Assembly (NCBI GenBank): GCA_963678705.1
Contig: OY783208.1
Location: forward strand, 17,929,486-17,993,485
Source: Panorpa germanica
Lineage: Eukaryota > Arthropoda > Insecta > Mecoptera > Panorpidae
Reading direction: 5' to 3'
DNA length: 64,000 nt
Below, in pieces: positions 1 to 64,000 of the stretch. The translations under genes and the position numbers were made by a program. The notes beneath the pieces were generated by a model, which was not told the origin of the DNA, ran no database searches, and was given only the letters and a program-made list of their open reading frames with translations. Every line of letters begins with the position of its first letter. Positions within the stretch are counted from its first letter, which is position 1.

Positions 1-2945
1 TTTCCGTTTCATTTTCCAGCAATAATATTTCTACTATTTCACCGATTCCACCCAATTTTGAAGAATTATCCGGCACGTACCTCTCTGGAATAAGAAAACC
101 AGTCGACAACTGTACCACTAGATAAATTTAAATTTGTCATAACTAACCGTTGCCTAGGTGCTTCAACAAATAGTAAATAAGCAACGATGCTTACCATTTT
201 GTTAACTTCATTTGTATTTCGACAGGTGAAGTAGTTCCGTCATTTGTAGCCGATAAAACAGACATTTCATTTGAATAATTTCAATTTCATTATGTTATGT
301 CTTATTAAAAAATGTGCCTCGAAGAACGCGAATTCACAATGTTTGCAGGAGTCCATTCTCTCAATGTTGATGCCTTGACAAAATGATTATAAATTAAATA
401 AATGAAAACATATATATTTCAAGATATCATATTTTCGGTTAAAATTGTCTTCTTTCATAATATATATTGCCAGTATATAAATTATTACATTTTTAAACCA
501 TATGGTACGAATCCTAACTAAGTGATTTGGTTTGAATCTAAATGATACACATAACAGTGGTGACATACCCTTAATTTTGAAACTTCAACTTTTACCCTCA
601 ATATTTTCTATTTCTTAATTAAAAGTGGTAAAATAATTATTACGTAGTGAATTTGACATGTTTTGAGAATACAATAAGCATAATAAAACATGCAAAAATT
701 CAGTAGTTTTATTACAAAGTGAAAAACAGAAGGTGTGGCTATATCGAATAATTACCAAAGTTGGGGCCTATTATATCAGAATATTTACTTTGGAGTTGGT
801 CACACATTTGTCATCCAGTAGAAATGTTGGTGATTGAATATTTGACTCACTGCACTCACCCCACTAAAACGTGCTTTTAACTGACCTATTATTGTATCTA
901 GTACATTTTTGAAAATAGTTATTTTAAATATTTTTTCCCTGCTTCGAAATCGGTGATCAGAAACTAATTCATCAAAATGTTTTTTGAATTTTCTTTTGCC
1001 TTTTTTCTTTAAAATGGGAATCTACGCCACTGGCTTTGTGGATTGACTTGAAGGACTCGATAAATTGACATCTTTGCATTTGTTTCCGCTAAAGCTCTAA
1101 AGCGCTAAGTTAAGTTTTAGACGCATAATTGATGTCCTTCGCAAAGAAACCGGAACCGGAACTCGAAATTTAGCATTTTAGTTTGAATACTTTCTGCTTA
1201 ACTATTTCTGATAACGCTTTGATCGATTGATATCGAAAAAACGAAGTTCTATTGCAGATATTGTACTGGCCTTACTAGACCATCTCTGTTTGGCCCATCA
1301 TGGGGGCCCCCTAGCTACGGCACTGTTCACATCATGGTAATCCAATATCTGACATTTTCTTGAAAATATCAGGGACGCATTCTCCACTGAAATTAGTTTG
1401 CAAATAATTAATATTTCAGAATATTTTTTAAGGGCATCCATCTAAATATCAATTCTTACATTGAAAATTCTTCTCATAAATTAATCGCTAATTTTCGGCA
1501 TCCTTAACAAATTCATCTTCATCTTCCGACTGAGCTTTGACACGTACAGAAAATGTTTGTACTGTAGGGCTCCAATTATCCAGACTAATTGGGGCTCCAG
1601 CCAATCCGGAACTGTAGTTCTATTGCGGCTTTAACTAATATTTGAATAATTATCCAATATTTATGTTAAACTTTACTAATATTATAAATGTCAACGGCAA
1701 TAATGTTGGTCCATCATTTTCCAATGAAGCAAAGCTTTTCTTCTCAAGGATCTAAACATTTCCACCCCTAAAATGCTTAAAATATTAGAATATTTGACAA
1801 ATTTAAATGTGTTTACAAAATAAACACAGACTTACGTTTATACATCAGTTTTTACTTAACATAGCAGACAACTGGTGTTTTTTATCCTTTTCACTCCCAT
1901 ATATATTGTAGTAGTAAGAGTGAGACAATGCTTTTTTAACGTGTCGTAAGTTTGACTATATCAACCATGTCATAGCTAAAATTTTCTTGAAAGTGTTAAT
2001 TATTGACAAAATTTCTGTACTGCAATGAGGGGGCCCCCTTTGCTGACGTAAAACATTAGGAGCTGCGGTCTGACGCTGAAACTCCCAGATGGTTCTCGAA
2101 CCCCTCCTAAAATTAATAATAATAACAATTTAGATTCATTAATTAAAAAACATAAATTATTATTTGAATCATCGTTAGAAACGTTAGAAATATTTGACTA
2201 CCTTCAGGTTCAGGCTCACAAGTTTCTACTTCATCGTGTTCTTCCTCAACTTCTTCTTCTTCTTCTCTCCAGCATCTTCAGAAGGTTCTGGTCCATCATC
2301 TGCTAAATTATCATCTTGAAGAAATATTCGCTGGAATCCAATCTTCCCTCAGTAGTTCTTCCTGTTGCACTTAACCTAAACAATTAATTATTATATTATT
2401 TAATTAGTTAATTATATTATTACACAAAATTATAATTAAAACATTTACAAATGTTAAATTTATGTATAGCTCCCGATAGTTGAAGCATGTTCCATAGCTT
2501 TATTTTTCAGTGAACAGAAAACACCATAAATAAACACGTCTTGTCACACCCAAAATCTAAAACGTACTAAAAAATACTCAAAGCTAATGCCAGAGATAAT
2601 CTTTATACTAAGGTATCAGCCCACACACAATTCACAGTGCACGCCACTGCACTAAACCTCACTAAATATAGCGCTTGACAGCTGGTCAAAACATTAAGGA
2701 CACTTATATTAACGTCAAATTTAAATTGTAAGTGGTTTTACTGGCGAACTACCTTAGAATCATTTACTGTATGTAATGTAATGTATTGTATGTATTAATT
2801 ATGTAACATTACATAAAAATAAAGTGTTTTATTAACTTCACAAAATGTAAATGTAAATGTAACCTCACTTAACCTTAAATTAATTTAATGTTGGTACTCA
2901 CCAGAAGATGTGAAGATGTGCAGTTTTCTTTAACAATGATTATTC
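1..2945. other. AT-rich intergenic stretch, no convincing gene
   Basis: I see no supported coding exon here. On the minus strand, 2203-2385 could encode a stretch rich in Asp and Glu (E-runs, then H-D-E-V-E-T-C). It is bracketed by a GTTTAG-type acceptor and a GTAGTC donor, but it needs at least two frame changes, so I read it as a decayed exon at best. The rest is AT-rich with short C-runs near 1305 and 2029. Confidence 0.5.
206..273 (+). repeat. Dispersed repeat, copy 1
   Basis: This stretch is about 88% identical by eye to 47050-47117 and includes the shared core CATTTGTAGCCGATAAAA. No open frame covers it. It is probably the end of an unclassified interspersed repeat. Confidence 0.55.
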
Positions 2946-3133
2946 CATTTCACGTCATACAAATATGGCCGACCATTTCTAGCGCTAAAACTACAATTCA
3001 AATTTTTAATTGCTATATCTCCGTTAACATTTAGATATTTAATAAAATAGACACGCCAATACACATTTATTATCATCAATTTCAATCAGCAATTGAAAAA
3101 TCGACCACTAAAAAATGAGGACACAAGCCCATT
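2946..3133 (-). mobile_element. Foldback MITE (family M1), truncated copy A
   Basis: This is one arm of a non-coding element that recurs across the window and ends in the terminal inverted repeat AATGGGCTTGTGTCCT. The copy retains the CACGTCATAC, TAGCGCTA and CAATTGAAAAATCGACC blocks and one intact terminus at 3133. The other end is missing. No transposase is present in any copy, so it is non-autonomous. Confidence 0.8.
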
Positions 3134-3245
3134 GTTTTTAATTCGTATGATGATAATATATGTCAAGTAAAGTTTCATTTCTAGTGGTAAAGTTTGAAAA
3201 ATCTCAATCCTGAGGTGTTATTTTAGGATGAGAGGATATCTTATT

Positions 3246-3637
3246 TTAGAAACCTTCAATTTTAATTCTTGTAGATGTTTCTGCGTTAGGAGAATCCAGT
3301 GATTCATCCTGATGCTCTCTAGAACATGCATCCTCGGTAATAATTTCCTGTTTAATATCTAAAACACAAAAGTAAAAACGTTATTTGAATTTTAAAAAAT
3401 CAACTATTTTTATTTATAACAACCTGTGCAAATTGCGTCGTTTTCATCTGCAATTTTTGATTCATCTTTATCTGCAAATGTTCCTGCTTCTACAAAAGTT
3501 TTGTGCCACTTGAGAATCAGCGATTCTGATGGTGGTTCTTTTCCATAAATGCTTTTATAATTTAACTGAGTCTGGGAAACAGATTTTGTCTCTATAAACC
3601 ATGAGACGCACTGCGTTTTCTCTTTCCTGTTAGTCAT
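3246..3637 (-). CDS. Small two-exon protein with DUF4817-like helix-turn-helix
   Basis: The exons are 3637-3424 and 3358-3246. The intron has a CACAG/GTTGTT donor and a TGTTTTAG acceptor, and the phases join (ACA G|AT) to give 108 residues. Residues about 8-48 read as the HTH found at the N-terminus of mariner/IS630-like transposases (DUF4817 type): Q-C-V-x-W-F-x-E-T-K-S-V, then Y-G-K-E-P-P, then L-K-W-H-K-x-F-V-E. The second exon encodes an acidic tail with IKQE and RIKIE motifs, as in the leaders of the nearby zinc-finger and THAP genes. A splice acceptor at about 3667 lies just upstream of the ATG, so a 5' exon is likely; the frame stays open to that acceptor. No DDE domain follows, so it may be a domesticated transposase HTH. 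No specific function is claimed. Confidence 0.6.
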
Positions 3638-3659
3638 TTCTTTTACAGTTAATATCAAA

Positions 3660-5043
3660 CAATATTCTGAAAATAAAAAATGTCAATAAAAAAAAAATAA
3701 AAAATATATAATGCCTCTTCTATGAAATAAAAATGTATCAATACTAAGTCGGAACTTCTAAAGGAATTGCTGTTTTGCGTGTGATCTCGAACAAAAGGGT
3801 CGAGTATTTAATCAGTCTTCAGTATTATTTGGTAAATTTGTATTGTGTTTAGTAAATAAATAAAAATAATTGAAAATGGTGTTTAAATAGACAAATTAAA
3901 TAGATCTGAACAATAGACCCTTGTCAAACTGAGTTTTCCCAGGATATATTGTCTATGTAATATATAAAGGAATCATCTCATATAGAACACCCTGATACAA
4001 CTTATATGGATATACATAGTATTTGTTTTATATGAGATAATCTCTCCTATTACTGCACTATATATTTATGTATAGTCCAAATCACGGTAGATCGGCGGTG
4101 ACTTATACTTAACAGAGGTTATAAGAGCGGTATAAATTTATAATACGATAATGAATTTTGTCTTATTCGTTTCTATATACATTATAGAAAAATAAATGAG
4201 TCAGTGCTTTTTAGTTATATCAGCAGTTTATACCCCACAACTTGTTTTAAATATGAGTCACCGCCGAACTCTCGTAACTTCAACCATATATCTAATTTCT
4301 AATACTGTTTTCATATATAACTTATTTCTGCTGGGGGCAAACCCGCCCTACATGACTTTTGTACATTAAACTGACTTTATACCGACCCCAGAAAATCAAC
4401 TACTTCTTTTTTTACTTATTAGGCAAACCCATGTTATGTAGAATTATATTAGAAACATTTCATTAGTAAGTTTATAAATAAATAACTATGGTCAATGAAA
4501 AAATCATGAAAAACAACAGAGTAATTTTTACTTTAATTACTAAATATGAGTGTTAAACAAAAAGGCTTTTCTTGTAAGTTTATCATGAAATTTTCAATTG
4601 TAATTGCTATTTATTAAATGAATAAACATATTGATTATACTATAAAATACAATTTAATTGATAAAATAATTTAGCAAAAAATGCTACGACAGCTACTTTG
4701 TAGTAAGCTAACCTCAAAAAAATGAGCATACGAAAATATGTAAACTGGACTGATTTAGAAAATTTATTAAATATTTCTAATTAAAGTTATATTTATTATA
4801 AAAGAAATGAACTTACTTGCATATATAACTTGTGCTTTTTATAATAATTTTATTTTTCGTTCAGCTATTACTTACAATATTTTCCTTGCTTATTTATACA
4901 TGCGACAAAATAGATAATATTTACTAATGCGGTTTGACACTTATTATTGTTTTAAATATAAAATGAACTCACAACACTTATTAAAACATTATTATTTTAA
5001 CATATTATATAAATTAAAAACGAAAACGCATACAACTGTCAAA
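3660..5043. other. AT-rich intergenic stretch
   Basis: I found no gene. The sequence is dominated by A/T runs and short in-frame stops on both strands. A 5' exon or promoter for the HTH gene at 3246-3637 may lie near 3.7-4 kb but cannot be defined by eye. Confidence 0.4.
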
Positions 5044-5226
5044 CGAATGTGTACAACGGTGAATCCCTTTAATAATTAAAGGGACAAAATGACTTTTTTA
5101 ATTGTTAATATCTCTTAACATATAAGGAATTATTAAAAAATAATTGGACATTTGAGGTTCTAGTAACCCACTTTATCAATATATAGTACACTTTTATATA
5201 AATTAAGACATAGGACACAAACCCAT
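5044..5226 (+). mobile_element. MITE family M1, truncated copy B
   Basis: This is the right-hand part of the M1 element, from the TGTACAACG block through the paired TTTAATAATTAAAG motif to the terminus GGACACAAACCCAT. The first two-thirds of the element is absent. It is non-coding. Confidence 0.75.
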
Positions 5227-6536
5227 AAGACATTCTGAGGACCAGTAGCTAACTTGCCAAGAGGTTCCCAGGGCGCAAACCTAAAGGAGTTGAAGATGCC
5301 TTTTTTAAATGGTTTGTACTTTGAAATATAATAAAATGTTATTAATAATCATGATATATTTAGTGTAAGACAAAGAATGTTATAACCGTATTTACATTAT
5401 TCGTTTGAATATAGAAAGATACTTTTATTATTACTAGTTTTTGTATAGTTAATTAATTAATAATATTATATTGAAAAGGGTAGCGCCTTTGATAACAATT
5501 AGTACAAACCAACGAACTTTTTTCTGGATTCCTACATATTCACAGACGATAGAATTTACTTCTAAAGGAAGATCAACGTGAGTTTGTCAAAAAATAAGAA
5601 GTAGAAACAATTTTTATTTCTAATTGTTATAAAAAACAACAATTTTAATTAGTCCACATTCTGTCGAACTAGTTTTATTTTAGAAATACTCAATATTAAT
5701 GGTTAAAGTTGAAATTTCAAATTTGTGGTTACAACAATATGTCATCTAGATGTGAAAAGGGTTTATTTCACATTATTGGTAAACAATAAGCATGAATATT
5801 GTGTATTTCTTTATTAAAAATGGTAAAAGTAGATTAATAGCTCGATGAAATATACAAAGTTTCTGTTACAAGTTTCAAAACAAGAAAACGTAGGTGTATT
5901 GAATAATTACCATTGACCTTTCATTCTTAACAAATTAAATAAAACCTTATAACCGACACAAAAAAAAGAAAATAAGAATAACTACAATTTCTGTACATAC
6001 ATTTTGTAACTACAGTCACAACTATTAAGAATTCCGATTAATATTTTATTTATTAAAGATTACATTAACTTATTTGGTTTCTAGGTTATGTTGTTCACTC
6101 AGTCTTTTCTAATAAATTTAATATTCTGCAATATGTATGTTGCTTGTATAACACTTCTAATGTTTTCTGAAACATGTCCATTGCTTATTGAACTTCTTTT
6201 GAAATCAACAAACTCATGAACTACTTTACTATTTGAAATTTAATTTATGACGTATTTGGTGATTGGTCATTAGTCTTTGTTGTTCGTGGCAAACAATTTA
6301 ACACAGTTTTATAGAAATTGTTTATTTCAAAGGGTCTCCTTTTATGTTTTTATATTAAATTTTTATCTGGCATTAAATGAAGAAGCCGTGTGCCTGTTTC
6401 ACATAATCATAATGTATAGAAAAACCGACAATCCTGTTCAGGAGTGAATTAGGGCAGGCCTAATTAGATCTTAGTGTTACTAATTGCTAAATATAAATAT
6501 TCTTTGGTTTCAGTAAATTGTTAGTTTCTGCATAAA
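5227..6536 (+). other. Probable 5' region and intron of zinc-finger gene A
   Basis: I see no other gene here. A good 3' splice site (TTTGGTTTCAG at about 6511) lies 26 bp before the start codon of ZF-A. That implies at least one non-coding first exon upstream, but its donor and promoter are not identifiable by eye. Confidence 0.4.
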
Positions 6537-7847
6537 ATGGCACAGCAAATAAAATCAGAATTAAATGAAACACTGGAAATAGAAAACATGAAAGTAGAAC
6601 CACATGAGGAATGCATTGTTCAATTTGAACCACAAGTCAAAGAGGAGGTCGACGTCACTTCCGATAGAGAAGCAGATTGGCCAGGGGTTTATATTAAATA
6701 TGAACCTGACTATAGTTCACCTGTTGTCCTGTGTAAATATTGCGGTGGCAAGTTTCAAGATTCCTGTAAATTGCAGGAGCACCTGGAGGCCGCACTGGAC
6801 TGCCGAGGAACCAGAACGACAAAAGAACCGCTGGATGGTGATGATAATAGAAGATTCTCGGAACCACAAGGCAGTGGACAATCGGGAATTCACTCTGACA
6901 GGAAGTTATATTCCTGTCATGAATGTGACAAATTCTACACTAGTAGGTTCAATTTAGTTTCTCACCAACGAAGTCATACCGGGGAGCGTCCGTTTTCGTG
7001 TGACGTTTGTAAAAAAACGTTTTTAAGGTCAAGTTATTTAAAGGAACATAAAAAGACGCATTTAGACGTTAATCCTTTTTCATGTGACGTTTGTAAAAAA
7101 ACATTTTCAAGTTCAAGCTATTTAAAGGAACATAAAAAGACGCATTTAGACGTTAATCCTTTTTTATGTGATGTTTGTAAAAAAACATTTTCAAGTTCAA
7201 GCTATTTAAAGGAACATAAAGAGACGCATTTAGACGTTAATCCTTTTTCATGTGACATTTGTAACAAAACATTTTCAAGGTCAAGGAATTTAAAGGAACA
7301 TAAAAACACACATTTAGACATTAATCCTTTTTCCTGTGACATTTGTAACAAAACATTTTCTAGGTCAAGTCATTTAAAGGAACATAAAAAGTCGCATTTA
7401 GACATTAATCCTTTTTCCTGTGACATTTGTAACAAAACATTTTCAAGGTCAAGTTATTTAAAGGAACATAAAAAGACGCATTTAGACGTTAATCCGTTTT
7501 CATGTGACATTTGTAACAAAACATTTTCAGGGTCAAGGAATTTAAAGGAACATAAAAACACACATTTAGACATTAATCCTTTTTCCTGTGACATTTGTAA
7601 CAAAACATTTTCAAGGTCAAGTTATTTAAAAGAACATAAAAAGACTCATTTAGACGTTAATCCTTTTTCCTGTGACATTTGTAACAAAACATTTTCAAGG
7701 TCAATGTATTTAAAAGAACATAAAAACACACATTTAGACGTTAATCCTTTTTCATGTGACATTTGTGAAAAAACGTTTTCATGGTCAAGTAATTTAAGAC
7801 GACATAAAAAGTCTCATTTAGCCGTTAATTCTTTTTCATGTGAATAA
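6537..7847 (+). CDS. C2H2 zinc-finger protein A, 11 regular fingers
   Basis: This encodes a 436-residue putative nuclear DNA-binding protein. Residues 1-60 are acidic and carry psi-K-x-E motifs (IKSE, MKVE, VKEE, IKYE). A degenerate C2HC finger lies near 66-90. Eleven C2H2 fingers follow from about residue 126, nearly all of the form C-D-I/V-C-x-K-T-F-x5-L-K-E-H-K-x-T/S-H. The first two regular fingers are joined by a canonical TGERP linker; after that the linkers are L-D-V/I-N-P, which keep the length but lose the TGEKP sequence. Many fingers are near-identical 84-bp repeats, which suggests recent tandem growth. The protein ends two residues into a further finger (F-S-C-E-stop), so the array was probably longer. 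The start is the first ATG after a splice acceptor. Its targets cannot be read with confidence. Confidence 0.88.
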   Translation: MAQQIKSELNETLEIENMKVEPHEECIVQFEPQVKEEVDVTSDREADWPGVYIKYEPDYSSPVVLCKYCGGKFQDSCKLQEHLEAALDCRGTRTTKEPLDGDDNRRFSEPQGSGQSGIHSDRKLYSCHECDKFYTSRFNLVSHQRSHTGERPFSCDVCKKTFLRSSYLKEHKKTHLDVNPFSCDVCKKTFSSSSYLKEHKKTHLDVNPFLCDVCKKTFSSSSYLKEHKETHLDVNPFSCDICNKTFSRSRNLKEHKNTHLDINPFSCDICNKTFSRSSHLKEHKKSHLDINPFSCDICNKTFSRSSYLKEHKKTHLDVNPFSCDICNKTFSGSRNLKEHKNTHLDINPFSCDICNKTFSRSSYLKEHKKTHLDVNPFSCDICNKTFSRSMYLKEHKNTHLDVNPFSCDICEKTFSWSSNLRRHKKSHLAVNSFSCE

Positions 7848-8261
7848 TGGGATAAAACATTTGCAAGTTTTTATGCTTATCAGTCTAATTTTATGTTCTA
7901 ATTCTAAGTTTTATGCTAAATGATCGTATGTTATAATGTTCCAACTGTATATGTTTATTTTCTTACATGTTTTTTAGTTATTTTTGTATGATGGCTCGAA
8001 AACGGTTCCATGAATCCCTTTTAAAATTTCCTGTTTCGTTGAGCGAAAATTCTAAGACTTCTAACGTCCTCGGATTGTTTCCTTAATTTCCTGGAAACCT
8101 TAAAAAAAACTACGATAAGAAATGGTTACTTTTTGCTATATAACTGTTAATCCGTAAAAGGTAGAAAGTTGTAATTTTGCCTGTGTATTACCTTATTTAA
8201 TGCAAACATATTTTAAAATATAAAAACTCAAAAATTAATAAAGGGTGGTCCAGAAAATTGA
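7848..8261 (+). other. 3' flank of ZF-A with decayed finger remnant
   Basis: Just past the stop the frame continues with W-D-K-T-F-A-S, a remnant of the interrupted finger. The ZF-A polyadenylation site is probably here; TTAATAAAG occurs at about 8237. I see nothing else. Confidence 0.4.
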
Positions 8262-8455
8262 GGGCACGGTAGGGTACTATGGAGGAAACTCACATTTTGG
8301 ACTGTGTACTAATTGAATATCATATTCAAAATTTAAAAAATATATTTTTTGGCACGGGGGTGGTTTTTGCCCCAAAAAGGTAAAATTGTGCTAGAAAGTT
8401 AAAATTTTGTATATGGGCTAACTTTGGCACCTAATTTACAAACCGAAAAAGAAAA
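8262..8455 (-). repeat. Interspersed repeat family R3, copy 1
   Basis: The reverse complement matches 39090-39300 and, in part, 46550-46800. Shared blocks are ATTAGGTRCCAAAGTTAGCC, AACTTTCTAGCACAAT and the C-rich ACCCCCGTGCC. It is non-coding, and the class is unknown. Confidence 0.6.
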
Positions 8456-8492
8456 TCTAATAGAAGAAATAATTTTCAATTAGAAGAATTTA

Positions 8493-8655
8493 TTCACGAA
8501 CGAAGTCATACCGGGTTCGTCCATTTTCGTGTGACGTTTGTAACAAAACATTTTCAAATTCAAGCTCTTTAAACCAACATAAAAATACGCATTTAGCCGT
8601 TAATCCTTTTTCATATGAATAATGGAACAATATATTTTCAAGTTTTTATGCTTTA
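8493..8655 (+). pseudogene. Decayed tandem fragment of ZF-A
   Basis: This repeats the end of one ZF-A finger, a whole finger (C-D-V-C-N-K-T-F-S-N-S-S-S-L) and the terminal CATATGAATAATGG segment seen at about 7840. The TGEKP-like linker is shortened by a base, which shifts the frame, and the middle fingers are missing. It is a relic of a second array that collapsed by unequal exchange. Confidence 0.75.
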
Positions 8656-10195
8656 AATTATCACAATAGAAAGTTCACAGTCATTTTGTCAAAAATAAAG
8701 AAGGAAAAACAGTTTCTATTACTAATTGTTATTGAAAATAGCTATTTTAATTGTTACACGCGTGACTCATGCGCACCAACTCAAATAAAAACACGAATGT
8801 GACAAGGAATGCTAAGCTAAAATCTAGATTAAAATATTAAATATCAAAACAGTTTGTGTGAATGAAGCTTAATACTAAAAATAAAATAAAACCCCTTATC
8901 TTGTTTTTAATTATAAATAATTTGTTTTTTTTTTTTTAAGATTAATAAATATATTATTCAATAAATAAATAATTAAAAATGTTGTAAATTGTATATTTCT
9001 TATTTCAGTGAATTTTCGTGAGTCATGCCATAATTCTTATAAAACTACAATACACTAAATGTTTCAAGCCTGTTGACGACAGGGTACCAAATTTCTACAC
9101 TTCCTCTAGGATTATATAAATAAAAGTAGCCCCTTTAAAAATTCAACAGTATTGCAATCGGTTTTGCGTATGATGTCGAAATTATCGAAATTATTAATCT
9201 TTTTTCACAAAAATCGCAATAAAAACTTGATGGAATGTACGACCAGCTGTAAGTAGTAAATGACATAACACACACACACTCCAGCGATGTTCAACTCCAT
9301 ATAAAACCAAGCGGTATTTTGCGGTAATAAATGTTGCTAACATAAGACTGGTCTCTCAACTTTTCTATGGGTGAGTGAGTATAAATGAATTGCATATGTT
9401 TGTGTGAGTATATGTATATGTGAGTATTTGTATATATGTGCATTTTAGGGTAGGGGGAGAGAATGGGAACATTAAAAATCATAAATTCATTTATAATATT
9501 TATTAAACTTAATTGAATCATATAATATAATATGTATTAACATTAATTGAATATATATTATAGAAGTGTAATATAATATTTTTAAAATGAAAGATCTGAA
9601 TTGATAAAACAATATTTTGCACTCTTAAGTATAATTAAAATCTAAAGATCAACATCATTATTGTGTATGATGTTTGCAGCATAATTTTCAAAAATACATA
9701 CATACATAAATAATAAATAGACGTTCCAGTAAAGGACAAAATTGAAAATGAAAATACCAGTTACTTATTATTATTAACCAAAATATTGCTATTAAAGAAT
9801 AAGAAAATACAGCGAAATAAACTAAAATATTTTTATATAGTAAAATGACAATTGAAGTACGAATACTTCTCGAATTCAATTCTAATAAACCAAATTATGT
9901 CGCAGTTTAAAAATCTTGAAGTAAATGCAATGCTTTTAAACCCTAATAATGTACAAGTAATTAGCTAACTTTGTAAGCTGTCCGTTTAATTAAAACACTA
10001 GAAACATGGTCCTTATGAGTGTTGAATATAAAGTTTATTTTTTAAAATACTTCTTCATGTAAAATCCTTCCTAAATCATTAAATTTAAATTTGCAATACA
10101 CTCATCAATTGTTACTAGGATACAATAAATACTGCTCCTCGTGGGAATGTTCTTTGAACATTATTAATAAATTCGAATTATCGAATCAACTAAAT
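8656..10195. other. AT-rich intergenic stretch
   Basis: I see no gene here. There is a short (CA)n tract near 9270 next to a partial copy of repeat family R2 (9245-9300, compare 47379 and 62104). A GT/TA-rich low-complexity run lies at about 9380-9450. Confidence 0.4.
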
Positions 10196-10575
10196 CTAAT
10201 TAACAAGTATCAAGTTTAATGGTTTTACTACAAAACAAGCGACATTAGCGAAAGTAACGAATTTTAAATCGGTATCAAAATCAATATAACTGAAACCAGG
10301 AATATCTTTAAGCTCAACAGTACCTTCTTCTAAAATCCTATTCCTATTATTTCTTGCTTCATATTCATTTTGACTTGGAGTTTTCGAATCAGTGGGAATA
10401 GTGAACGAATATATAAAATATTATAATAAATAAAATGTACTGTATACTAATAATAATACATAAAATATGTAATATAATATAGAAAGTAATTACCTGGGAC
10501 CTGGGGTTTTATTGGCTCTGCACTTTGGTTATTGATGTTTAACGCACTGCATTTTTCTCTGTACTTCCAGACACC
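10196..10575 (-). other. Possible two-exon gene fragment, unrecognised
   Basis: Two minus-strand blocks look exon-like. The block 10575-10496 has a TTTCTTTAG acceptor and a TCCCAG/GTAATT donor, and one frame is open (V-W-K-Y-R-E-K-C-S-A ... I-K-P-Q-V-P). The block from about 10409 to 10196 holds a 70-codon open stretch ending in TAG, including V-E-L-K-D-I-P-G-F-S-Y-I-D-F. I could not find an acceptor for the second block that keeps the frame, and I do not recognise the protein. It may be a decayed gene. Confidence 0.25.
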
Positions 10576-10734
10576 TAAAGAAAAAATAAGTTACAGTTGG
10601 TTAAAGAATAGAAATATATTGTAATAATTACATAAATAATACTCACATTGAATTGAAACGATGCACAGTGATAACTTGTTGATATAAAATTGGTGTTGAG
10701 GCACTGTTAATCACACATAATACAAATAAATTCT

Positions 10735-12115
10735 TAGTTAATTCTGGTAATGGTTTGTACTACATCTTTAGATGTAAAATAATAATTTATCTATATATAA
10801 GGGATGATGAAGACCTGCAGAGGGTTAGGGGGTATATATATAGCTTCGAGTCCAACAAAAGGGTACAGACTTATTTCAAAACTCAATAACCACACTTTAA
10901 AAATTCAAGTGTAGTTTAAGTGCCTTAATAATTGTAAAAAGATAGTTAAAACATAAATTTCTGACACTTTGACATTCTCTCGGAGAGCCCGAATAAATTC
11001 ATGCGTAACTCTAGATTCCGGTAAATAATTATTATTCTTATTAATGTTTTTGAAACACTTGTACGCTTTGTATTGAACGCAAAACTGTCTTAGATCGGAC
11101 CGATTAGCGAGGTTGATTAGTCCATATGACTAATCAATAGTTATATTAAACTGTTTTGCCTTTTTTTTGTTATTAATGTTCATTATTTTATTAGCTGCTT
11201 TCCTAATTTACGTCTTAAATTTAAATTAGGTGGCTCTGCGAAATAACGTTTTAAAAATTAGGTAAAAAAGTTAAAATAATAAAAATAAATAAGAACTCAT
11301 CCCGCAACTTATCCTTTAGCTCTCTCTGATTTCTTTTACACAATTATTAGGCGGCTCAGGCAACATTCTCGCCTCAATTTAACTACCCCTTGAATAACAT
11401 CATACCCCATACCCCTGGTTCATCTATTAAAACTAAATCAAACCTTATATTATTATTATTATTTATTTAATTATTGTTTACCTTGCGGCATTACATTCTT
11501 CTGCCTTAGTACAATACATTTTATTCCTTAAATATATATCTATTTCCTTCTACCAAAAACTAAAATACAAATTCTCCTAATATCTAAAAAAAAATACATG
11601 GTTTTGCACATTTTTAGAAAATAGCTTCAGCCTTCCTTCTAGTAATTTCTGCCATCCATCTGTTTCCTTCCTTGCCTTCTTTTAAGAGCTGCCATATATT
11701 TATCTCGCTTCCTACTTTTACCTTACAATCAAACTTAATGTGCCCAGTGTTTCGTCCTCCGTTCCGCACTCTCTACACATTCTTTCCTCTCTACTTTCTC
11801 AGTATCAGTCTAAATCAAACCTTATATTAATTCAACATTTAACTATATTCAATTAATTTGTATGTAACTAATTGTTTTCATTTGTGAACTAATAAACATG
11901 TATTCTAAATAAAAGAAGACATCATGGTTTTATTTCATCAAGGTCATCCAAGTCCAATGTCTTCTGAGATCATCTGCTACTATTTTTTATTATCGTGTAT
12001 TAATTACTACATTTTTAGGGCCCCGTAATGGTAAATGGGTTGATCTGATGAGGAAATCCTATGCAATTTTTTTTTTATTAGTTTTAATAGTTTTTGATGT
12101 TAGTACAGCAATTTG
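10735..12115 (+). repeat. ZF-cassette 3' module, copy 1 (without its ZF exon)
   Basis: This stretch parallels 15125-16118 at about 95% identity by eye. It begins with the TAAAATAATAATTTATCTAT block, continues through CTCTCGGAGAGCCCG and a near-palindrome at 11120-11145 (GATTAGTCCATATGACTAATC), and ends near AATAAAAGAAGAC. The final AATAAA sequences suggest it includes the original 3' UTR and polyadenylation site of the zinc-finger gene. No finger coding precedes it here, so this cassette has lost its exon. Confidence 0.65.
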
Positions 12116-12125
12116 AAAAATAAAC

Positions 12126-13202
12126 AATGGGCTTGTGTCCTTATTTTTTAGTTGTCGATTTTTCAATTGTTGATTGAAATTGATGTTCATAAATGTGTAT
12201 TGGTGTGTCTATTTTATTAAATATCTAAATATTGACGGAGATATAGCAATTAAAAGTATGAATTGTAGTTTTAGCGCTAGAAATGGTCGGCCATATTTGT
12301 ATGACGTGAAATGCATTTTAACGTCAGTTATTTGTTGAGTAGGTCAGTGCTGTGGTAATGTTCTGTAGCTGTTGGTAGTCAAATAATCAAGTCAAGTCAA
12401 CGAATAATAAGTTTTTATTTTATTTAACCCTGCTAAGGCAGACGCAATATTGAAATTTGAGTGCTCCTTGAAATAGCTGTAAATAATATTTGATATTTTG
12501 ATATATAAATACATATAGCAGAGATTTATGAGCTTTAAGGTTGGTAACCTTATACGAGGATTGTAATGTCACATGCACTTGGAATGTGTATAACGTCGAA
12601 TCCCTTTAATAATTAAAGAGACAACATGACTTTTTTAATTGTCAATATCTCTTAACATATAAGGAGTTCTTAAAAAAAATAATTAAACATTTGAGGTTCT
12701 AGTAACCCACTTTATCAATATATAGTACACTTTTGTAGAAATTAAGACATGGGACACATGCCTATTTAATTTTTTATAATAAGTAAAATAGTATTGATAA
12801 AGTTGGTTACTAGAACCTTACAGCTCATAAATCTCTGCTTTATGTACATATATATATCAAAATATCAAATATTATTTACAGCTATTTCAAGGAACAATAA
12901 AATTTCGATATTATGTCTGCTGTAATAGGGTTAAATAAAATAAAAACTTATTATTCTTTAACTTGACTTGATTATTTCGACTACAAACAGCTACAGAACA
13001 TTACCACAGCACTGACCTACTCAACAAATAACTGCGCTAGACCATTTCTGGCGCTAAAACTACAATTCAGATTTTTAATTGCTATATCTCCGTCAATATT
13101 TAGATATTTAATAAAATAGACACGCCAATACACATTTATTAACATTAATTTCAATCAACAATTGAAAAATCGACAACTAAAAAATGAGGACGCAAGCCCA
13201 TT
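12126..13202. mobile_element. Inverted pair of MITE M1 copies (large palindrome 1)
   Basis: A near-complete M1 copy runs 12126 to about 12765 on the plus strand. A second, partly deleted copy follows in the opposite orientation (about 12795-13202). Both outer ends carry the AATGGGCTTG-type terminus. The arms share roughly 380 bp, so the single strand could fold into a long hairpin. The same arrangement stands at 19301-20247 before ZF-C, so it was copied with the zinc-finger cassette. Confidence 0.75.
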
Positions 13203-14062
13203 TCTTAATTAATATCTTCACAGTCGATTAATTTAAATCATAATTTGCACAAACGTTACGAATTGTAACTGCCCAGCTTTCATCATGTTTAAAAAATTAT
13301 TTATAATAAAAACACAAAAAATTTTAGTAAAAATACATTAAACGCAAATGACGGCAAATATTGAATATAATTCTAAGAATTGATTCTTGGCTTAATGAAT
13401 AAAAAAGTACTGTGTTAATAGGCTTATGAAGTTCAATTCTATTGAGAGGTTTACACATAAATTAAAAAATACTTTGAAAATAGATATTGTATTACAACAA
13501 AATAAAGTTGACATCAATCATCGTATAAATATTCAGGTTCATAAATCCCGCCCGTCCTCGAACCATAAACGCATTTATAATAAAGAAAACTGAAATATCT
13601 TAATTTTGACAGCTCATTGTAAGGTTTTACTCAGTTCATCTTATTCTATTCATATTTTATAAAAAGATTTATAGAAGGCCGTAGATTTTTGAGAAAAGTG
13701 GTAAATTAATATATAAATACCCTACTATATTAAAATGAATTTTTATTTTACCTAATTAATTACTTTATATTTTAGGGAGTGAGAAACAAAATATTAAAAT
13801 GGTTATTGCCTTAAGGGTTTTAATCTTGCCTTTTATATAACCTTTATTTATTTAATTAATGTTTTACAAAGCATACATTTATTACATAAAAGCCTTTACG
13901 TTAATTTAGCTTACGTTCACTTATTTCTTATTATTATGTCACATAGTTTTGTTTCATTTCTTAAACACCTCAGATTTATTTTTATTAACATAGATTTTCT
14001 TATTTTTTTGTTGCTAAAATTTGTTTTTGTTTTTAGCAAACTTCAAAATTGTTTTACATATA
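13203..14062 (+). promoter_or_regulatory. ZF-cassette 5' module upstream of ZF-B
   Basis: This is closely similar to 20248-21119 and, more distantly, to 62755-63615. It should include the promoter, first non-coding exon and intron of the gene. The clear landmark is a pyrimidine-rich tract and acceptor (TTTGTTTTTAG at about 14036) 27 bp before the ATG. I cannot place the promoter. Confidence 0.5.
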
Positions 14063-15181
14063 ATGGAGAATTGCAAATTAGAACAAATAAAGCTAGAAGT
14101 TGATGTGGGATTAACTGAACCAATGACAACGTAAAATTTAAACGGAGATTACAAAATAGAAATAGAAGAAGGACGAGTCGAGAATGAAGCAGCGCTATGT
14201 GATGAAATAAAAACAGAATTAAAAAAAAAACCAGAATATATCTCAGATGAAGCTACATATTTACCCCGAGATGTTTACCTCATTAAGCTTGAAGTTCCAG
14301 AGCAACAACTTCAAAGTGAAATGAATAGGAAGATGAAGCCTTATATTTGTGATGTATGTAACAAATTATTGGAGTCTAAGACAGAAATCACAAAACATTT
14401 GCGGGTACATTCAGCAAAGAAACTACACTCTTGTAATACATGTAGTAAAATATTTGCTAATTCGTCAAATTTAAAACGACATAAAAACACACATTCAACG
14501 TTAGAACCATTTTCTTGCAACGAATGTAGTAAAACGTTCAGTCAATCGCATGATTTAAAACGACATAAAAATACACATTTAGACGTAAAACCATTTTCTT
14601 GTGACGAATGTAGTAAAACGTTCAGTCAATCGCATGATTTAAAACGACATAAAAATACACATTTAGACGTAAAACCATTTTCTTGTGACGAATGTAGTAA
14701 AACGTTCAGTCAATCGCATGATTTAAAACGACATAAAAATACACATTTAGACGTAAAACCATTTTCTTGTGACGAATGTAGTAAAACGTTCAGTCAATCG
14801 CATGATTTAAAACGACATAAAAATACACATTTAGACGTAAAACCATTTTCTTGTGACGAATGTAGTAAAACGTTCAGTCAATCGCATGATTTAAAACGAC
14901 ATAAAAATACACATTTAGACGTAAAAACATTTTCTTGTGACGAATGTAGTAAAACGTTCAGTCTATCGCATGATTTAAAACGACATAAAAATACACATTT
15001 AGAAGTAAAACCATTTTCTTGCGGCGAATGTAGCAAAACGTTCAGTCTATTATCTACTTTAAAAAAGCATAAAAACACACATTTAGTTATAAAACCATTT
15101 TCTTGTGACGAATGTAATAAAACTAAAATAATAATTTATCTATATATTAGGAATGATGTAGATCTGCAGAGGGATAGGTGA
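14063..15181 (+). pseudogene. Zinc-finger gene B, interrupted and chimeric
   Basis: The ancestral start at 14063 opens the same leader as ZF-C and ZF-F (M-E-N-C-K-L-E-Q-I-K), but codon 24 is TAA (14132-14134) where ZF-C has GAA. The next useful ATG is at 14321 and gives 286 residues starting at the first finger. Nine complete fingers follow; five share the helix Q-S-H-D-L-K-R and one has L-S-H-D-L-K-R. Linkers are mostly L-D-V-K-P. The last finger stops after C-D-E-C-N-K-T and runs into non-coding 3'-module sequence (K-I-I-I-Y-L-Y-I-R-N), so the end was made by a deletion that removed the remaining fingers. It could still make a leaderless finger protein from 14321, so loss of function is probable, not proven. 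Confidence 0.7.
14507..15105 (+). repeat. 84-bp tandem repeat encoding identical zinc fingers
   Basis: The 84-bp unit is one finger plus linker. Units start near 14507, 14591, 14675, 14759, 14843, 14927 and 15011. The first five or so are almost base-for-base identical, including third codon positions. That points to very recent expansion or gene conversion within ZF-B. Confidence 0.9.
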
Positions 15182-16118
15182 CGTTCTCTCGGAGAGCCCG
15201 AATAAATTCATGCGTAACTCTAGATTCCGGTAAATAATTATTATTCTTATTAATGTTTTTGAGACACTTGTACGCTTTGTATTGAACGCAAAACTGTCTT
15301 AGATCGGACCGATTAGCGAGGTTGATTAGTCCATATGACTAATCAATAGTTATATTTAACTGTTTTGCCTTTTTTTGTTATTAATGTTCATTATTTTATT
15401 AGCTGCTTTCTAATTTACGTCTTATATTTAAATTAGGTGGCTCTGCGAAATAACGTTTTAAAAATTAGGTAAAAAAGTTTAAATAATAAAAATAAATAAG
15501 AACTCATCCCGCAACTTATCCTTTAGCTCTCTCTGATTCCTTTTACACAATTAATAGGCGACTCAGGCAACATTCTCGCGTCAATTTAACTACCCCTTGA
15601 ATAATATCATACCCCATACCCCTGGTTCAACTATTAAAACTAAATCAAACCTTATTTATTTATTTATTTAATGTTTACCTTGCGGCATTACATTCTTCTG
15701 CCTTAGTACAATACATTTTATTTCTTAAATATATATCTATTTCCTTCTACCAAAAACAAAAACATAAATTCTACTAATATCTAAAAGAAAATACATGGTT
15801 TTGCACATTTTTAGAAAATAGCTTCAGCCTTCCTTATAGTTATTTCTGCCATCCATCTGTTCCCTTCCTTGCCCCCTTTTAAGAGCTGCCATATATTTAT
15901 CTCGCTTCTTACTTTTACCTTACAATCAAACTTAATGTGCCCAGTGTTTCGTCCTCCGTTCCGCACACTCTACACATTCTTTCCTCTCTACTATCCAGTA
16001 TCTGTCTGAATCAAACCTTATATTAATTCAACATTTAACTATATTCACTTAATTTGTATGTAACTAATTGTTTTTCATTTGTGAACTAATAAACATGTAT
16101 TCTAAATAAAAGAAGACA
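15125..16118 (+). repeat. ZF-cassette 3' module, copy 2
   Basis: This matches 10735-11935 closely, including CTCTCGGAGAGCCCG, the near-palindrome around 15343 and the terminal AATAAAAGAAGAC. It is fused directly to the broken last finger of ZF-B. The match ends at GAAGACAT, where the Mutator-like element begins. Confidence 0.7.
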
Positions 16119-19100
16119 TGCCTTTATCGTTCAAATATTCCTTCGGGTCAGGAAATTGCGGGTGAAGACGGGTTTTTTTTTTGAAGAAACACACATAGTC
16201 CAATTTCAATGTGTTAGTGTTACTGTGTTACACTAACACACGCTCATAAGTGCATGTTTATATAAAGTACAGTATGCGAAAGAATTTTTTATGACACTAT
16301 TTTATTGAAAATAATATATAAGTAAATTTTATAATTCAATTAAAAGAATTTTTAACTAAAATAATAAATTTATTTATAAAAATACAAGTTTGTTAGAAAT
16401 ATTTAGAATTTACAAAGAATTATTCTTTTTTATAATTTCTGGCAACAGAAAATCCATATAAAATTTCTTTAGTTTATTTTCCATTTCATTTATCCAGAAA
16501 TCATCATCTCGTCTTATCTGAAATAAACATTTATAATTTTTATAGTTATTTTGTTGTTATGATTGTCAATTCATTATAAGAAGTGTTATTAAAATTGAAC
16601 ACAATATTACATGATAATTTGTATGTTATACCTTTTCTACCATAAAGCCTAAAGGAGTCCAAAATATAAAATAACAATATTGTCTTCCTGTAATATGAAG
16701 CTGTCCCTGAATTTGATAGTAATATTTATGACTTCTTTTCAGTTGCATTAAATTGTTATTTATAACCGCGAAAGAAACCTTTTTCTTCAATATAGCGTCC
16801 ATTGGAGTCAGGTTGGAAACACTAGCTGGTAGCTTCCTTTTTTGGAAAAGTTTACCCTTTTTCCACCAATAAATTTAGCTACAACATTGTTATAACTTTC
16901 TGCAATATTGTTGTCCATATTCATTATAAGGCTTTCCGCATTATGCACTAATCGGTATGCACAACACAAAATATCGTCATAGAGACCACATTCCTTTAGT
17001 TCCGGAACAAAATCTTTCTCAACGAGCGTTCCTTTTTTACAAAAATATGTAGCACATTTTAAGTGGGACCCAAAAACATGATCTACGCTATTTATGATGT
17101 CAACTTTAAGCCCCTCAACTTTTTGTGCAGTTTCTACATCTTGCCCTATATGATGTTCTTTTGCGCACTGTACAGATATTCTAAGTCTATTTAAATTTTT
17201 AGCAAGAATAGTCCGTAATGATATAGGAATTAATAATTTCTTTGACGATATTTTCTTTTTAGATAATTCGCGAAGCCTTGTTTCATAATTTCGGAGGAGA
17301 TGGTTTTTGCATTCTAATTTTATGACCAACCTTGTTCCATAGGGTCGTTTCTCGATTAGTTTCTTATAAACGCTACTATCTCCATCTCCAACTAATCGTC
17401 TATACATAATACCATGCATTTCCATACTTCTGCAAAATCCTTCCACAATGATATCAGCCTCCATACTTGTTGATGTTCCGTTCCAATTTTTGAAGCATTT
17501 ATGTTCACCATATTCCGAATTTCTTGCACAGGTGCTGCATTACTTATTACGAATGCCAATAAATAATAATTTTCCAGTTCTTTTACCAACTATACAACCC
17601 TGAAATATAAACAAAACTGATTATTATGTTGGAATTACTTACTCTCCGCATATAGCATAATATACTTACAACTCCAGATGACGCATTATAGTTAACCTTG
17701 TAGGAACGCTTACACCATGAACCATCTGCAACTACAGTTATCTGCGGAATATCATTTTCGTCAACATCACCAATTTCTCATCTTCCAGATATGCGATTTA
17801 CGCTATTTTGAACATTCTCCATATAAAATTGACTGAGAATCAGAAAATATTTTAAAAAACATCGCTGTTACTTGTGAAATCTTATAGCTACAAAAAAACA
17901 ATGTACTAGACATGTGCGAATACCGCCTCCTTACATAGATTTCAGCATCTTCCATTGACTGCCATAATGTTTTAGTTATAACAGTTGAAACATATTCCTC
18001 ATTATTCTGGAATGTGTGTTGTGACATGCATGGTATATCCAGAACAGCAGTGATTTCCTTCAGATGTGATAAACCATTGCCAGTTGATATCATCGCTAAA
18101 GTTGCCGATGCGTTGACAGGTATTTGATCTATTCCAGATAAATCTTCTGAACAAATTTCGGCTGTTATATTACACATTTTACATTTTAAAAAGAATTTCG
18201 ATGCAAGACCGTATCTCTTTTCTCCAATTACTTCCATTTCAACAAATGAGCAATGGAAACTTTTATGATATCCAATATTTCTAATTTCGCGCATAAAATA
18301 TTGGATATCTATAATGCGTCTGCCAGTTACAATATTAGGTTTCGTAATATTGCTGGATTCCATAATTTCCATGTCCGGTGAGGACTCAAGCGTTTCTTTT
18401 TTGTCTTCTAATATTGAAGTAGATGCAACCGGCGACATTTCTTTAGCGTTCATGCTACTTTGTACCAAATTTCGTGGCGAAGATAATGCTTTTCTTTAAA
18501 ATAAAATATGATATTGAATAGTAATTATTGAATTTGATTTTAGTTGATTATTTTGTTAAAATACTTACCGCGCCTTTTCTAAATTTTTTCCTGGTTTAGT
18601 GCGTACGCTCAACCGCAATCGATTTTTAAAGCCTTTTCTATAACTCTTTTGAACTTCCATCGTTTGAATTCTATTAGCTATTGGTTTCAAATGCTGTTAT
18701 GGCTCCAGTATCTCACAATAAACAAAACATTTAATTTACCATCTCGAGACTCGAGACTGTACGCTATACCACTACTAACACAATTTTATCTATAACTGTA
18801 TATGTGTAACTTATAATATTAGCTTCTAAAATCCACCGCGTATGGCGCCTCTAAGCAGGTTGTAAATTTGTTAAAAAATGCATGTTTTTGTGCATTAGCT
18901 GCCAACGTATTCCTCTTTGCTTAAAGTTTAATAGTTCATTACTATAAAAGAATATTGTTAAGGAAGGTGCAATCTACGTTGTGGTTGAATCGCTTTTTCA
19001 ATATATCAAACCAAACTTAAGTTATATGCAGTTAAAAATTACCTAATTTCAAACTTAATTTTTAAATATTTCCAAAAAAAATATTTTTGTTTTATTTCAA

Positions 19101-19232
19101 CAACAACTTAGTTTTAACCTTTATTTATCATTTTGTAAACTTTTTTTCTTCAAATTTTGTATACTGTACTTACACGGCGTTGGCAGCCAACGCACTTTTT
19201 CCACTACAAAAATACTCACCGATGAATGCCCT
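16119..19232 (-). mobile_element. Decayed Mutator-like element inserted between cassettes
   Basis: The limits are taken from cassette alignment: the 3' module breaks off at GAAGACAT and resumes at CTACATTTTTAAGGCCC. About 95 bp present in copy 1 (11936-12003) is missing at the junction. I see no clear terminal inverted repeats or target-site duplication, so the boundaries are approximate. The coding remnant is described separately. The outer 300 bp on the left and 570 bp on the right show no gene. Confidence 0.5.
16410..18660 (-). pseudogene. Mutator-like transposase / YqaJ-type nuclease remnant
   Basis: Exon 1 is 18660-18569, exon 2 is 18493-17670, a third stretch starts at 17599, and further coding runs to 16632 and 16517-16410; most junctions have good GT/AG sites. 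Exon 2 contains G-R-R-I-I-D-I, paired Cys motifs (L-K-C-K-M-C) and S-T-G-N-G-L, as in insect Mutator-like transposase proteins. The third part has C-F-K-N-W-N-G and M-E-A-D-I-I-V-E-G-F. The end has Y-Y-Y-Q-I-Q-G-Q-L-H-I-T and C-Y-F-I-F-W-T-P, the pattern of a YqaJ/lambda-exonuclease-like nuclease. Damage: a frameshift near 17810, a TGA near 17780, TAA for a Tyr codon at 17540-17542, and a frame break with loss of sequence near 16820. The family names are from memory of conserved motifs. Confidence 0.65.
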
Positions 19233-19300
19233 TTACTACATTTTTAAGGCCCGGTAATGGTAAATGGTAAATTGTTAGTACGGCAATTTTAAAAATAAAC

Positions 19301-20247
19301 AATGGGCTTGTGTCTTAATTTTTTAGTTGTCGATTTTTCAATTGTTGATTGAAATTGATGTTAATAAATGTGTATTGGCGTGTCTATTTTATTAAATATC
19401 TAAATGTTGACGGAGATATAGCAATTAAAAGTATGAATTATTGTTTTAGCGCTAGAAATGGTCGGTCATATTTGTATGACGTGAAATGCATTTTAACGTC
19501 AGTTATTTTTTGAATAGGTCAGTGCTGTGGTAATGTTCTGTAGCTGTTGGTAGTCGAAATAATCAAGTAAAGTTAAAGAATAATAAGTTTTTATTTTATT
19601 TAATCCTGCTAAAGCAGACATATTATTATTTATTGTTTTATTATTCCTTGAAATAGCTGTAAATAATATTTGATATATAAATACATATAGCAGAGATTTA
19701 TGAGCTGTAAGGTTTTTAACCTTACACAAGGATTGTGATGTCACATGCACTTGGAATGTGTACAACGTTGAATCCCTTTAATAATTAAAGAAACAAAATG
19801 ACTTTTTTAATTGTTAATATCTCCTAAACATATAAGGAGTTATTAAAAAATAATTGAACATTTTAGGTTCTAGTAACCAACTTTATCAATATATAGTACA
19901 CTTTTATAGAAAATAGAAATTTACTGCTATTTCAAGGAACAATAAAATTCCAATATTATGTCTGCCGTAACAGGGTTAAATAAAATAAAAACATATTATT
20001 CTTTAACTTGACTTGATTATTTCGACTACAAACAGCTACAGAACATTACCACAGCAATCGCCTACTCAACAAATAACTGCGCTAGACCATTTCTAGCGCT
20101 AAAACTACAATTCAGATTTTTAATTGCTATATCTCCGTCAATATTTAGATATTTAATAAAATAGACACGCCAATACACATTTATTAACGTCAATTTCAAT
20201 CAACAATTGAAAAATCGACCACTAAAAAATGAGGACGCAAGCCCATT
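19301..20247. mobile_element. Inverted pair of MITE M1 copies (large palindrome 2)
   Basis: This has the same head-to-head architecture as 12126-13202. The plus-oriented copy runs to about 19919 and the inverted copy from there to 20247, with outer termini AATGGGCTTGTGTC and GACGCAAGCCCATT. The flanks (GGCCCGGTAATGG to the left, the ZF 5' module to the right) are also shared, so this is a segmental copy, not an independent insertion. Confidence 0.75.
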
Positions 20248-21119
20248 TCTTAATTAATATATTCACAGTCGATTAATTTAAATCATAATTTGCACAAACG
20301 TTACGAATTGTAACTGCCCAGCTTTCATCATGTTTAAAAAATTATTTATAATAAAAACACAAAAAATTTTAGTAAAAATACATTAAACGCAAATGACGGC
20401 AAATTTTGAATATAATTTTGAGAAATGATTCTTGGCTTAATGATTAAAAAAGTACTGTGTTAATAGGCTTATGAAGTTCAATTTTATTGAGAGGTTTACA
20501 CATTAATTAAAAAATACTTTGAAAATAGATTGTATTACAACAAAATAAAGTTGACATCAATCATCGTATAAATATTCACGTTCATAAATCCCGCCCGTCC
20601 TCGAACCATAAACGCATTTATAATAAAGAAAACTGTAATATCTTAATTTTGACAGCCCATTGTAAGGTTTTACTCAGTTCATCTTATTCATATATTTTAT
20701 AAAAACACATATTTTATAAAAAGATTAATAGAAGGCTGTAGATTTTTGAGAAAAGTGGTAAATTAATATATTAATACCCTATTATATTAAAATGAATTTT
20801 TATTTTACCTAATTAATTACTTTATATTTTAGGGAGTAAGAAACAAAATATTAAAATGGTTATTGCCTTAAGGGTTTTAATCTTGCCTTTTATATAAACT
20901 TTATTTATTTAGTTAATATTTTACAAAGCATACATTTATTACATAAAAGCCTTTACGTTAATTTAGCTTACGTTCACTTATTTCTTATTATTATGTCACA
21001 TAGTTTTGTTTCATTTCTTAAACACCTCAGATTTATTTTTATTAACATAGATTTTCTTATTTTTTTGTTGCTAAAATTTGTTTTTGTTTTTAGCAAACTT
21101 CAAAATTGTTTTACATATA
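20248..21119 (+). promoter_or_regulatory. ZF-cassette 5' module upstream of ZF-C
   Basis: This is nearly collinear with 13203-14062. Small differences include an extra ACACATATTTTATAA near 20705. It carries the TTTGTTTTTAG acceptor at about 21093, so the coding exon starts 27 bp before the ATG. The promoter and first exon must lie in this module or beyond the MITE pair. Confidence 0.5.
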
Positions 21120-22487
21120 ATGGAGAATTGCAAATTAGAACAAATAAAGGTAGAAGTTGATGTGGGGTTAACTGAACCAATGAAAACGGAAAATTTAAGC
21201 AAATGTGTGGAAATAGACATAAAAGAAGAACGAATCGTCAAAGAAGCAGCGCTATATGATGAAATAAAATCAGAATTTAAAAAAGAACCAGAATATAACT
21301 CAGATGAAGCTGCACATCTACCCCGAGATGATTACTTCATAAAGCTTGAAGTTCCAGAGCAACAACTTCAAAGTGAAATGAATACGAGCCTGAAGCCTTA
21401 TATCTGTGATGTATGTAACAAATTGTTGGACTCTGAGGCTGAAATCGGAAAACATTTGCGTGTACATTCAGCAAAAAAACTACACTCTTGTAATACATGT
21501 AGTAAAATATTTGCTAATTCGTCAAATTTAAGACGACATAAAAACATTACACATTTAGGTCTAAAACCTTTTTCTTGTGACGAATGTAGTAAAACGTTCA
21601 GTCGATCGCATGATTTAAAACGACATAAAAACACTCATTTACTTGTAAAACCATTTTCTTGTGACGTTTGTAGTAAAACATTAAGTAGTTCTTTGGGTTT
21701 AAAGCAACATAAAACTAGACATCTAAGTAAAAGGCCATTTTCTTGCAATGAATGTAGTAAAACGTTCATTAGTCCATCGCTTTTAAAGCTACATCAAAAC
21801 ACACATTTAGTTGTAAAACCATTTTCTTGCAATGAATGTAGTAAAACGTTCATTAGTCCATCGTTTTTAAAGCTACATAAAGACACACATTTACTGGTAA
21901 AACCATTTTCTTGTGACGAATGTAGTAAAACATTCAGTAGATCAACTCATTTAAAACGACATAAAAACAGACTTTTAGCTGTAAACCCGTTTTCTTGCGA
22001 CAAATGTAGTAAATCGTTTTATAGTTCATCGGATTTAAAACGACATAAAAACACACATTTAGGTCTAAGACAATTTTCTTGTGATGAATGTAGTAAATCG
22101 TTCAGCCATTCTTCAAATTTAAAACAACATAAAAACACACATTTACTTGTAAAACCATTTTCTTGCGACAAATGTAGTAAATCGTTTAATAGTTTATCGG
22201 ATTTAAAACAACATAAAAACACACATTTACTTGTAAAACCATTTTCTTGTGACGAATGTAGTAAAACATTCAGTAGTTCTTTGGGTTTAAAGCTACATCA
22301 AAACAGACATTTAGCTGTAAACCCGTTTTCTTGCGACAAATGTAGTAAATCGTTTAATAGTTCATCGGATTTAAAACGACATAAAAACACACATTTAGGT
22401 CTAAAACCATTTTCTTGTGATTTATGTAATATATGTTTCTCAACTGCAGGTAATCTAAAGAATCAGCAAAAACGTAATTTACATTAG
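21120..22487 (+). CDS. C2H2 zinc-finger protein C (intact cassette member)
   Basis: The chosen start gives 455 residues; an upstream in-frame ATG at 21078 lies before the splice acceptor and is rejected. Residues 1-95 form the family leader: acidic, with IKVE, IKEE, IKSE, KKEPE and IKLE motifs and a conserved H-L-P-R-D-D-Y-F-I-K block. About 13 fingers follow. The first two (C-D-V-C-N-K-L-L and C-N-T-C-S-K-I-F) are conserved between cassettes; the middle ones differ in their helices. Finger 7 has lost its second zinc histidine (H-K-N-R-L-L) and the last is degenerate (N-Q-Q-K-R-N). Linkers are L-x-V-K/N-P or L-G-L-K-P. It is likely a sequence-specific nuclear regulator; the target is unknown. 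Confidence 0.87.
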   Translation: MENCKLEQIKVEVDVGLTEPMKTENLSKCVEIDIKEERIVKEAALYDEIKSEFKKEPEYNSDEAAHLPRDDYFIKLEVPEQQLQSEMNTSLKPYICDVCNKLLDSEAEIGKHLRVHSAKKLHSCNTCSKIFANSSNLRRHKNITHLGLKPFSCDECSKTFSRSHDLKRHKNTHLLVKPFSCDVCSKTLSSSLGLKQHKTRHLSKRPFSCNECSKTFISPSLLKLHQNTHLVVKPFSCNECSKTFISPSFLKLHKDTHLLVKPFSCDECSKTFSRSTHLKRHKNRLLAVNPFSCDKCSKSFYSSSDLKRHKNTHLGLRQFSCDECSKSFSHSSNLKQHKNTHLLVKPFSCDKCSKSFNSLSDLKQHKNTHLLVKPFSCDECSKTFSSSLGLKLHQNRHLAVNPFSCDKCSKSFNSSSDLKRHKNTHLGLKPFSCDLCNICFSTAGNLKNQQKRNLH

Positions 22488-22720
22488 GTTGAGTAAGTCG
22501 TTTTTACATTTCCTAACTTAACTTGTGTTTATACTTGTATTAGTTTTACTCTTAGCTTATTTAATAAACATTGGTAGGAAGACAAAGGACACTGAACCGC
22601 TTTTATGTGGTAAGGGACATCCTTTTCTTCTTAGTTAATTTTGTTAATGGTTTGTACTACATCTTTAGATGTAAAATAATAATTTATCTATATATAAGGA
22701 ATGATGTAGATCTGCAGAGG
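22488..22720 (+). other. 3' UTR / 3' module of ZF-C, cut by Copia
   Basis: AATAAAC at about 22562 is a plausible polyadenylation signal. The sequence then follows the cassette 3' module (TAAAATAATAATTTATCTAT, then GATCTGCAGAGG) and is interrupted exactly where the Copia LTR begins at 22721. Confidence 0.55.
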
Positions 22721-22924
22721 TGTTATATTTAGCAGAGATAAACTATTAATTTATATTAATCAGGTTTATTATATTTAATTAGATGTACACATGCGTTATG
22801 ATGTCACAGAGTATATAATTACATAGTAGGACGGTATTACAGAGTACAGTATTAGCGAGTGTAAAAAGAAAGATAGAATGGTAGTAGTGTCAAACCCTAG
22901 AGGGCGCTAAATTTAAATCCAACA
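22721..22924 (-). repeat. Copia 3' long terminal repeat (about 204 bp)
   Basis: Read on the minus strand it starts TGTTGGATTTAAA and ends AAATATAACA, giving the usual TG...CA ends. A purine-rich tract (TTTAGAGGGAG) immediately precedes it, as expected of a polypurine primer. Confidence 0.8.
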
Positions 22925-23027
22925 CTCCCTCTAAATTTAGACATTCTAACAACAAATTATAATTAATTGAGTGTCAAAAAAAATATGAAAATATTAATCA
23001 AGTTATACTACAAGATATTCTAACATA

Positions 23028-25667
23028 TCACTTAACAATAGAGTTGTAGTTAAACATACCAAGTTTAGATCTTAAGAATTGGAATTTATCTTTTGACAAT
23101 GCTTTAGTTAATATATCTGCATATTGATCAGCAGTGCTTACAGATTTAAGATCTATAATCTTTTGAGAATATTTTTCTTTTATGAAGTGATACTTAATAT
23201 CAATATGTTTACATCTTTTATGAAAATTTATATTCTTAATTACACTGATGGCACTTTGATTGTCCAAATGTAAACACATAGTGTCTTGTTTATATTCACC
23301 AATATCACATAAAACTTGCTTTATCCACATAGCTTCTTTTGTTGCAGCACAGGCTGCCATAAATTCAGCTTCTGTTGTTGACAGAGCAACCGTCTGTTGG
23401 CGTTGGCTAGACCATGTCACAGCAGCACCATTCTTTATGAAGACGTAGCCAGTAACTGATCGTCTTGTATCAATATCGTTTGCATAATCAGCATCACTAT
23501 AACCAGTAACAGCTGGTGGCTCTGATGTTGATGAGTAGTTCAGGCCATAATCTTTAGTATCCTTCAGGTACTTGAAGATCTTCGTGACAGCATTCCAGTG
23601 TGATTTGTTATAGCAACTTAAAAATCGACTCACCAGGCTTACGGCAAACATAATTTCTGGTCGACTGGCTGTAGCCAGATGCATAAGAGAACCCACAGCT
23701 TCTCTATAAGGATAGTTTTTCTCTGGTTCTCCATCTTCCTTTTGTAGCTTGACATGGGGGTCCACTGGAACAGTGTTTGGGTTAGCATCAGTCATGTTAA
23801 ACTTCTCTAACAGTTGTTCAACATACTTGGTCTGATGTATAAAAATACCGTTGCTAAATATCTCAATTTGCATGCTGTTTTCACAGGATAGACCTTCAGG
23901 CGAAGTCATAAATATAGCCTCTTCAAGTTCACCATATAAAAATGCAGTTTTTACATCAAGTTGTAAGATTTTAAGTTTATTTTGAACAGCCATGGAAAGT
24001 AATAAACGTATTGAATCATACCTTACAGTCGGAGCGAAGGTTTCTGTGTAGTCAATACCTGCGGTTTGTGCAAATCCCTTAGCACAAAGTCTTGATTTGA
24101 ACCGTGGACCCGTTCACTCTTCTTTTATTCGAAACACCCATTTACTGCCGATCACTTTGGCATTTGGAGGTTTTTCTATCAATGTCCAGGTTTCATTTTT
24201 CTTATGAGCATCAAGTTCTTCATTGATTGACTTTATCCATTCATTTTTATTTGTTGAATGTACTGCTTCTTCATATGTTACAGGAAAACAGGATGAGAAT
24301 AAACACAGATGAGTATGTTCTTCAGTACATGGACAGTTGAAATTCTTATTTTTTGTTTTATTTCTTGGTCTCAATGTCACATTACTGACAGGAGGAGAAT
24401 CAATACTGGTGTTAGGTAAGTATTCACTGTCGGATGTTGACCTGTTTCCTTTCTCTGTCTCATATGAACTTTCTGATTTTGTGTCATTGTCAATCAAGCT
24501 GTCCTCTTCCGTTTTTGCTTTTTCTCTTACATCTTCTGTTTTTGTATTTGTTTTGTCATTTTCAGTGTCTGTCTCATACAATTCTACCGAAACAAAATCT
24601 CTCTTCACTGAGGATTCAAGAAATGTAGAATCTCTGCTCTTTATTACCTTTCTAGTATTTGGTAATGTGAATCTGTATCCTTTTGTATGGTCGCAGTATC
24701 CGATGAAAATCATTCTGTGAGCCTTTGGATCCCATTTTCTGCGTTTTTCTTTAGGTAGATGAACCATTGCCTCGCAGCCAAATATACGCATATGATTAAC
24801 ATTTGGTTTGCGTCCAGACCACATTTCCATAGGAGTCTTGAAAGCTAAGGATCTGGTTGGGGAACGATTGATGATGTAAGCAGCAGTGTGTATTGCATCT
24901 GCCCAATACAACTTCGGCAGACCAGCGTTGAGTAGCATGCACTTCGCTTTTTCAATCAGTGTCCGATTCATGCGTTCCGCAGTCCCATTCTGTTCAGGCG
25001 TGTATGGTGTGGTGGTTTGATGGATGATTCCGGTACCTTTCAGGTAATCAGAGAAGGCTTTGTTATCGTATTCAAGTCCATTGGCCGTACGAAGAACCTT
25101 TATACGAGCATCCAATTGATTTTCAACTTCTTGCTTGAATTCTTTGAATTTACTGAGCACTTCAGACTTGTTGTGAAGAAAGTATACTGAAATCTTCTTG
25201 GAATATTCATCTAGGAAGGTTAAAAAATATCTGCTCCCACCGAGAGACTGGGTTTCCATTGGTCCAAATACGTCAGAATGAACCAGTTCTAGGGGTTTGG
25301 TGACTCTTAATCCATCACTTTTAAAAGGTAACCGTGTCTGCTTTCCTTCTTTACAAGTTATGCATTTCCGATTTTCTGTTTTTCCTGAGAAAGTTAAATG
25401 CTCTGTGTTATCAGACATTTTTTTCAAAGTTTGGAAATTAAGATGTCCCATCCTCTGGTGCCAGCAAAAAGCATCTTTTTCATGTTCAACACTGGACATG
25501 TGCGCAAGGGTTTCAGGCATGTTCAGCCGGTACATGTTATTTACAATGCTCGCAGTTGCTATTATTTGATTCTTGCTGTTCATGATCACACAGCCTGAGG
25601 TATCAAATTTCACTTGGCCTCCATTTTTAATAATTTGGCTTACAGATATCAGATTAACAGAACTTCT
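23028..25667 (-). pseudogene. Copia pol remnant: integrase and RNase H without RT core
   Basis: The first frame (to 24114) holds the GAG-pre-integrase zinc motif (H-Q-R-M-G-H-L, then C-I-T-C) and an integrase core with D-V-F-G-P, the A-x-G-L-E-Y block and a following Glu (T-P-E-Q-N-G-T-A-E-R). A TGA at about 24112 interrupts W-V-F-R-I-K-E-E. Beyond it the frame continues into the start of RT (L-Q-L-D-V-K-T-A-F-L-Y-G) but jumps from S-P-E-G-L straight to F-I-H-Q-T-K-Y, so the Y-V-D-D catalytic region is deleted. RNase H follows (S-T-T-E-A-E-F, L-D-N-Q-S-A, A-D-I-L-T-K). It is inactive for reverse transcription. Confidence 0.88.
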
Positions 25668-26756
25668 ATAATTTTAATTGTATTAATTTATTAATTAATT
25701 ACTTATATTATTAGTTTATAATATATATTGTTATTAATACAACATTTATTATTAATAAAATAAATACTTCTCTTTAGTTTAAACAATTTAATAAAGTTGC
25801 TGTATTGATTAGACATACAATATAAACTAGTATGTTATAATTTGAAGTATTTTAAAATTGTAATTAAATTAATTTATATTATTATTGAGTTTTTAGTATT
25901 ACATATATTAGTATTTAGTATTACTAGTTTGTGGAACACAGTATTTCTTAACCCGCTAAATTTAAATCTAGTTAATAAAATGCATTTTACTTGTTCAATA
26001 GAACAAGGGGCAATAACCAACTAAATATAATATAACTAAGCAACGGACCATTCTATCCAGTGCGAATTTATCTTAGACTCCATTCAATCTGCTATAGTCC
26101 ACTATAAATTTGTTAAAGATTGGTTGGGGATACCCCCGTTGACACACTACATTCTTAAATTCTAGAAATGTATATTACATGTACTGATAAAGTTAACTAT
26201 CAGGATCTCAAATGTGATTTGTTTTAAATAGTCGCAATATTATTGAAGATATAAACAATTAAAATAGTCGTTTAAAGTCTGCCTTACACTCTACATCTTA
26301 TATACAAATACATCGACTAAAATTCTTGCCCCTAAACAATCTGCAACCAAACATACACCACCACACTTCGTCCAAAAGTCCAAGTTATATACAATCTTTT
26401 ACTTCCATTATTTTTGTTGCTTTTCACATCAATTTTTTTCAGTGCAAACTAATAGCTATTAGCGATTAAACAATACAGGGTGTCCAACAGTCAACGGCTA
26501 CCTTAATTAAATAAAGTAAATGCATAAAGACCGTGGACAATAAATAATTTTAATGTGAAATATTCATTGCATTAAGTCACTTTTCGTTTTATTTTTGTAA
26601 TTTACTTAAATAATCCATCAACTTATTAAAAGCCATTAAATGTCATTCGAGTGTAACGGTTTCTCGATTACCGTGACATGACCGTTACATTGTTTAAATT
26701 GCCTGCACTCTACTAATTGCGTGGCCAACATTATTGATTATTTTCTCAAAGTGTAA
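25668..26756. other. AT-rich intergenic stretch
   Basis: I see no convincing gene. ACAGGGTGTCC at about 26475 and CACCCTGTATT at about 27057 form a possible short inverted-repeat pair around this end of the duplicated block. I could not confirm an element. Confidence 0.35.
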
Positions 26757-27165
26757 ATTCTTTCTAATACACGTCCTGTATTTAGGTTAACTTTTTTACG
26801 TTAATGTTATATTAGATTACGTTAAGAAATATATTCGTTTGACATAAATTTACGTTTTTTGTTCACCGGGTGATTAAAAGCAGTTTTATTAGATGAAATA
26901 AAAATATGCAGCAACCCAATGAAACTCCCATCGCTTTGTTGCGGATTTAGATTTTTGTAATTTATGATTTTCAGTGAATTGACTAAAATATATTTCAGTG
27001 CAGATTTCATGGCAACTTCAGTTGTTGTCAGTTGGTAACCCTGATCCATTTATGTTCACCCTGTATTTTTGTGTTGGTACTATTCTAACGTTGTGTTTTA
27101 TTTGCAGCAATTTGAACAGTGCGTACAAAGATACGGGTGTGTGGATGCTGATCAGAAGGAAATGA
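26757..27165 (+). repeat. Partial duplication of fibrinogen-gene last intron and exon
   Basis: This matches 39597-40063 along about 350 bp of intron and then into the final exon, from TTTCTAATACACGTCC to the stop codon. Identity by eye is about 92%. Upstream and downstream flanks differ, so the copy is a discrete duplication. It lies about 3.2 kb before the first visible exon of the fibrinogen gene. Confidence 0.85.
27108..27165 (+). pseudogene. Shortened copy of fibrinogen C-terminal exon
   Basis: After a TTTGCAG acceptor the exon reads (S)-N-L-N-S-A-Y-K-D-T-G-V, then W-M-L-I-R-R-K and a stop. Compared with the intact exon at 39946-40063, exactly 20 codons are missing from the middle and the frame is kept. 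The missing part contains the conserved W and the Y-A-L-K-S strand of the fibrinogen fold, so a folded domain is unlikely. It could be the last exon of a lost paralogue. Confidence 0.7.
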
Positions 27166-27188
27166 TCTTTTACAAATTAATTTCATAA

Positions 27189-27220
27189 TCTCTCTCTCTC
27201 CCCCTCTCTCTCCCTTCCTC
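27189..27220 (+). repeat. (CT)n microsatellite
   Basis: This is a pyrimidine run of alternating CT with short C and T interruptions, 24 bp after the stop codon of the duplicated fibrinogen exon. Confidence 0.85.
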
Positions 27221-27622
27221 TATAAAATAAATATTATAAATATATTGTATTTAAATATATAAATAAATAAATTAAAAAAAAAACACGGCTATAAAAATAT
27301 AAATTGACTAGAAATATAAAATGTATGTAAATATAAAAAAACCGCGAATGTATTTTAAATATTTTGGCGCCAATTTTAAAAACTTTAATAATTAATTATT
27401 TTTATTTAATCAATTTTGAGCAATGCAATCTTTTAGTTCTTCTTCTTCTTTGCGATTTAACTGTTAGATTATTGTGCCTACGAATTATTTCTTAAGATGA
27501 GATTTCTTCTTTCGAGTTACATCAAAATAATGGAAGATGACTCCGACAGGCAGTCGTTGGAAATGGAAACTTCCAAGTCTTTTCCGCGGCTTTTTATATT
27601 TTCTTCAACTGTCTAATTTTTG

Positions 27623-27787
27623 AATAGGCTTGTGTCCTATGTCTTAATTTCTATAAAAGTGTCTTACATATTGATAAAGTGGGTTACTAGAACCTCAAAT
27701 GTCCAATTATTTGTTAGTAGATACTACCCACTTTATCAATAGGTAGCACACTTTTATAGAAATTAAGACATAGGAGACTAGCCCATT
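27623..27787. mobile_element. Compact foldback derivative of MITE M1 (copy E)
   Basis: This is about 165 bp in which two terminal portions of M1 face each other. The left arm begins AATAGGCTTGTGTCCTATG and the right arm ends CATAGGAGACTAGCCCATT. The GTGCTA/CTTTATCAAT blocks pair across a short centre. It could form a nearly complete hairpin. Confidence 0.8.
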
Positions 27788-30334
27788 GACAAATAGTAAA
27801 AAGCGGAATATTGTTAAAAAATTCGTAACTTTATAACAAACAAATATTAAGAAAAACGGTTGTAGACCTTTCTACCTTAGACTATAAGCTTTCGAAAGAA
27901 AGTAGTGTCTTTGGCGTGGGCCCAAAAAAAAGTAATTATTTGTGCACCTAAAAGTGATTAACGGTGATTATTTGGCACAAAATAAGTTTTTATTGTTGAA
28001 AATACAAAAGTTGTGAAATAATAATTAATATTAGTTAATAATAATTAGTGTCAAATAGAGAATTTATTTTATAATCAAAGAGAACATCGTTTTCGCTTTT
28101 CTAGTTCACCCGTTGAATGGTCACCCATCTTCAAAAACTTATTGTAGTAAAAAGAAGAACTAATTAAAAGAATCTATATATATAACCCAGTAAACAATTT
28201 GGTGAAGTGTCCTATTTGGTGAAGTTCGAGTCACTCGTACAATTTTATTCTAACGCTTTACAAGTTCGAAGCAACAATACAGAAACCAATTTTAGTTAAA
28301 ATTTATTCCCTACCTGTCAAGATTTTGTGAAATAAAATCTGATGTATGTAGTATTAGCAAGTTCGTTAATAGTTCAAAAGTGGTACACAAAAGTCGCTTT
28401 TAGTTAAAATTCGTTCTCTACCTGTCACAGATTTTTCATAATAATATTCTTTCTTTTTCCAACATCATTCATTAAGTATTTCTGTTCCTTTCACACATCG
28501 ATATATTTTTTACAACTTCACATTCATTTCATTTATTACAAAGTGAGAGAGAAACGAGATGTGTTAGACAAGCAAAATATATTTTTCACCGTTACACTTG
28601 TATACTTGTAAAGTATTTCGTTCAGGACAGTATGTTTAAAGTATATGCTATCCTTTTTCAACAAATATTTCTTTAATGGTAATAAACAGACGCTGTCTCC
28701 CCCAATCCCCGAGAATAAACGAAGATCTAGTGTCCTGTCAGTTACTAAGTTTCTTTGTGTAATATTTTGATAGTTTTGTGAAATAATATATGTTCTTAAT
28801 CAGTTTTAATACTGCATTAAAAAAACAATAATATAAAATAGTGTTCAAAGAAATTATAACTTTCTCAAATTAAATGTTTGGTAAGTTATACATATATATT
28901 CAGTCGCCATTTTATGAAGCATCTTATATACGTTTCTTCATCTACATATATTTCAACATTTTTCATTCAGAAATTTGTTTTAATTTTTCTCTTATATTTC
29001 AGACACAAAATTAGACAGTACCCAAAAATTGTTGTAAGGAGAAATAAGAAGAACTTAATTACAAATCAAGATTTGATCTACTGATTTGATTTGATTACTG
29101 GTAAATAAAATGGTATCCTTTAAGATATTATTTATAAGAGTTATTACTATATAAATATGTAAAGTACATGTAATTTCATTTTCAGAAACTGTCTCCTAGA
29201 TAAAACTAAAGCTAAAGTTCAAGCCCAGTGTATATTCAAGTATATAGAATAGTTAGTGTATGATTATTTAATGTTTAACAATGTAGACTAATGTTATATT
29301 AACAATTGATCAAAAATAATGCTGTAAATAAATTAAATTTAATAAAATATTAATAAAATTCTTACATAAAGTTATTGTTTTTTTTCATTATAAACTTGTT
29401 TTCTAATAAAAATCGACTTTATTTTTCAAAATAAATACTCTGTTTAAACTTCCCGCTTAATTTTATTGTAATATCACTGACCAATCACAGCAGGGCATAA
29501 ATTATAATTTATAACTCCGGTCATAAATCATAAACCGACTCCGCTTTTAATTCAGCAGTGAACCGTCGTTGCAATGTCTGTAGCTCATAAATAGGACCTT
29601 TCCTATGAACGACTGAATAGAAAACGAACACGTTCCAGACAAAAAACTCATGATATGTAATAGAAATTAAGTAGAATTTACTCCAAAATGTTTACTGGGA
29701 ATCTAAGAAATAATACATTAAATTCCATAAAACATTTATTTTAACCATGAAAAAACTGTAAAACAACGAGGAAAACAAAGAAAAGTGCATTTACTAACAT
29801 TGGAAAATTCTAACGTAGTTTGTACACAGACCCTTTTAGGTCTGGACAAAGGGAAGTTTCACTGGCTCGCCTTTGCCGGTTAATTGCCAGATCCGGACGC
29901 CACTGGAACCTTAAGTCCCTAAAAGTCGTTAAAAGACCCAGTGAACACACGAAGGGTTAGCTGTGAAGTGAGATAATAACAATTAAAGTGGTTCTACGGA
30001 TTACAAAATAAAGCTGATATATTTTAGAGAATAAAATAGGGAAATATTAATTTTGTCCCGCTAGACACCAACACTTACGTCACATACATTTTAAATCCTT
30101 TACCAACATATTAATTAAAGAAAACGTAAATTTAAGTCGAAACATAAATGTTATATAATCTTACATTGTATTATTGTTACAAATGTATGTCAAATGTAAA
30201 CTTTTATACGTTAAATCAACCTTAAATCTGCGCCACTGTGTTTAGCTCGGTTAGGTAAATTTGAACCTCAAGGAAATTCTTTTTAGGTAACTCCAAGATT
30301 TCTTTCCTAGAAATTTAATGAAGATATTTTGCAG
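27788..30334 (+). other. Region upstream of the fibrinogen exons
   Basis: The missing N-terminal exon(s) of the fibrinogen gene might be expected here, but I could not find one. The block 28186-28238 repeats at 46967. A GC-rich island stands out at about 29838-29945. Imperfect direct repeats (TTTAGTTAAAATT...CTACCTGTCA) occur at about 28290 and 28400. A 68-codon open stretch at 28878-29084 has no recognisable features and I do not annotate it. Confidence 0.35.
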
Positions 30335-33300
30335 GTCATCCAGCAGCGCTTCAATGAGTCGGTTGACTTTTACAGGAACTATGCTAACTACACAAAGGGA
30401 TTTGGTCCGTTGACTGGAAACCATTGGCTGGGATTGGAGAAGATCCACCAGGTGAGGTCACGATTTGTTCTTATCCTTATGTCATGACTTTGTTTGTAAA
30501 GTGTCATTCAGTAATACCAACTGCACCGAACTAAACTCATAATCATCTGCTGTTAACTGTAAATGGAAATGTGATCACAGTTTAACTGATACTTTCAGTT
30601 GACGAAAAATGGCGACCATGAACTCCGGGTGGAGTTGCAAGCCCACAACTTAACGAGAGGATACGCCCAGTACAGTACGTTTAAAGTTTACTCTGCGTGG
30701 TCGGGATTCAAATTAAAGATCTCTGGTTACAGCGGAAACGCAGGTAGGTCCAATGTTTGTTCCACACGCCAGACTTCCTGTACTGATCTCATGTTCCCGT
30801 GGGTCACGTGACCCATAAATTTGTTTGCCACACGGTGGGTGTTTAGTCAGATGGATTGATCCTCTGTGCACGTTATCAGAAATATAGTAGATACAGTGCA
30901 GGATAAAATCATGGAATTATCTGACCACGAGACATAATTTATTAATAACTTACTGATGCGGCACTGATAATCCTCAACAATTTCAGAAAAGTCTTCAACT
31001 TGACGTAAGCCATTATTTCTGTTTTCGATGGTCAGAGTAATAGATACGTTAAAATAAACGGGCCTGGTAGACCATGGGCATCCAATATCTCAATCCGCCA
31101 CTGCATAGATACTAGAAAATTATCAGCGAAATAAAAGTGTCAAAAACTGCACTACGATAAAACCATGCGATGTTCTGCAAAAAATGAATTGAAAATAAAA
31201 ATTTCCAGAGTCTGGTAGAAGTTTAAGGTCATTGTCCAGGCGTTTCCGATGGCGTAGATTCCGTGATAGAATAACGGGATCCCGCTTGATTTCTAGTCTT
31301 GTAAATCCCGAGATTTCTTGATAAAAAAAAATCAATATTCTTGAACTCTCCTATATTATCCTTATATTTCCACAAATCAAATATTTTATAATTGAGTTTT
31401 ATTAATGAGTTGAGTAAGATCAAAAACTTTTGACATTTGGTGGGTGGAGCTTGATGTCGGTGATTAGCGGTGTCGACAGAAACAAATCAATTTCGTTCAA
31501 AACTAGGAGTTTCTAGATCAAAAATTGTTGATAGCATTATGATATCGATATTTGTTGGCCATTTTATGTATCGTCCCACGTACCAGAGTTGAATGAGGGC
31601 GCATATATACGGTTAGGAAATGAAAGTTAAATGCAAATGCCATGTTTCTTCTTTCACATTTTTATTGATTTCCTAAATAATTGACCGATTTGTTACTTGA
31701 TAATAAATTGTTTTTAAAATATTATTTTTGACATCATATATGCTCTTGAAAATGTGATCATCTATGAATGTAATTGTTATATGGAGTCATGCAAAAAACA
31801 TTAAACTTAACTGCTGAAATGCTATATAACTAATCCCGGGATTGACTCTTTCAAATGCCGAAATCCCGGGATCTTCAATATGTATGGCGATTGTATTTCT
31901 TAATTGTAGCCGTACGGGCCATGAAGAGCGCAAATTACGAGATTCCAACAGACTGAGATATCTGGTGATAAGTTTAAAGGGCCACGTTGTGAGCCATGCC
32001 TTAATAAGTCGCAATATTTCAGGAGAACTTAGTAATAGTCCTTTTTGTCCGTTTTATCAACATTTATAAAAAAAAACACTAATCCAATGACGTCACGTCA
32101 GTTTCATACCCTCTTCCTTTCTATGAACTGACGTCACTCTTATACAACAGACTGTACATGAAATAGCATACTCAAATGTCAGATACTTGTTACAGCTGTA
32201 TGGAGCAACGCATAAAGTTATGATAGTATGAATGTGATAAACAAGGTTAATAAAATGGATTACTTATTATTTTACAGACTTCTATAAGAATATTTAAAAA
32301 CTAAAGAAAATAATAGAAAATAATTCACAATCCAATGTCCCCCTCCCATCACTAGACAAACCGGGCAACACCGGGTATTAGGAGTTAATAACAAATAAAC
32401 TTAACACATAACACACTTTGTGACTTGAACGTGTTATTAAATGTTAAATCATTGATTAAGTAATGTGGTTAACACGTTGAGGACGGAACACGTTCAGTTT
32501 ATTTTGTAGAAAATTTTAATTATTTGACGTTGAAAACAAAAGGAAGTTTTATGTTTTGTTTCCCCGTTGTCCATTGGTTGTAAAATAATCTCTCCCCCTC
32601 CCCCCCGTCACGCCGTTAACGAGTTAACAACGGATGGTTGTGGTTGCATGTGTCCAATTGTTGATTTGTTTGTACCGCAGTGTTCTTGTCATTGTTTCAG
32701 GCGACTCCACGTACGGAGACAGCTACACCAACGACAACGGAAGGATGTTCACTACGTACGACAAGGACCAGGACATGGACTTGCGTCACTGTGCTGAGCA
32801 GCGGCGAGGTGCCTGGTGGTACAGTGATTGTGGGGTCAGGTAACTATCTCCACCTGCGTCTGCGTCACGTGACGAGTGATGTGACGGTCTTCTAGAGTGT
32901 AGAGTAGGGCTTCACACGAGACGAGATAAGGCGAGACTTTCAAAAATTTCGTCTCGGTCATGAAAGTCACATCTCGTTATTGTGAGAACTTACTCCTAAG
33001 ATAGTCCTAAACAAAGTAATACATTCTATTAAAATTAATAAATGCGTTAGTAGTTTCTAAAAATTATTCTCAGTTCTCTATTAAATACCATGGAAATAAT
33101 AGGAATGAATAAAAAAGACATGACTACTATTATCAAGTGCAGAGACAGCTGTTGCTGTTTGGACTAATGCTGAAAATGTAATGAAAAATGTCAAAATATG
33201 CAGAGATGAGGAATTTTTTAAAGTAAATATGAAGGAACAATTAACTCGTTTTTACATGGATTGTATACTGCCTGTACTTGTCGATCACCGTTTTCCAAGG

Positions 33301-36300
33301 AATATGGCAATAAGAAATCCGTCGTATTTACAGAAATAATTTATAATTTAATTTTAATTTTTTTAATCCCAGTGATAAGACCAGCCCAGCATACTATGTG
33401 CAAAGATATGTTGTATACAACAATTATAGTTTATTTTTATTTTATATATAAAAAAAATCTTTTATCTTTTTATAAAATTACTACAGTTTACTCCCGTCGC
33501 AATTTCATTTCAAATTTTAATTCTATTTTTAAATTGAAATATTTATAAATTTATATATAAAAACAAATAATTTTTCATATAAACTGACTAAAAAAAGTAA
33601 TTTTTTTCAACAAAATAAAAAATATTTTCAATTTATTCCTTAACTAGCTGACCCGGCGAACTTCGTACCGCCTAACAGTCAATGAATGTCGTGTTACCTT
33701 TTAGCTGAACTAATTCAGGCTTTGATGAACGTAATACAATGATACAAAATAATATTTATTAATATAGATAGAAACATAAAAGTATTTTATTATGATGAAT
33801 GATGATGAAAACATACAGAATGAGAATAAAAATTAAAAAAATAATAATAATTAAGTAATTCAAACTCATGTCAGAAAAAAATGATTGAAAACTATGTTGT
33901 GCAGATTGGAATACACTCGGATTAATTCATTAATGGGATTTTCATTCAAGCACCTTGTGGTAAACGACATTCTTTGTTTTTTGGTCAGGCGCAAGAACAA
34001 ATAAAGCGGATGGTTTGCCGACACGTGAGCATGCCACGTACAATTGACCATGAGAAAAACATGCATTTTCTAGATTGAGGCCACAAATAGTCAAGGATTG
34101 GCCCTGTGATTTGTTGATCGTCATGGCGAAGGCAAGACGAATCGGGAATTGAATTCGTTTAAACTCAAATGGCATATCCGTTGGGATCATCGGAATCCTT
34201 GGAATAAGAACTTCCTCATCTTTAAATTTTCCTTTAAGTATCGACGCGTGAATCACATTGCTCATCAGTTTTTTTATCACCAAACGCGTTCCATTGCACA
34301 GTTTTGGTTGGTTTAAATTTCTAAGCATGATGACTACCGAGCCAACCTTAAGTTTTAAATTGTGCTGTGGTAAACCAGGCACATCCAAGGAGTTTAAAAA
34401 TTCACTTGGATAATTAGTGGCTTCTTCTTCGTTTGTTACACAGTCGATAGATTTGAATGAATACAGAGTACCTACGATTTGATTTTGAATTATAAAATTG
34501 AGGTCATCTACATCTTTATTTTTAGCGGCCAAAATTACTCGCTCACTTAACCATTTAGTATTTTTGTGGTTAGCAATGATATCCGGGAATACTTTGTTGA
34601 TAAGATCATCTTTTGATGATACAAAATTGCAAACATTTGGAGGAAATGAAATCAAACCTCTTGATTTGTCAACAGGAACACGGCCATTACCGATAGTCAG
34701 CAATTGCTTCGAGAAATCATCAGCAGATAGATCGTTCAACAATTCAACTCTCATATTTACAGACAGTTGAAGTTTCTTTACATATCGCCACAGATTTGAT
34801 GCTTTGAGGCAAGCGTTTATTTCGTCGGCAGCAGTAGATCTTGGAATGACTGGTAGTGTTTGTCGGAAATCGCCAGATAATAAAATCATTGCACCACCAA
34901 AACATCTCGAGTCATTGCGCAGATCTTTTAATGTTCGGTCTAGTGCTTCCAATGCGCGTTTGTGCGCCATTGTGCATTCGTCCCATATGATGATTTTTGA
35001 TGCTACTAAAACTTTGGCCATTGCGGAGTGTTTCGAAATGTTACATGTCGGTTGTTCAGTAGTTTGAAGGTTTAATGGCAATTTTAACGCTGAGTGAGCC
35101 GTACGGCATCCGTCTAACAATGTGGCCGCTATTCCAGAAGGAGCAATTGCTACCGCAATTTCGGATCTCGCACGTACAGTGGCCAAAATCAATGACATGA
35201 GGAATGTCTTCCCAGTTCCACCGGGGGCATCCAAAAAAAATAAGCTTAGGATTCAACAGATGTACATTTGTTTGGACTGATTGGATTAGTTCATGTGGAT
35301 CATATTCACGTTCACGTTCCAATTCTCTATTAAATGCGTCATTCATTCCGCGATCTGGCGCTGGCATTCCTAACCTAACTAACAAACTGCCGCACATGAG
35401 GTAACACATATCTTCGATCAAGAGCAAAGTCTGGTTATGCATCTCCTCATTTACCTCAAGATCGGAATTTCTTGAGCTGACGCGAATTCGATGTAAAATA
35501 TCTTCAGACATGTTATCTTTGTATTTGTTCCATAGGTCACGTGGGTTCGATGGGAAGCATGTAGAAATGATGATAGCAAATAATGTGCGTATCTGACTTG
35601 GAGATGCAGAAATAATTGCTTCAGCGATTGTCGTGTCAAAATGAGTATCGTTTTCAAGCAAATTCAGCTCTTGACATGCTGCACGAAATGTGGGGCACAC
35701 TATACCATTAACAGTTCGTAGTGATTCAAATGATGTTGGCCCTCGAACATGTACCAGCAACAACCGCAAATTGAAACATTCATCATTCTTCGGATGAACT
35801 GTGTAAACACGACCAAGAGCATCAGTAGAACGCATATCTGGATAACCATTAACTGCATCGCCTTGCTTCCGACATTGAAATTTCTTCGATGTAGCGTTCC
35901 AAGTGTAATAACGTGGCATTTCTGAGTAAAGCAAAGTTCGTGCGAACGGTTCGCTTTGACAAATCGCAAAGAAACTGGTCAGTGTTGTCGCTGGAGGTGT
36001 TTCGGCACGTTGAGCAGCATTCGACGCTGTGAAATATACTCTCTGACCGTTCTCTAGATGGACCCCCAAATGTACAACAGTGGGATGACGTTCGTGAATA
36101 GGGAATGAAAATATACGCCAAATTGCTTCATTGCAGTTCACATATCTACCGACTTGATAGCGCGTGATTTCATCGTTGATATTGGATGTTTGGATACCAA
36201 AAACCGCCATGTCGCTCCCTTTCGTGACATATTTGCAAATGTATTTAATTGACTTGACCGAATTGCAATACTGAACATTACAATGTGCCTTGAATGTTTT

Positions 36301-39300
36301 GGAAAGAAGTGGTGAATATGGAACAATCCAACTGTTGTCAACTACGAAATCGTTTCCTTTCACTTTAGTTGTGATAGTTCTACCAATATCATCGGGCGAT
36401 CGACGCCGATACAATGGATAACCATCGTTGCCTGTAATGGTCTGTACCTTCAATTTTCGTGAATACCGTTTGGAACACTTGCCGTCGACCATGCACGGTG
36501 ATTGGCGGTTGATAGTGCCACACGGTCCATGAATCATATTCGTGATTACAACATCATGTAGGTCTGGATCGGTTTCAGGAGCAGGAATCTCCGCACATAT
36601 GATGTCATCTATTTGATCTGGCCGAATTCTTTCGACTAACCAAATTAGAATGTGAGCATGCGGCAGGCCTCGTTTTTGCCATTCGATTGAATACATCCCG
36701 CATCGAGTATTCCCAAAGACGTGTTGCTTAACAATGTAATTCATTAGTGACCGATTTTTTTGCCTTCTGTGCTAATTGCATCGCGTAAATGAATATACTC
36801 TTCTGAACGCAATTTAACTTGATTCAACCGAATGAAAGTCAGGCGCTCCGTTTCGATTTTAACGTACATGTCAACGCAATATTGTTGAAGCAGTCGACGA
36901 AATCGCAACAAATAATTGTCAGAATTTTCACGAAGCATCAAACGATATGCGTAATAATTCATTGAACTAACCTTCTTGGTAGTTTCCTCACCTGGAACAA
37001 ATGCAGTAAAAATTGTATTTTAGAACCCCTAATAGGTTAACGACTCTTACAGCTACTCTCTACTAAATTAGAAATTACAACTTTTTTTGGGTACTAAAAG
37101 CAAACAGAATAAAATGTATATCAAGTTTAAATGAAAACAACAATATTGATCTTACCATTCAATGGATTAATCATTTTGATATGAAAGTGATATCCATCGT
37201 CTCCTTGCCAAAACATCAGCGGGTATTGTAACGCGTCATATGAACGGTGTGTTTCATATATTCTTTGTAGTTGCACAGTATTGCGTCGTGTAAGTACAAT
37301 ATCACGTGTTTCCAAGTTTTCACGAACAATCAGGATTGCCACTTCATCGATTGTTGGAGCATTAAATGTGCGTTCATGTGTTCCAGCTGGTCTTTTATCT
37401 ACTCTGATCACAACTTTATAGTCATCACTTGGCATGCGCTCTAAAGCAGTCTTGAACAGCCTGACCAATGCATGATGTTCATGAAGCATTTGCTGCAAAT
37501 CTTGGAGAATTGCTCTTTTCGTAGCTGTGTTGATCCCTTGACGCCGGTCAAGTTGTTCTTCCATATTGCCCATGAAGTATATTTGCAAGAATTTATGCTG
37601 TGCATCTTCTATAGGTTGCAATGATCCAATGCGATGGCAAATCTGGCATTGAATCTGTAAAGTCAAAGCCATAATTATAGTTAGATTTACAAACACATTT
37701 TTTACGAACACTTTTTTTTTTCAAATAATAACATGCCATTTTTATTTCAGAGACAAATACAGAAATCTAACAAACTACATTCCAGATTTTTTTTACAATC
37801 ATAGAAAATATAGTTTTTAACGTAAATTACCTTAAATGTCGGATTATATCCGTGTTCTTCGATAATTTCCGCCCCAAATGAAGTCATTTGGAAACAGACA
37901 TTGTATTTTTGAGTGTTCGCTAGAAAATGTCGTGATTCTAGTGTTTCGCCATAAAGCAGGGAGCACAATGGCTCTGGTGGCGGGACCAATGATGGCAATT
38001 TCACTTTACCACTAAGGCAGCACAAACCAGGCGTTTCACCAGCAAACCTCAATGCTCCACAATGCTGGCAAACAACGTCCATTGGACCAATGCAAACTAA
38101 ACGATGCAAGCTGTAGTCGATGGTGCAATCATATAGAAACGCTGCTCGATTCAAATCAATACTTGAACCATTTCTTCTTGCACTTCGAAGATTATTCCTC
38201 TGTTCATCTGTACGATAAGCTCGACGATTTCTCGTTTCTAACCTAGCCGTTTCACGGGCTACCTCTCTTTGCTCTTGTGTTTGAGAAGCACGAATTAAGG
38301 CCCTTCTTTGCTCCATACTAACGCGGTGCTCTTCTCGTGCAATTTCTCGTTCTTCATCAGATAATTGACTCGCGATATTCCGTTGCCTAATTGCATTACG
38401 GCTCCGCTGGGAAAGATTAGATCTTCTAGGACGCGGCATAGTTATTAATATTAATACTGAATGTGCACTCGCATAAAACCACAAAAAACCACTTTCGAGA
38501 CATAGACAATAGCTCAAAGAGTATATAAGCACTACATATGAATAGCTTATCAAGAAAAATTATAGTTATAGATAACCTATAAAAAGACATTTACACTTTT
38601 GTTAACCTGTACAATAAATCTTAGGTATTATTTTCTGAAATTAAAAATTAAATAATTAATAAATAATTTACACAAATTAATGTCTAAAAGAAACAAATAT
38701 AACAGTACCTGAACTTTCGACACATTTTACAAAAAATAAATTTCTGAACCGTTGTCATGACAACAAATGTTTGACATGAAATAAACAAATCAGCATTTAT
38801 TGAAATGATTAAGTATCGAGTTTTCATTGTCGAGTTTTTTAAATTTCGAATTTTCATTGTTTTTAAGATGTATTATGCTATTGTAAGTGTTGTAACAAAC
38901 CCGTCTTTGCTTTATATATTTTCATTGTTTTTAAGATGTATTATGCTATTCGGGGCGGAGACAAATCCAACGAATCAATAACCATGAATATTGGTTCAGC
39001 AGATCTCGAGTTATAAGTGTTGCAACAAACCCGTCTTTCTTTTATATATTAAGATTGACCAACTTTTTTTCAAAATTTGGGATTCTTTTTCGATTCGAAA
39101 ATTAGGTACCAAAGTTAGCCTATATAAAAATTTTCAACTTTCTAGCACAATATTTACCCTCGGCAAAAACCGCCCCCGTGCCCCCAAATAAAATTTTGAA
39201 ATTTTGATTTTTTTTTTAAATATTATATTCAATTATTACACAATCCAAAATTTGGACTTTCTCCAAAGTTTCCTAATGGGCCCCCTAATATTCTCAGGGC

Positions 39301-40063
39301 CCCTTTTATTAAATTTTCAATTTCGATGTTTTGAAATATGTTCGCATTCAATAGCGTAATACACATGCAAAATTTCACATTTCTATCTTTTACGAATACA
39401 AAGTTATATAGCAAAAAAGGGCCCAATTTTTTTTCCAGTTTTCAACATTTTCTCCGTGGCAGTTCAGGCATAAATTTCAACAAATTTATTAAAAAGAAAA
39501 TAAGACATTATACTTAAACTAGTAAAATATTTTAGAAATTTTGCTTTAATTAAGGTAGTTGTGCCGCGACACTAACTTTTATAGCTGTCCTAATCTTTCT
39601 AATACACGTCCTATATTTAGGTTAACTTTTTTACGATAATGTAATGTCAGATTACATTAAGAAAAATATTCGTTTGACATGAATTTACGTTTTTTGTTCA
39701 CTGGATGATTAAAAGCAGTTTTATTAGATGAATTTTAAAAAATATGTAGCAACCCAATGAAACTCCCATCGCTTTGTTACGGATTTAGATGTTTGTAATT
39801 TATGATTTTCAGTGAATTGACTAAAATATATTTCAGTGCAGAGTTCATGGCAACATTCAGTTGTTGTCAGTTGGTAACCCTGATCCATTTATGTTCACCC
39901 TCTGTTTTTGTGTTGGTACTATTCTTACGTTGTGTTTACTTGCAGCAATTTGAACGGTCCGTACCATAATACGGCTGTGAAGGGTGAAAAGACAATGTTC
40001 TGGGAATTCGACTTTGTCATCTACGCCCTTAAATCATCGCGGATGCTGATCAGAAAGAAATGA
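30335..40063 (+). CDS. Fibrinogen-related protein, C-terminal four exons
   Basis: The exons are 30335-30451, 30599-30743, 32701-32839 and 39946-40063; all have GT/AG borders and compatible phases (0, 1, 2). Together they give 172 residues of a fibrinogen C-terminal (FReD) domain. Visible marks are S-V-D-F-Y-R-N-Y, G-F-G-P-L-T-G-N-H-W-L-G, S-G-Y-S-G-N-A-G-D-S, a calcium-site-like D-K-D-Q-D-M-D, the disulphide pair H-C-A-E / S-D-C-G, W-W-Y, S-N-L-N-G-P-Y and the terminal M-L-I-R-K-K. The family is secreted, and in arthropods often acts as lectins in immunity. About 45 N-terminal domain residues and the signal peptide were not found, so the gene is incomplete here or starts further upstream. AATAAA at about 40138 may be its poly(A) signal. 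The last intron (7.1 kb) is swollen by a Helitron. Confidence 0.88.
30744..32700 (+). other. Fibrinogen-gene intron
   Basis: This 2-kb intron has no recognisable coding remnant. It contains an inverted pair of CRE-like motifs, TGACGTCACGTCAG and CTGACGTCA, at about 32088-32136, and a short C-run near 32590. Confidence 0.5.
33490..33643 (+). repeat. Repeat family R3, left part, cut by the Helitron
   Basis: This resembles 46350-46500 (AATTTCATTTCAAA, then AATTGAAATATTTA, then CAATAAAATA). The similarity stops at the Helitron 3' end, and later R3 blocks reappear at about 39040. That fits insertion of the Helitron into an R3 copy. Confidence 0.5.
33644..38600 (-). mobile_element. Helitron, decayed, inside the fibrinogen intron
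   Basis: The 3' terminus is clear: on the minus strand it ends CGCCGGGTCAGCTAG followed by T, that is CTAG|T, with a short GGCG/CGCC hairpin about 10 bp upstream. The 5' terminus was not identified, so the right limit is approximate (it lies past the Rep start at 38439). The element encodes a Rep/helicase that is broken in at least two places. Its 3' end shares the GGCGGTACGAAGTTCGCCGG segment with the derivative ending at 42506. Confidence 0.85.
33942..38439 (-). pseudogene. Helitron Rep/helicase (RepHel), broken
   Basis: The N-terminal exon 38439-37831 starts M-P-R-P-R-R and has C-Q-H-C-G-A-L-R-F. Further exons are 37654-37156 and from 36991. The Rep part keeps the HUH motif (G-L-P-H-A-H-I-L) and the Y-I-C-K-Y-V-T-K tyrosine motif. 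The segment with the first Rep motif (F-x-T-x-T-C-N-P), normally about 70 residues before HUH, is missing: the frame runs R-D-A-I-S-T-E-G, then a stop at about 36744, and restarts at Y-I-V-K-Q-H-V-F-G. The helicase has Walker A (A-P-G-G-T-G-K-T), Walker B (W-D-E-C), G-D-F-R-Q-T-L-P and T-I-N-K-S-Q-G-Q-S-L, as in Pif1. A frameshift in an eight-base homopolymer at 35233-35240 separates Rep from helicase just before Walker A. The helicase frame from 35234 to 33942 is intact. Confidence 0.85.
38601..39945 (+). other. Intron remainder with R3 repeat and direct duplications
   Basis: A direct repeat of TTTTTAAGATGTATTATGCTA and TGTAACAAACCCGTCTTT blocks lies at about 38865-39040. Repeat family R3 occupies about 39040-39440. 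The block 39597-39945 is the intron segment duplicated at 26757-27107. I see no coding sequence. Confidence 0.5.
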
Positions 40064-40154
40064 TCAGTGAGTTATGTTATTGCTAGTTTATTATAACAAT
40101 AATAATAACATTTAAAATATAATGTACTTTATTTAACAATAAATCCACTTTTAA

Positions 40155-40254
40155 TACAATGATATAATTATAATAATATGGTTACTTCCTCGATGGATAG
40201 TAACAGAATATACTACTTAATATTACAAAATGTTTTCTTATTTATACTAGTTTA
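40155..40254 (+). repeat. 100-bp direct repeat X, left copy
   Basis: This is nearly identical to 42507-42606, running from TACAATGATATAATTATAAT to ATACTAGTTTA with about one mismatch. It lies directly against the 5' TC end of the first Helitron derivative. Confidence 0.9.
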
Positions 40255-41748
40255 TCTACTATATAAAAATAAGTCGGGTTTTCCTTCCTGACGTTATAAC
40301 TCCAGAACGCACGAACCGATTTCCACGGTTTTGCATTCGTTGGAAAGGTCTCGGGCTCCGTGAGGTTTATAGCAAAGAAAATTCAGGAATTCAGGAAAAA
40401 TTTCAACAGAAAAGCGGGAAAATCTTTTTTCACATACAGCGCCATCTCTGATACATAGCATAGATACAAACCAATATTTTAAGTAAATGGCGCCGGTGCG
40501 TGATACATTGTTTGACAGCTACTCATTGTTCTCTGCTTAGTTAATTTTATGTGACAAACCGGTATTGTGTTCACTGCGAAATTGTGAAAAAAAAGTTAAA
40601 AAAATAAGTTATTCGTTTCCTAACATTTCAATTGGAAACCATCAAATCAATCACGTGTATTGTGCAAATATTTATTCAATTTCAACAGCAGGCATTTGTC
40701 TTTAAGGTGGTAAGTTGAACTGTGTAAATTATGTGGATCATGCATTTCAGGTTACATTCACCACTCTGTCCATAGTCCAAAATGCCTAGAGGACGACGTG
40801 CGAACATCGCATATTGGAAGTGATCCCGATTCCAGCCATTTTCTTCAACACATCCTTGAATACAATAACTGCTTTCGCATGACTTCCTTTGGAGCTAATA
40901 TCATTCGAGAAGGCGGCTTCATGCCGACTTGCAAGGTAAAAGATACAACACACATAACCAATCACACACACCAACACAATGAATTGCAACTTTTTTTTCA
41001 CGCTAATAATGCTGTGGTTAATATGTTCAAAACAGCATTGGAACGAATGCCATCGGATACGCACAAATTTGTCATAAGAGCGGATTGTACCCCAACAGGT
41101 AAACATGTGCGAAGATTCAATGCACCCACCGTTAATGATGTTGCTGAAATTATTGTTGGCGATCCAACTAAATCGCGAGACATTGTCGTTCAGCGAAGAA
41201 GCAATATCATGCATCGTGTAAACGAGACACATCGTTTGTACGATGCGTTACAATATCCAATCATTTATTGGCAAGGGCAAGACGGATACGACATCACGTT
41301 GAAGATGGTCGATCCAATTACACGTACAATATTCACACACTAATTATTGCTATTATTGGTTTCCATTAACAATTCATTTAATTTTGCATTTTCAGGCGTA
41401 TCGGAATAACGTAGAGTTGGGAAACCATCCGATTTGTTTGTGTTAACGTCAGACCAAAAAACAAAAAATGTGGTTTACCAAAGAGCACTTCAATGAAACG
41501 GATAATTTGCGGACACGTATAACGCTTCGATTCAGTATTTACTTTGGATTCACTTTCATTTACTTAGAGAAGTTCAACTAAATAACACTAATCGAAATGA
41601 ATTCATTACTGTTGTGAAATGAAATAAAATTTTTCCTTTTCAAATATAAAACAAAAAAAAATTTTTTCTTCATCTTTTAATCACCAAACGAAATGTTACA
41701 TAAAACGAAGCCATCTGATGGCGAAACGGAGTTCGCCGGGTTTGCTAG
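40255..41748 (+). mobile_element. Non-autonomous Helitron H1
   Basis: This begins TCTACTATATAAAAATAAG after an A and ends CGCCGGGTTTGCTAG, giving the 5' TC and 3' CTAG termini of Helitrons. A short GGCGAAACGGAGTTCGCC hairpin sits just before the end. The 5' end continues with CTCCAGAACGCACGAACC, a segment common at Helitron 5' ends. It carries only part of a Rep N-terminus. Confidence 0.85.
40782..41343 (+). pseudogene. Helitron Rep N-terminal fragment in H1
   Basis: A typical start (M-P-R-G-R-R-A-N) is out of frame with the rest. From 40798 the frame gives 181 residues matching the intron-borne Helitron: H-F-L-Q-H-I-L-E-Y-N, then A-L-E-R-M-P-S-D, then R-F-N-A-P-T and L-Y-D-A-L-Q-Y-P. It is a different subfamily (about half the residues differ). 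It lacks the HUH domain and the helicase. Confidence 0.8.
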
Positions 41749-42506
41749 TCTGTATATATATAGTAAAAGTACTGATACCACAAACTGCTTACTGCTTGAA
41801 TATGTATATACATACATGTGCATACATACAGTTCATACTTTCCGTACTGATGTGTTTTGTTCATTCTGTTCTCCTGATACATTTTATTCGTTGTGAATCT
41901 CTCTTTCAGGTCCTATTAAAGTCACGATGTTTCACGATGCTATCGGTATTCCAAGGATTCCGATGATCCCAACGGATATGCCATTTGAGTTTAAACGAAT
42001 TCAATTCCCGATTCGTCTTGCCTTCGACATGACGATCAACAAATCACAGGGCCAATCCTTGACTATTTGTGGCCTCAATCTAGAAAATGCATGTTTTTCT
42101 CATGGTCAATTGTACGTGGCATGCTCACGTGTCGGCAAACCATCCGCTTTATTTGTTCTTGCGCCTGACCAAAAAACAAAGAATGTCGTTTACCACAAGG
42201 TGCTTGAATGAAAATCCCATTAATGAATTAATCCGAGTGTATTCCAATCTGCACAACATAGTTTTCAATCATTTTTTTCTCACATGAGTTTGAATTACAT
42301 AATTATTATTATTTTTTTTAATTTTTATTCTCATTCTGTATGTTTTCATCATCATTCATCATAATAAAATACTTTTATGTTTCTATCTATATTAATATTA
42401 TTTTGTGTCATTGTATTACGTTCATGAAAGCCTAAATTAGTTCAGCTAAAAGGTAACACGATATTCATTGACTGTTAGGCGGTACGAAGTTCGCCGGGTC
42501 AGCTAG
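41749..42506 (+). mobile_element. Helitron H2, deletion derivative abutting H1
   Basis: This starts TCTGTATATATATAG immediately after the CTAG of H1 and ends GCCGGGTCAGCTAG before T. The last 500 bp is nearly identical to the 3' part of the intron-borne Helitron in inverted orientation (33644 to about 34200), so H2 is an internally deleted relative. Confidence 0.8.
41930..42211 (+). pseudogene. Helitron helicase C-terminal fragment in H2
   Basis: About 88 residues match the end of the helicase at 33942-34200 with one replacement in the aligned part (L-A-F-D-M for L-A-F-A-M). It includes T-I-N-K-S-Q-G-Q-S-L and Y-V-A-C-S-R-V. It lacks Walker A and B, so it is not functional. Confidence 0.88.
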
Positions 42507-42606
42507 TACAATGATATAATTATAATAATATGGTTACTTCCTCGATGGATAGTAACAGAATATACTACTTAATATTACAAAATGTTTCCTTATTTATACT
42601 AGTTTA
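42507..42606 (+). repeat. 100-bp direct repeat X, right copy
   Basis: This begins right after the CTAG of H2. With the left copy it brackets both Helitrons. It is far too long for a target-site duplication, since Helitrons normally make none. Confidence 0.9.
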
Positions 42607-44203
42607 TTTATCTATATTTTTGGTACGGCATCCTGGGGCCCTATTCCTGAATTATGCGAGCAATGTTCGCAATCGAACAGATTCGATCGAAACGAGTGAA
42701 GTAAGATTCGATCACAGTTGTAAACACTATTCCTGAATACAATCGAAGCTAACATTCTCCATTCGATTGAATATATTGTGTAGAACGTTTTGTAGACCAG
42801 CAAAATGCGGGAAATTTTAATTAATTTAAATATTTTTTGTAAGTTGGATATCATTATCTGGTTAAACTATTATTTCTACTCTTTTTCTGGATTTTAAAAG
42901 AAGCATTGTCTTAGTATAGTACAAAATTAATATTGAATACAGAGTTTGCATAATAATTTATATATTCTCCTATTTATTAATTTTATAGAACTTTTAATTA
43001 TTTCACAATTGAATTATAACAATTATATGCATTAATAGAATATTAGAATACATTATATTTGTTAAATTACGATAGATTAAATAAACAGCACTTATTTTAA
43101 TAAGTATATTTAAGAACAAACACAATATACTATTTCTAATTTAATTAATAAATAAACAGTATATTCTAGTATAAATAAGATCTATTAATTAAGTATTTTG
43201 GCTACGTATAGTTTCTGATTCTAATGGTTGTATTTTCTTAACTGTATTTCATTTTCCATATAATTTAATAATTTTTGAATTCCTAAAGTTCTAAATATAT
43301 TAACATTGAATACATTAATAAACATGCAAAATTTCAACCTTCTAACTTATAAAAGATAGTTTAAAAAAGATAGTTAAGGAGCCGTTTTCTAGCCACCATA
43401 CGAATCGCCTAAGCATATAAACTTTCACCTGGAACATTATAATATAGGAGGATGGAGCTTTAAATTTTAAACAATAATGTGCTACTAAAATAAATTTTAC
43501 TTTTGTTAATTTTAAGAAGAATAAAAATCCATCTGCAGCCAACTTCAGAAGATTGTCAAAATAATTTTCCACCATTAGTTGTAATCTGAATTATTGTAAG
43601 CCAGAAAACCAGTGTTGCCATATGTAACGTCATATGTTACGTCACGTGTTATTTTCTTCACTTCACCCCGAAAACACTCAAGCCTATCCCCACTCATCAA
43701 AATTCACTATTCCTCCACACCCTCGCTCATACATGCTTAAATTTCCAAAACTTGACAGAGATATATCTATTTAAAGTTTGAATTATCCTAGTAGTTGATG
43801 ACGTCACGAACTGAATAGAATATAATAAGTAATGTTATTTATTTTTAGTTTTATATGACATCATTATATTGAAACATTATGGGTCGACTCAACAGCTGTT
43901 ATAGTTTTGACGTTTAATTCTGCATCTCTTTTGCACTTCTCTTATTTAACAGCTATTGTAAAGGTAGGTAAATAGTAGTTGGGAAGAAATGACGTCATTA
44001 ATTGAAGACAATTTTTGTAAATTTGTAAAAGAAATGTTTATTTCAATCGTTGATATCTTCTATAACATTGTGAATTGAATAAAAACAATTGGATATTTGA
44101 GGTTATGATAGCCAACTTTATCAATATACAGTGAAGTTTTATAGAAATTTAGTGGTGCGTGGAATATCTTTGAAATTCAAAGAAATTCATGTAAGTTCCT
44201 TAT
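42607..44203. other. Intergenic stretch without a gene
   Basis: A partial R3 repeat lies at about 43255-43365 (TTCTAAATATATTAACATTGA, then ATGCAAAATTTCAACC). ACGTCA motifs cluster at 43628-43660, 43799 and 43987. I see no exon. Confidence 0.4.
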
Positions 44204-45294
44204 TTAATTTAGTAGTCGACACTTAGGGGGTTCGGATGTCCATGCACCGTCGTAGCAGGTGATTTTGTCAGTTCCGGTGAGTTCGAACAATTCGTCGCAC
44301 GAATATTCAACACCAGATAAACTGCGAACTTGAATTCCCGGAAGTGATTGATCCACATCATCCACAGAATTGATTATTCTTCCGTTGGCTGGAACTGCAG
44401 GCAAAGCACACAGCTCGTTGCCTAAAACGTAAAGAGAAATTTCTATAAACCTTCAACCTAAAAGGCAGCTGAACTCTAAATGGTTGAAATAAATAAATGC
44501 TGAATCTGAAATATATCTGAAAGAAATCTGAATAAATATTTTATAAAATATAATAATTTATTTGTCAAAGAACCAAATCTCGCATGCGTCAACACACGTA
44601 AATTTACAGCGTTGCCAAATTTATTATTCCTTTTTCAAAATATTTAATTTGAATTTAAATTGAATTAATATAAATTTGATATTAATTATAGGTAATTTTT
44701 CATTTATTTAAATATTATATGCATAAAAAATCATTATAACAAGCAAAAAGCAGTTTAATAGGTAATTGAAAAATTAATTTTCATAGGTACAGTCCCAATA
44801 TTTGCTCGTCCCTCATGTACTTCGTACTTTGCATCTCGTATTACCGAGAGATAAACTTTTTGCATTGACGGTACGTCCTGTACCTCCTTAAACACGAATT
44901 CCTAACGTAAAATCTAGATTAAAACATTAAATGAAAACGTAAATTAAATATAAGAACAGTGAGTGAGAAGGAGGTTTAACAAAGTTGGGATTTAAATGGT
45001 CGTGGAATGTTCAATGATAAAGTTATTGATAGAACAGTAGATTGTCTGGAACAAGTTGTTACGAATTCCAAGGTGTCTTTGACTCACCCACGCATTTCGG
45101 AATCACTGGCAGCCATTTCCCATTTTCGCAGTATATGATAGGTGCCCCTTCTAACAAATATGGTGCGGGGCAATAATACTTCAATGTCTGGAATTCCTCA
45201 ACCGGTGATCCTGCAACTGGAGCATCTGGAGAACCAAGGATCGAGTAGCTGCCCTATATGGGTGCATCTGGGACAACGCAGGCTGCGTCTAATC
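44204..45294 (-). CDS. Sushi/CCP-domain protein, two exons, one with in-frame TAG
   Basis: The exons are 45294-45088 and 44421-44204. Both have good splice sites (TTGACAG acceptor, GTGAGT donor, GTTTTAG acceptor) and the phases join (G|GC). Each encodes one CCP module. The first has V-E-E-F-Q-T-L-K-Y-Y-C, then Y-C-E-N-G-K-W-L-P-V-I-P-K-C. The second has L-C-A-L-P, then Y-S-C, then I-T-C-Y-D-G-A-W and P-P-K-C. The second ends K-C-R-L-L-N-stop, so it may be the C-terminus. CCP modules mediate protein binding in secreted immune or clotting-type proteins. The codon after A-P-I in the first module is TAG (45254-45256), so either the gene is dead or this exon is skipped or the base is an error. Upstream exons were not found. 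Confidence 0.72.
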
Positions 45295-45338
45295 CTGTCA
45301 ACAACGTTAGTACTTATTAAAAGTATAAGGAATCGATT

Positions 45339-46342
45339 AATGGGCTTGTGTCCTCATTTTTTAGTGGTCGATTTTTCAATTGTTGATTGAAATTGATGTT
45401 GATAAATGTGTATTGGCGTGTCTATTTTATTAAATATCTAAATGTTGACCGAGAAATAGCAATTAAAAATTTGAATTGTAGTTTTAGCGCTAGAAATGGT
45501 CGGCCATTTATGTACGACGTGAAATGCATTTTATACGTCAGTTATTTGTGGATTAGACCAGTGCTGTGGTAATGTTTTGCAGCTGTTGGTAGTCGAAATA
45601 ATCAAGTCAAGTCAAAGAATAATAAGTTTTTATTTTATTTAACCCTGTTACTGCAGACATAATACTGATATTTGATATTTCGATATATAAATACATATAG
45701 CAGAGATTTATGAGCTGTAAGATTGGTAACCTGTAAGCTTGTCAGAGTTCTGTCATGAATATGCTATCTCTTTTACGCTCTATTGTACAACAGAGATAAC
45801 AACTAGCGATGATAAGGTCACATGCAATTGGAATCTTGTACAACGTTAAATCGCTTTAATAATTAAAGAGACAAAATGACTTTTTTAATTGTTATTATCT
45901 CTTAACATATAAGGAGTTATTAAAAAATAATTGAACATTTACCACTTTATCAATATATAGTACACTTTTATAGAATCTTAATTTCTATAAAAGTGTACTA
46001 TATATTGATAAACTGGGTTACTAGAACCTCAAATGTTCAATTATTTCTTAATAACTGTAAATAATATTTGATATTTTGATATATAAATACATATAGCAGA
46101 GATTTATGATCTGTAAGGTTGGTAACCTTACACAAGGATTGTGATGTCACATGCATTTGGAGTTTGTACAACGTTGAATCCCTTTAATATTTAAAGAGAC
46201 AAAATGACTTTTTTAATTGTTAATATCTCCTAACATATAAGGAGTTATTAAAAAATAATTGAACATTTGAGGTTCTAGTAACCCACTTTATCAATATATA
46301 GTACACTTTTATTGAAAATAAGATATAGGACACAAGCCCATT
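45339..46342 (+). mobile_element. MITE M1, composite copy F
   Basis: Both AATGGGCTTGTGTCC termini are present and outward facing. The internal sequence is rearranged: an inverted segment at about 45935-46045 repeats the AGTACACTTTTATAGAA / TTCTATAAAAGTGTACT block, and the CAGAGATTTATGA...GGTAACC block occurs twice (about 45695 and 46095). It looks like two copies fused by deletion. It lies directly upstream of the CCP exons. Confidence 0.75.
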
Positions 46343-46344
46343 CA

Positions 46345-46860
46345 ACAAAATAATTCATAATTTCATTTCAAAATTTAATTCCATTTTCAAATTGAAATAT
46401 TTAACTCGCTCTATAATAAAATAATTTTTTTATGTAAATTAACTAAAAAGATATATTTTTCTCAATAAAATATAATTTCTATTTAATTTTCAAAAGTTAT
46501 GCGGTATTTGATAAACTTTTTCTCAATACATGTGAATTCTTTTTTTGATTTGTAAATTAGGTACCAAAGTTAGCCTATTTATAAAATTTCAACTTTCTAA
46601 CACCGTCGTAACACCCCCTCTTAATCTTCTTAATTTTGATTTTTTTATTAATTATATAATAAATTATTATTAAATACAAAATTTGAACTTTCCGCAAAGG
46701 TCTCAAACGGGCCCCTAATAGTATCAACGCCCCTTTTTCAATTTCTAAAGTTTGAAATATGTCAGCATTGAATACCTTAATACATATGCAAAATTTCAAC
46801 TCTCTATCTTGTACGAATTAAAAGATATACAACAAAAAATAAATTATTATATATAGCTTT
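46345..46860 (+). repeat. Repeat family R3, longest copy
   Basis: This contains the blocks seen separately at 33490-33643, 39040-39440, 8262-8455 and 43255-43365, in the same order. It has no coding capacity, and the ends are unclear. Confidence 0.55.
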
Positions 46861-46966
46861 TCCAAAATTACGGGTTTCCAGGAAATTCAGGGGAAAATCT
46901 GAGGACGCCAAAAGTCTTACAATTGTTTCTCTACAAATAGACAGTTTTCAAGAAAATGGGCAAATG

Positions 46967-47117
46967 CCCAGTAAACAATTTGGTGAAGTGTCCTATTTTG
47001 TGACGTTTCTATCACTATTGCACTTCAATTATAGTTCGCATAAACTTTATATTCATTTGTATTCCGACAGGTGGATTGGTTTCGCCATTTGTAGCCGATA
47101 AAATAGACATTCATTTG
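46967..47117 (+). repeat. Dispersed repeat with parts at 206 and 28186
   Basis: The first 30 bp (CCCAGTAAACAATTTGGTGA onward) matches 28186, and the end matches 206-273. Together they suggest one interspersed repeat of which each locus keeps a part. A short exon-like block on the minus strand at 47319-47262 was not accepted. Confidence 0.5.
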
Positions 47118-47507
47118 ACGACTGTGAGAAACTGAACTGCAAATGAACTCTTTCATGACACAAAAATCATAAGCATCTTCAATATGATAGCAAAGTGACT
47201 CCAAAATGTTCAGTGGGATAAACGTTCACTTTGAACATTATAATATAGAAGGATTCCTCACCTCTAACATTTGGCTGTCGATTTGATCTTCTTCACCATC
47301 CATCATCATCATCTTCATCCTACAAATATATTAAAAAAAAAACATTAAAAAGATATTCACTGTTAGTAGTAAATGACGTATTAAACACACACCCTCATAT
47401 GTGTTTCTATTGTATAAAAAAGATGTAAAATCTTCGGATGTGACGTACCATGTATTAAAATTCTGATCCCATTAATAATTAAAGAGAACAAAATGACTAT
47501 TTTAATT

Positions 47508-47578
47508 GTTATCATATTCTCAAACCTTTATAATATTTGGTTTGAATCCTGTGAAAAAAGGTTTGAGAATATGATAAC
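47508..47578. repeat. Hairpin, left copy
   Basis: The 19-bp arms GTTATCATATTCTCAAACC and GGTTTGAGAATATGATAAC are perfect complements around a loop of about 33 bp. The hairpin and about 45 bp after it (GGTGGTCTTCCGGTAAAACA...) recur as a direct repeat at 52742-52857. Confidence 0.9.
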
Positions 47579-47629
47579 CAACGTTTTTCCGGTGGTCTTC
47601 CGGTAAAACAGGCGTTTTTACAGCAAAAC

Positions 47630-47784
47630 AATGGGCTTGTGTCCTACGTCTTATTTTCAATAAAAGTGTACTATATATTGATAAAGTGGGTTACTAGAAC
47701 CTCAAATATTCAATTATTTTTTAATTTCTTCTTATATGTTAAGAGATATTAACAATTAAAAAAGTCATTTTGTCTCTTTAAATA
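47630..47784 (+). mobile_element. MITE M1 copy G, left fragment
   Basis: This runs from the terminus AATGGGCTTGTGTCC through the AAGTGTACTATATATTGATA block to TGTCTCTTTAA, where the CACTA element begins. The matching right fragment is 52492-52741. About 220 bp of the expected M1 interior is missing between them. Confidence 0.8.
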
Positions 47785-48172
47785 CACTGATAGAAGGATT
47801 TTTTTGTATTTAACAAGATTTGTTAATATTTAATAAATAATTTATTAGAGGATAGGTCCTTAACAAATATTTATTAACAGTTAATAAATCATTTATTAGT
47901 ATTTACACACTGGATTATTAATATTTAAAAAATTCCTCACAAATGTGTTTCAATGTTTTATTTTAATTGTAAAAATTACAGAGAATTAGATATTTAATGA
48001 AATAAATGAAAAATGAAATTAAAGGATACAAATAATAAAAAGAGAAATTACAATAAGAAGTTTACAAGAGAAGTATTAGAAAAGTTTACAATTTATTTTT
48101 TTATTGCAACCATACATTTAAAATCAAAGTGACTACTGTATAATAATCGATAAATTGGTACTTATATACGAG

Positions 48173-49906
48173 TCAAATCAAACTCCTTTGAGATATTACA
48201 TGATAACCATCTGATGTTACATGAATTTTTAATGGTTTAAAATATTTATCGAAAGTTATAAGTACCAAATTTTCTGGATCGTTTATTTTTGGTAATATTA
48301 TTTGATAACTTTTTATATGTGAATTAAGTCCAACAGTTACACACTCTTTGAAAGAAAAATAAATCATTTTTCCATCAGATATAATTGCAGTATTAAAACC
48401 GAATACAGGATTATTCTCAGAATCATTACAAACGTGGAAAGCGTACGATGGTTTATATATTTTGTTATTCATTTTTATAGATTCAAACGCCAAAAATTTT
48501 TTTAAATTAATTGATAACTTTTCAAGATTAGTATATTTTACAACTTGACCAAACTTTACAACATGTTTAAATCCTTCTGCTTTGATAAATTTTTCGCATA
48601 AATCAAGTTGCAATTTTTTTGCCAAAGTAAATAAAATATTAATACGGCAGTTTACAACGTGAGCGTATCGCTTCGATATTTTATGAAAAGCCTCAAACCT
48701 TGAACACGAGTAAAATTTCGGTGGGCCAAAAATTTTTATAATCGTTGGATAATGTACTAATAAGTGGCATTTAGCTGTCAAATGCCCCTGAAACGTTTGT
48801 AAATATAATTGATGATGCAGTCTGATTAATTCTCTTAGATAAATAATTTCATTATCTGAAATAATTGTACTTGTTACTATGCTTATTATATCGAATAAAT
48901 AAGTGTATAGCAACCACGCTGGATCATCAGGTGGTACCAGATCCCCGACTATTATTCCAAAATAGGCTATGAGACATGACATTTCAGCCGCGGTAAGTAT
49001 CAAATGCTCATTTTGAATATGAGTATCACTAATCGTAGAAATTTTATTACCACTATCTGCTTCACAATGGTCAAAAAATTTCAGTCGATTGTTAAGTTGA
49101 TTCAGAGTAAAATATTTATTTAGAATACAATGTTTTATTATTTTGCCCATGTCATACCTGCATATACCTAAATACAAATCATGCATTATGTCAATCGTCC
49201 AGTTACAAGTGTTATGAAAAAAATTTATTTCATTAAAAACACATTTATTCTTAACACCGTGGCTACGATTTGATAAGTCTGATTCATAATTAGTTTTATT
49301 ACGGAGCAGTGTTTCATTTTCTTGAACCACTTTCTGCGCTTCCGCTTCAACTTTAGGCATTTTACAGAACCGACAATAGTATTCACTGATGAAACTCTCA
49401 TTAAAACCAAATAGACTATTCACAGCTAAATTGTCACCCAAAACTCCAATCAATACAAAATAAATGCGATGACTTTCTCCGTTAATACTAATTGTTATGC
49501 CAAATTGTGTTAAATCATTTAATTCATCTTTTATCTCAGCAAAGCATCTCTCAGCACCGAATTCTTTATAATCGGAATTATGTATTAATTGGGCTAAAAA
49601 AACATTAGCTGTAGTTGACGCAAATTGAGGTGGTAACGCAGCGATAGAGCAGTATAATCCTCCAACCTTATAAATTCCTGCTGATGTTGAGAGAGGGTTG
49701 TTAATTTCGAAATCATCGTAATAAAGATATAGAGGTATAACAATTTTTTCTTGAAATACTCCAGAAATATTTTTCCACAGTGTTCCTTGAAATAAACTAG
49801 AATAAATATCACCTTGACTTTCAATCCTTGCAGATTCAGTTTGCATAAAATTCATAATAGTTTTAAAAAAAACTTCGTTTTCAATATCAATTTCAGTAGG
49901 CTCCAT
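48173..49906 (-). CDS. CACTA-like transposase, 577 residues
   Basis: Motifs fit Transposase_21-type DDE enzymes as I remember them from animal CACTA-like elements. An acidic D-D-F-E-I-N-N-P-L lies near residues 64-72. L-P-P-Q-F-A-S follows near 93, and G-V-L-G-D-N-L-A-V near 155. Two Cys motifs (Y-C-R-F-C-K-M-P) lie near 180. I-D-I-M-H-D-L-Y-L-G-I-C lies near 240 (compare D-x-M-H-x-E in plant CACTA), and R-F-E-A-F-H-K near 425. The probable catalytic acids are the DD near 64, the D in G-D-N-L and the later D or E, but this needs a structural check. The frame is open from an ATG through to TGA with no introns. It acts in the nucleus on its own inverted repeats if active. Confidence 0.7.
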   Translation of the reverse strand: MEPTEIDIENEVFFKTIMNFMQTESARIESQGDIYSSLFQGTLWKNISGVFQEKIVIPLYLYYDDFEINNPLSTSAGIYKVGGLYCSIAALPPQFASTTANVFLAQLIHNSDYKEFGAERCFAEIKDELNDLTQFGITISINGESHRIYFVLIGVLGDNLAVNSLFGFNESFISEYYCRFCKMPKVEAEAQKVVQENETLLRNKTNYESDLSNRSHGVKNKCVFNEINFFHNTCNWTIDIMHDLYLGICRYDMGKIIKHCILNKYFTLNQLNNRLKFFDHCEADSGNKISTISDTHIQNEHLILTAAEMSCLIAYFGIIVGDLVPPDDPAWLLYTYLFDIISIVTSTIISDNEIIYLRELIRLHHQLYLQTFQGHLTAKCHLLVHYPTIIKIFGPPKFYSCSRFEAFHKISKRYAHVVNCRINILFTLAKKLQLDLCEKFIKAEGFKHVVKFGQVVKYTNLEKLSINLKKFLAFESIKMNNKIYKPSYAFHVCNDSENNPVFGFNTAIISDGKMIYFSFKECVTVGLNSHIKSYQIILPKINDPENLVLITFDKYFKPLKIHVTSDGYHVISQRSLI

Positions 49907-50049
49907 ATTAAATTATTAAAATAACATTATTTAAGTTAAGATAATTAAAAAAAATAATAATAATATTAAATAAATATTTTGAATCACGTAGTTTTAAAAT
50001 CTTGTAACAATCAAAACTCAAGTGAATGATTTTCGATGAATGTCACAAA

Positions 50050-52019
50050 TTATTTTAAGTTAACTGACAACTTATTTAAAACATTGTACACAAACGGTAT
50101 TTGGACATCTGACTCTGTTTTAATTTTATAGAGCCCCCATTGAATAAAATACCAAAAATTTTGGCTTTCGACTGGGTACGCAATTTTGAACATTAAATAA
50201 AATTTAAACAACAAGTCAAATCCTTCAATAAACGTTGAAGTTTCAAATCTAAAATTATCGACTTGAACGTATACTTTTTGCAAGTCCAATTCATTTGGTC
50301 CAACTACGATTAAAAATGGTTGGATTGTAGACTTGGTTTTTGCCTTTTGACAAATCTTTTTTTCACAAGCAGTGTCAACATCCCCAGGAACTTTAACGTG
50401 CATGTAAACGCTTTCTATAGCAGCACTGAGAGCATCTTCTTGGTTGTTGTCTCGAGTGTGCGTCTCCTTTTTTGAGTTTTTACCCTTTCTACGCGGTTTA
50501 ACAGCAGAAAGTAAATGAATAAATATTTCGAGTTGTATAATGTACTTGCTTAACGGAGAAACATTTTTTTCACTCATATCAAGCAACCTGAGCTTTGGAA
50601 GATAATCCTTAGCAATTTTGTCCACTGAAATATTTTTGAGAAGATGAAAAATATTTCCCCAACTCTCGTTTACGTTAATGACTTTATTTTTGTAAACATT
50701 TTCATAATCCGTATTAATCTGTAAATATAAAATTTAAGAAATTAATTTTTTTTAAGCATAAAAAGAGAAAAAATTTTGTTATAAACTTACCAATACAGAG
50801 CATATCGATTCTTTTAGAATAGGCCAGTCATTAAATATGTCAGTTACACTTGAATATTTATTAGAGTCCACTTCAGATCTCCGCAGTTTGAAGGATGATT
50901 TCCAATGCAGCAAAACATCTAATTCTTCTCTATGATGCATCAACCATTGCTTGCTTTCCAGTGCTGAATTGTCATTAGTATTCAAAGAGATGCTTTCACT
51001 CTCACCAGTATTATTAGAACACTCCGAAATTTTTTTTATATTTCTTATAATTACCAATATATTACGGTATTTGTCAACTAATTTTCCCTTTGAAATCTCA
51101 CTCATATTACGTAGAGAATCTTTTTTCTTTACTGGAGGAACGTAAAAAGTTTGTGTACATTCAGCTGGAAATAACTCAACAATTTTTGAAGCTAACTCTT
51201 CAATGTCTTCGTTCACTAAAGTTATATTTTTTTTTAAACAATCATATACAATAATTTCACACAGCGTAGATATCCACGAAGTCTCGAGTTGAATCTTTTT
51301 TTGGTTTGAAATAAGCAAGAGTTCTTTTCCAACAGGGTGTTCACTGAGCAGTTCTTTCAAGTTAAAATAACAAAATTTTGATTCTTTTTTTTTCTTTTTT
51401 TGTGGTAACCCAATGTTATTTTCTGTTATAACCTTATCAAATACATTAGTATTAACGAAATCAACAGGTAAACTACCAATGTCTATATCACTATACTTAT
51501 CACTGATTTTAGAGCAATCACTTGTCACAGGCATCAATTGCCAGCAAGTATTTGGTGGTGATTCATCCTTTACATTAATCCTCTCTTGATGTGAAATCTG
51601 TAAATAAAATAAAATTATTTATCAATAATAAAATTATTTAAAATAATTTTTTGAGAATAATGAATTGAATTTGAAATAATAAATAGTTGTAAAATAAAAA
51701 AGAAACCTACATATTCATTATACTTTTTATTTAAACGAAGTCGTAAACCAACACTAGGGATTATTTCTTTTTGGGTCTCTTCAGGAGTTTTAGTAAGGAA
51801 TTCACCAAGGATTTCAAAGTCAGTTATATGGTTTACTAGAGTGGGAATACAAAAGTAAATTCATAAATTTAGTGTAAATTTTAGAAACGGAATATAAAAA
51901 ATAAAATAGCATGACAAGACAATGAATAGGTTAAGTACTGATACTATTGATACTATCAACTTACCACAAAAAGTCGAGTATAACTCACTCAAATCCCACG
52001 ATTGTAGCAAAGCTTCCAT
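50050..52019 (-). CDS. CACTA accessory protein with SAM-like N-terminus, 4 exons
   Basis: The exons are 52019-51965, 51835-51711, 51597-50791 and 50718-50050. All borders are good GT/AG and phases join, giving 551 residues. The N-terminus (M-E-A-L-L-Q-S-W-D-L-S-E-L, then I-T-D-F-E-I-L-G-E-F-L and I-I-P-S-V-G-L-R-L-R-L) has the spacing of a SAM-like helical bundle. A basic run of K residues lies near residue 115. The rest is hydrophilic, ending in a conserved-looking F-x-x-G-F-D-L-L-F-K-F-Y block. I do not recognise a catalytic domain. It lies 144 bp upstream of the transposase on the same strand and probably assists transposition, as second proteins do in other CACTA elements. Confidence 0.65.
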
Positions 52020-52491
52020 TTTATTAATTGTTTTTTCACAAAGTATCAAAATAATAAGCAACTTATCATATGAAAATCGCAAATAGAGCTGTTCATTCAG
52101 CGGGTTATGACGCGCAATAAAAAAGTCAAAAAAGGCGCGGAGTCGTATGTCGTATATTACCATGACGCGCACGCACACACGAGTATTCTGTTATGTATAT
52201 ATATACATATTTATTTACAACTACGCGTTAAGTATAGCCTTCTACCAACACCGACCACCAACAAAATATTTTTTAACTATTAACAAATCTTATTTGGTGG
52301 AAATAAATATTTTTTTCAATATATTAAAGCTTCTTAATAGTTACAAAAATTGTGTTCTCATAAAAAATAGATTTAGTTAATACTAACGAATATTGTTAAT
52401 AGTAAAAAAATATTTTTTCCACCCAAAAAAATATCTGAAAAAGATTTTAATAAATTGATTTATTAAATACAAACAAATCCTTCTATCAGTG

Positions 52492-52741
52492 CAACAGCTA
52501 CAGAACATTACCACAGCACTGACCTATTCAACAAATAACTGACGTTAAAATGCATTTCCACGTCATACAAATATGGCCTACCATCTCTAGCGCTAAAACT
52601 ACAATTCAAACTTTTAATTGCTATATCTCCGTCAATATTTAGATATTTGATAAAATAGACACGCCAATACACATTTATTAACATCAATTTCAATCAACAA
52701 TTGAAAAATCGACCACTAAAAAATGTGGACACAAACCCATT
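52492..52741 (-). mobile_element. MITE M1 copy G, right fragment
   Basis: This runs from CAACAGCTACAGAACATTACC to the terminus GTGGACACAAACCCATT. It completes the 47630 fragment on the far side of the CACTA element. Confidence 0.8.
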
Positions 52742-52811
52742 GTTATCATATTCTCAAACCTTTATAATATTTGGTTTGAATCTTGTGAAAGCTGGTTTGA
52801 GAATATGATAA
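52742..52811. repeat. Hairpin, right copy
   Basis: This is the second copy of the GTTATCATATTCTCAAACC hairpin, in the same orientation as 47508-47578, with the following GGTGGTCTT...ACAGGCGTTTTTACAG also shared. The pair flanks the whole MITE-plus-CACTA block. Confidence 0.9.
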
Positions 52812-53228
52812 AAACTGTTTGTCTGGTGGTCTTTATAACAGGCGTTTTTACAGGAGAACAAATTAAATCGAATAAATTTAACATATACAATTTCAGAAAT
52901 TAAAGTTAAATTTTGTTAGCTAATTTTAATGCTGATAAACAGCAGTTAGTAGTTTCTTATATTAAGTGCGCAGCATTATTACATTGATACTTTGTTCTCA
53001 TAAAAAATGTTTTTTAACAGGTATTGTCAGATTACGGGCATTATATTAACAGACGATTCTTCAAATACCGATATTTTCTAAATTACGCTACGTAAGTTTA
53101 CCAAAAACTATTAGCCGCCCTAAAATAAAGGGTAAAATAGATTCCATACCCTGGAGCGGGCAAATATAACATAATTTAGAAAATACATGCCTCTTCAAAA
53201 TCGTCAGTATTAACGGAAGACAACTTAC
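52812..53228. other. Short AT-rich stretch
   Basis: No exon is seen apart from the shared flank of the hairpin repeat (to about 52857). It probably belongs to the THAP gene's 3' intron or flank, because the exon ending at 53229 has a donor site and should be followed by another exon. Confidence 0.35.
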
Positions 53229-56200
53229 GAATATTATTGGAGACGTAGCCATATCACGAGTTTCAAATATGATTGGCGATAAACTTCTATCAGCAACAGA
53301 AGGATTACATGTTGTTCCTTTACTTATAAAATTGAAAGAACCAGGTATAGTCTGAATTCCAATTGAACTAGTTTGTTTTTTAATCAATTGATATGGTTGG
53401 CTCAGAACAGGGCCTTGAGATGCCATGTTTTTTAATGGACCTGCAACTAAATATTTAAAATACAAATATTAAATTTTAAATAAATTACGAATAAAATATA
53501 AAATGCTTAAGATTTAATTTACCTTGTACAGACAATCTTGTAGGACCTGTAGTTGATGAGTTGCTTTCATAATAGTCAATATATCCAGGTGTGCTACTAT
53601 ACACTTTAAAAAAAAAAGAAATAAAACAATCATTATCTTCTTTGTAGAAGAAAGTGGACTATGCCTTTAATAACTCGATTTATAGATAAATTTAATTTTT
53701 CTTTGCAAATTATTTTTATTAAAAATGGGTGGCCGAGGTAAGTAGGTCGTAAAATCAACTTATAAATAACAAATAAACTTATTCCGTAACTGGCAAAGAA
53801 TTCTAACTCACCGTATAACAAACAAATCTACAAAAAACACAATGGGCTTGTGTCCTACGTCTTAATTTCTATAAAAGTGTACTATATTTACTAGAACTGG
53901 TTACTAGAACCTCAAATGTTCAAATATTTTTTAATAACTCTTTAAATGTTAAGAGATATTAACAATTAAAAAAGTCATTTTGTCTCTTTAATTATTAAAG
54001 GGATTCAACGTTGTACACATTCCAAGTGCATGTGACATCACAATCTCTGCTATATGTATTTATATATCAAAATATCAAATATTATTTTCAGCTATTTCAA
54101 GGAACAATAAAATTCTAATATTATGTTTGCCTTAGCAGGTTTAAATAAAATAAAAACTTATTATTCTTTAACTTGACTTGATTATTTGACTACCAACAGC
54201 TACAAAACATTACCACAGCACTGAGCTACTCAACAAATAACTGACGTTAAAATGCATTTCACGTCATACAAATATGGCCAACCATTTCTAGCGCTAAAAC
54301 TACAATTCAAACTTTTAATTGCTATATCTCCGTCAACATTTAGATATTTAATAAAATAGACACGCCAATACACATTTATTAACATCAATTTCAATCAACA
54401 ATTGAAAAATCTACCACTAAAAAATGAGGACACAAGCCCATTACGTTCGTGAACATGATGACACGATACACAATTTAAACGATAAAGCAAATTCTACATT
54501 ATACTCTTTTATTAATAATTGTTTTATATAAGTAAATGAAATTTCTTATATAAGTAAATGTAAGATAAGTAAATGAAATTTCGTGTTATAACTAAATATA
54601 TTCGTTTTGCCAAGGATATATCCTTTGTCTGATAAAAAACAGTTACTAAAAGAATATATTTTGATTATACGTTTCGTACTTTGAGTAGTATTCAATCTTT
54701 TAGCAACCACAATTGATAGGGTGAACCCAAAACCTCCTGTTATGCCAATGACAAAGCCGTTGAGCTCTTCGATGCAAATATAAAAGTACAAGAAAGCGTG
54801 AATGCATAACACACGTCTACTCAGTGTCGTGCGAAAGCTGCGGCTATACGCTTTTACTAATAAAAATTTATCGAACATAAAATTAATATCAAATACTGTA
54901 AAAAACGTGCAGTATAATGCCTTCACACACACACACTCTCGTATGCGTCTCTATTTTATAACAGAGATTGAAAATCAGCGAACGTGACAAACCATACATT
55001 GAAATTTTCTATGACGTTGAATCCCAGGTTATAATTAAAAAAGACAAAATGATTTTAAATGTTAATAATACTGTTAAAAACTGTTAACTGTTAAAAAATA
55101 AAGATATTAAGCATAAGGTACAGAGCTTCTTAAAATTATTTTAACTGGTCAGAAGGCAACACGATGTAGTCTTCTTTTTAATTGACCATTTTAAAATACC
55201 TAAAATAATAAGAATTGAACAACACATTTACTTTTTTAAGTTAAAATAACCATATTCCTTTCCAATCATGAAAATTTGTATAAGATCTTGGAATTACATT
55301 CAATTTTTATCATTTTTTACGCAAACTTTGTAATAAAAACTCGATTATTAAACAAGTTTTTCAATATTTTGTTTCATGAACTTAATTACTTTGGCTTCTG
55401 AACTGCTTACATTTTCCTGAAGGTTGTTTTTGAAACATTACTACAGTTTTCATAAATATTTACATGTTTTCTTGTATATATAGTTTTATATTTTGTTCTA
55501 TTATAAAGCCTACACCTTAAAGAAAGAATTTGTATGCTTTCTTGATCAAATTAATAAAGACAAAATTTTAAAATCAATTGTTGTTTATAGACCTAATCGC
55601 ATTGGCTTTTGAACGGTACATTTAGTAATAAAATATCTTAAATTCATAATCATATGTAAACATACTTACGTTAAAATGATCCTCACAACAAAAATAATTA
55701 CTTTTATCTGAATTTGGAATGATCCTACGTGCAACTTGAAACCAGGCATTTCTTACTTCCGTAATAAGAGGAACATGAATGAAATTTTTATCTGGTGTTT
55801 TATTTGTAGTGTTTGTACACTTAGGTACAAAGCAAGTTCTAAAAGGAATGATGTTAGTAGATTGCCTACCTAAAGTATCATCAGCAAGAGATGAGTTTTC
55901 ACTAGATATATAATCAAAATTCTCATGTGTATTAAGTTCTATTTCATCTGAACTGTCTTCTGGTTCTTCTTTGATTTCTACTTTGAATTCAACACATAAT
56001 GAGTCCTCATTTTTGATTCTTTCAGGATGTACAAATTTAATCATTTCATTTGGAGTCTCTTCAACTTCCAATTTAATTTGTTGCAATTTATTCTCATCCA
56101 TCTTTAAAATGTTCGCTGAAATAAAAGAGAATATGTTTAATATTATCCAAAAGCATATAAAATAAAACACTAACAAACTAATATTTAATAATATGCACAT

Positions 56201-57666
56201 TGGTTGCACATAAAAAAGAAATATAAAACTATACAAAAAAGAACATAACAACTTATTACGAAATATTAAAGTTTAAAAAATCTTTGGATTTACAAATTTG
56301 CAAAAGAAAATATTTTGATCTGGTCAAAAGTCAATACCAAGCTAACCTATTGTTTAGTTTAATTAAATAAAGATGATTAAAAGTGATTCTTACAAATATT
56401 TAAAAGCCAAAGAGAAGGCAATATTATTTATTCGTTAAGAATTAATTCTAGCCTTATTAATTTTAAAGCCTATAAATATCATATTAGAAAGAAAATGTAA
56501 TTTTAAAATATTTAAATGTGATGACAACAAATATAAAAATTAAATTATTATAAATCATCTCTTTATAATAGTATCAACAAGCACACATTAGAAACAGTTC
56601 TTTTTATAAGTATGTAGCTTTTAAGAGTAAATAAGAGTAAAAAAGTATTATTATCAGAATAAAATGTATGAAAATATTAACATGTTTAATGACTTATTAT
56701 TGCCTACATCTGGCTATTATTATAGATGTTTTATTTATAAATGTATCAGCAATACATTGTTCTAAACATTCTTATATTATGCACAACAAAACACACTTAA
56801 CTTTATAAGGTAAAATGTGTTGTTATTTATATTTCTTTATCGGATATTATACTTCTTTAGCAAGTGATTTTTTTTTACTTACCTTAAAATCACAAACAAA
56901 ATGTTGCTATATTATACTTAGAATTAAAACTATTTTTATAACTCCATTTTTAGTTATTATTTTCTAGTATTTCATTCTGCATTTCTTAATTATCAGAGCT
57001 ACAAATATGCAACTATTTATTTAATTAAACACACAGATATAAAAAGTAAAAATTACAGGAATAAAAAATACGTCATACGTCAAAAAATCTGACGTCACTA
57101 TTTTAATTTCTTAAACCTAGCAGTAACACTCTTGCCAGATGAAAAATGAACGTTGAAATAATGACAAAAATGAACTTTAATATTCATTTACAAAAAAATT
57201 AGAAAATTCACATATCTTATAATTAAGTTTTCAAATATTGAATAAAAGAAATTAGTTCATAATACAATTTATCTTTTTTGGTAAATTATATTAATGGTAA
57301 ACTACATTAAAAATTATATACATTATTATATACAAGTAAGTATTATATTAAGTAAAGCTAACTTAACCTAAATTTACTTCTATGTAGAGTGGAACATATA
57401 AAAGTGAATTTAGACGCACCTTCAGAATAAATAATATTGGAAGCTGTGAATTGATTGTTCGTTCCAGCTACAGATATTGAAGGAATTGAACCTATAATTT
57501 TCATATTTCGCCTAAAACAAATAACATACGTTCACTATATTACAAGTGTTCACTACAATAAAACATTTTCTTACCGTCTTTGTAAATATTCCTTAAAAGA
57601 AGCTCCAGTTCTTTTCTTTCTCCTTGTAGTCAAATATAGTCTTGTTTTATTACCACGTCTTGGCAT
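53229..57666 (-). CDS. THAP-domain gene, multi-exon
   Basis: Supported exons are 57666-57575 (basic start M-P-R-R-G-N-K), 57511-57420, 56115-55670, 53596-53523 and 53446-53229. The first three join in phase (2, then 1), and so do the last two. The third exon also has its own ATG at 56101. It encodes an acidic leader (IKLEVEE, ERIKNE, KVEIKEEPED) and then a THAP zinc finger: C-F-V-P-K-C-x(32)-W, then Y-F-C-C-E-D-H-F, the C-x-x-H half. The exon ends exactly at H-F-N with a strong GTAAGT donor. An exon carrying the rest of the THAP domain (phase 0 in, 2 out) is missing between 55669 and 53600, an intron now holding a MITE. The later exons are low-complexity Ser/Thr/Gly sequence. The donor at 53228 shows the gene continues. 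It is a likely DNA-binding regulator. Confidence 0.65.
53841..54442 (-). mobile_element. MITE M1, full-length copy H
   Basis: This 602-bp copy has both termini (AATGGGCTTGTGTCCT and AGGACACAAGCCCATT) and can serve as the reference for the family. It is non-coding. It lies in the large THAP-gene intron. Confidence 0.85.
54443..55669 (-). other. THAP-gene intron with R2 repeat
   Basis: The block 54915-55075 belongs to repeat family R2, with a (CA)n start and CGTATGCGT, then a GACGTTGAATCCC block; other copies are at 47379-47507 and 62100-62270. The missing THAP exon could lie here but I do not see it. A 128-codon open stretch at 54932-54546 has no recognised motif and overlaps the repeat. Confidence 0.4.
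56116..57419 (-). other. THAP-gene intron 2
   Basis: This is very AT-rich with no exon seen between the acceptor at 56116 and the donor at 57419. An internal promoter for a shorter THAP transcript starting at the 56101 ATG may lie here. That is a guess based only on the second ATG. Confidence 0.35.
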
Positions 57667-59109
57667 TGCTAAATATTATAAATGAAACACAAAATAAACC
57701 TCAAACGAAAAAATGCCTATTATATGCAGCAAACAATATATTGAATACTAAGATGAAAGCCTTTCCATATTCTCAACTAACTCAGAACGATATTAGTTTA
57801 GAGCCTGTAAATGGTATTGATAAAATAGAGAGACAACATACACCATACAGCATAACATACTCCAGATATGATACACACATACGCACAAAAATATATGCAC
57901 ACATGCATACAAGTCAGCATCTTAAACTGCCTCTGACAATTAATTACTCCCACCATTAACCCCCTGCCCGATTCTTCACCGCATCCTAATGCTGGCGAGT
58001 GATTTATTGCATAAAATAATTCAACAATATGACTTAGTTTAATACATTTTCTAATTGGTATTTTAAGTCGAAAATTATCAAAGATAATGAATTATTCAAG
58101 GGTAAGGTTAAACCTACAAGTTTATATGTTCAAATTTTTAATATTATAATCTTAAGGGCACAATACCTTAAACCACCTTAAACATTGCAAAAATTGGTAC
58201 TTGTTAGGAATTAAATTGTACTAGTTGCATACATATTTTTAAAATTTCTGCATTACAAAACCTTTTATTTATCTTTATTTAATACATTTTACCAAAAAAA
58301 TATTTTCTAAAGAGTAAATGTTTGATAGAAAATATATAATACGAAGACACGATTTATATTAAATCTTAAGAGACGATCCCCTTAAGAAATGGTAGTATGA
58401 ATATGCTTCTTAGAAGAAAACAGTACTTCAAAGAGATTTAAAAGTTATTTTTTAATGGATGCAGTAGTTTTTAAAATTAACATACGTTCGGATGTATTTT
58501 TGTCACTTGTTGTAATTCACTACGAAAACAATAAAAAAACCTAAAATAAGAAAACCTTTTCAATCTTAATTTGATATATACATATAAGTACTAAGTTGTG
58601 AAATTCCGTAAATATAATTTGGGGGAACAAGAGACCATATTTTCTCCTTTACAAACACATATTTTTTAAGAAAATGTAATACTAAGAAGAAATGTGTAAT
58701 CAAAGTCCTACATACTGAAATCAATTGTAAGATGTAGAATAGATAGTTTAATACTATTTTTAAAATAGACTAGTATAATAATTAACATACTATTAATTTT
58801 GACATATTTTAGCGAATGACTTTGACGATAAACCAAGCCTGTCATAGCAAACTAAACTATTTTGTTATGTTAAAATATGAAAAAAGAAATCTATTTAAGA
58901 CGTCTCTTGTATTTTCTATCTTTTATTGTTTTAATTGTATTCTTTGCAGTTGCTAATTTGTGACAGTTATATATTTTTAATTAAAATTTTGAGGTTATTT
59001 TTATATTTGTAATACAACTTGACAATACCAGACATGATTGTGTTTAATATTATACATTTTTTATTTAATTACAGTAATCGCTTTCTTATTTAAACACAAT
59101 TCTATTAAA
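57667..59109. other. Region between the divergent THAP and ZF-E genes
   Basis: The two genes are transcribed away from each other, so both promoters should lie in this 1.4 kb. A 3' splice site (TTTAATTACAG at about 59073) precedes the ZF-E start. The THAP first coding exon is likewise preceded by an acceptor at 57669. No other gene is seen. Confidence 0.45.
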
Positions 59110-59796
59110 ATGAACGAAGAAAAACAACAAATAAAACTGGAACTTAATCAGAAGTTAAATTTTACTATAAAAGTAGAAGATACATGTGTAAGCAAGAAAA
59201 ATACCTTACATGAAGAATGTGCCTCTGTAAATGAGAAAATATCACGAGATGAGTTCAAGGTGATAATCAAAGAAGAACCAGTTGAGAATTCAGATGAAGC
59301 AGAAACTTCAGTTCATGAAAATATTAGATTTGAACCTATGAGAAGATCAATCAAAATTATCGAAACTGAAAGCAAGATAAAAAAACTTGAATCAAAATTG
59401 AACAAGTTATATATTTGCGAAATATGTAATACATCATTTAACAAAGCGGAAATTGTGCAACATTTGCTTGTACACTACGGCAAGAAATCATATTCATGTA
59501 ATGAATGTAATAAGTCTTACACTCGGAATGATAGTTTAGTTATGCATAAACGGAGCCACACTGGAGAAAAGCCGTTTTCTTGTGACATATGTAATAAAAT
59601 GTTTGCAAGAACACATACCTTAAAACGACATAGAAATACACATTTTAATTTGAAACCGTTTTCTTGCACTCAATGTGTTAATCAGTATGGCACTTCAGAT
59701 GAATTCAAACGTTTTTCTTGTACAGAATGCAGTAAATCCTATGGACGAATAAGTAATCTAAACCGACATAAGAAAATACATCTAAATAATTTCTAA
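59110..59796 (+). CDS. C2H2 zinc-finger protein E, 228 residues
   Basis: The start is the ATG after the acceptor at about 59073; an in-frame ATG at 59038 lies in the intron and is rejected. The leader (residues 1-100) has IKLE, IKVE and IIKEEP motifs and closely parallels the THAP-gene leader (E-F-K-V-x-I-K-E-E-P-x3-S-D-E and H-E-N). Fingers: C-E-I-C-N-T-S-F; C-N-E-C-N-K-S-Y, which has a canonical T-G-E-K-P linker; C-D-I-C-N-K-M-F; a damaged one that lacks its histidines (C-T-Q-C-V-N-Q-Y ... D-E-F-K-R-F-S); and C-T-E-C-S-K-S-Y. It is a distant relative of the cassette family. Probable nuclear DNA-binding protein. Confidence 0.85.
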   Translation: MNEEKQQIKLELNQKLNFTIKVEDTCVSKKNTLHEECASVNEKISRDEFKVIIKEEPVENSDEAETSVHENIRFEPMRRSIKIIETESKIKKLESKLNKLYICEICNTSFNKAEIVQHLLVHYGKKSYSCNECNKSYTRNDSLVMHKRSHTGEKPFSCDICNKMFARTHTLKRHRNTHFNLKPFSCTQCVNQYGTSDEFKRFSCTECSKSYGRISNLNRHKKIHLNNF

Positions 59797-60546
59797 AGAA
59801 TCTTAGAGTTTTTTAGTCTCAGAAGTTTAGCTAGTAAAACAAATATATGATAAATATGTAAATGCATAACCGTACAAACATTTTGTCATATCGTAGTAAT
59901 GTCGCATATGTCTGATTAGCCTTTGTGTGACATTTTTTGAAGTACGTTCTACGCCACAGTTCGAAAATATATTTTGTTAGGATTTGGTTACGTTCAGGAC
60001 TTCATAAATGGAGTGTGAAATTGGCGCTAGTTGTGCGACTAGATTATTATAGAGGAGGGTTATGTAGAAGCGCATTAGTTGAAATCTAAGTAGACGTGGG
60101 GTAATGCATTTTACTGAGCCTCAGTTGCCCAGTACTAACATATGTTCTCCCGAACTCTGTTTGACTACTGTCTAACCGTTCTCTGATGCGAGATTGCTAA
60201 GATACGACAAATTGTTTGGAGGGTAGGTATTAAGAAAGGAGTAAGATACCGATTTTTATTATAAACATTTTTCGTTAAGTTAACTCCGGTCTTTGACAAA
60301 ACTAGATCAAAACCAATTTTTTAAAGTTAATATTGTAATTATAGTTTATAGTTTAACTGACTATTGAAAAGTCGGAACTAAATAAATTCAAAAATTTGTT
60401 GAAGATAGTAAAATTAATTACTAATTTCGCAGTTAACTTAAAATTTTAAACATATTTACTATAAAAATTAACCAATTTATACAATTTGGTAAACATAAAA
60501 TTATATAGCATTTATTAATACATTTATATGTTAAAACAATAAACAA
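59797..60546 (+). other. Stretch between ZF-E and the truncated ZF cassette
   Basis: This holds the ZF-E 3' flank. I see no clear AATAAA within the first 200 bp. There is no gene, and no sign of the cassette 5' module. Confidence 0.35.
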
Positions 60547-61016
60547 TTTGTCAATCAACTCAATTAAAACTGCATAAAATTACACATTTAGTTGTAAATC
60601 CATTTTCTTGTGACCTATGTAATAAAACGTTCAGTCTATCGCATGATTTAAAACAACATAAAAACACACATTTAGTTGTAAAACCATTTTCTTGCGATGA
60701 ATGTAGTAAAACGTTCAATCGTTTATCGCATTTAAAAGAACATAAAAACACACATCTAGATGTAAAACCATTTTCTTGCGACGAATGCAGTAAAACGTTT
60801 AGAATATTATCTAATTTAAAACAACATAAAAACACACATTTAGTTTTAAAACCATTTTCTTGCGATGAATGCATTAAAACGTTCAGTCGATCAACTCAAT
60901 TAGAACGACATAAAAACACACATTCAGTTACAACACCATTTTCTTGTGGTTTATGTAATATATGTTTCTCAACTGCAGGTACTCTAAAGAGACATCTAAA
61001 ACGTAATTTCCATTAG
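60547..61016 (+). pseudogene. Zinc-finger cassette D, 5'-truncated
   Basis: An open frame without an ATG starts inside a finger (S-T-Q-L-K-L-H-K) and contains four intact fingers, one degenerate one and the degenerate terminal finger (C-G-L-C-N-I-C-F-S-T-A-G-T-L-K-R-H-L-K-R-N) shared with ZF-C. The leader, first fingers and 5' module are missing. Linkers are L-V-V-K-P and L-D-V-K-P. The finger sequence itself is undamaged, so truncation was probably recent. Confidence 0.82.
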
Positions 61017-61640
61017 GTGGAGTAAGTCGTTTTTTCATATCCTAACTTATTCCTATTAGTTTTACTGTATGAAGTTTATTGAATAAATATTGGTAAAACG
61101 ACAAAGGACCCTGAACCGTTTTTATGTGGTATGGGACATCCTTTTCTTCTTAGTTAATTCTGTTAATGGTTTGTATTACATATTTAGACGTAAAATAATA
61201 ATTTATCTATATATAAGGAATGATGTAGACGCCTCAGGCAACATGCTCGTTGTCAATTTAACTACCCCTTGAATAACATCATTCCCCATACTCCAACTGG
61301 CTTATACCCCATCTCTGAAAACTAAATCAAACCTTATATTAATTCAACATTTAACTATATTCAATTAATTTGTATGTAACTAATTGTTTTTCATTTGTGA
61401 ACCAATAAACGTGTATTCTAAATAAAAGAAGACATCATGGTTTTATTTCTTCGAGGACATCCTTGTCCACTGTCTTCTGAGATCATCTGCTACTATTTTT
61501 TATTATCGTGTTTTTAATACTACATTTTTAGGGCCCCCTAAGGGTAAACAGGTTGGTCTGATGACGAAATCTTCACGCAATAAAAATCTTTATTACTTTT
61601 AATAGTTTTTGATGTTAGTACGGCAATTTTAAAAATAAAC
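61017..61640 (+). repeat. ZF-cassette 3' module, copy 4, internally deleted
   Basis: This follows the ZF-C 3' flank (GACAAAGGACCCTGAACCG, then TAAAATAATAATTTATCTAT), then jumps from AATGATGTAGA to GCCTCAGGCAACATGC. It thereby loses about 380 bp present in copies 1 and 2. It ends with AATAAAAGAAGACATC and the CTACATTTTTAGGGCCC block. Confidence 0.7.
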
Positions 61641-61693
61641 AATTGTACACAAAAACAGTTGTTGTAAAATTGTTTATTGGTAAGAATTAGTTC

Positions 61694-61791
61694 TTAAAGA
61701 AATAAATGTTTATTCTTAAAAATAACATCGTTGAGGTGACGTCCGATGCTTTGACAACATTCCTGGAATCTCAGATGAAGGTTTCTAATAA
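61694..61791 (-). pseudogene. Possible mariner/IS630-type transposase tail
   Basis: The minus strand reads V-I-R-N-L-H-L-R-F-Q-E-C-C-Q, then G-R-H-L-N-D-V-I-F and a stop. This pattern (R-F-x-x-C and G-x-H-L) resembles the end of mariner/IS630-like DDE transposases whose N-terminal HTH is DUF4817. Only about 30 residues survive, so this is tentative. Confidence 0.35.
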
Positions 61792-62099
61792 CATTATGAA
61801 GAAGAGGTCTGGAAATCGACGTAATTTTCACTCGCTTTTATTATTAAACTAAATGATAAATTATATTTTATGTTTTATAAAAACGTTTATTTATTTTTAC
61901 TTTGTATTCTTCGGACATAATAATTATTTTAATCTTCTAAGATACAAATCAAGAGGAAAATTTAATATTTATTGAACTACAAATTATCTATTACATTTAT
62001 TGGCAAAATGGTTGCGTCAAATAAGTTGTCTCGCGGGGGTTTGTTGCGCCTCCTAAGGTGGCGGATCGAGGAAGCCCGCTAGCTTGGTGGAGAGTGTTA

Positions 62100-62270
62100 A
62101 ACTACATATCACACACACACTCGTATGCGTAGCTGTTGTATAAACGAGATGACAAATCTACGGACGTGGCGTACAATGCATTAGAATTTTATATAACGTT
62201 GTATCACTTTAATTAACTAGAGAAAATGCCATTTTTAGTTCCAATAGCATCCACTTGTTGTTGTTCATTT
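62100..62270 (+). repeat. Repeat family R2, copy
   Basis: A (CA)n start, CGTATGCGTAGCTGTTGTATAA, a GGACGTGGCGTAC block and an AACGTTG block align with 54915-55075 and 47379-47507. It is non-coding. Confidence 0.55.
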
Positions 62271-62754
62271 ATTCAAGGCGACTTAGTGCTTATTGTTGCG
62301 GGTGTTTAATTGGAACAAACATTACTTTTTAAAGCTGTACCTTGATCCATACTTTTTCAGTTATTTTTTTAAAATTTGTTTTCATTTCTTATCTGAATTT
62401 TATAAATTTAATTTTGTTTTTAATTTTATTCAAAAAAAATATTTCTATGATTTAAATTAAATAGGGATTCTTGGAAATAGTAATCCATAATAATTGTCAA
62501 CCATATCAAGAAATTCTACAATTTCTGCTAATTAGTTGGTATTAATTGGGTACATCATGAGGCACTGCTGTACTTAGAACATTCAATGCCGCATTATGAT
62601 CTCCAGTGCCGTAATAGGAGAACACCCAATATGTCCAATTCTTGACCACGGTCTGGACTCTTTGCAACACTTTTACAAACTGCTTCGATGTTTTGTGTTT
62701 AACGACGGTCAAAGTATCTCAGATCACTAACTGGTTCAAGTCTCCTTGAATTTC
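62271..62754. other. Short intergenic stretch
   Basis: I see no gene. The sequence around 62540-62740 is less AT-rich than its surroundings but has stops in all frames. Confidence 0.35.
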
Positions 62755-63615
62755 TTAAATAAATTCTTCACAGTCGCTTAATTTAAATCACAGTTTGAAT
62801 CATAATTTGCACAAACGTTGCGAATTGTAACAGCCAAGTCTTCATTATGATTAAAACATTACTTAATAATGAAAACATAAGAAATTTTAGTAATAATTCA
62901 TTAAACGGACATGACGGCAAATATTGAAAATATTAAAAAAAACATGTTTCTTGATTTAACCTTAACTTTATTGAGAGGTTTATACATAAATTATAAATTT
63001 GGAATAAGATGTTGTATTATAATAAAATAAAGCTTAAATCAGTCGTTGAATAAATATTCAAGTTCATAAATCCCGCTAATACTATTTGAACGTTCCACAA
63101 TTGAATAAACCTCCCTCCACGTTTCATTACCGCAAAAAAAACAGAAAACCGAATAATCATTATTTTGACAGCTCATTGAAAAGGTAAGGACAACTAATTG
63201 TATTTGCAACTAATTCAATGAATATTTTACGAAAATAAACGGCTACAAATTTTTGATAAAAGTTGCTAGGTTATTACATAATACTCTATTATATTTAAAT
63301 GAATTTTAATTTTTAATAAATAATTACTGCTTTCATAGAGCAAGAAACTAAAAGTTAGTGGTTCATTGATTTAAGTGGTTGAGGGCTTGCTTTTGATAGG
63401 AACTTTATTTACTTAATGTTTAAGCATAAATTTCTTACAGAATAGTTTTGACATTAATTTTACTTTACTTTATTTGTTTTTATTATGTCACAAGGTTTTG
63501 TTTCATTTCTTAATCTTTTCAGATTTATTTCTTTTAACATTGATTTTTATTTTATAAATAATTTATAAATTCAATTTTTTTGTTTTTAGTAAACTTCTCA
63601 ATTGTTCTACATATA
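62755..63615 (+). promoter_or_regulatory. ZF-cassette 5' module upstream of ZF-F
   Basis: This aligns with 13203-14062 and 20248-21119 but is more diverged. Shared marks are GCACAAACGTT, AAATCCCGC and TTTTGACAGCTCATTG, with the TTTGTTTTTAG acceptor at about 63589. It lacks the inverted MITE pair that precedes the other two, so the pair joined the cassette after this lineage split or was lost here. Confidence 0.55.
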
Positions 63616-64000
63616 ATGGAGGATTCTAAATCCGAACAAATAAAGCTAGAAGTTGATGTTGGATTAACTGAACCAATAGACATGGAAAATTTAAACGGAG
63701 ATATCAAAATAGAAGTAGAAGAAGGACGCATCGTCAAAGAAGCAGCGCTATATGATGAAATAAAAACAGAATTTAAAGAAGAACCAGAATATAGTACAGA
63801 TGAGACTACACATTTACCCCGTGATGATTACTTCATAAAGCTTGAAGTTCCAGAGCAACAACGTCAAAGTGAAATGAATAGGAAGATGAAGCCTTATATC
63901 TGTGATGTATGTAACAAATTGTTCGACACTAAGGGAGAAATCATAAAACATTTGCGTGTACATTCAGCAAAGAAACTACATTCTTGTAATACATGTAGTA
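63616..64000 (+). CDS. C2H2 zinc-finger protein F, 5' part (runs off window)
   Basis: The first 128 codons are intact. The leader M-E-D-S-K-S-E-Q-I-K-L-E-V-D-V-G-L-T-E-P is like ZF-B and ZF-C. It continues with IKIEVEE, IKTE, KEEPE and the H-L-P-R-D-D-Y-F-I-K-L-E block, then the conserved first finger (C-D-V-C-N-K-L-F) and the start of the second (C-N-T-C-S). No stop interrupts it, unlike ZF-B. The finger array lies outside the window. Confidence 0.85.
   Translation, partial: MEDSKSEQIKLEVDVGLTEPIDMENLNGDIKIEVEEGRIVKEAALYDEIKTEFKEEPEYSTDETTHLPRDDYFIKLEVPEQQRQSEMNRKMKPYICDVCNKLFDTKGEIIKHLRVHSAKKLHSCNTCS

Follow-up and report, generated by a model that had tools for sequence, protein, structure and literature searches.

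An acidic leader rich in SUMO-type motifs in an expanded C2H2 zinc-finger family of Panorpa germanica, apparently acquired once by a THAP gene

Two genes in the window, the whole stretch of 64,000 nucleotides analysed here, lie head to head and encode different DNA-binding domains, yet begin with similar acidic leaders rich in psi-K-x-E, the SUMO acceptor consensus. The question is whether this leader is a portable module that is shuffled onto C2H2, THAP and transposase-type HTH domains, as proposed in the initial annotation, or the tail of one gene family, and what such a tail might do.

The leader and its occurrence in the window

The leader of the THAP gene (55841..56101, minus strand) comprises 87 aa, from the ATG at 56101 to just before the THAP domain, reads MDENKLQQIKLE...VEFKVEIKEEPEDSSDE...HEN and contains four psi-K-x-E motifs within its first 69 aa. 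It is followed by the first-exon part of the THAP domain (55670..55840, minus strand; Pfam PF05485, 2e-7, profile positions 1-60 of 87), which ends at a GT donor-like site (55669). The leader of the second gene, ZF-E (59110..59406, plus strand; 99 aa), reads MNEEKQQIKLE...DEFKVIIKEEPVENSDE...HEN from the ATG at 59110 and precedes C2H2 fingers (59407..59796, plus strand, stop included; Pfam zf-C2H2, 2.8e-18). A 3' splice-acceptor-like AG plus 14 nt is located directly 5' of the THAP ATG (56102..56117, minus strand; TTTATTTCAG, 14 nt, ATG), and a similar AG plus 35 nt is located 5' of the ZF-E ATG (59073..59109, plus strand). In general, the leader is an acidic segment of about 80 residues, usually with three to five psi-K-x-E motifs, which starts just 3' of an intron-acceptor-like site and shares one open frame with the fingers, without an exon of its own.

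Four more leader-bearing C2H2 genes are present in the window, all on the plus strand: ZF-A (6537..7844), with a short divergent leader (6537-6722) and a degenerate C2HC-type finger ahead of the C2H2 array; ZF-B (14063..15178), in which the leader before the array is broken by a stop codon (TAA) at 14132-14134; ZF-C (21120..22484), with the leader at 21120-21395 followed by the array; and ZF-F (63616..63999), with the leader at 63616-63891 and the first fingers, the frame of which runs past the window end and encodes 367 aa in the genome. A further C2H2 array (60543..61013, plus strand), the open frame of which includes no leader, is probably a fragment.

The leaders of the THAP and ZF-E proteins yield a local alignment score of 103, which is reached by none of the 1000 shuffles run per scheme; of the three schemes, two leave the psi-K-x-E blocks intact. 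At the DNA level, the leaders score 64, whereas the highest of 300 codon shuffles is 42. A held-out profile constructed from 20 C2H2 leaders from outside the window, with no THAP leader among them, matches the leaders of THAP, E, B, C and F with 43.1, 30.2, 64.6, 116.0 and 117.5 bits, respectively, compared with 17.3, 17.8, 17.5, 17.9 and 22.1 bits for the best of 1000 block shuffles of each. The alignment proposed for the THAP and ZF-E leaders is thus borne out as homology by the shuffle tests, the held-out profile and the DNA score, and in the suggested comparison with shuffled acidic sequence all five leaders beat every motif-preserving shuffle. Because their profile scores exceed those of the shuffles, ZF-B, ZF-C and ZF-F carry full homologues of the leader rather than the "looser versions" of the initial annotation; like ZF-E, they combine a clear profile match with C2H2 fingers. 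ZF-A is borderline (18.7 bits versus 18.4 for its best shuffle).

These results bear on the possibility that unrelated leaders have converged on, or look alike through, richness in K and E: the composition of the leader is indeed biased, and ZF-A is about level with its best shuffle, but convergence is rejected for five leaders (THAP, E, B, C and F) both by the shuffles that preserve blocks and by the held-out profile, and it is also rejected by similarity at the DNA level for the THAP and ZF-E pair and for THAP and a further locus of the family, L029. Convergence is hardly credible overall, and sequence comparison has already ruled it out for five of the six leaders in the window; the leaders of THAP, ZF-E, ZF-B, ZF-C and ZF-F are homologous by the same comparisons. 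In a tree of 29 leaders, THAP is placed beside ZF-E and L029, with the branching unresolved. The similarity of the DNA upstream of the ATG among these three genes is within the shuffle range, and therefore a shared promoter is not claimed.

A large C2H2 family

A search with the F leader alone detects at least 150 scored matches among 858 candidates, so that the genome contains at least 150 copies of the leader; 143 of these are located on the contig of the window (C5), and the other 7 are spread over three small contigs. From several hundred leader matches, 48 non-THAP loci were inspected, and every one proved to be a C2H2 gene, whether intact or broken. The first 20 of these loci were found via the THAP exon (12) or the whole ZF-E protein (8), the next 20 by the F leader alone and the last 8 by the THAP leader alone; thus, given that only 8 were chosen with a finger-containing query, 40 are free of finger bias. 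Copy and pairing counts refer to this one genome. Among individual loci, L084 ends abruptly within finger 1, two stops interrupt the leader of L096 ahead of its finger array, the reading frame of L105 is broken, and L103 shows a weak match to the leader profile (E 0.08). On the evidence of its distribution, the leader forms the conserved N-terminus of a large C2H2 zinc-finger family that has expanded in tandem.

The DNA-contact positions -1, 2, 3 and 6 are the four most variable positions of the finger. Over all pairs, the pN/pS of the contact residues is 1.26-1.52, which suggests positive selection; in disjoint pairs, the values are 1.27, 1.02 and 0.56, so the signal is not robust and is not claimed. 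Given this drop, and that synonymous divergence at the contacts is raised as well, array shuffling may explain the variability.

A single THAP lineage

The leader-THAP combination is represented by 8 near-identical loci, in all of which the leader-THAP frame is open. The region with the head-to-head THAP and ZF-E genes (55092..60551) recurs in pieces elsewhere on C5, those longer than 500 bp being 92-99% identical. The search of 1.5-kb flanks at 42 other THAP loci revealed no leader joined to THAP. The THAP fusion accordingly comes down, as far as these copies tell, to one lineage that is spread to 8 places by segmental duplication.

The claim of a module shuffled onto C2H2, THAP and HTH domains survives in part, in that C2H2 and THAP proteins share one homologous leader. 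The HTH gene at 3.3 kb (DUF4817; 3413..3682, minus strand; Pfam PF16087, 6.1e-7) is outside the leader family, with no match to the leader profile at E<=1. The IKQE/IKIE motifs ascribed to it do exist, in an ORF at 3249-3380 (minus strand), but this ORF also has no profile match at E<=1 and therefore falls outside the leader homology. Repeated shuffling of a promiscuous module onto many DNA-binding domains would be compatible with the presence of the leader on two unrelated domains, and the inspected loci are a fraction of all matches; nevertheless, it is very unlikely considering the uniform C2H2 content of those loci, the single lineage among THAP genes, the leaderless HTH gene and the lack of a separate leader exon. 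The single THAP lineage, together with the 42 THAP loci and the HTH gene without the leader, thus points to one move rather than free shuffling.

The THAP leader might also be a decaying by-product of local duplication, without function in the THAP protein. Such decay would fit the window copy, which lacks exon 2 and therefore may be dead. Repeats flank exon 2 in other copies and suggest that it was deleted. However, besides the frame that is open throughout the lineage, exon 2 is retained in the 7 other copies (L010-L016), one of which has an in-frame stop inside it, and in the pooled copies the leader shows about one-fifth as much nonsynonymous as synonymous change (pN/pS 0.20; 0.06 for the THAP part), so that a functionless leader appears improbable, if somewhat less so than repeated shuffling.

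SUMO-type boxes under selection in a disordered tail

The reading of the leader motifs as the SUMO consensus is strengthened by their frequency: across 54 unique leaders, among which near copies are counted, there are 4.17 psi-K-x-E per leader, compared with 0.40 after shuffling. Acidic-extended SUMO motifs were also counted. Comparison of 20 full-length ungapped leaders (190 pairs, which are not independent) gives a pN/pS of 0.21 for the K and E columns of the boxes, 0.26 for psi, 1.18 for x, 0.42 for other charged columns and 0.63 elsewhere. Conservation of the K/E columns inside the boxes exceeds that of the remaining charged columns (p = 1e-4), and random sets of 10 charged columns are equally conserved in 1.3% of 5000 draws; these tests are partly circular because the boxes were chosen for motif frequency, a circularity that touches the free x less than K/E. 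Selection on the leader thus appears to follow the SUMO consensus, with psi, K and E constrained and x free, the K/E part of this pattern being partly circular. Taken as a whole, the leader has a pN/pS only moderately lower than 1 (0.43-0.77, according to which pairs are compared). Of the five boxes, three are absent in 8, 14 and 16 of the 29 non-redundant leaders. The leader of L044 has no psi-K-x-E at all.

The leader is predicted to be disordered: in an AlphaFold2 model, pLDDT is below 50 across nearly all of residues 1-89, compared with 69-84 in the finger part, with one low-confidence helix predicted at residues 39-52, and 26 of the 29 leaders fall on the disordered side of the charge-hydropathy plot. 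None of 16 leaders searched against Pfam (six from the window and ten from elsewhere) reaches any family cut-off; the best rows, DUF6686 (E 0.003) and ApeA_NTD1 (E 0.11), are both below it. A PDB search with the leader gives no match at E<=1, and among 600 pattern matches of the leader profile in IMG/VR viral contigs, none was confirmed.

These features have to be weighed against another role for a homologous acidic tail, namely, activation or the binding of a dedicated non-SUMO partner, with the K-x-E boxes as short linear binding motifs. The psi-K-x-E motif is short, common and also fits an acidic activation or binding tail; the leader is acidic and predicted to be disordered, the predicted helix could serve in docking, and the conserved residues could equally form a binding motif. 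Selection on psi-K-x-E with a free x across five boxes, however, suits Ubc9 better than a single docking helix, and we consider a non-SUMO tail a possible but clearly less probable reading.

Comparison with known zinc-finger systems

Predicted insect C2H2 proteins often start with IKEEP-like leaders. In titles and abstract openings of the open-licence literature, no expanded insect ZNF family with a SUMO leader was found, which does not imply absence from print. The nearest systems are the FiNZ-, KRAB- and ZAD-ZNFs, which the leader family resembles in form while being a member of none. The KRAB box binds KAP-1/TRIM28, in contrast to the predicted disordered tail with SUMO motifs described here, and no Pfam match to KRAB was detected in the six window genes, the six window leaders or ten leaders from elsewhere. 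Expansion in copy number, clustering and contact-residue variability are shared with KRAB-ZNF families. The family also resembles the arthropod ZAD-ZNFs, an expanded C2H2 family with a common N-terminus, but zf-AD (PF07776) is found in none of the 16 leaders scanned with Pfam; a separate zf-AD set exists in the same genome, with at least 150 scored matches, of which 148 lie outside C5. KRABINER is reportedly a host-transposase fusion; the likeness lies in the joining of a ZNF-type effector region to a kind of DNA-binding domain also found in transposases, here THAP, and the difference in the leader-THAP junction, which is within one exon and shows no sign of capture by splicing.

The tandem arrays, variable DNA contacts and conserved N-terminal effector-like region resemble those of tetrapod KRAB-ZNFs (PMC6444547, PMC10547256). 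The FiNZ-ZNFs of cyprinid fish are hundreds of C2H2 genes of lineage-specific expansion with a short glutamate-rich N-terminus unlike known domains; FiNZ consists of 28 aa on its own exon, and knock-down of FiNZ-ZNFs leads to transposon derepression (PMC10547256). Both are expanded C2H2 families with a glutamate-rich N-terminus in common, whereas the leader described here is about 80 aa long and part of the finger exon, contains psi-K-x-E boxes under selection and was transferred, apparently once, to a THAP gene; the comparison is at the level of description. Among insects, the ZF271-like/APEZ genes of Hemiptera are likewise tandem, young, expanding C2H2 genes with some disrupted copies, and those of milkweed bug and aphid are reported to lack both a known partner and any domain other than the fingers, unlike the present family with its conserved leader; the same text takes the absence of KAP-1 in insects as a case for seeking other partners (PMC6444547). 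Drosophila Bonus (TIF1) is SUMOylated at an N-terminal IKQE, which is needed for repression and influences SetDB1 association (PMC10672805). The comparison is at the motif level: the IKQE of Bonus is a SUMO site and the leader boxes are putative ones, and Bonus is a single co-repressor with one main site.

Proposed function and implications

Taken together, these observations are best compatible with the family leader being a SUMO-acceptor tail that recruits repressors and that the THAP gene gained once, a reading to which we assign a probability of about 0.55, with SUMO attachment, repression and targets as its putative parts. Ubc9, aided by a PIAS-type ligase, would attach SUMO to the leader, and SUMO would in turn recruit SUMO-binding repressors, for example, the SetDB1/H3K9me3 machinery, with the DNA target chosen by the variable fingers or by the THAP domain; transposons would be the leading candidate targets. 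One THAP gene, head to head with a family member, would have gained the leader once, after which the THAP/ZF-E neighbourhood would have spread through segmental duplication. A bolder extension, which we offer only tentatively, is that the lineage possesses its own KRAB-like system, in which the KRAB box is replaced by a platform of multiple SUMO sites on hundreds of rapidly changing C2H2 proteins and on one THAP protein. SUMO itself would then serve as the adaptor and bring transposons under SetDB1-type silencing in an animal that has no KAP-1 orthologue.

A conserved leader with five SUMO-type boxes, in which selection tracks the consensus residue by residue, is a concrete candidate effector, and the THAP fusion, as a naturally occurring domain swap, raises the question of whether the leader tag works on another DNA-binding domain. 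By analogy, the leader may correspond, in this lineage, to the silencing tag of the human zinc-finger proteins that fight transposons.

Homology and distribution of the leader

A homologous, predicted-disordered leader with SUMO motifs is shared by a large tandem family of C2H2 zinc-finger genes and, via one fusion, by one THAP gene. The leaders of the THAP gene and of ZF-E, a C2H2 gene, lie where the initial annotation placed them, with their ATGs at 56101 (minus strand) and 59110 (plus strand), respectively. Their alignment scores 103. Three shuffling schemes, of which two leave psi-K-x-E blocks (the SUMO acceptor consensus) whole, reach this value in none of 1000 shuffles each; the THAP leader scores 77, 86 and 92 against those of the C2H2 genes ZF-B, ZF-C and ZF-F, again with 0 of 1000 shuffles in each scheme. 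A profile of 20 C2H2 leaders from elsewhere in the genome (464 Mb, 249 contigs; the window is inside the 24.8-Mb contig C5), which excludes the window genes, THAP and the THAP-like leader of the C2H2 gene L029, gives 43.1 bits for THAP, 30.2 for ZF-E, 64.6 for ZF-B, 116.0 for ZF-C and 117.5 for ZF-F, compared with 17.3, 17.8, 17.5, 17.9 and 22.1 for the respective top block shuffles (n = 1000 each). The reported likeness of the THAP and ZF-E leaders is thus better than shuffled sequence; of the other leaders claimed, those of ZF-B, ZF-C and ZF-F hold and that of ZF-A is borderline (18.7 against a best shuffle of 18.4). At the DNA level, the THAP leader scores 77 with the leader of L029 and 64 with that of ZF-E, where the highest of 300 codon shuffles is 42 in either case; this is not predicted by amino-acid convergence alone. 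An acceptor-like AG is found 14 to 35 nt upstream of the ATG in THAP, ZF-E, ZF-A, ZF-C, ZF-F and L029. The leader observation is confirmed and extended.

As the sole query, the ZF-F leader yields at least 150 scored matches (858 candidates), of which C5 has 143 and three small contigs (C84, C136 and C210) have 7. The THAP leader by itself (E<=10) also yields at least 150, eight of them THAP copies, with a best E-value of 1.9e-5 among the rest, most of which are individually weak. With the complete ZF-E protein as query there are 293 matches, in many of which the fingers alone are covered. All 48 inspected non-THAP leader loci, broken ones included, are C2H2 genes; these come from several hundred, so that a further fusion could still exist. 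Twenty are from earlier match lists (12 via the THAP exon, L029-L040, and 8 via the whole ZF-E protein, L041-L048, which are biased to fingers by that query), 20 were hand-picked from the ZF-F list at roughly even spacing down the ranking, and 8 are dispersed or odd THAP-leader matches. The broken loci are L084, which ends within finger 1, L096, with two leader stops followed by an in-frame array, and the frame-broken L105; L103 matches the leader profile weakly (E 0.08). The ZF-B leader contains a stop codon (14132-14134); this copy is probably broken, or its start lies downstream.

In several of the more divergent leader genes, namely ZF-A (6723 onward), L029, L038, L040, L044, L047, L099 and L100, a degenerate, often C2HC-type first finger lies between leader and array. 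The family may have had this finger ancestrally.

SUMO motifs and structure of the leader

The leader is about 80 aa long, with 4.17 psi-K-x-E motifs per unique leader (range 0-6; 54 leaders, near copies included) against 0.40 after shuffling. Five boxes, i.e., conserved motif positions, are present in 26, 13, 21, 26 and 15 of 29 non-redundant leaders. After the start M, the most conserved columns are the box K and E, followed by psi of the first box, a conservation of K and E that is partly circular because boxes were picked where the motif is frequent. Across 20 C2H2 leaders of full length and without gaps, the box K/E columns have a pN/pS of 0.21, psi has 0.26 and x 1.18, with 0.42 at other charged columns and 0.63 at the rest; constraint on psi, K and E with x free is the pattern predicted by SUMO-consensus recognition, although its K/E part shares the circularity of the box choice. 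The most likely reading is that the leader would be SUMOylated and would draw in repressors.

Pfam contains no family over the cut-off for the 16 leaders scanned, and the PDB no match to the leader. In an AlphaFold2 model of ZF-F (6-row alignment), pLDDT stays below 50 for almost the whole stretch of residues 1-89 but is 69-84 in the fingers, and a charge-hydropathy plot puts 26 of 29 leaders on the disordered side; the leader is predicted to be disordered.

The THAP fusion

The THAP exon occurs at 8 places with 96-100% identity (7 on C5, 1 on C84), six of which have a copy of ZF-E no more than about 11 kb away, and the window region 55.1-60.5 kb is repeated piecewise at the THAP/ZF-E places, pieces over 500 bp being 92-99% identical. 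Genome-wide, scoring 150 of 216 candidates for the Pfam THAP domain gives at least 133 matches with E<=0.01, including the 8 leader-THAP copies. None of 42 other THAP loci (L017-L028 and L049-L078, searched with 1.5-kb flanks) has a joined leader; L067 and L073 match the leader profile at chance level only. Given the 8 near-identical copies and the 42 loci without a joined leader, the simplest history is a single fusion followed by segmental duplication. The proposal that the leader was shuffled onto C2H2, THAP and HTH domains thus comes down to a single fusion, that with THAP; the HTH gene (DUF4817), with no leader-profile match, falls outside the family. Since many C2H2 genes but a single THAP clade have the leader, it would most simply have passed from C2H2 to THAP.

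At two THAP loci without a joined leader, an ORF that has the leader lies some 1 kb off in head-to-head orientation, like the window THAP/ZF-E pair: L028 (THAP at about 1501-1686, plus; ORF 3-437, minus) and L024 (THAP minus; ORF 2708-3184, plus). Such neighbourhoods could favour fusion.

Exon 2 is present in 7 THAP copies, among them L012 with an in-frame stop, and absent from the window copy. A stretch resembling window 55207-55374 is also found beyond exon 2 in other copies; the repeat within the 55092-55374 region occurs once at the window copy. Since the repeat flanks the far side of exon 2 elsewhere, the window exon was likely lost by deletion between direct repeats. Pooled pN/pS over the 8 copies, with non-independent pairs, is 0.20 for the leader and 0.06 for the THAP part.

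About forty similar open frames (counted by eye), mostly of 71 aa, match THAP positions 1-47 and are dispersed over many contigs; they look like a transposon family with a THAP fragment. Near-identical THAP matches also form a regular array at C3:24520804-24562822, with a spacing of about 14 kb.

Zinc fingers and genomic surroundings

The four most variable finger positions are -1, 2, 3 and 6 (330 unique fingers, 49 ORFs). Over all close pairs, and varying with the filter used, pN/pS is 1.26-1.52 at contact codons versus 0.19-0.57 at the remaining codons of the finger; in disjoint pairs (46, 31 and 9 finger pairs), it is 1.27, 1.02 and 0.56 at contacts and 0.23, 0.23 and 1.04 at the other codons. 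Synonymous divergence is raised at contact codons as well. Given this and the disjoint-pair values, positive selection at the DNA contacts is not upheld; the contacts are under weak constraint or diversifying change.

The genome contains at least 150 scored zf-AD matches, as would suit an arthropod given the established distribution of that family, and near-identical ones form a regular array at C3:20817689-20866856 (spacing about 6.2 kb, one gap). Within the zinc-finger cluster of the window lie ORFs 23031-25673 and 33945-38559, which, by motifs in their translations, we take to resemble a Copia-type retroelement and a Helitron. Three long ORFs occupy 48176-51618 (minus), the longest of which (579 aa) has no match in Pfam.

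Comparison with known systems

The nearest precedent for reading the leader as SUMOylated and repressive, both conjectural here, is Drosophila Bonus, in which, according to PMC10672805, an N-terminal IKQE is SUMOylated; repression by Bonus requires this site, which also affects its association with SetDB1. In form, the nearest to the leader-C2H2 family are the FiNZ-ZNFs of cyprinid fish, although FiNZ, as outlined in PMC10547256, has 28 aa in its own exon, unlike the leader of about 80 aa. For the ZF271-like expansions of Oncopeltus and aphid, fingers are the sole domain described in PMC6444547, which presents insects as having no direct orthologue of KAP-1 and considers it worthwhile to look for alternative partners. 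The suggestion that the leader family might be an insect counterpart of KRAB-ZNF silencers is plausible as far as its evolutionary pattern goes.
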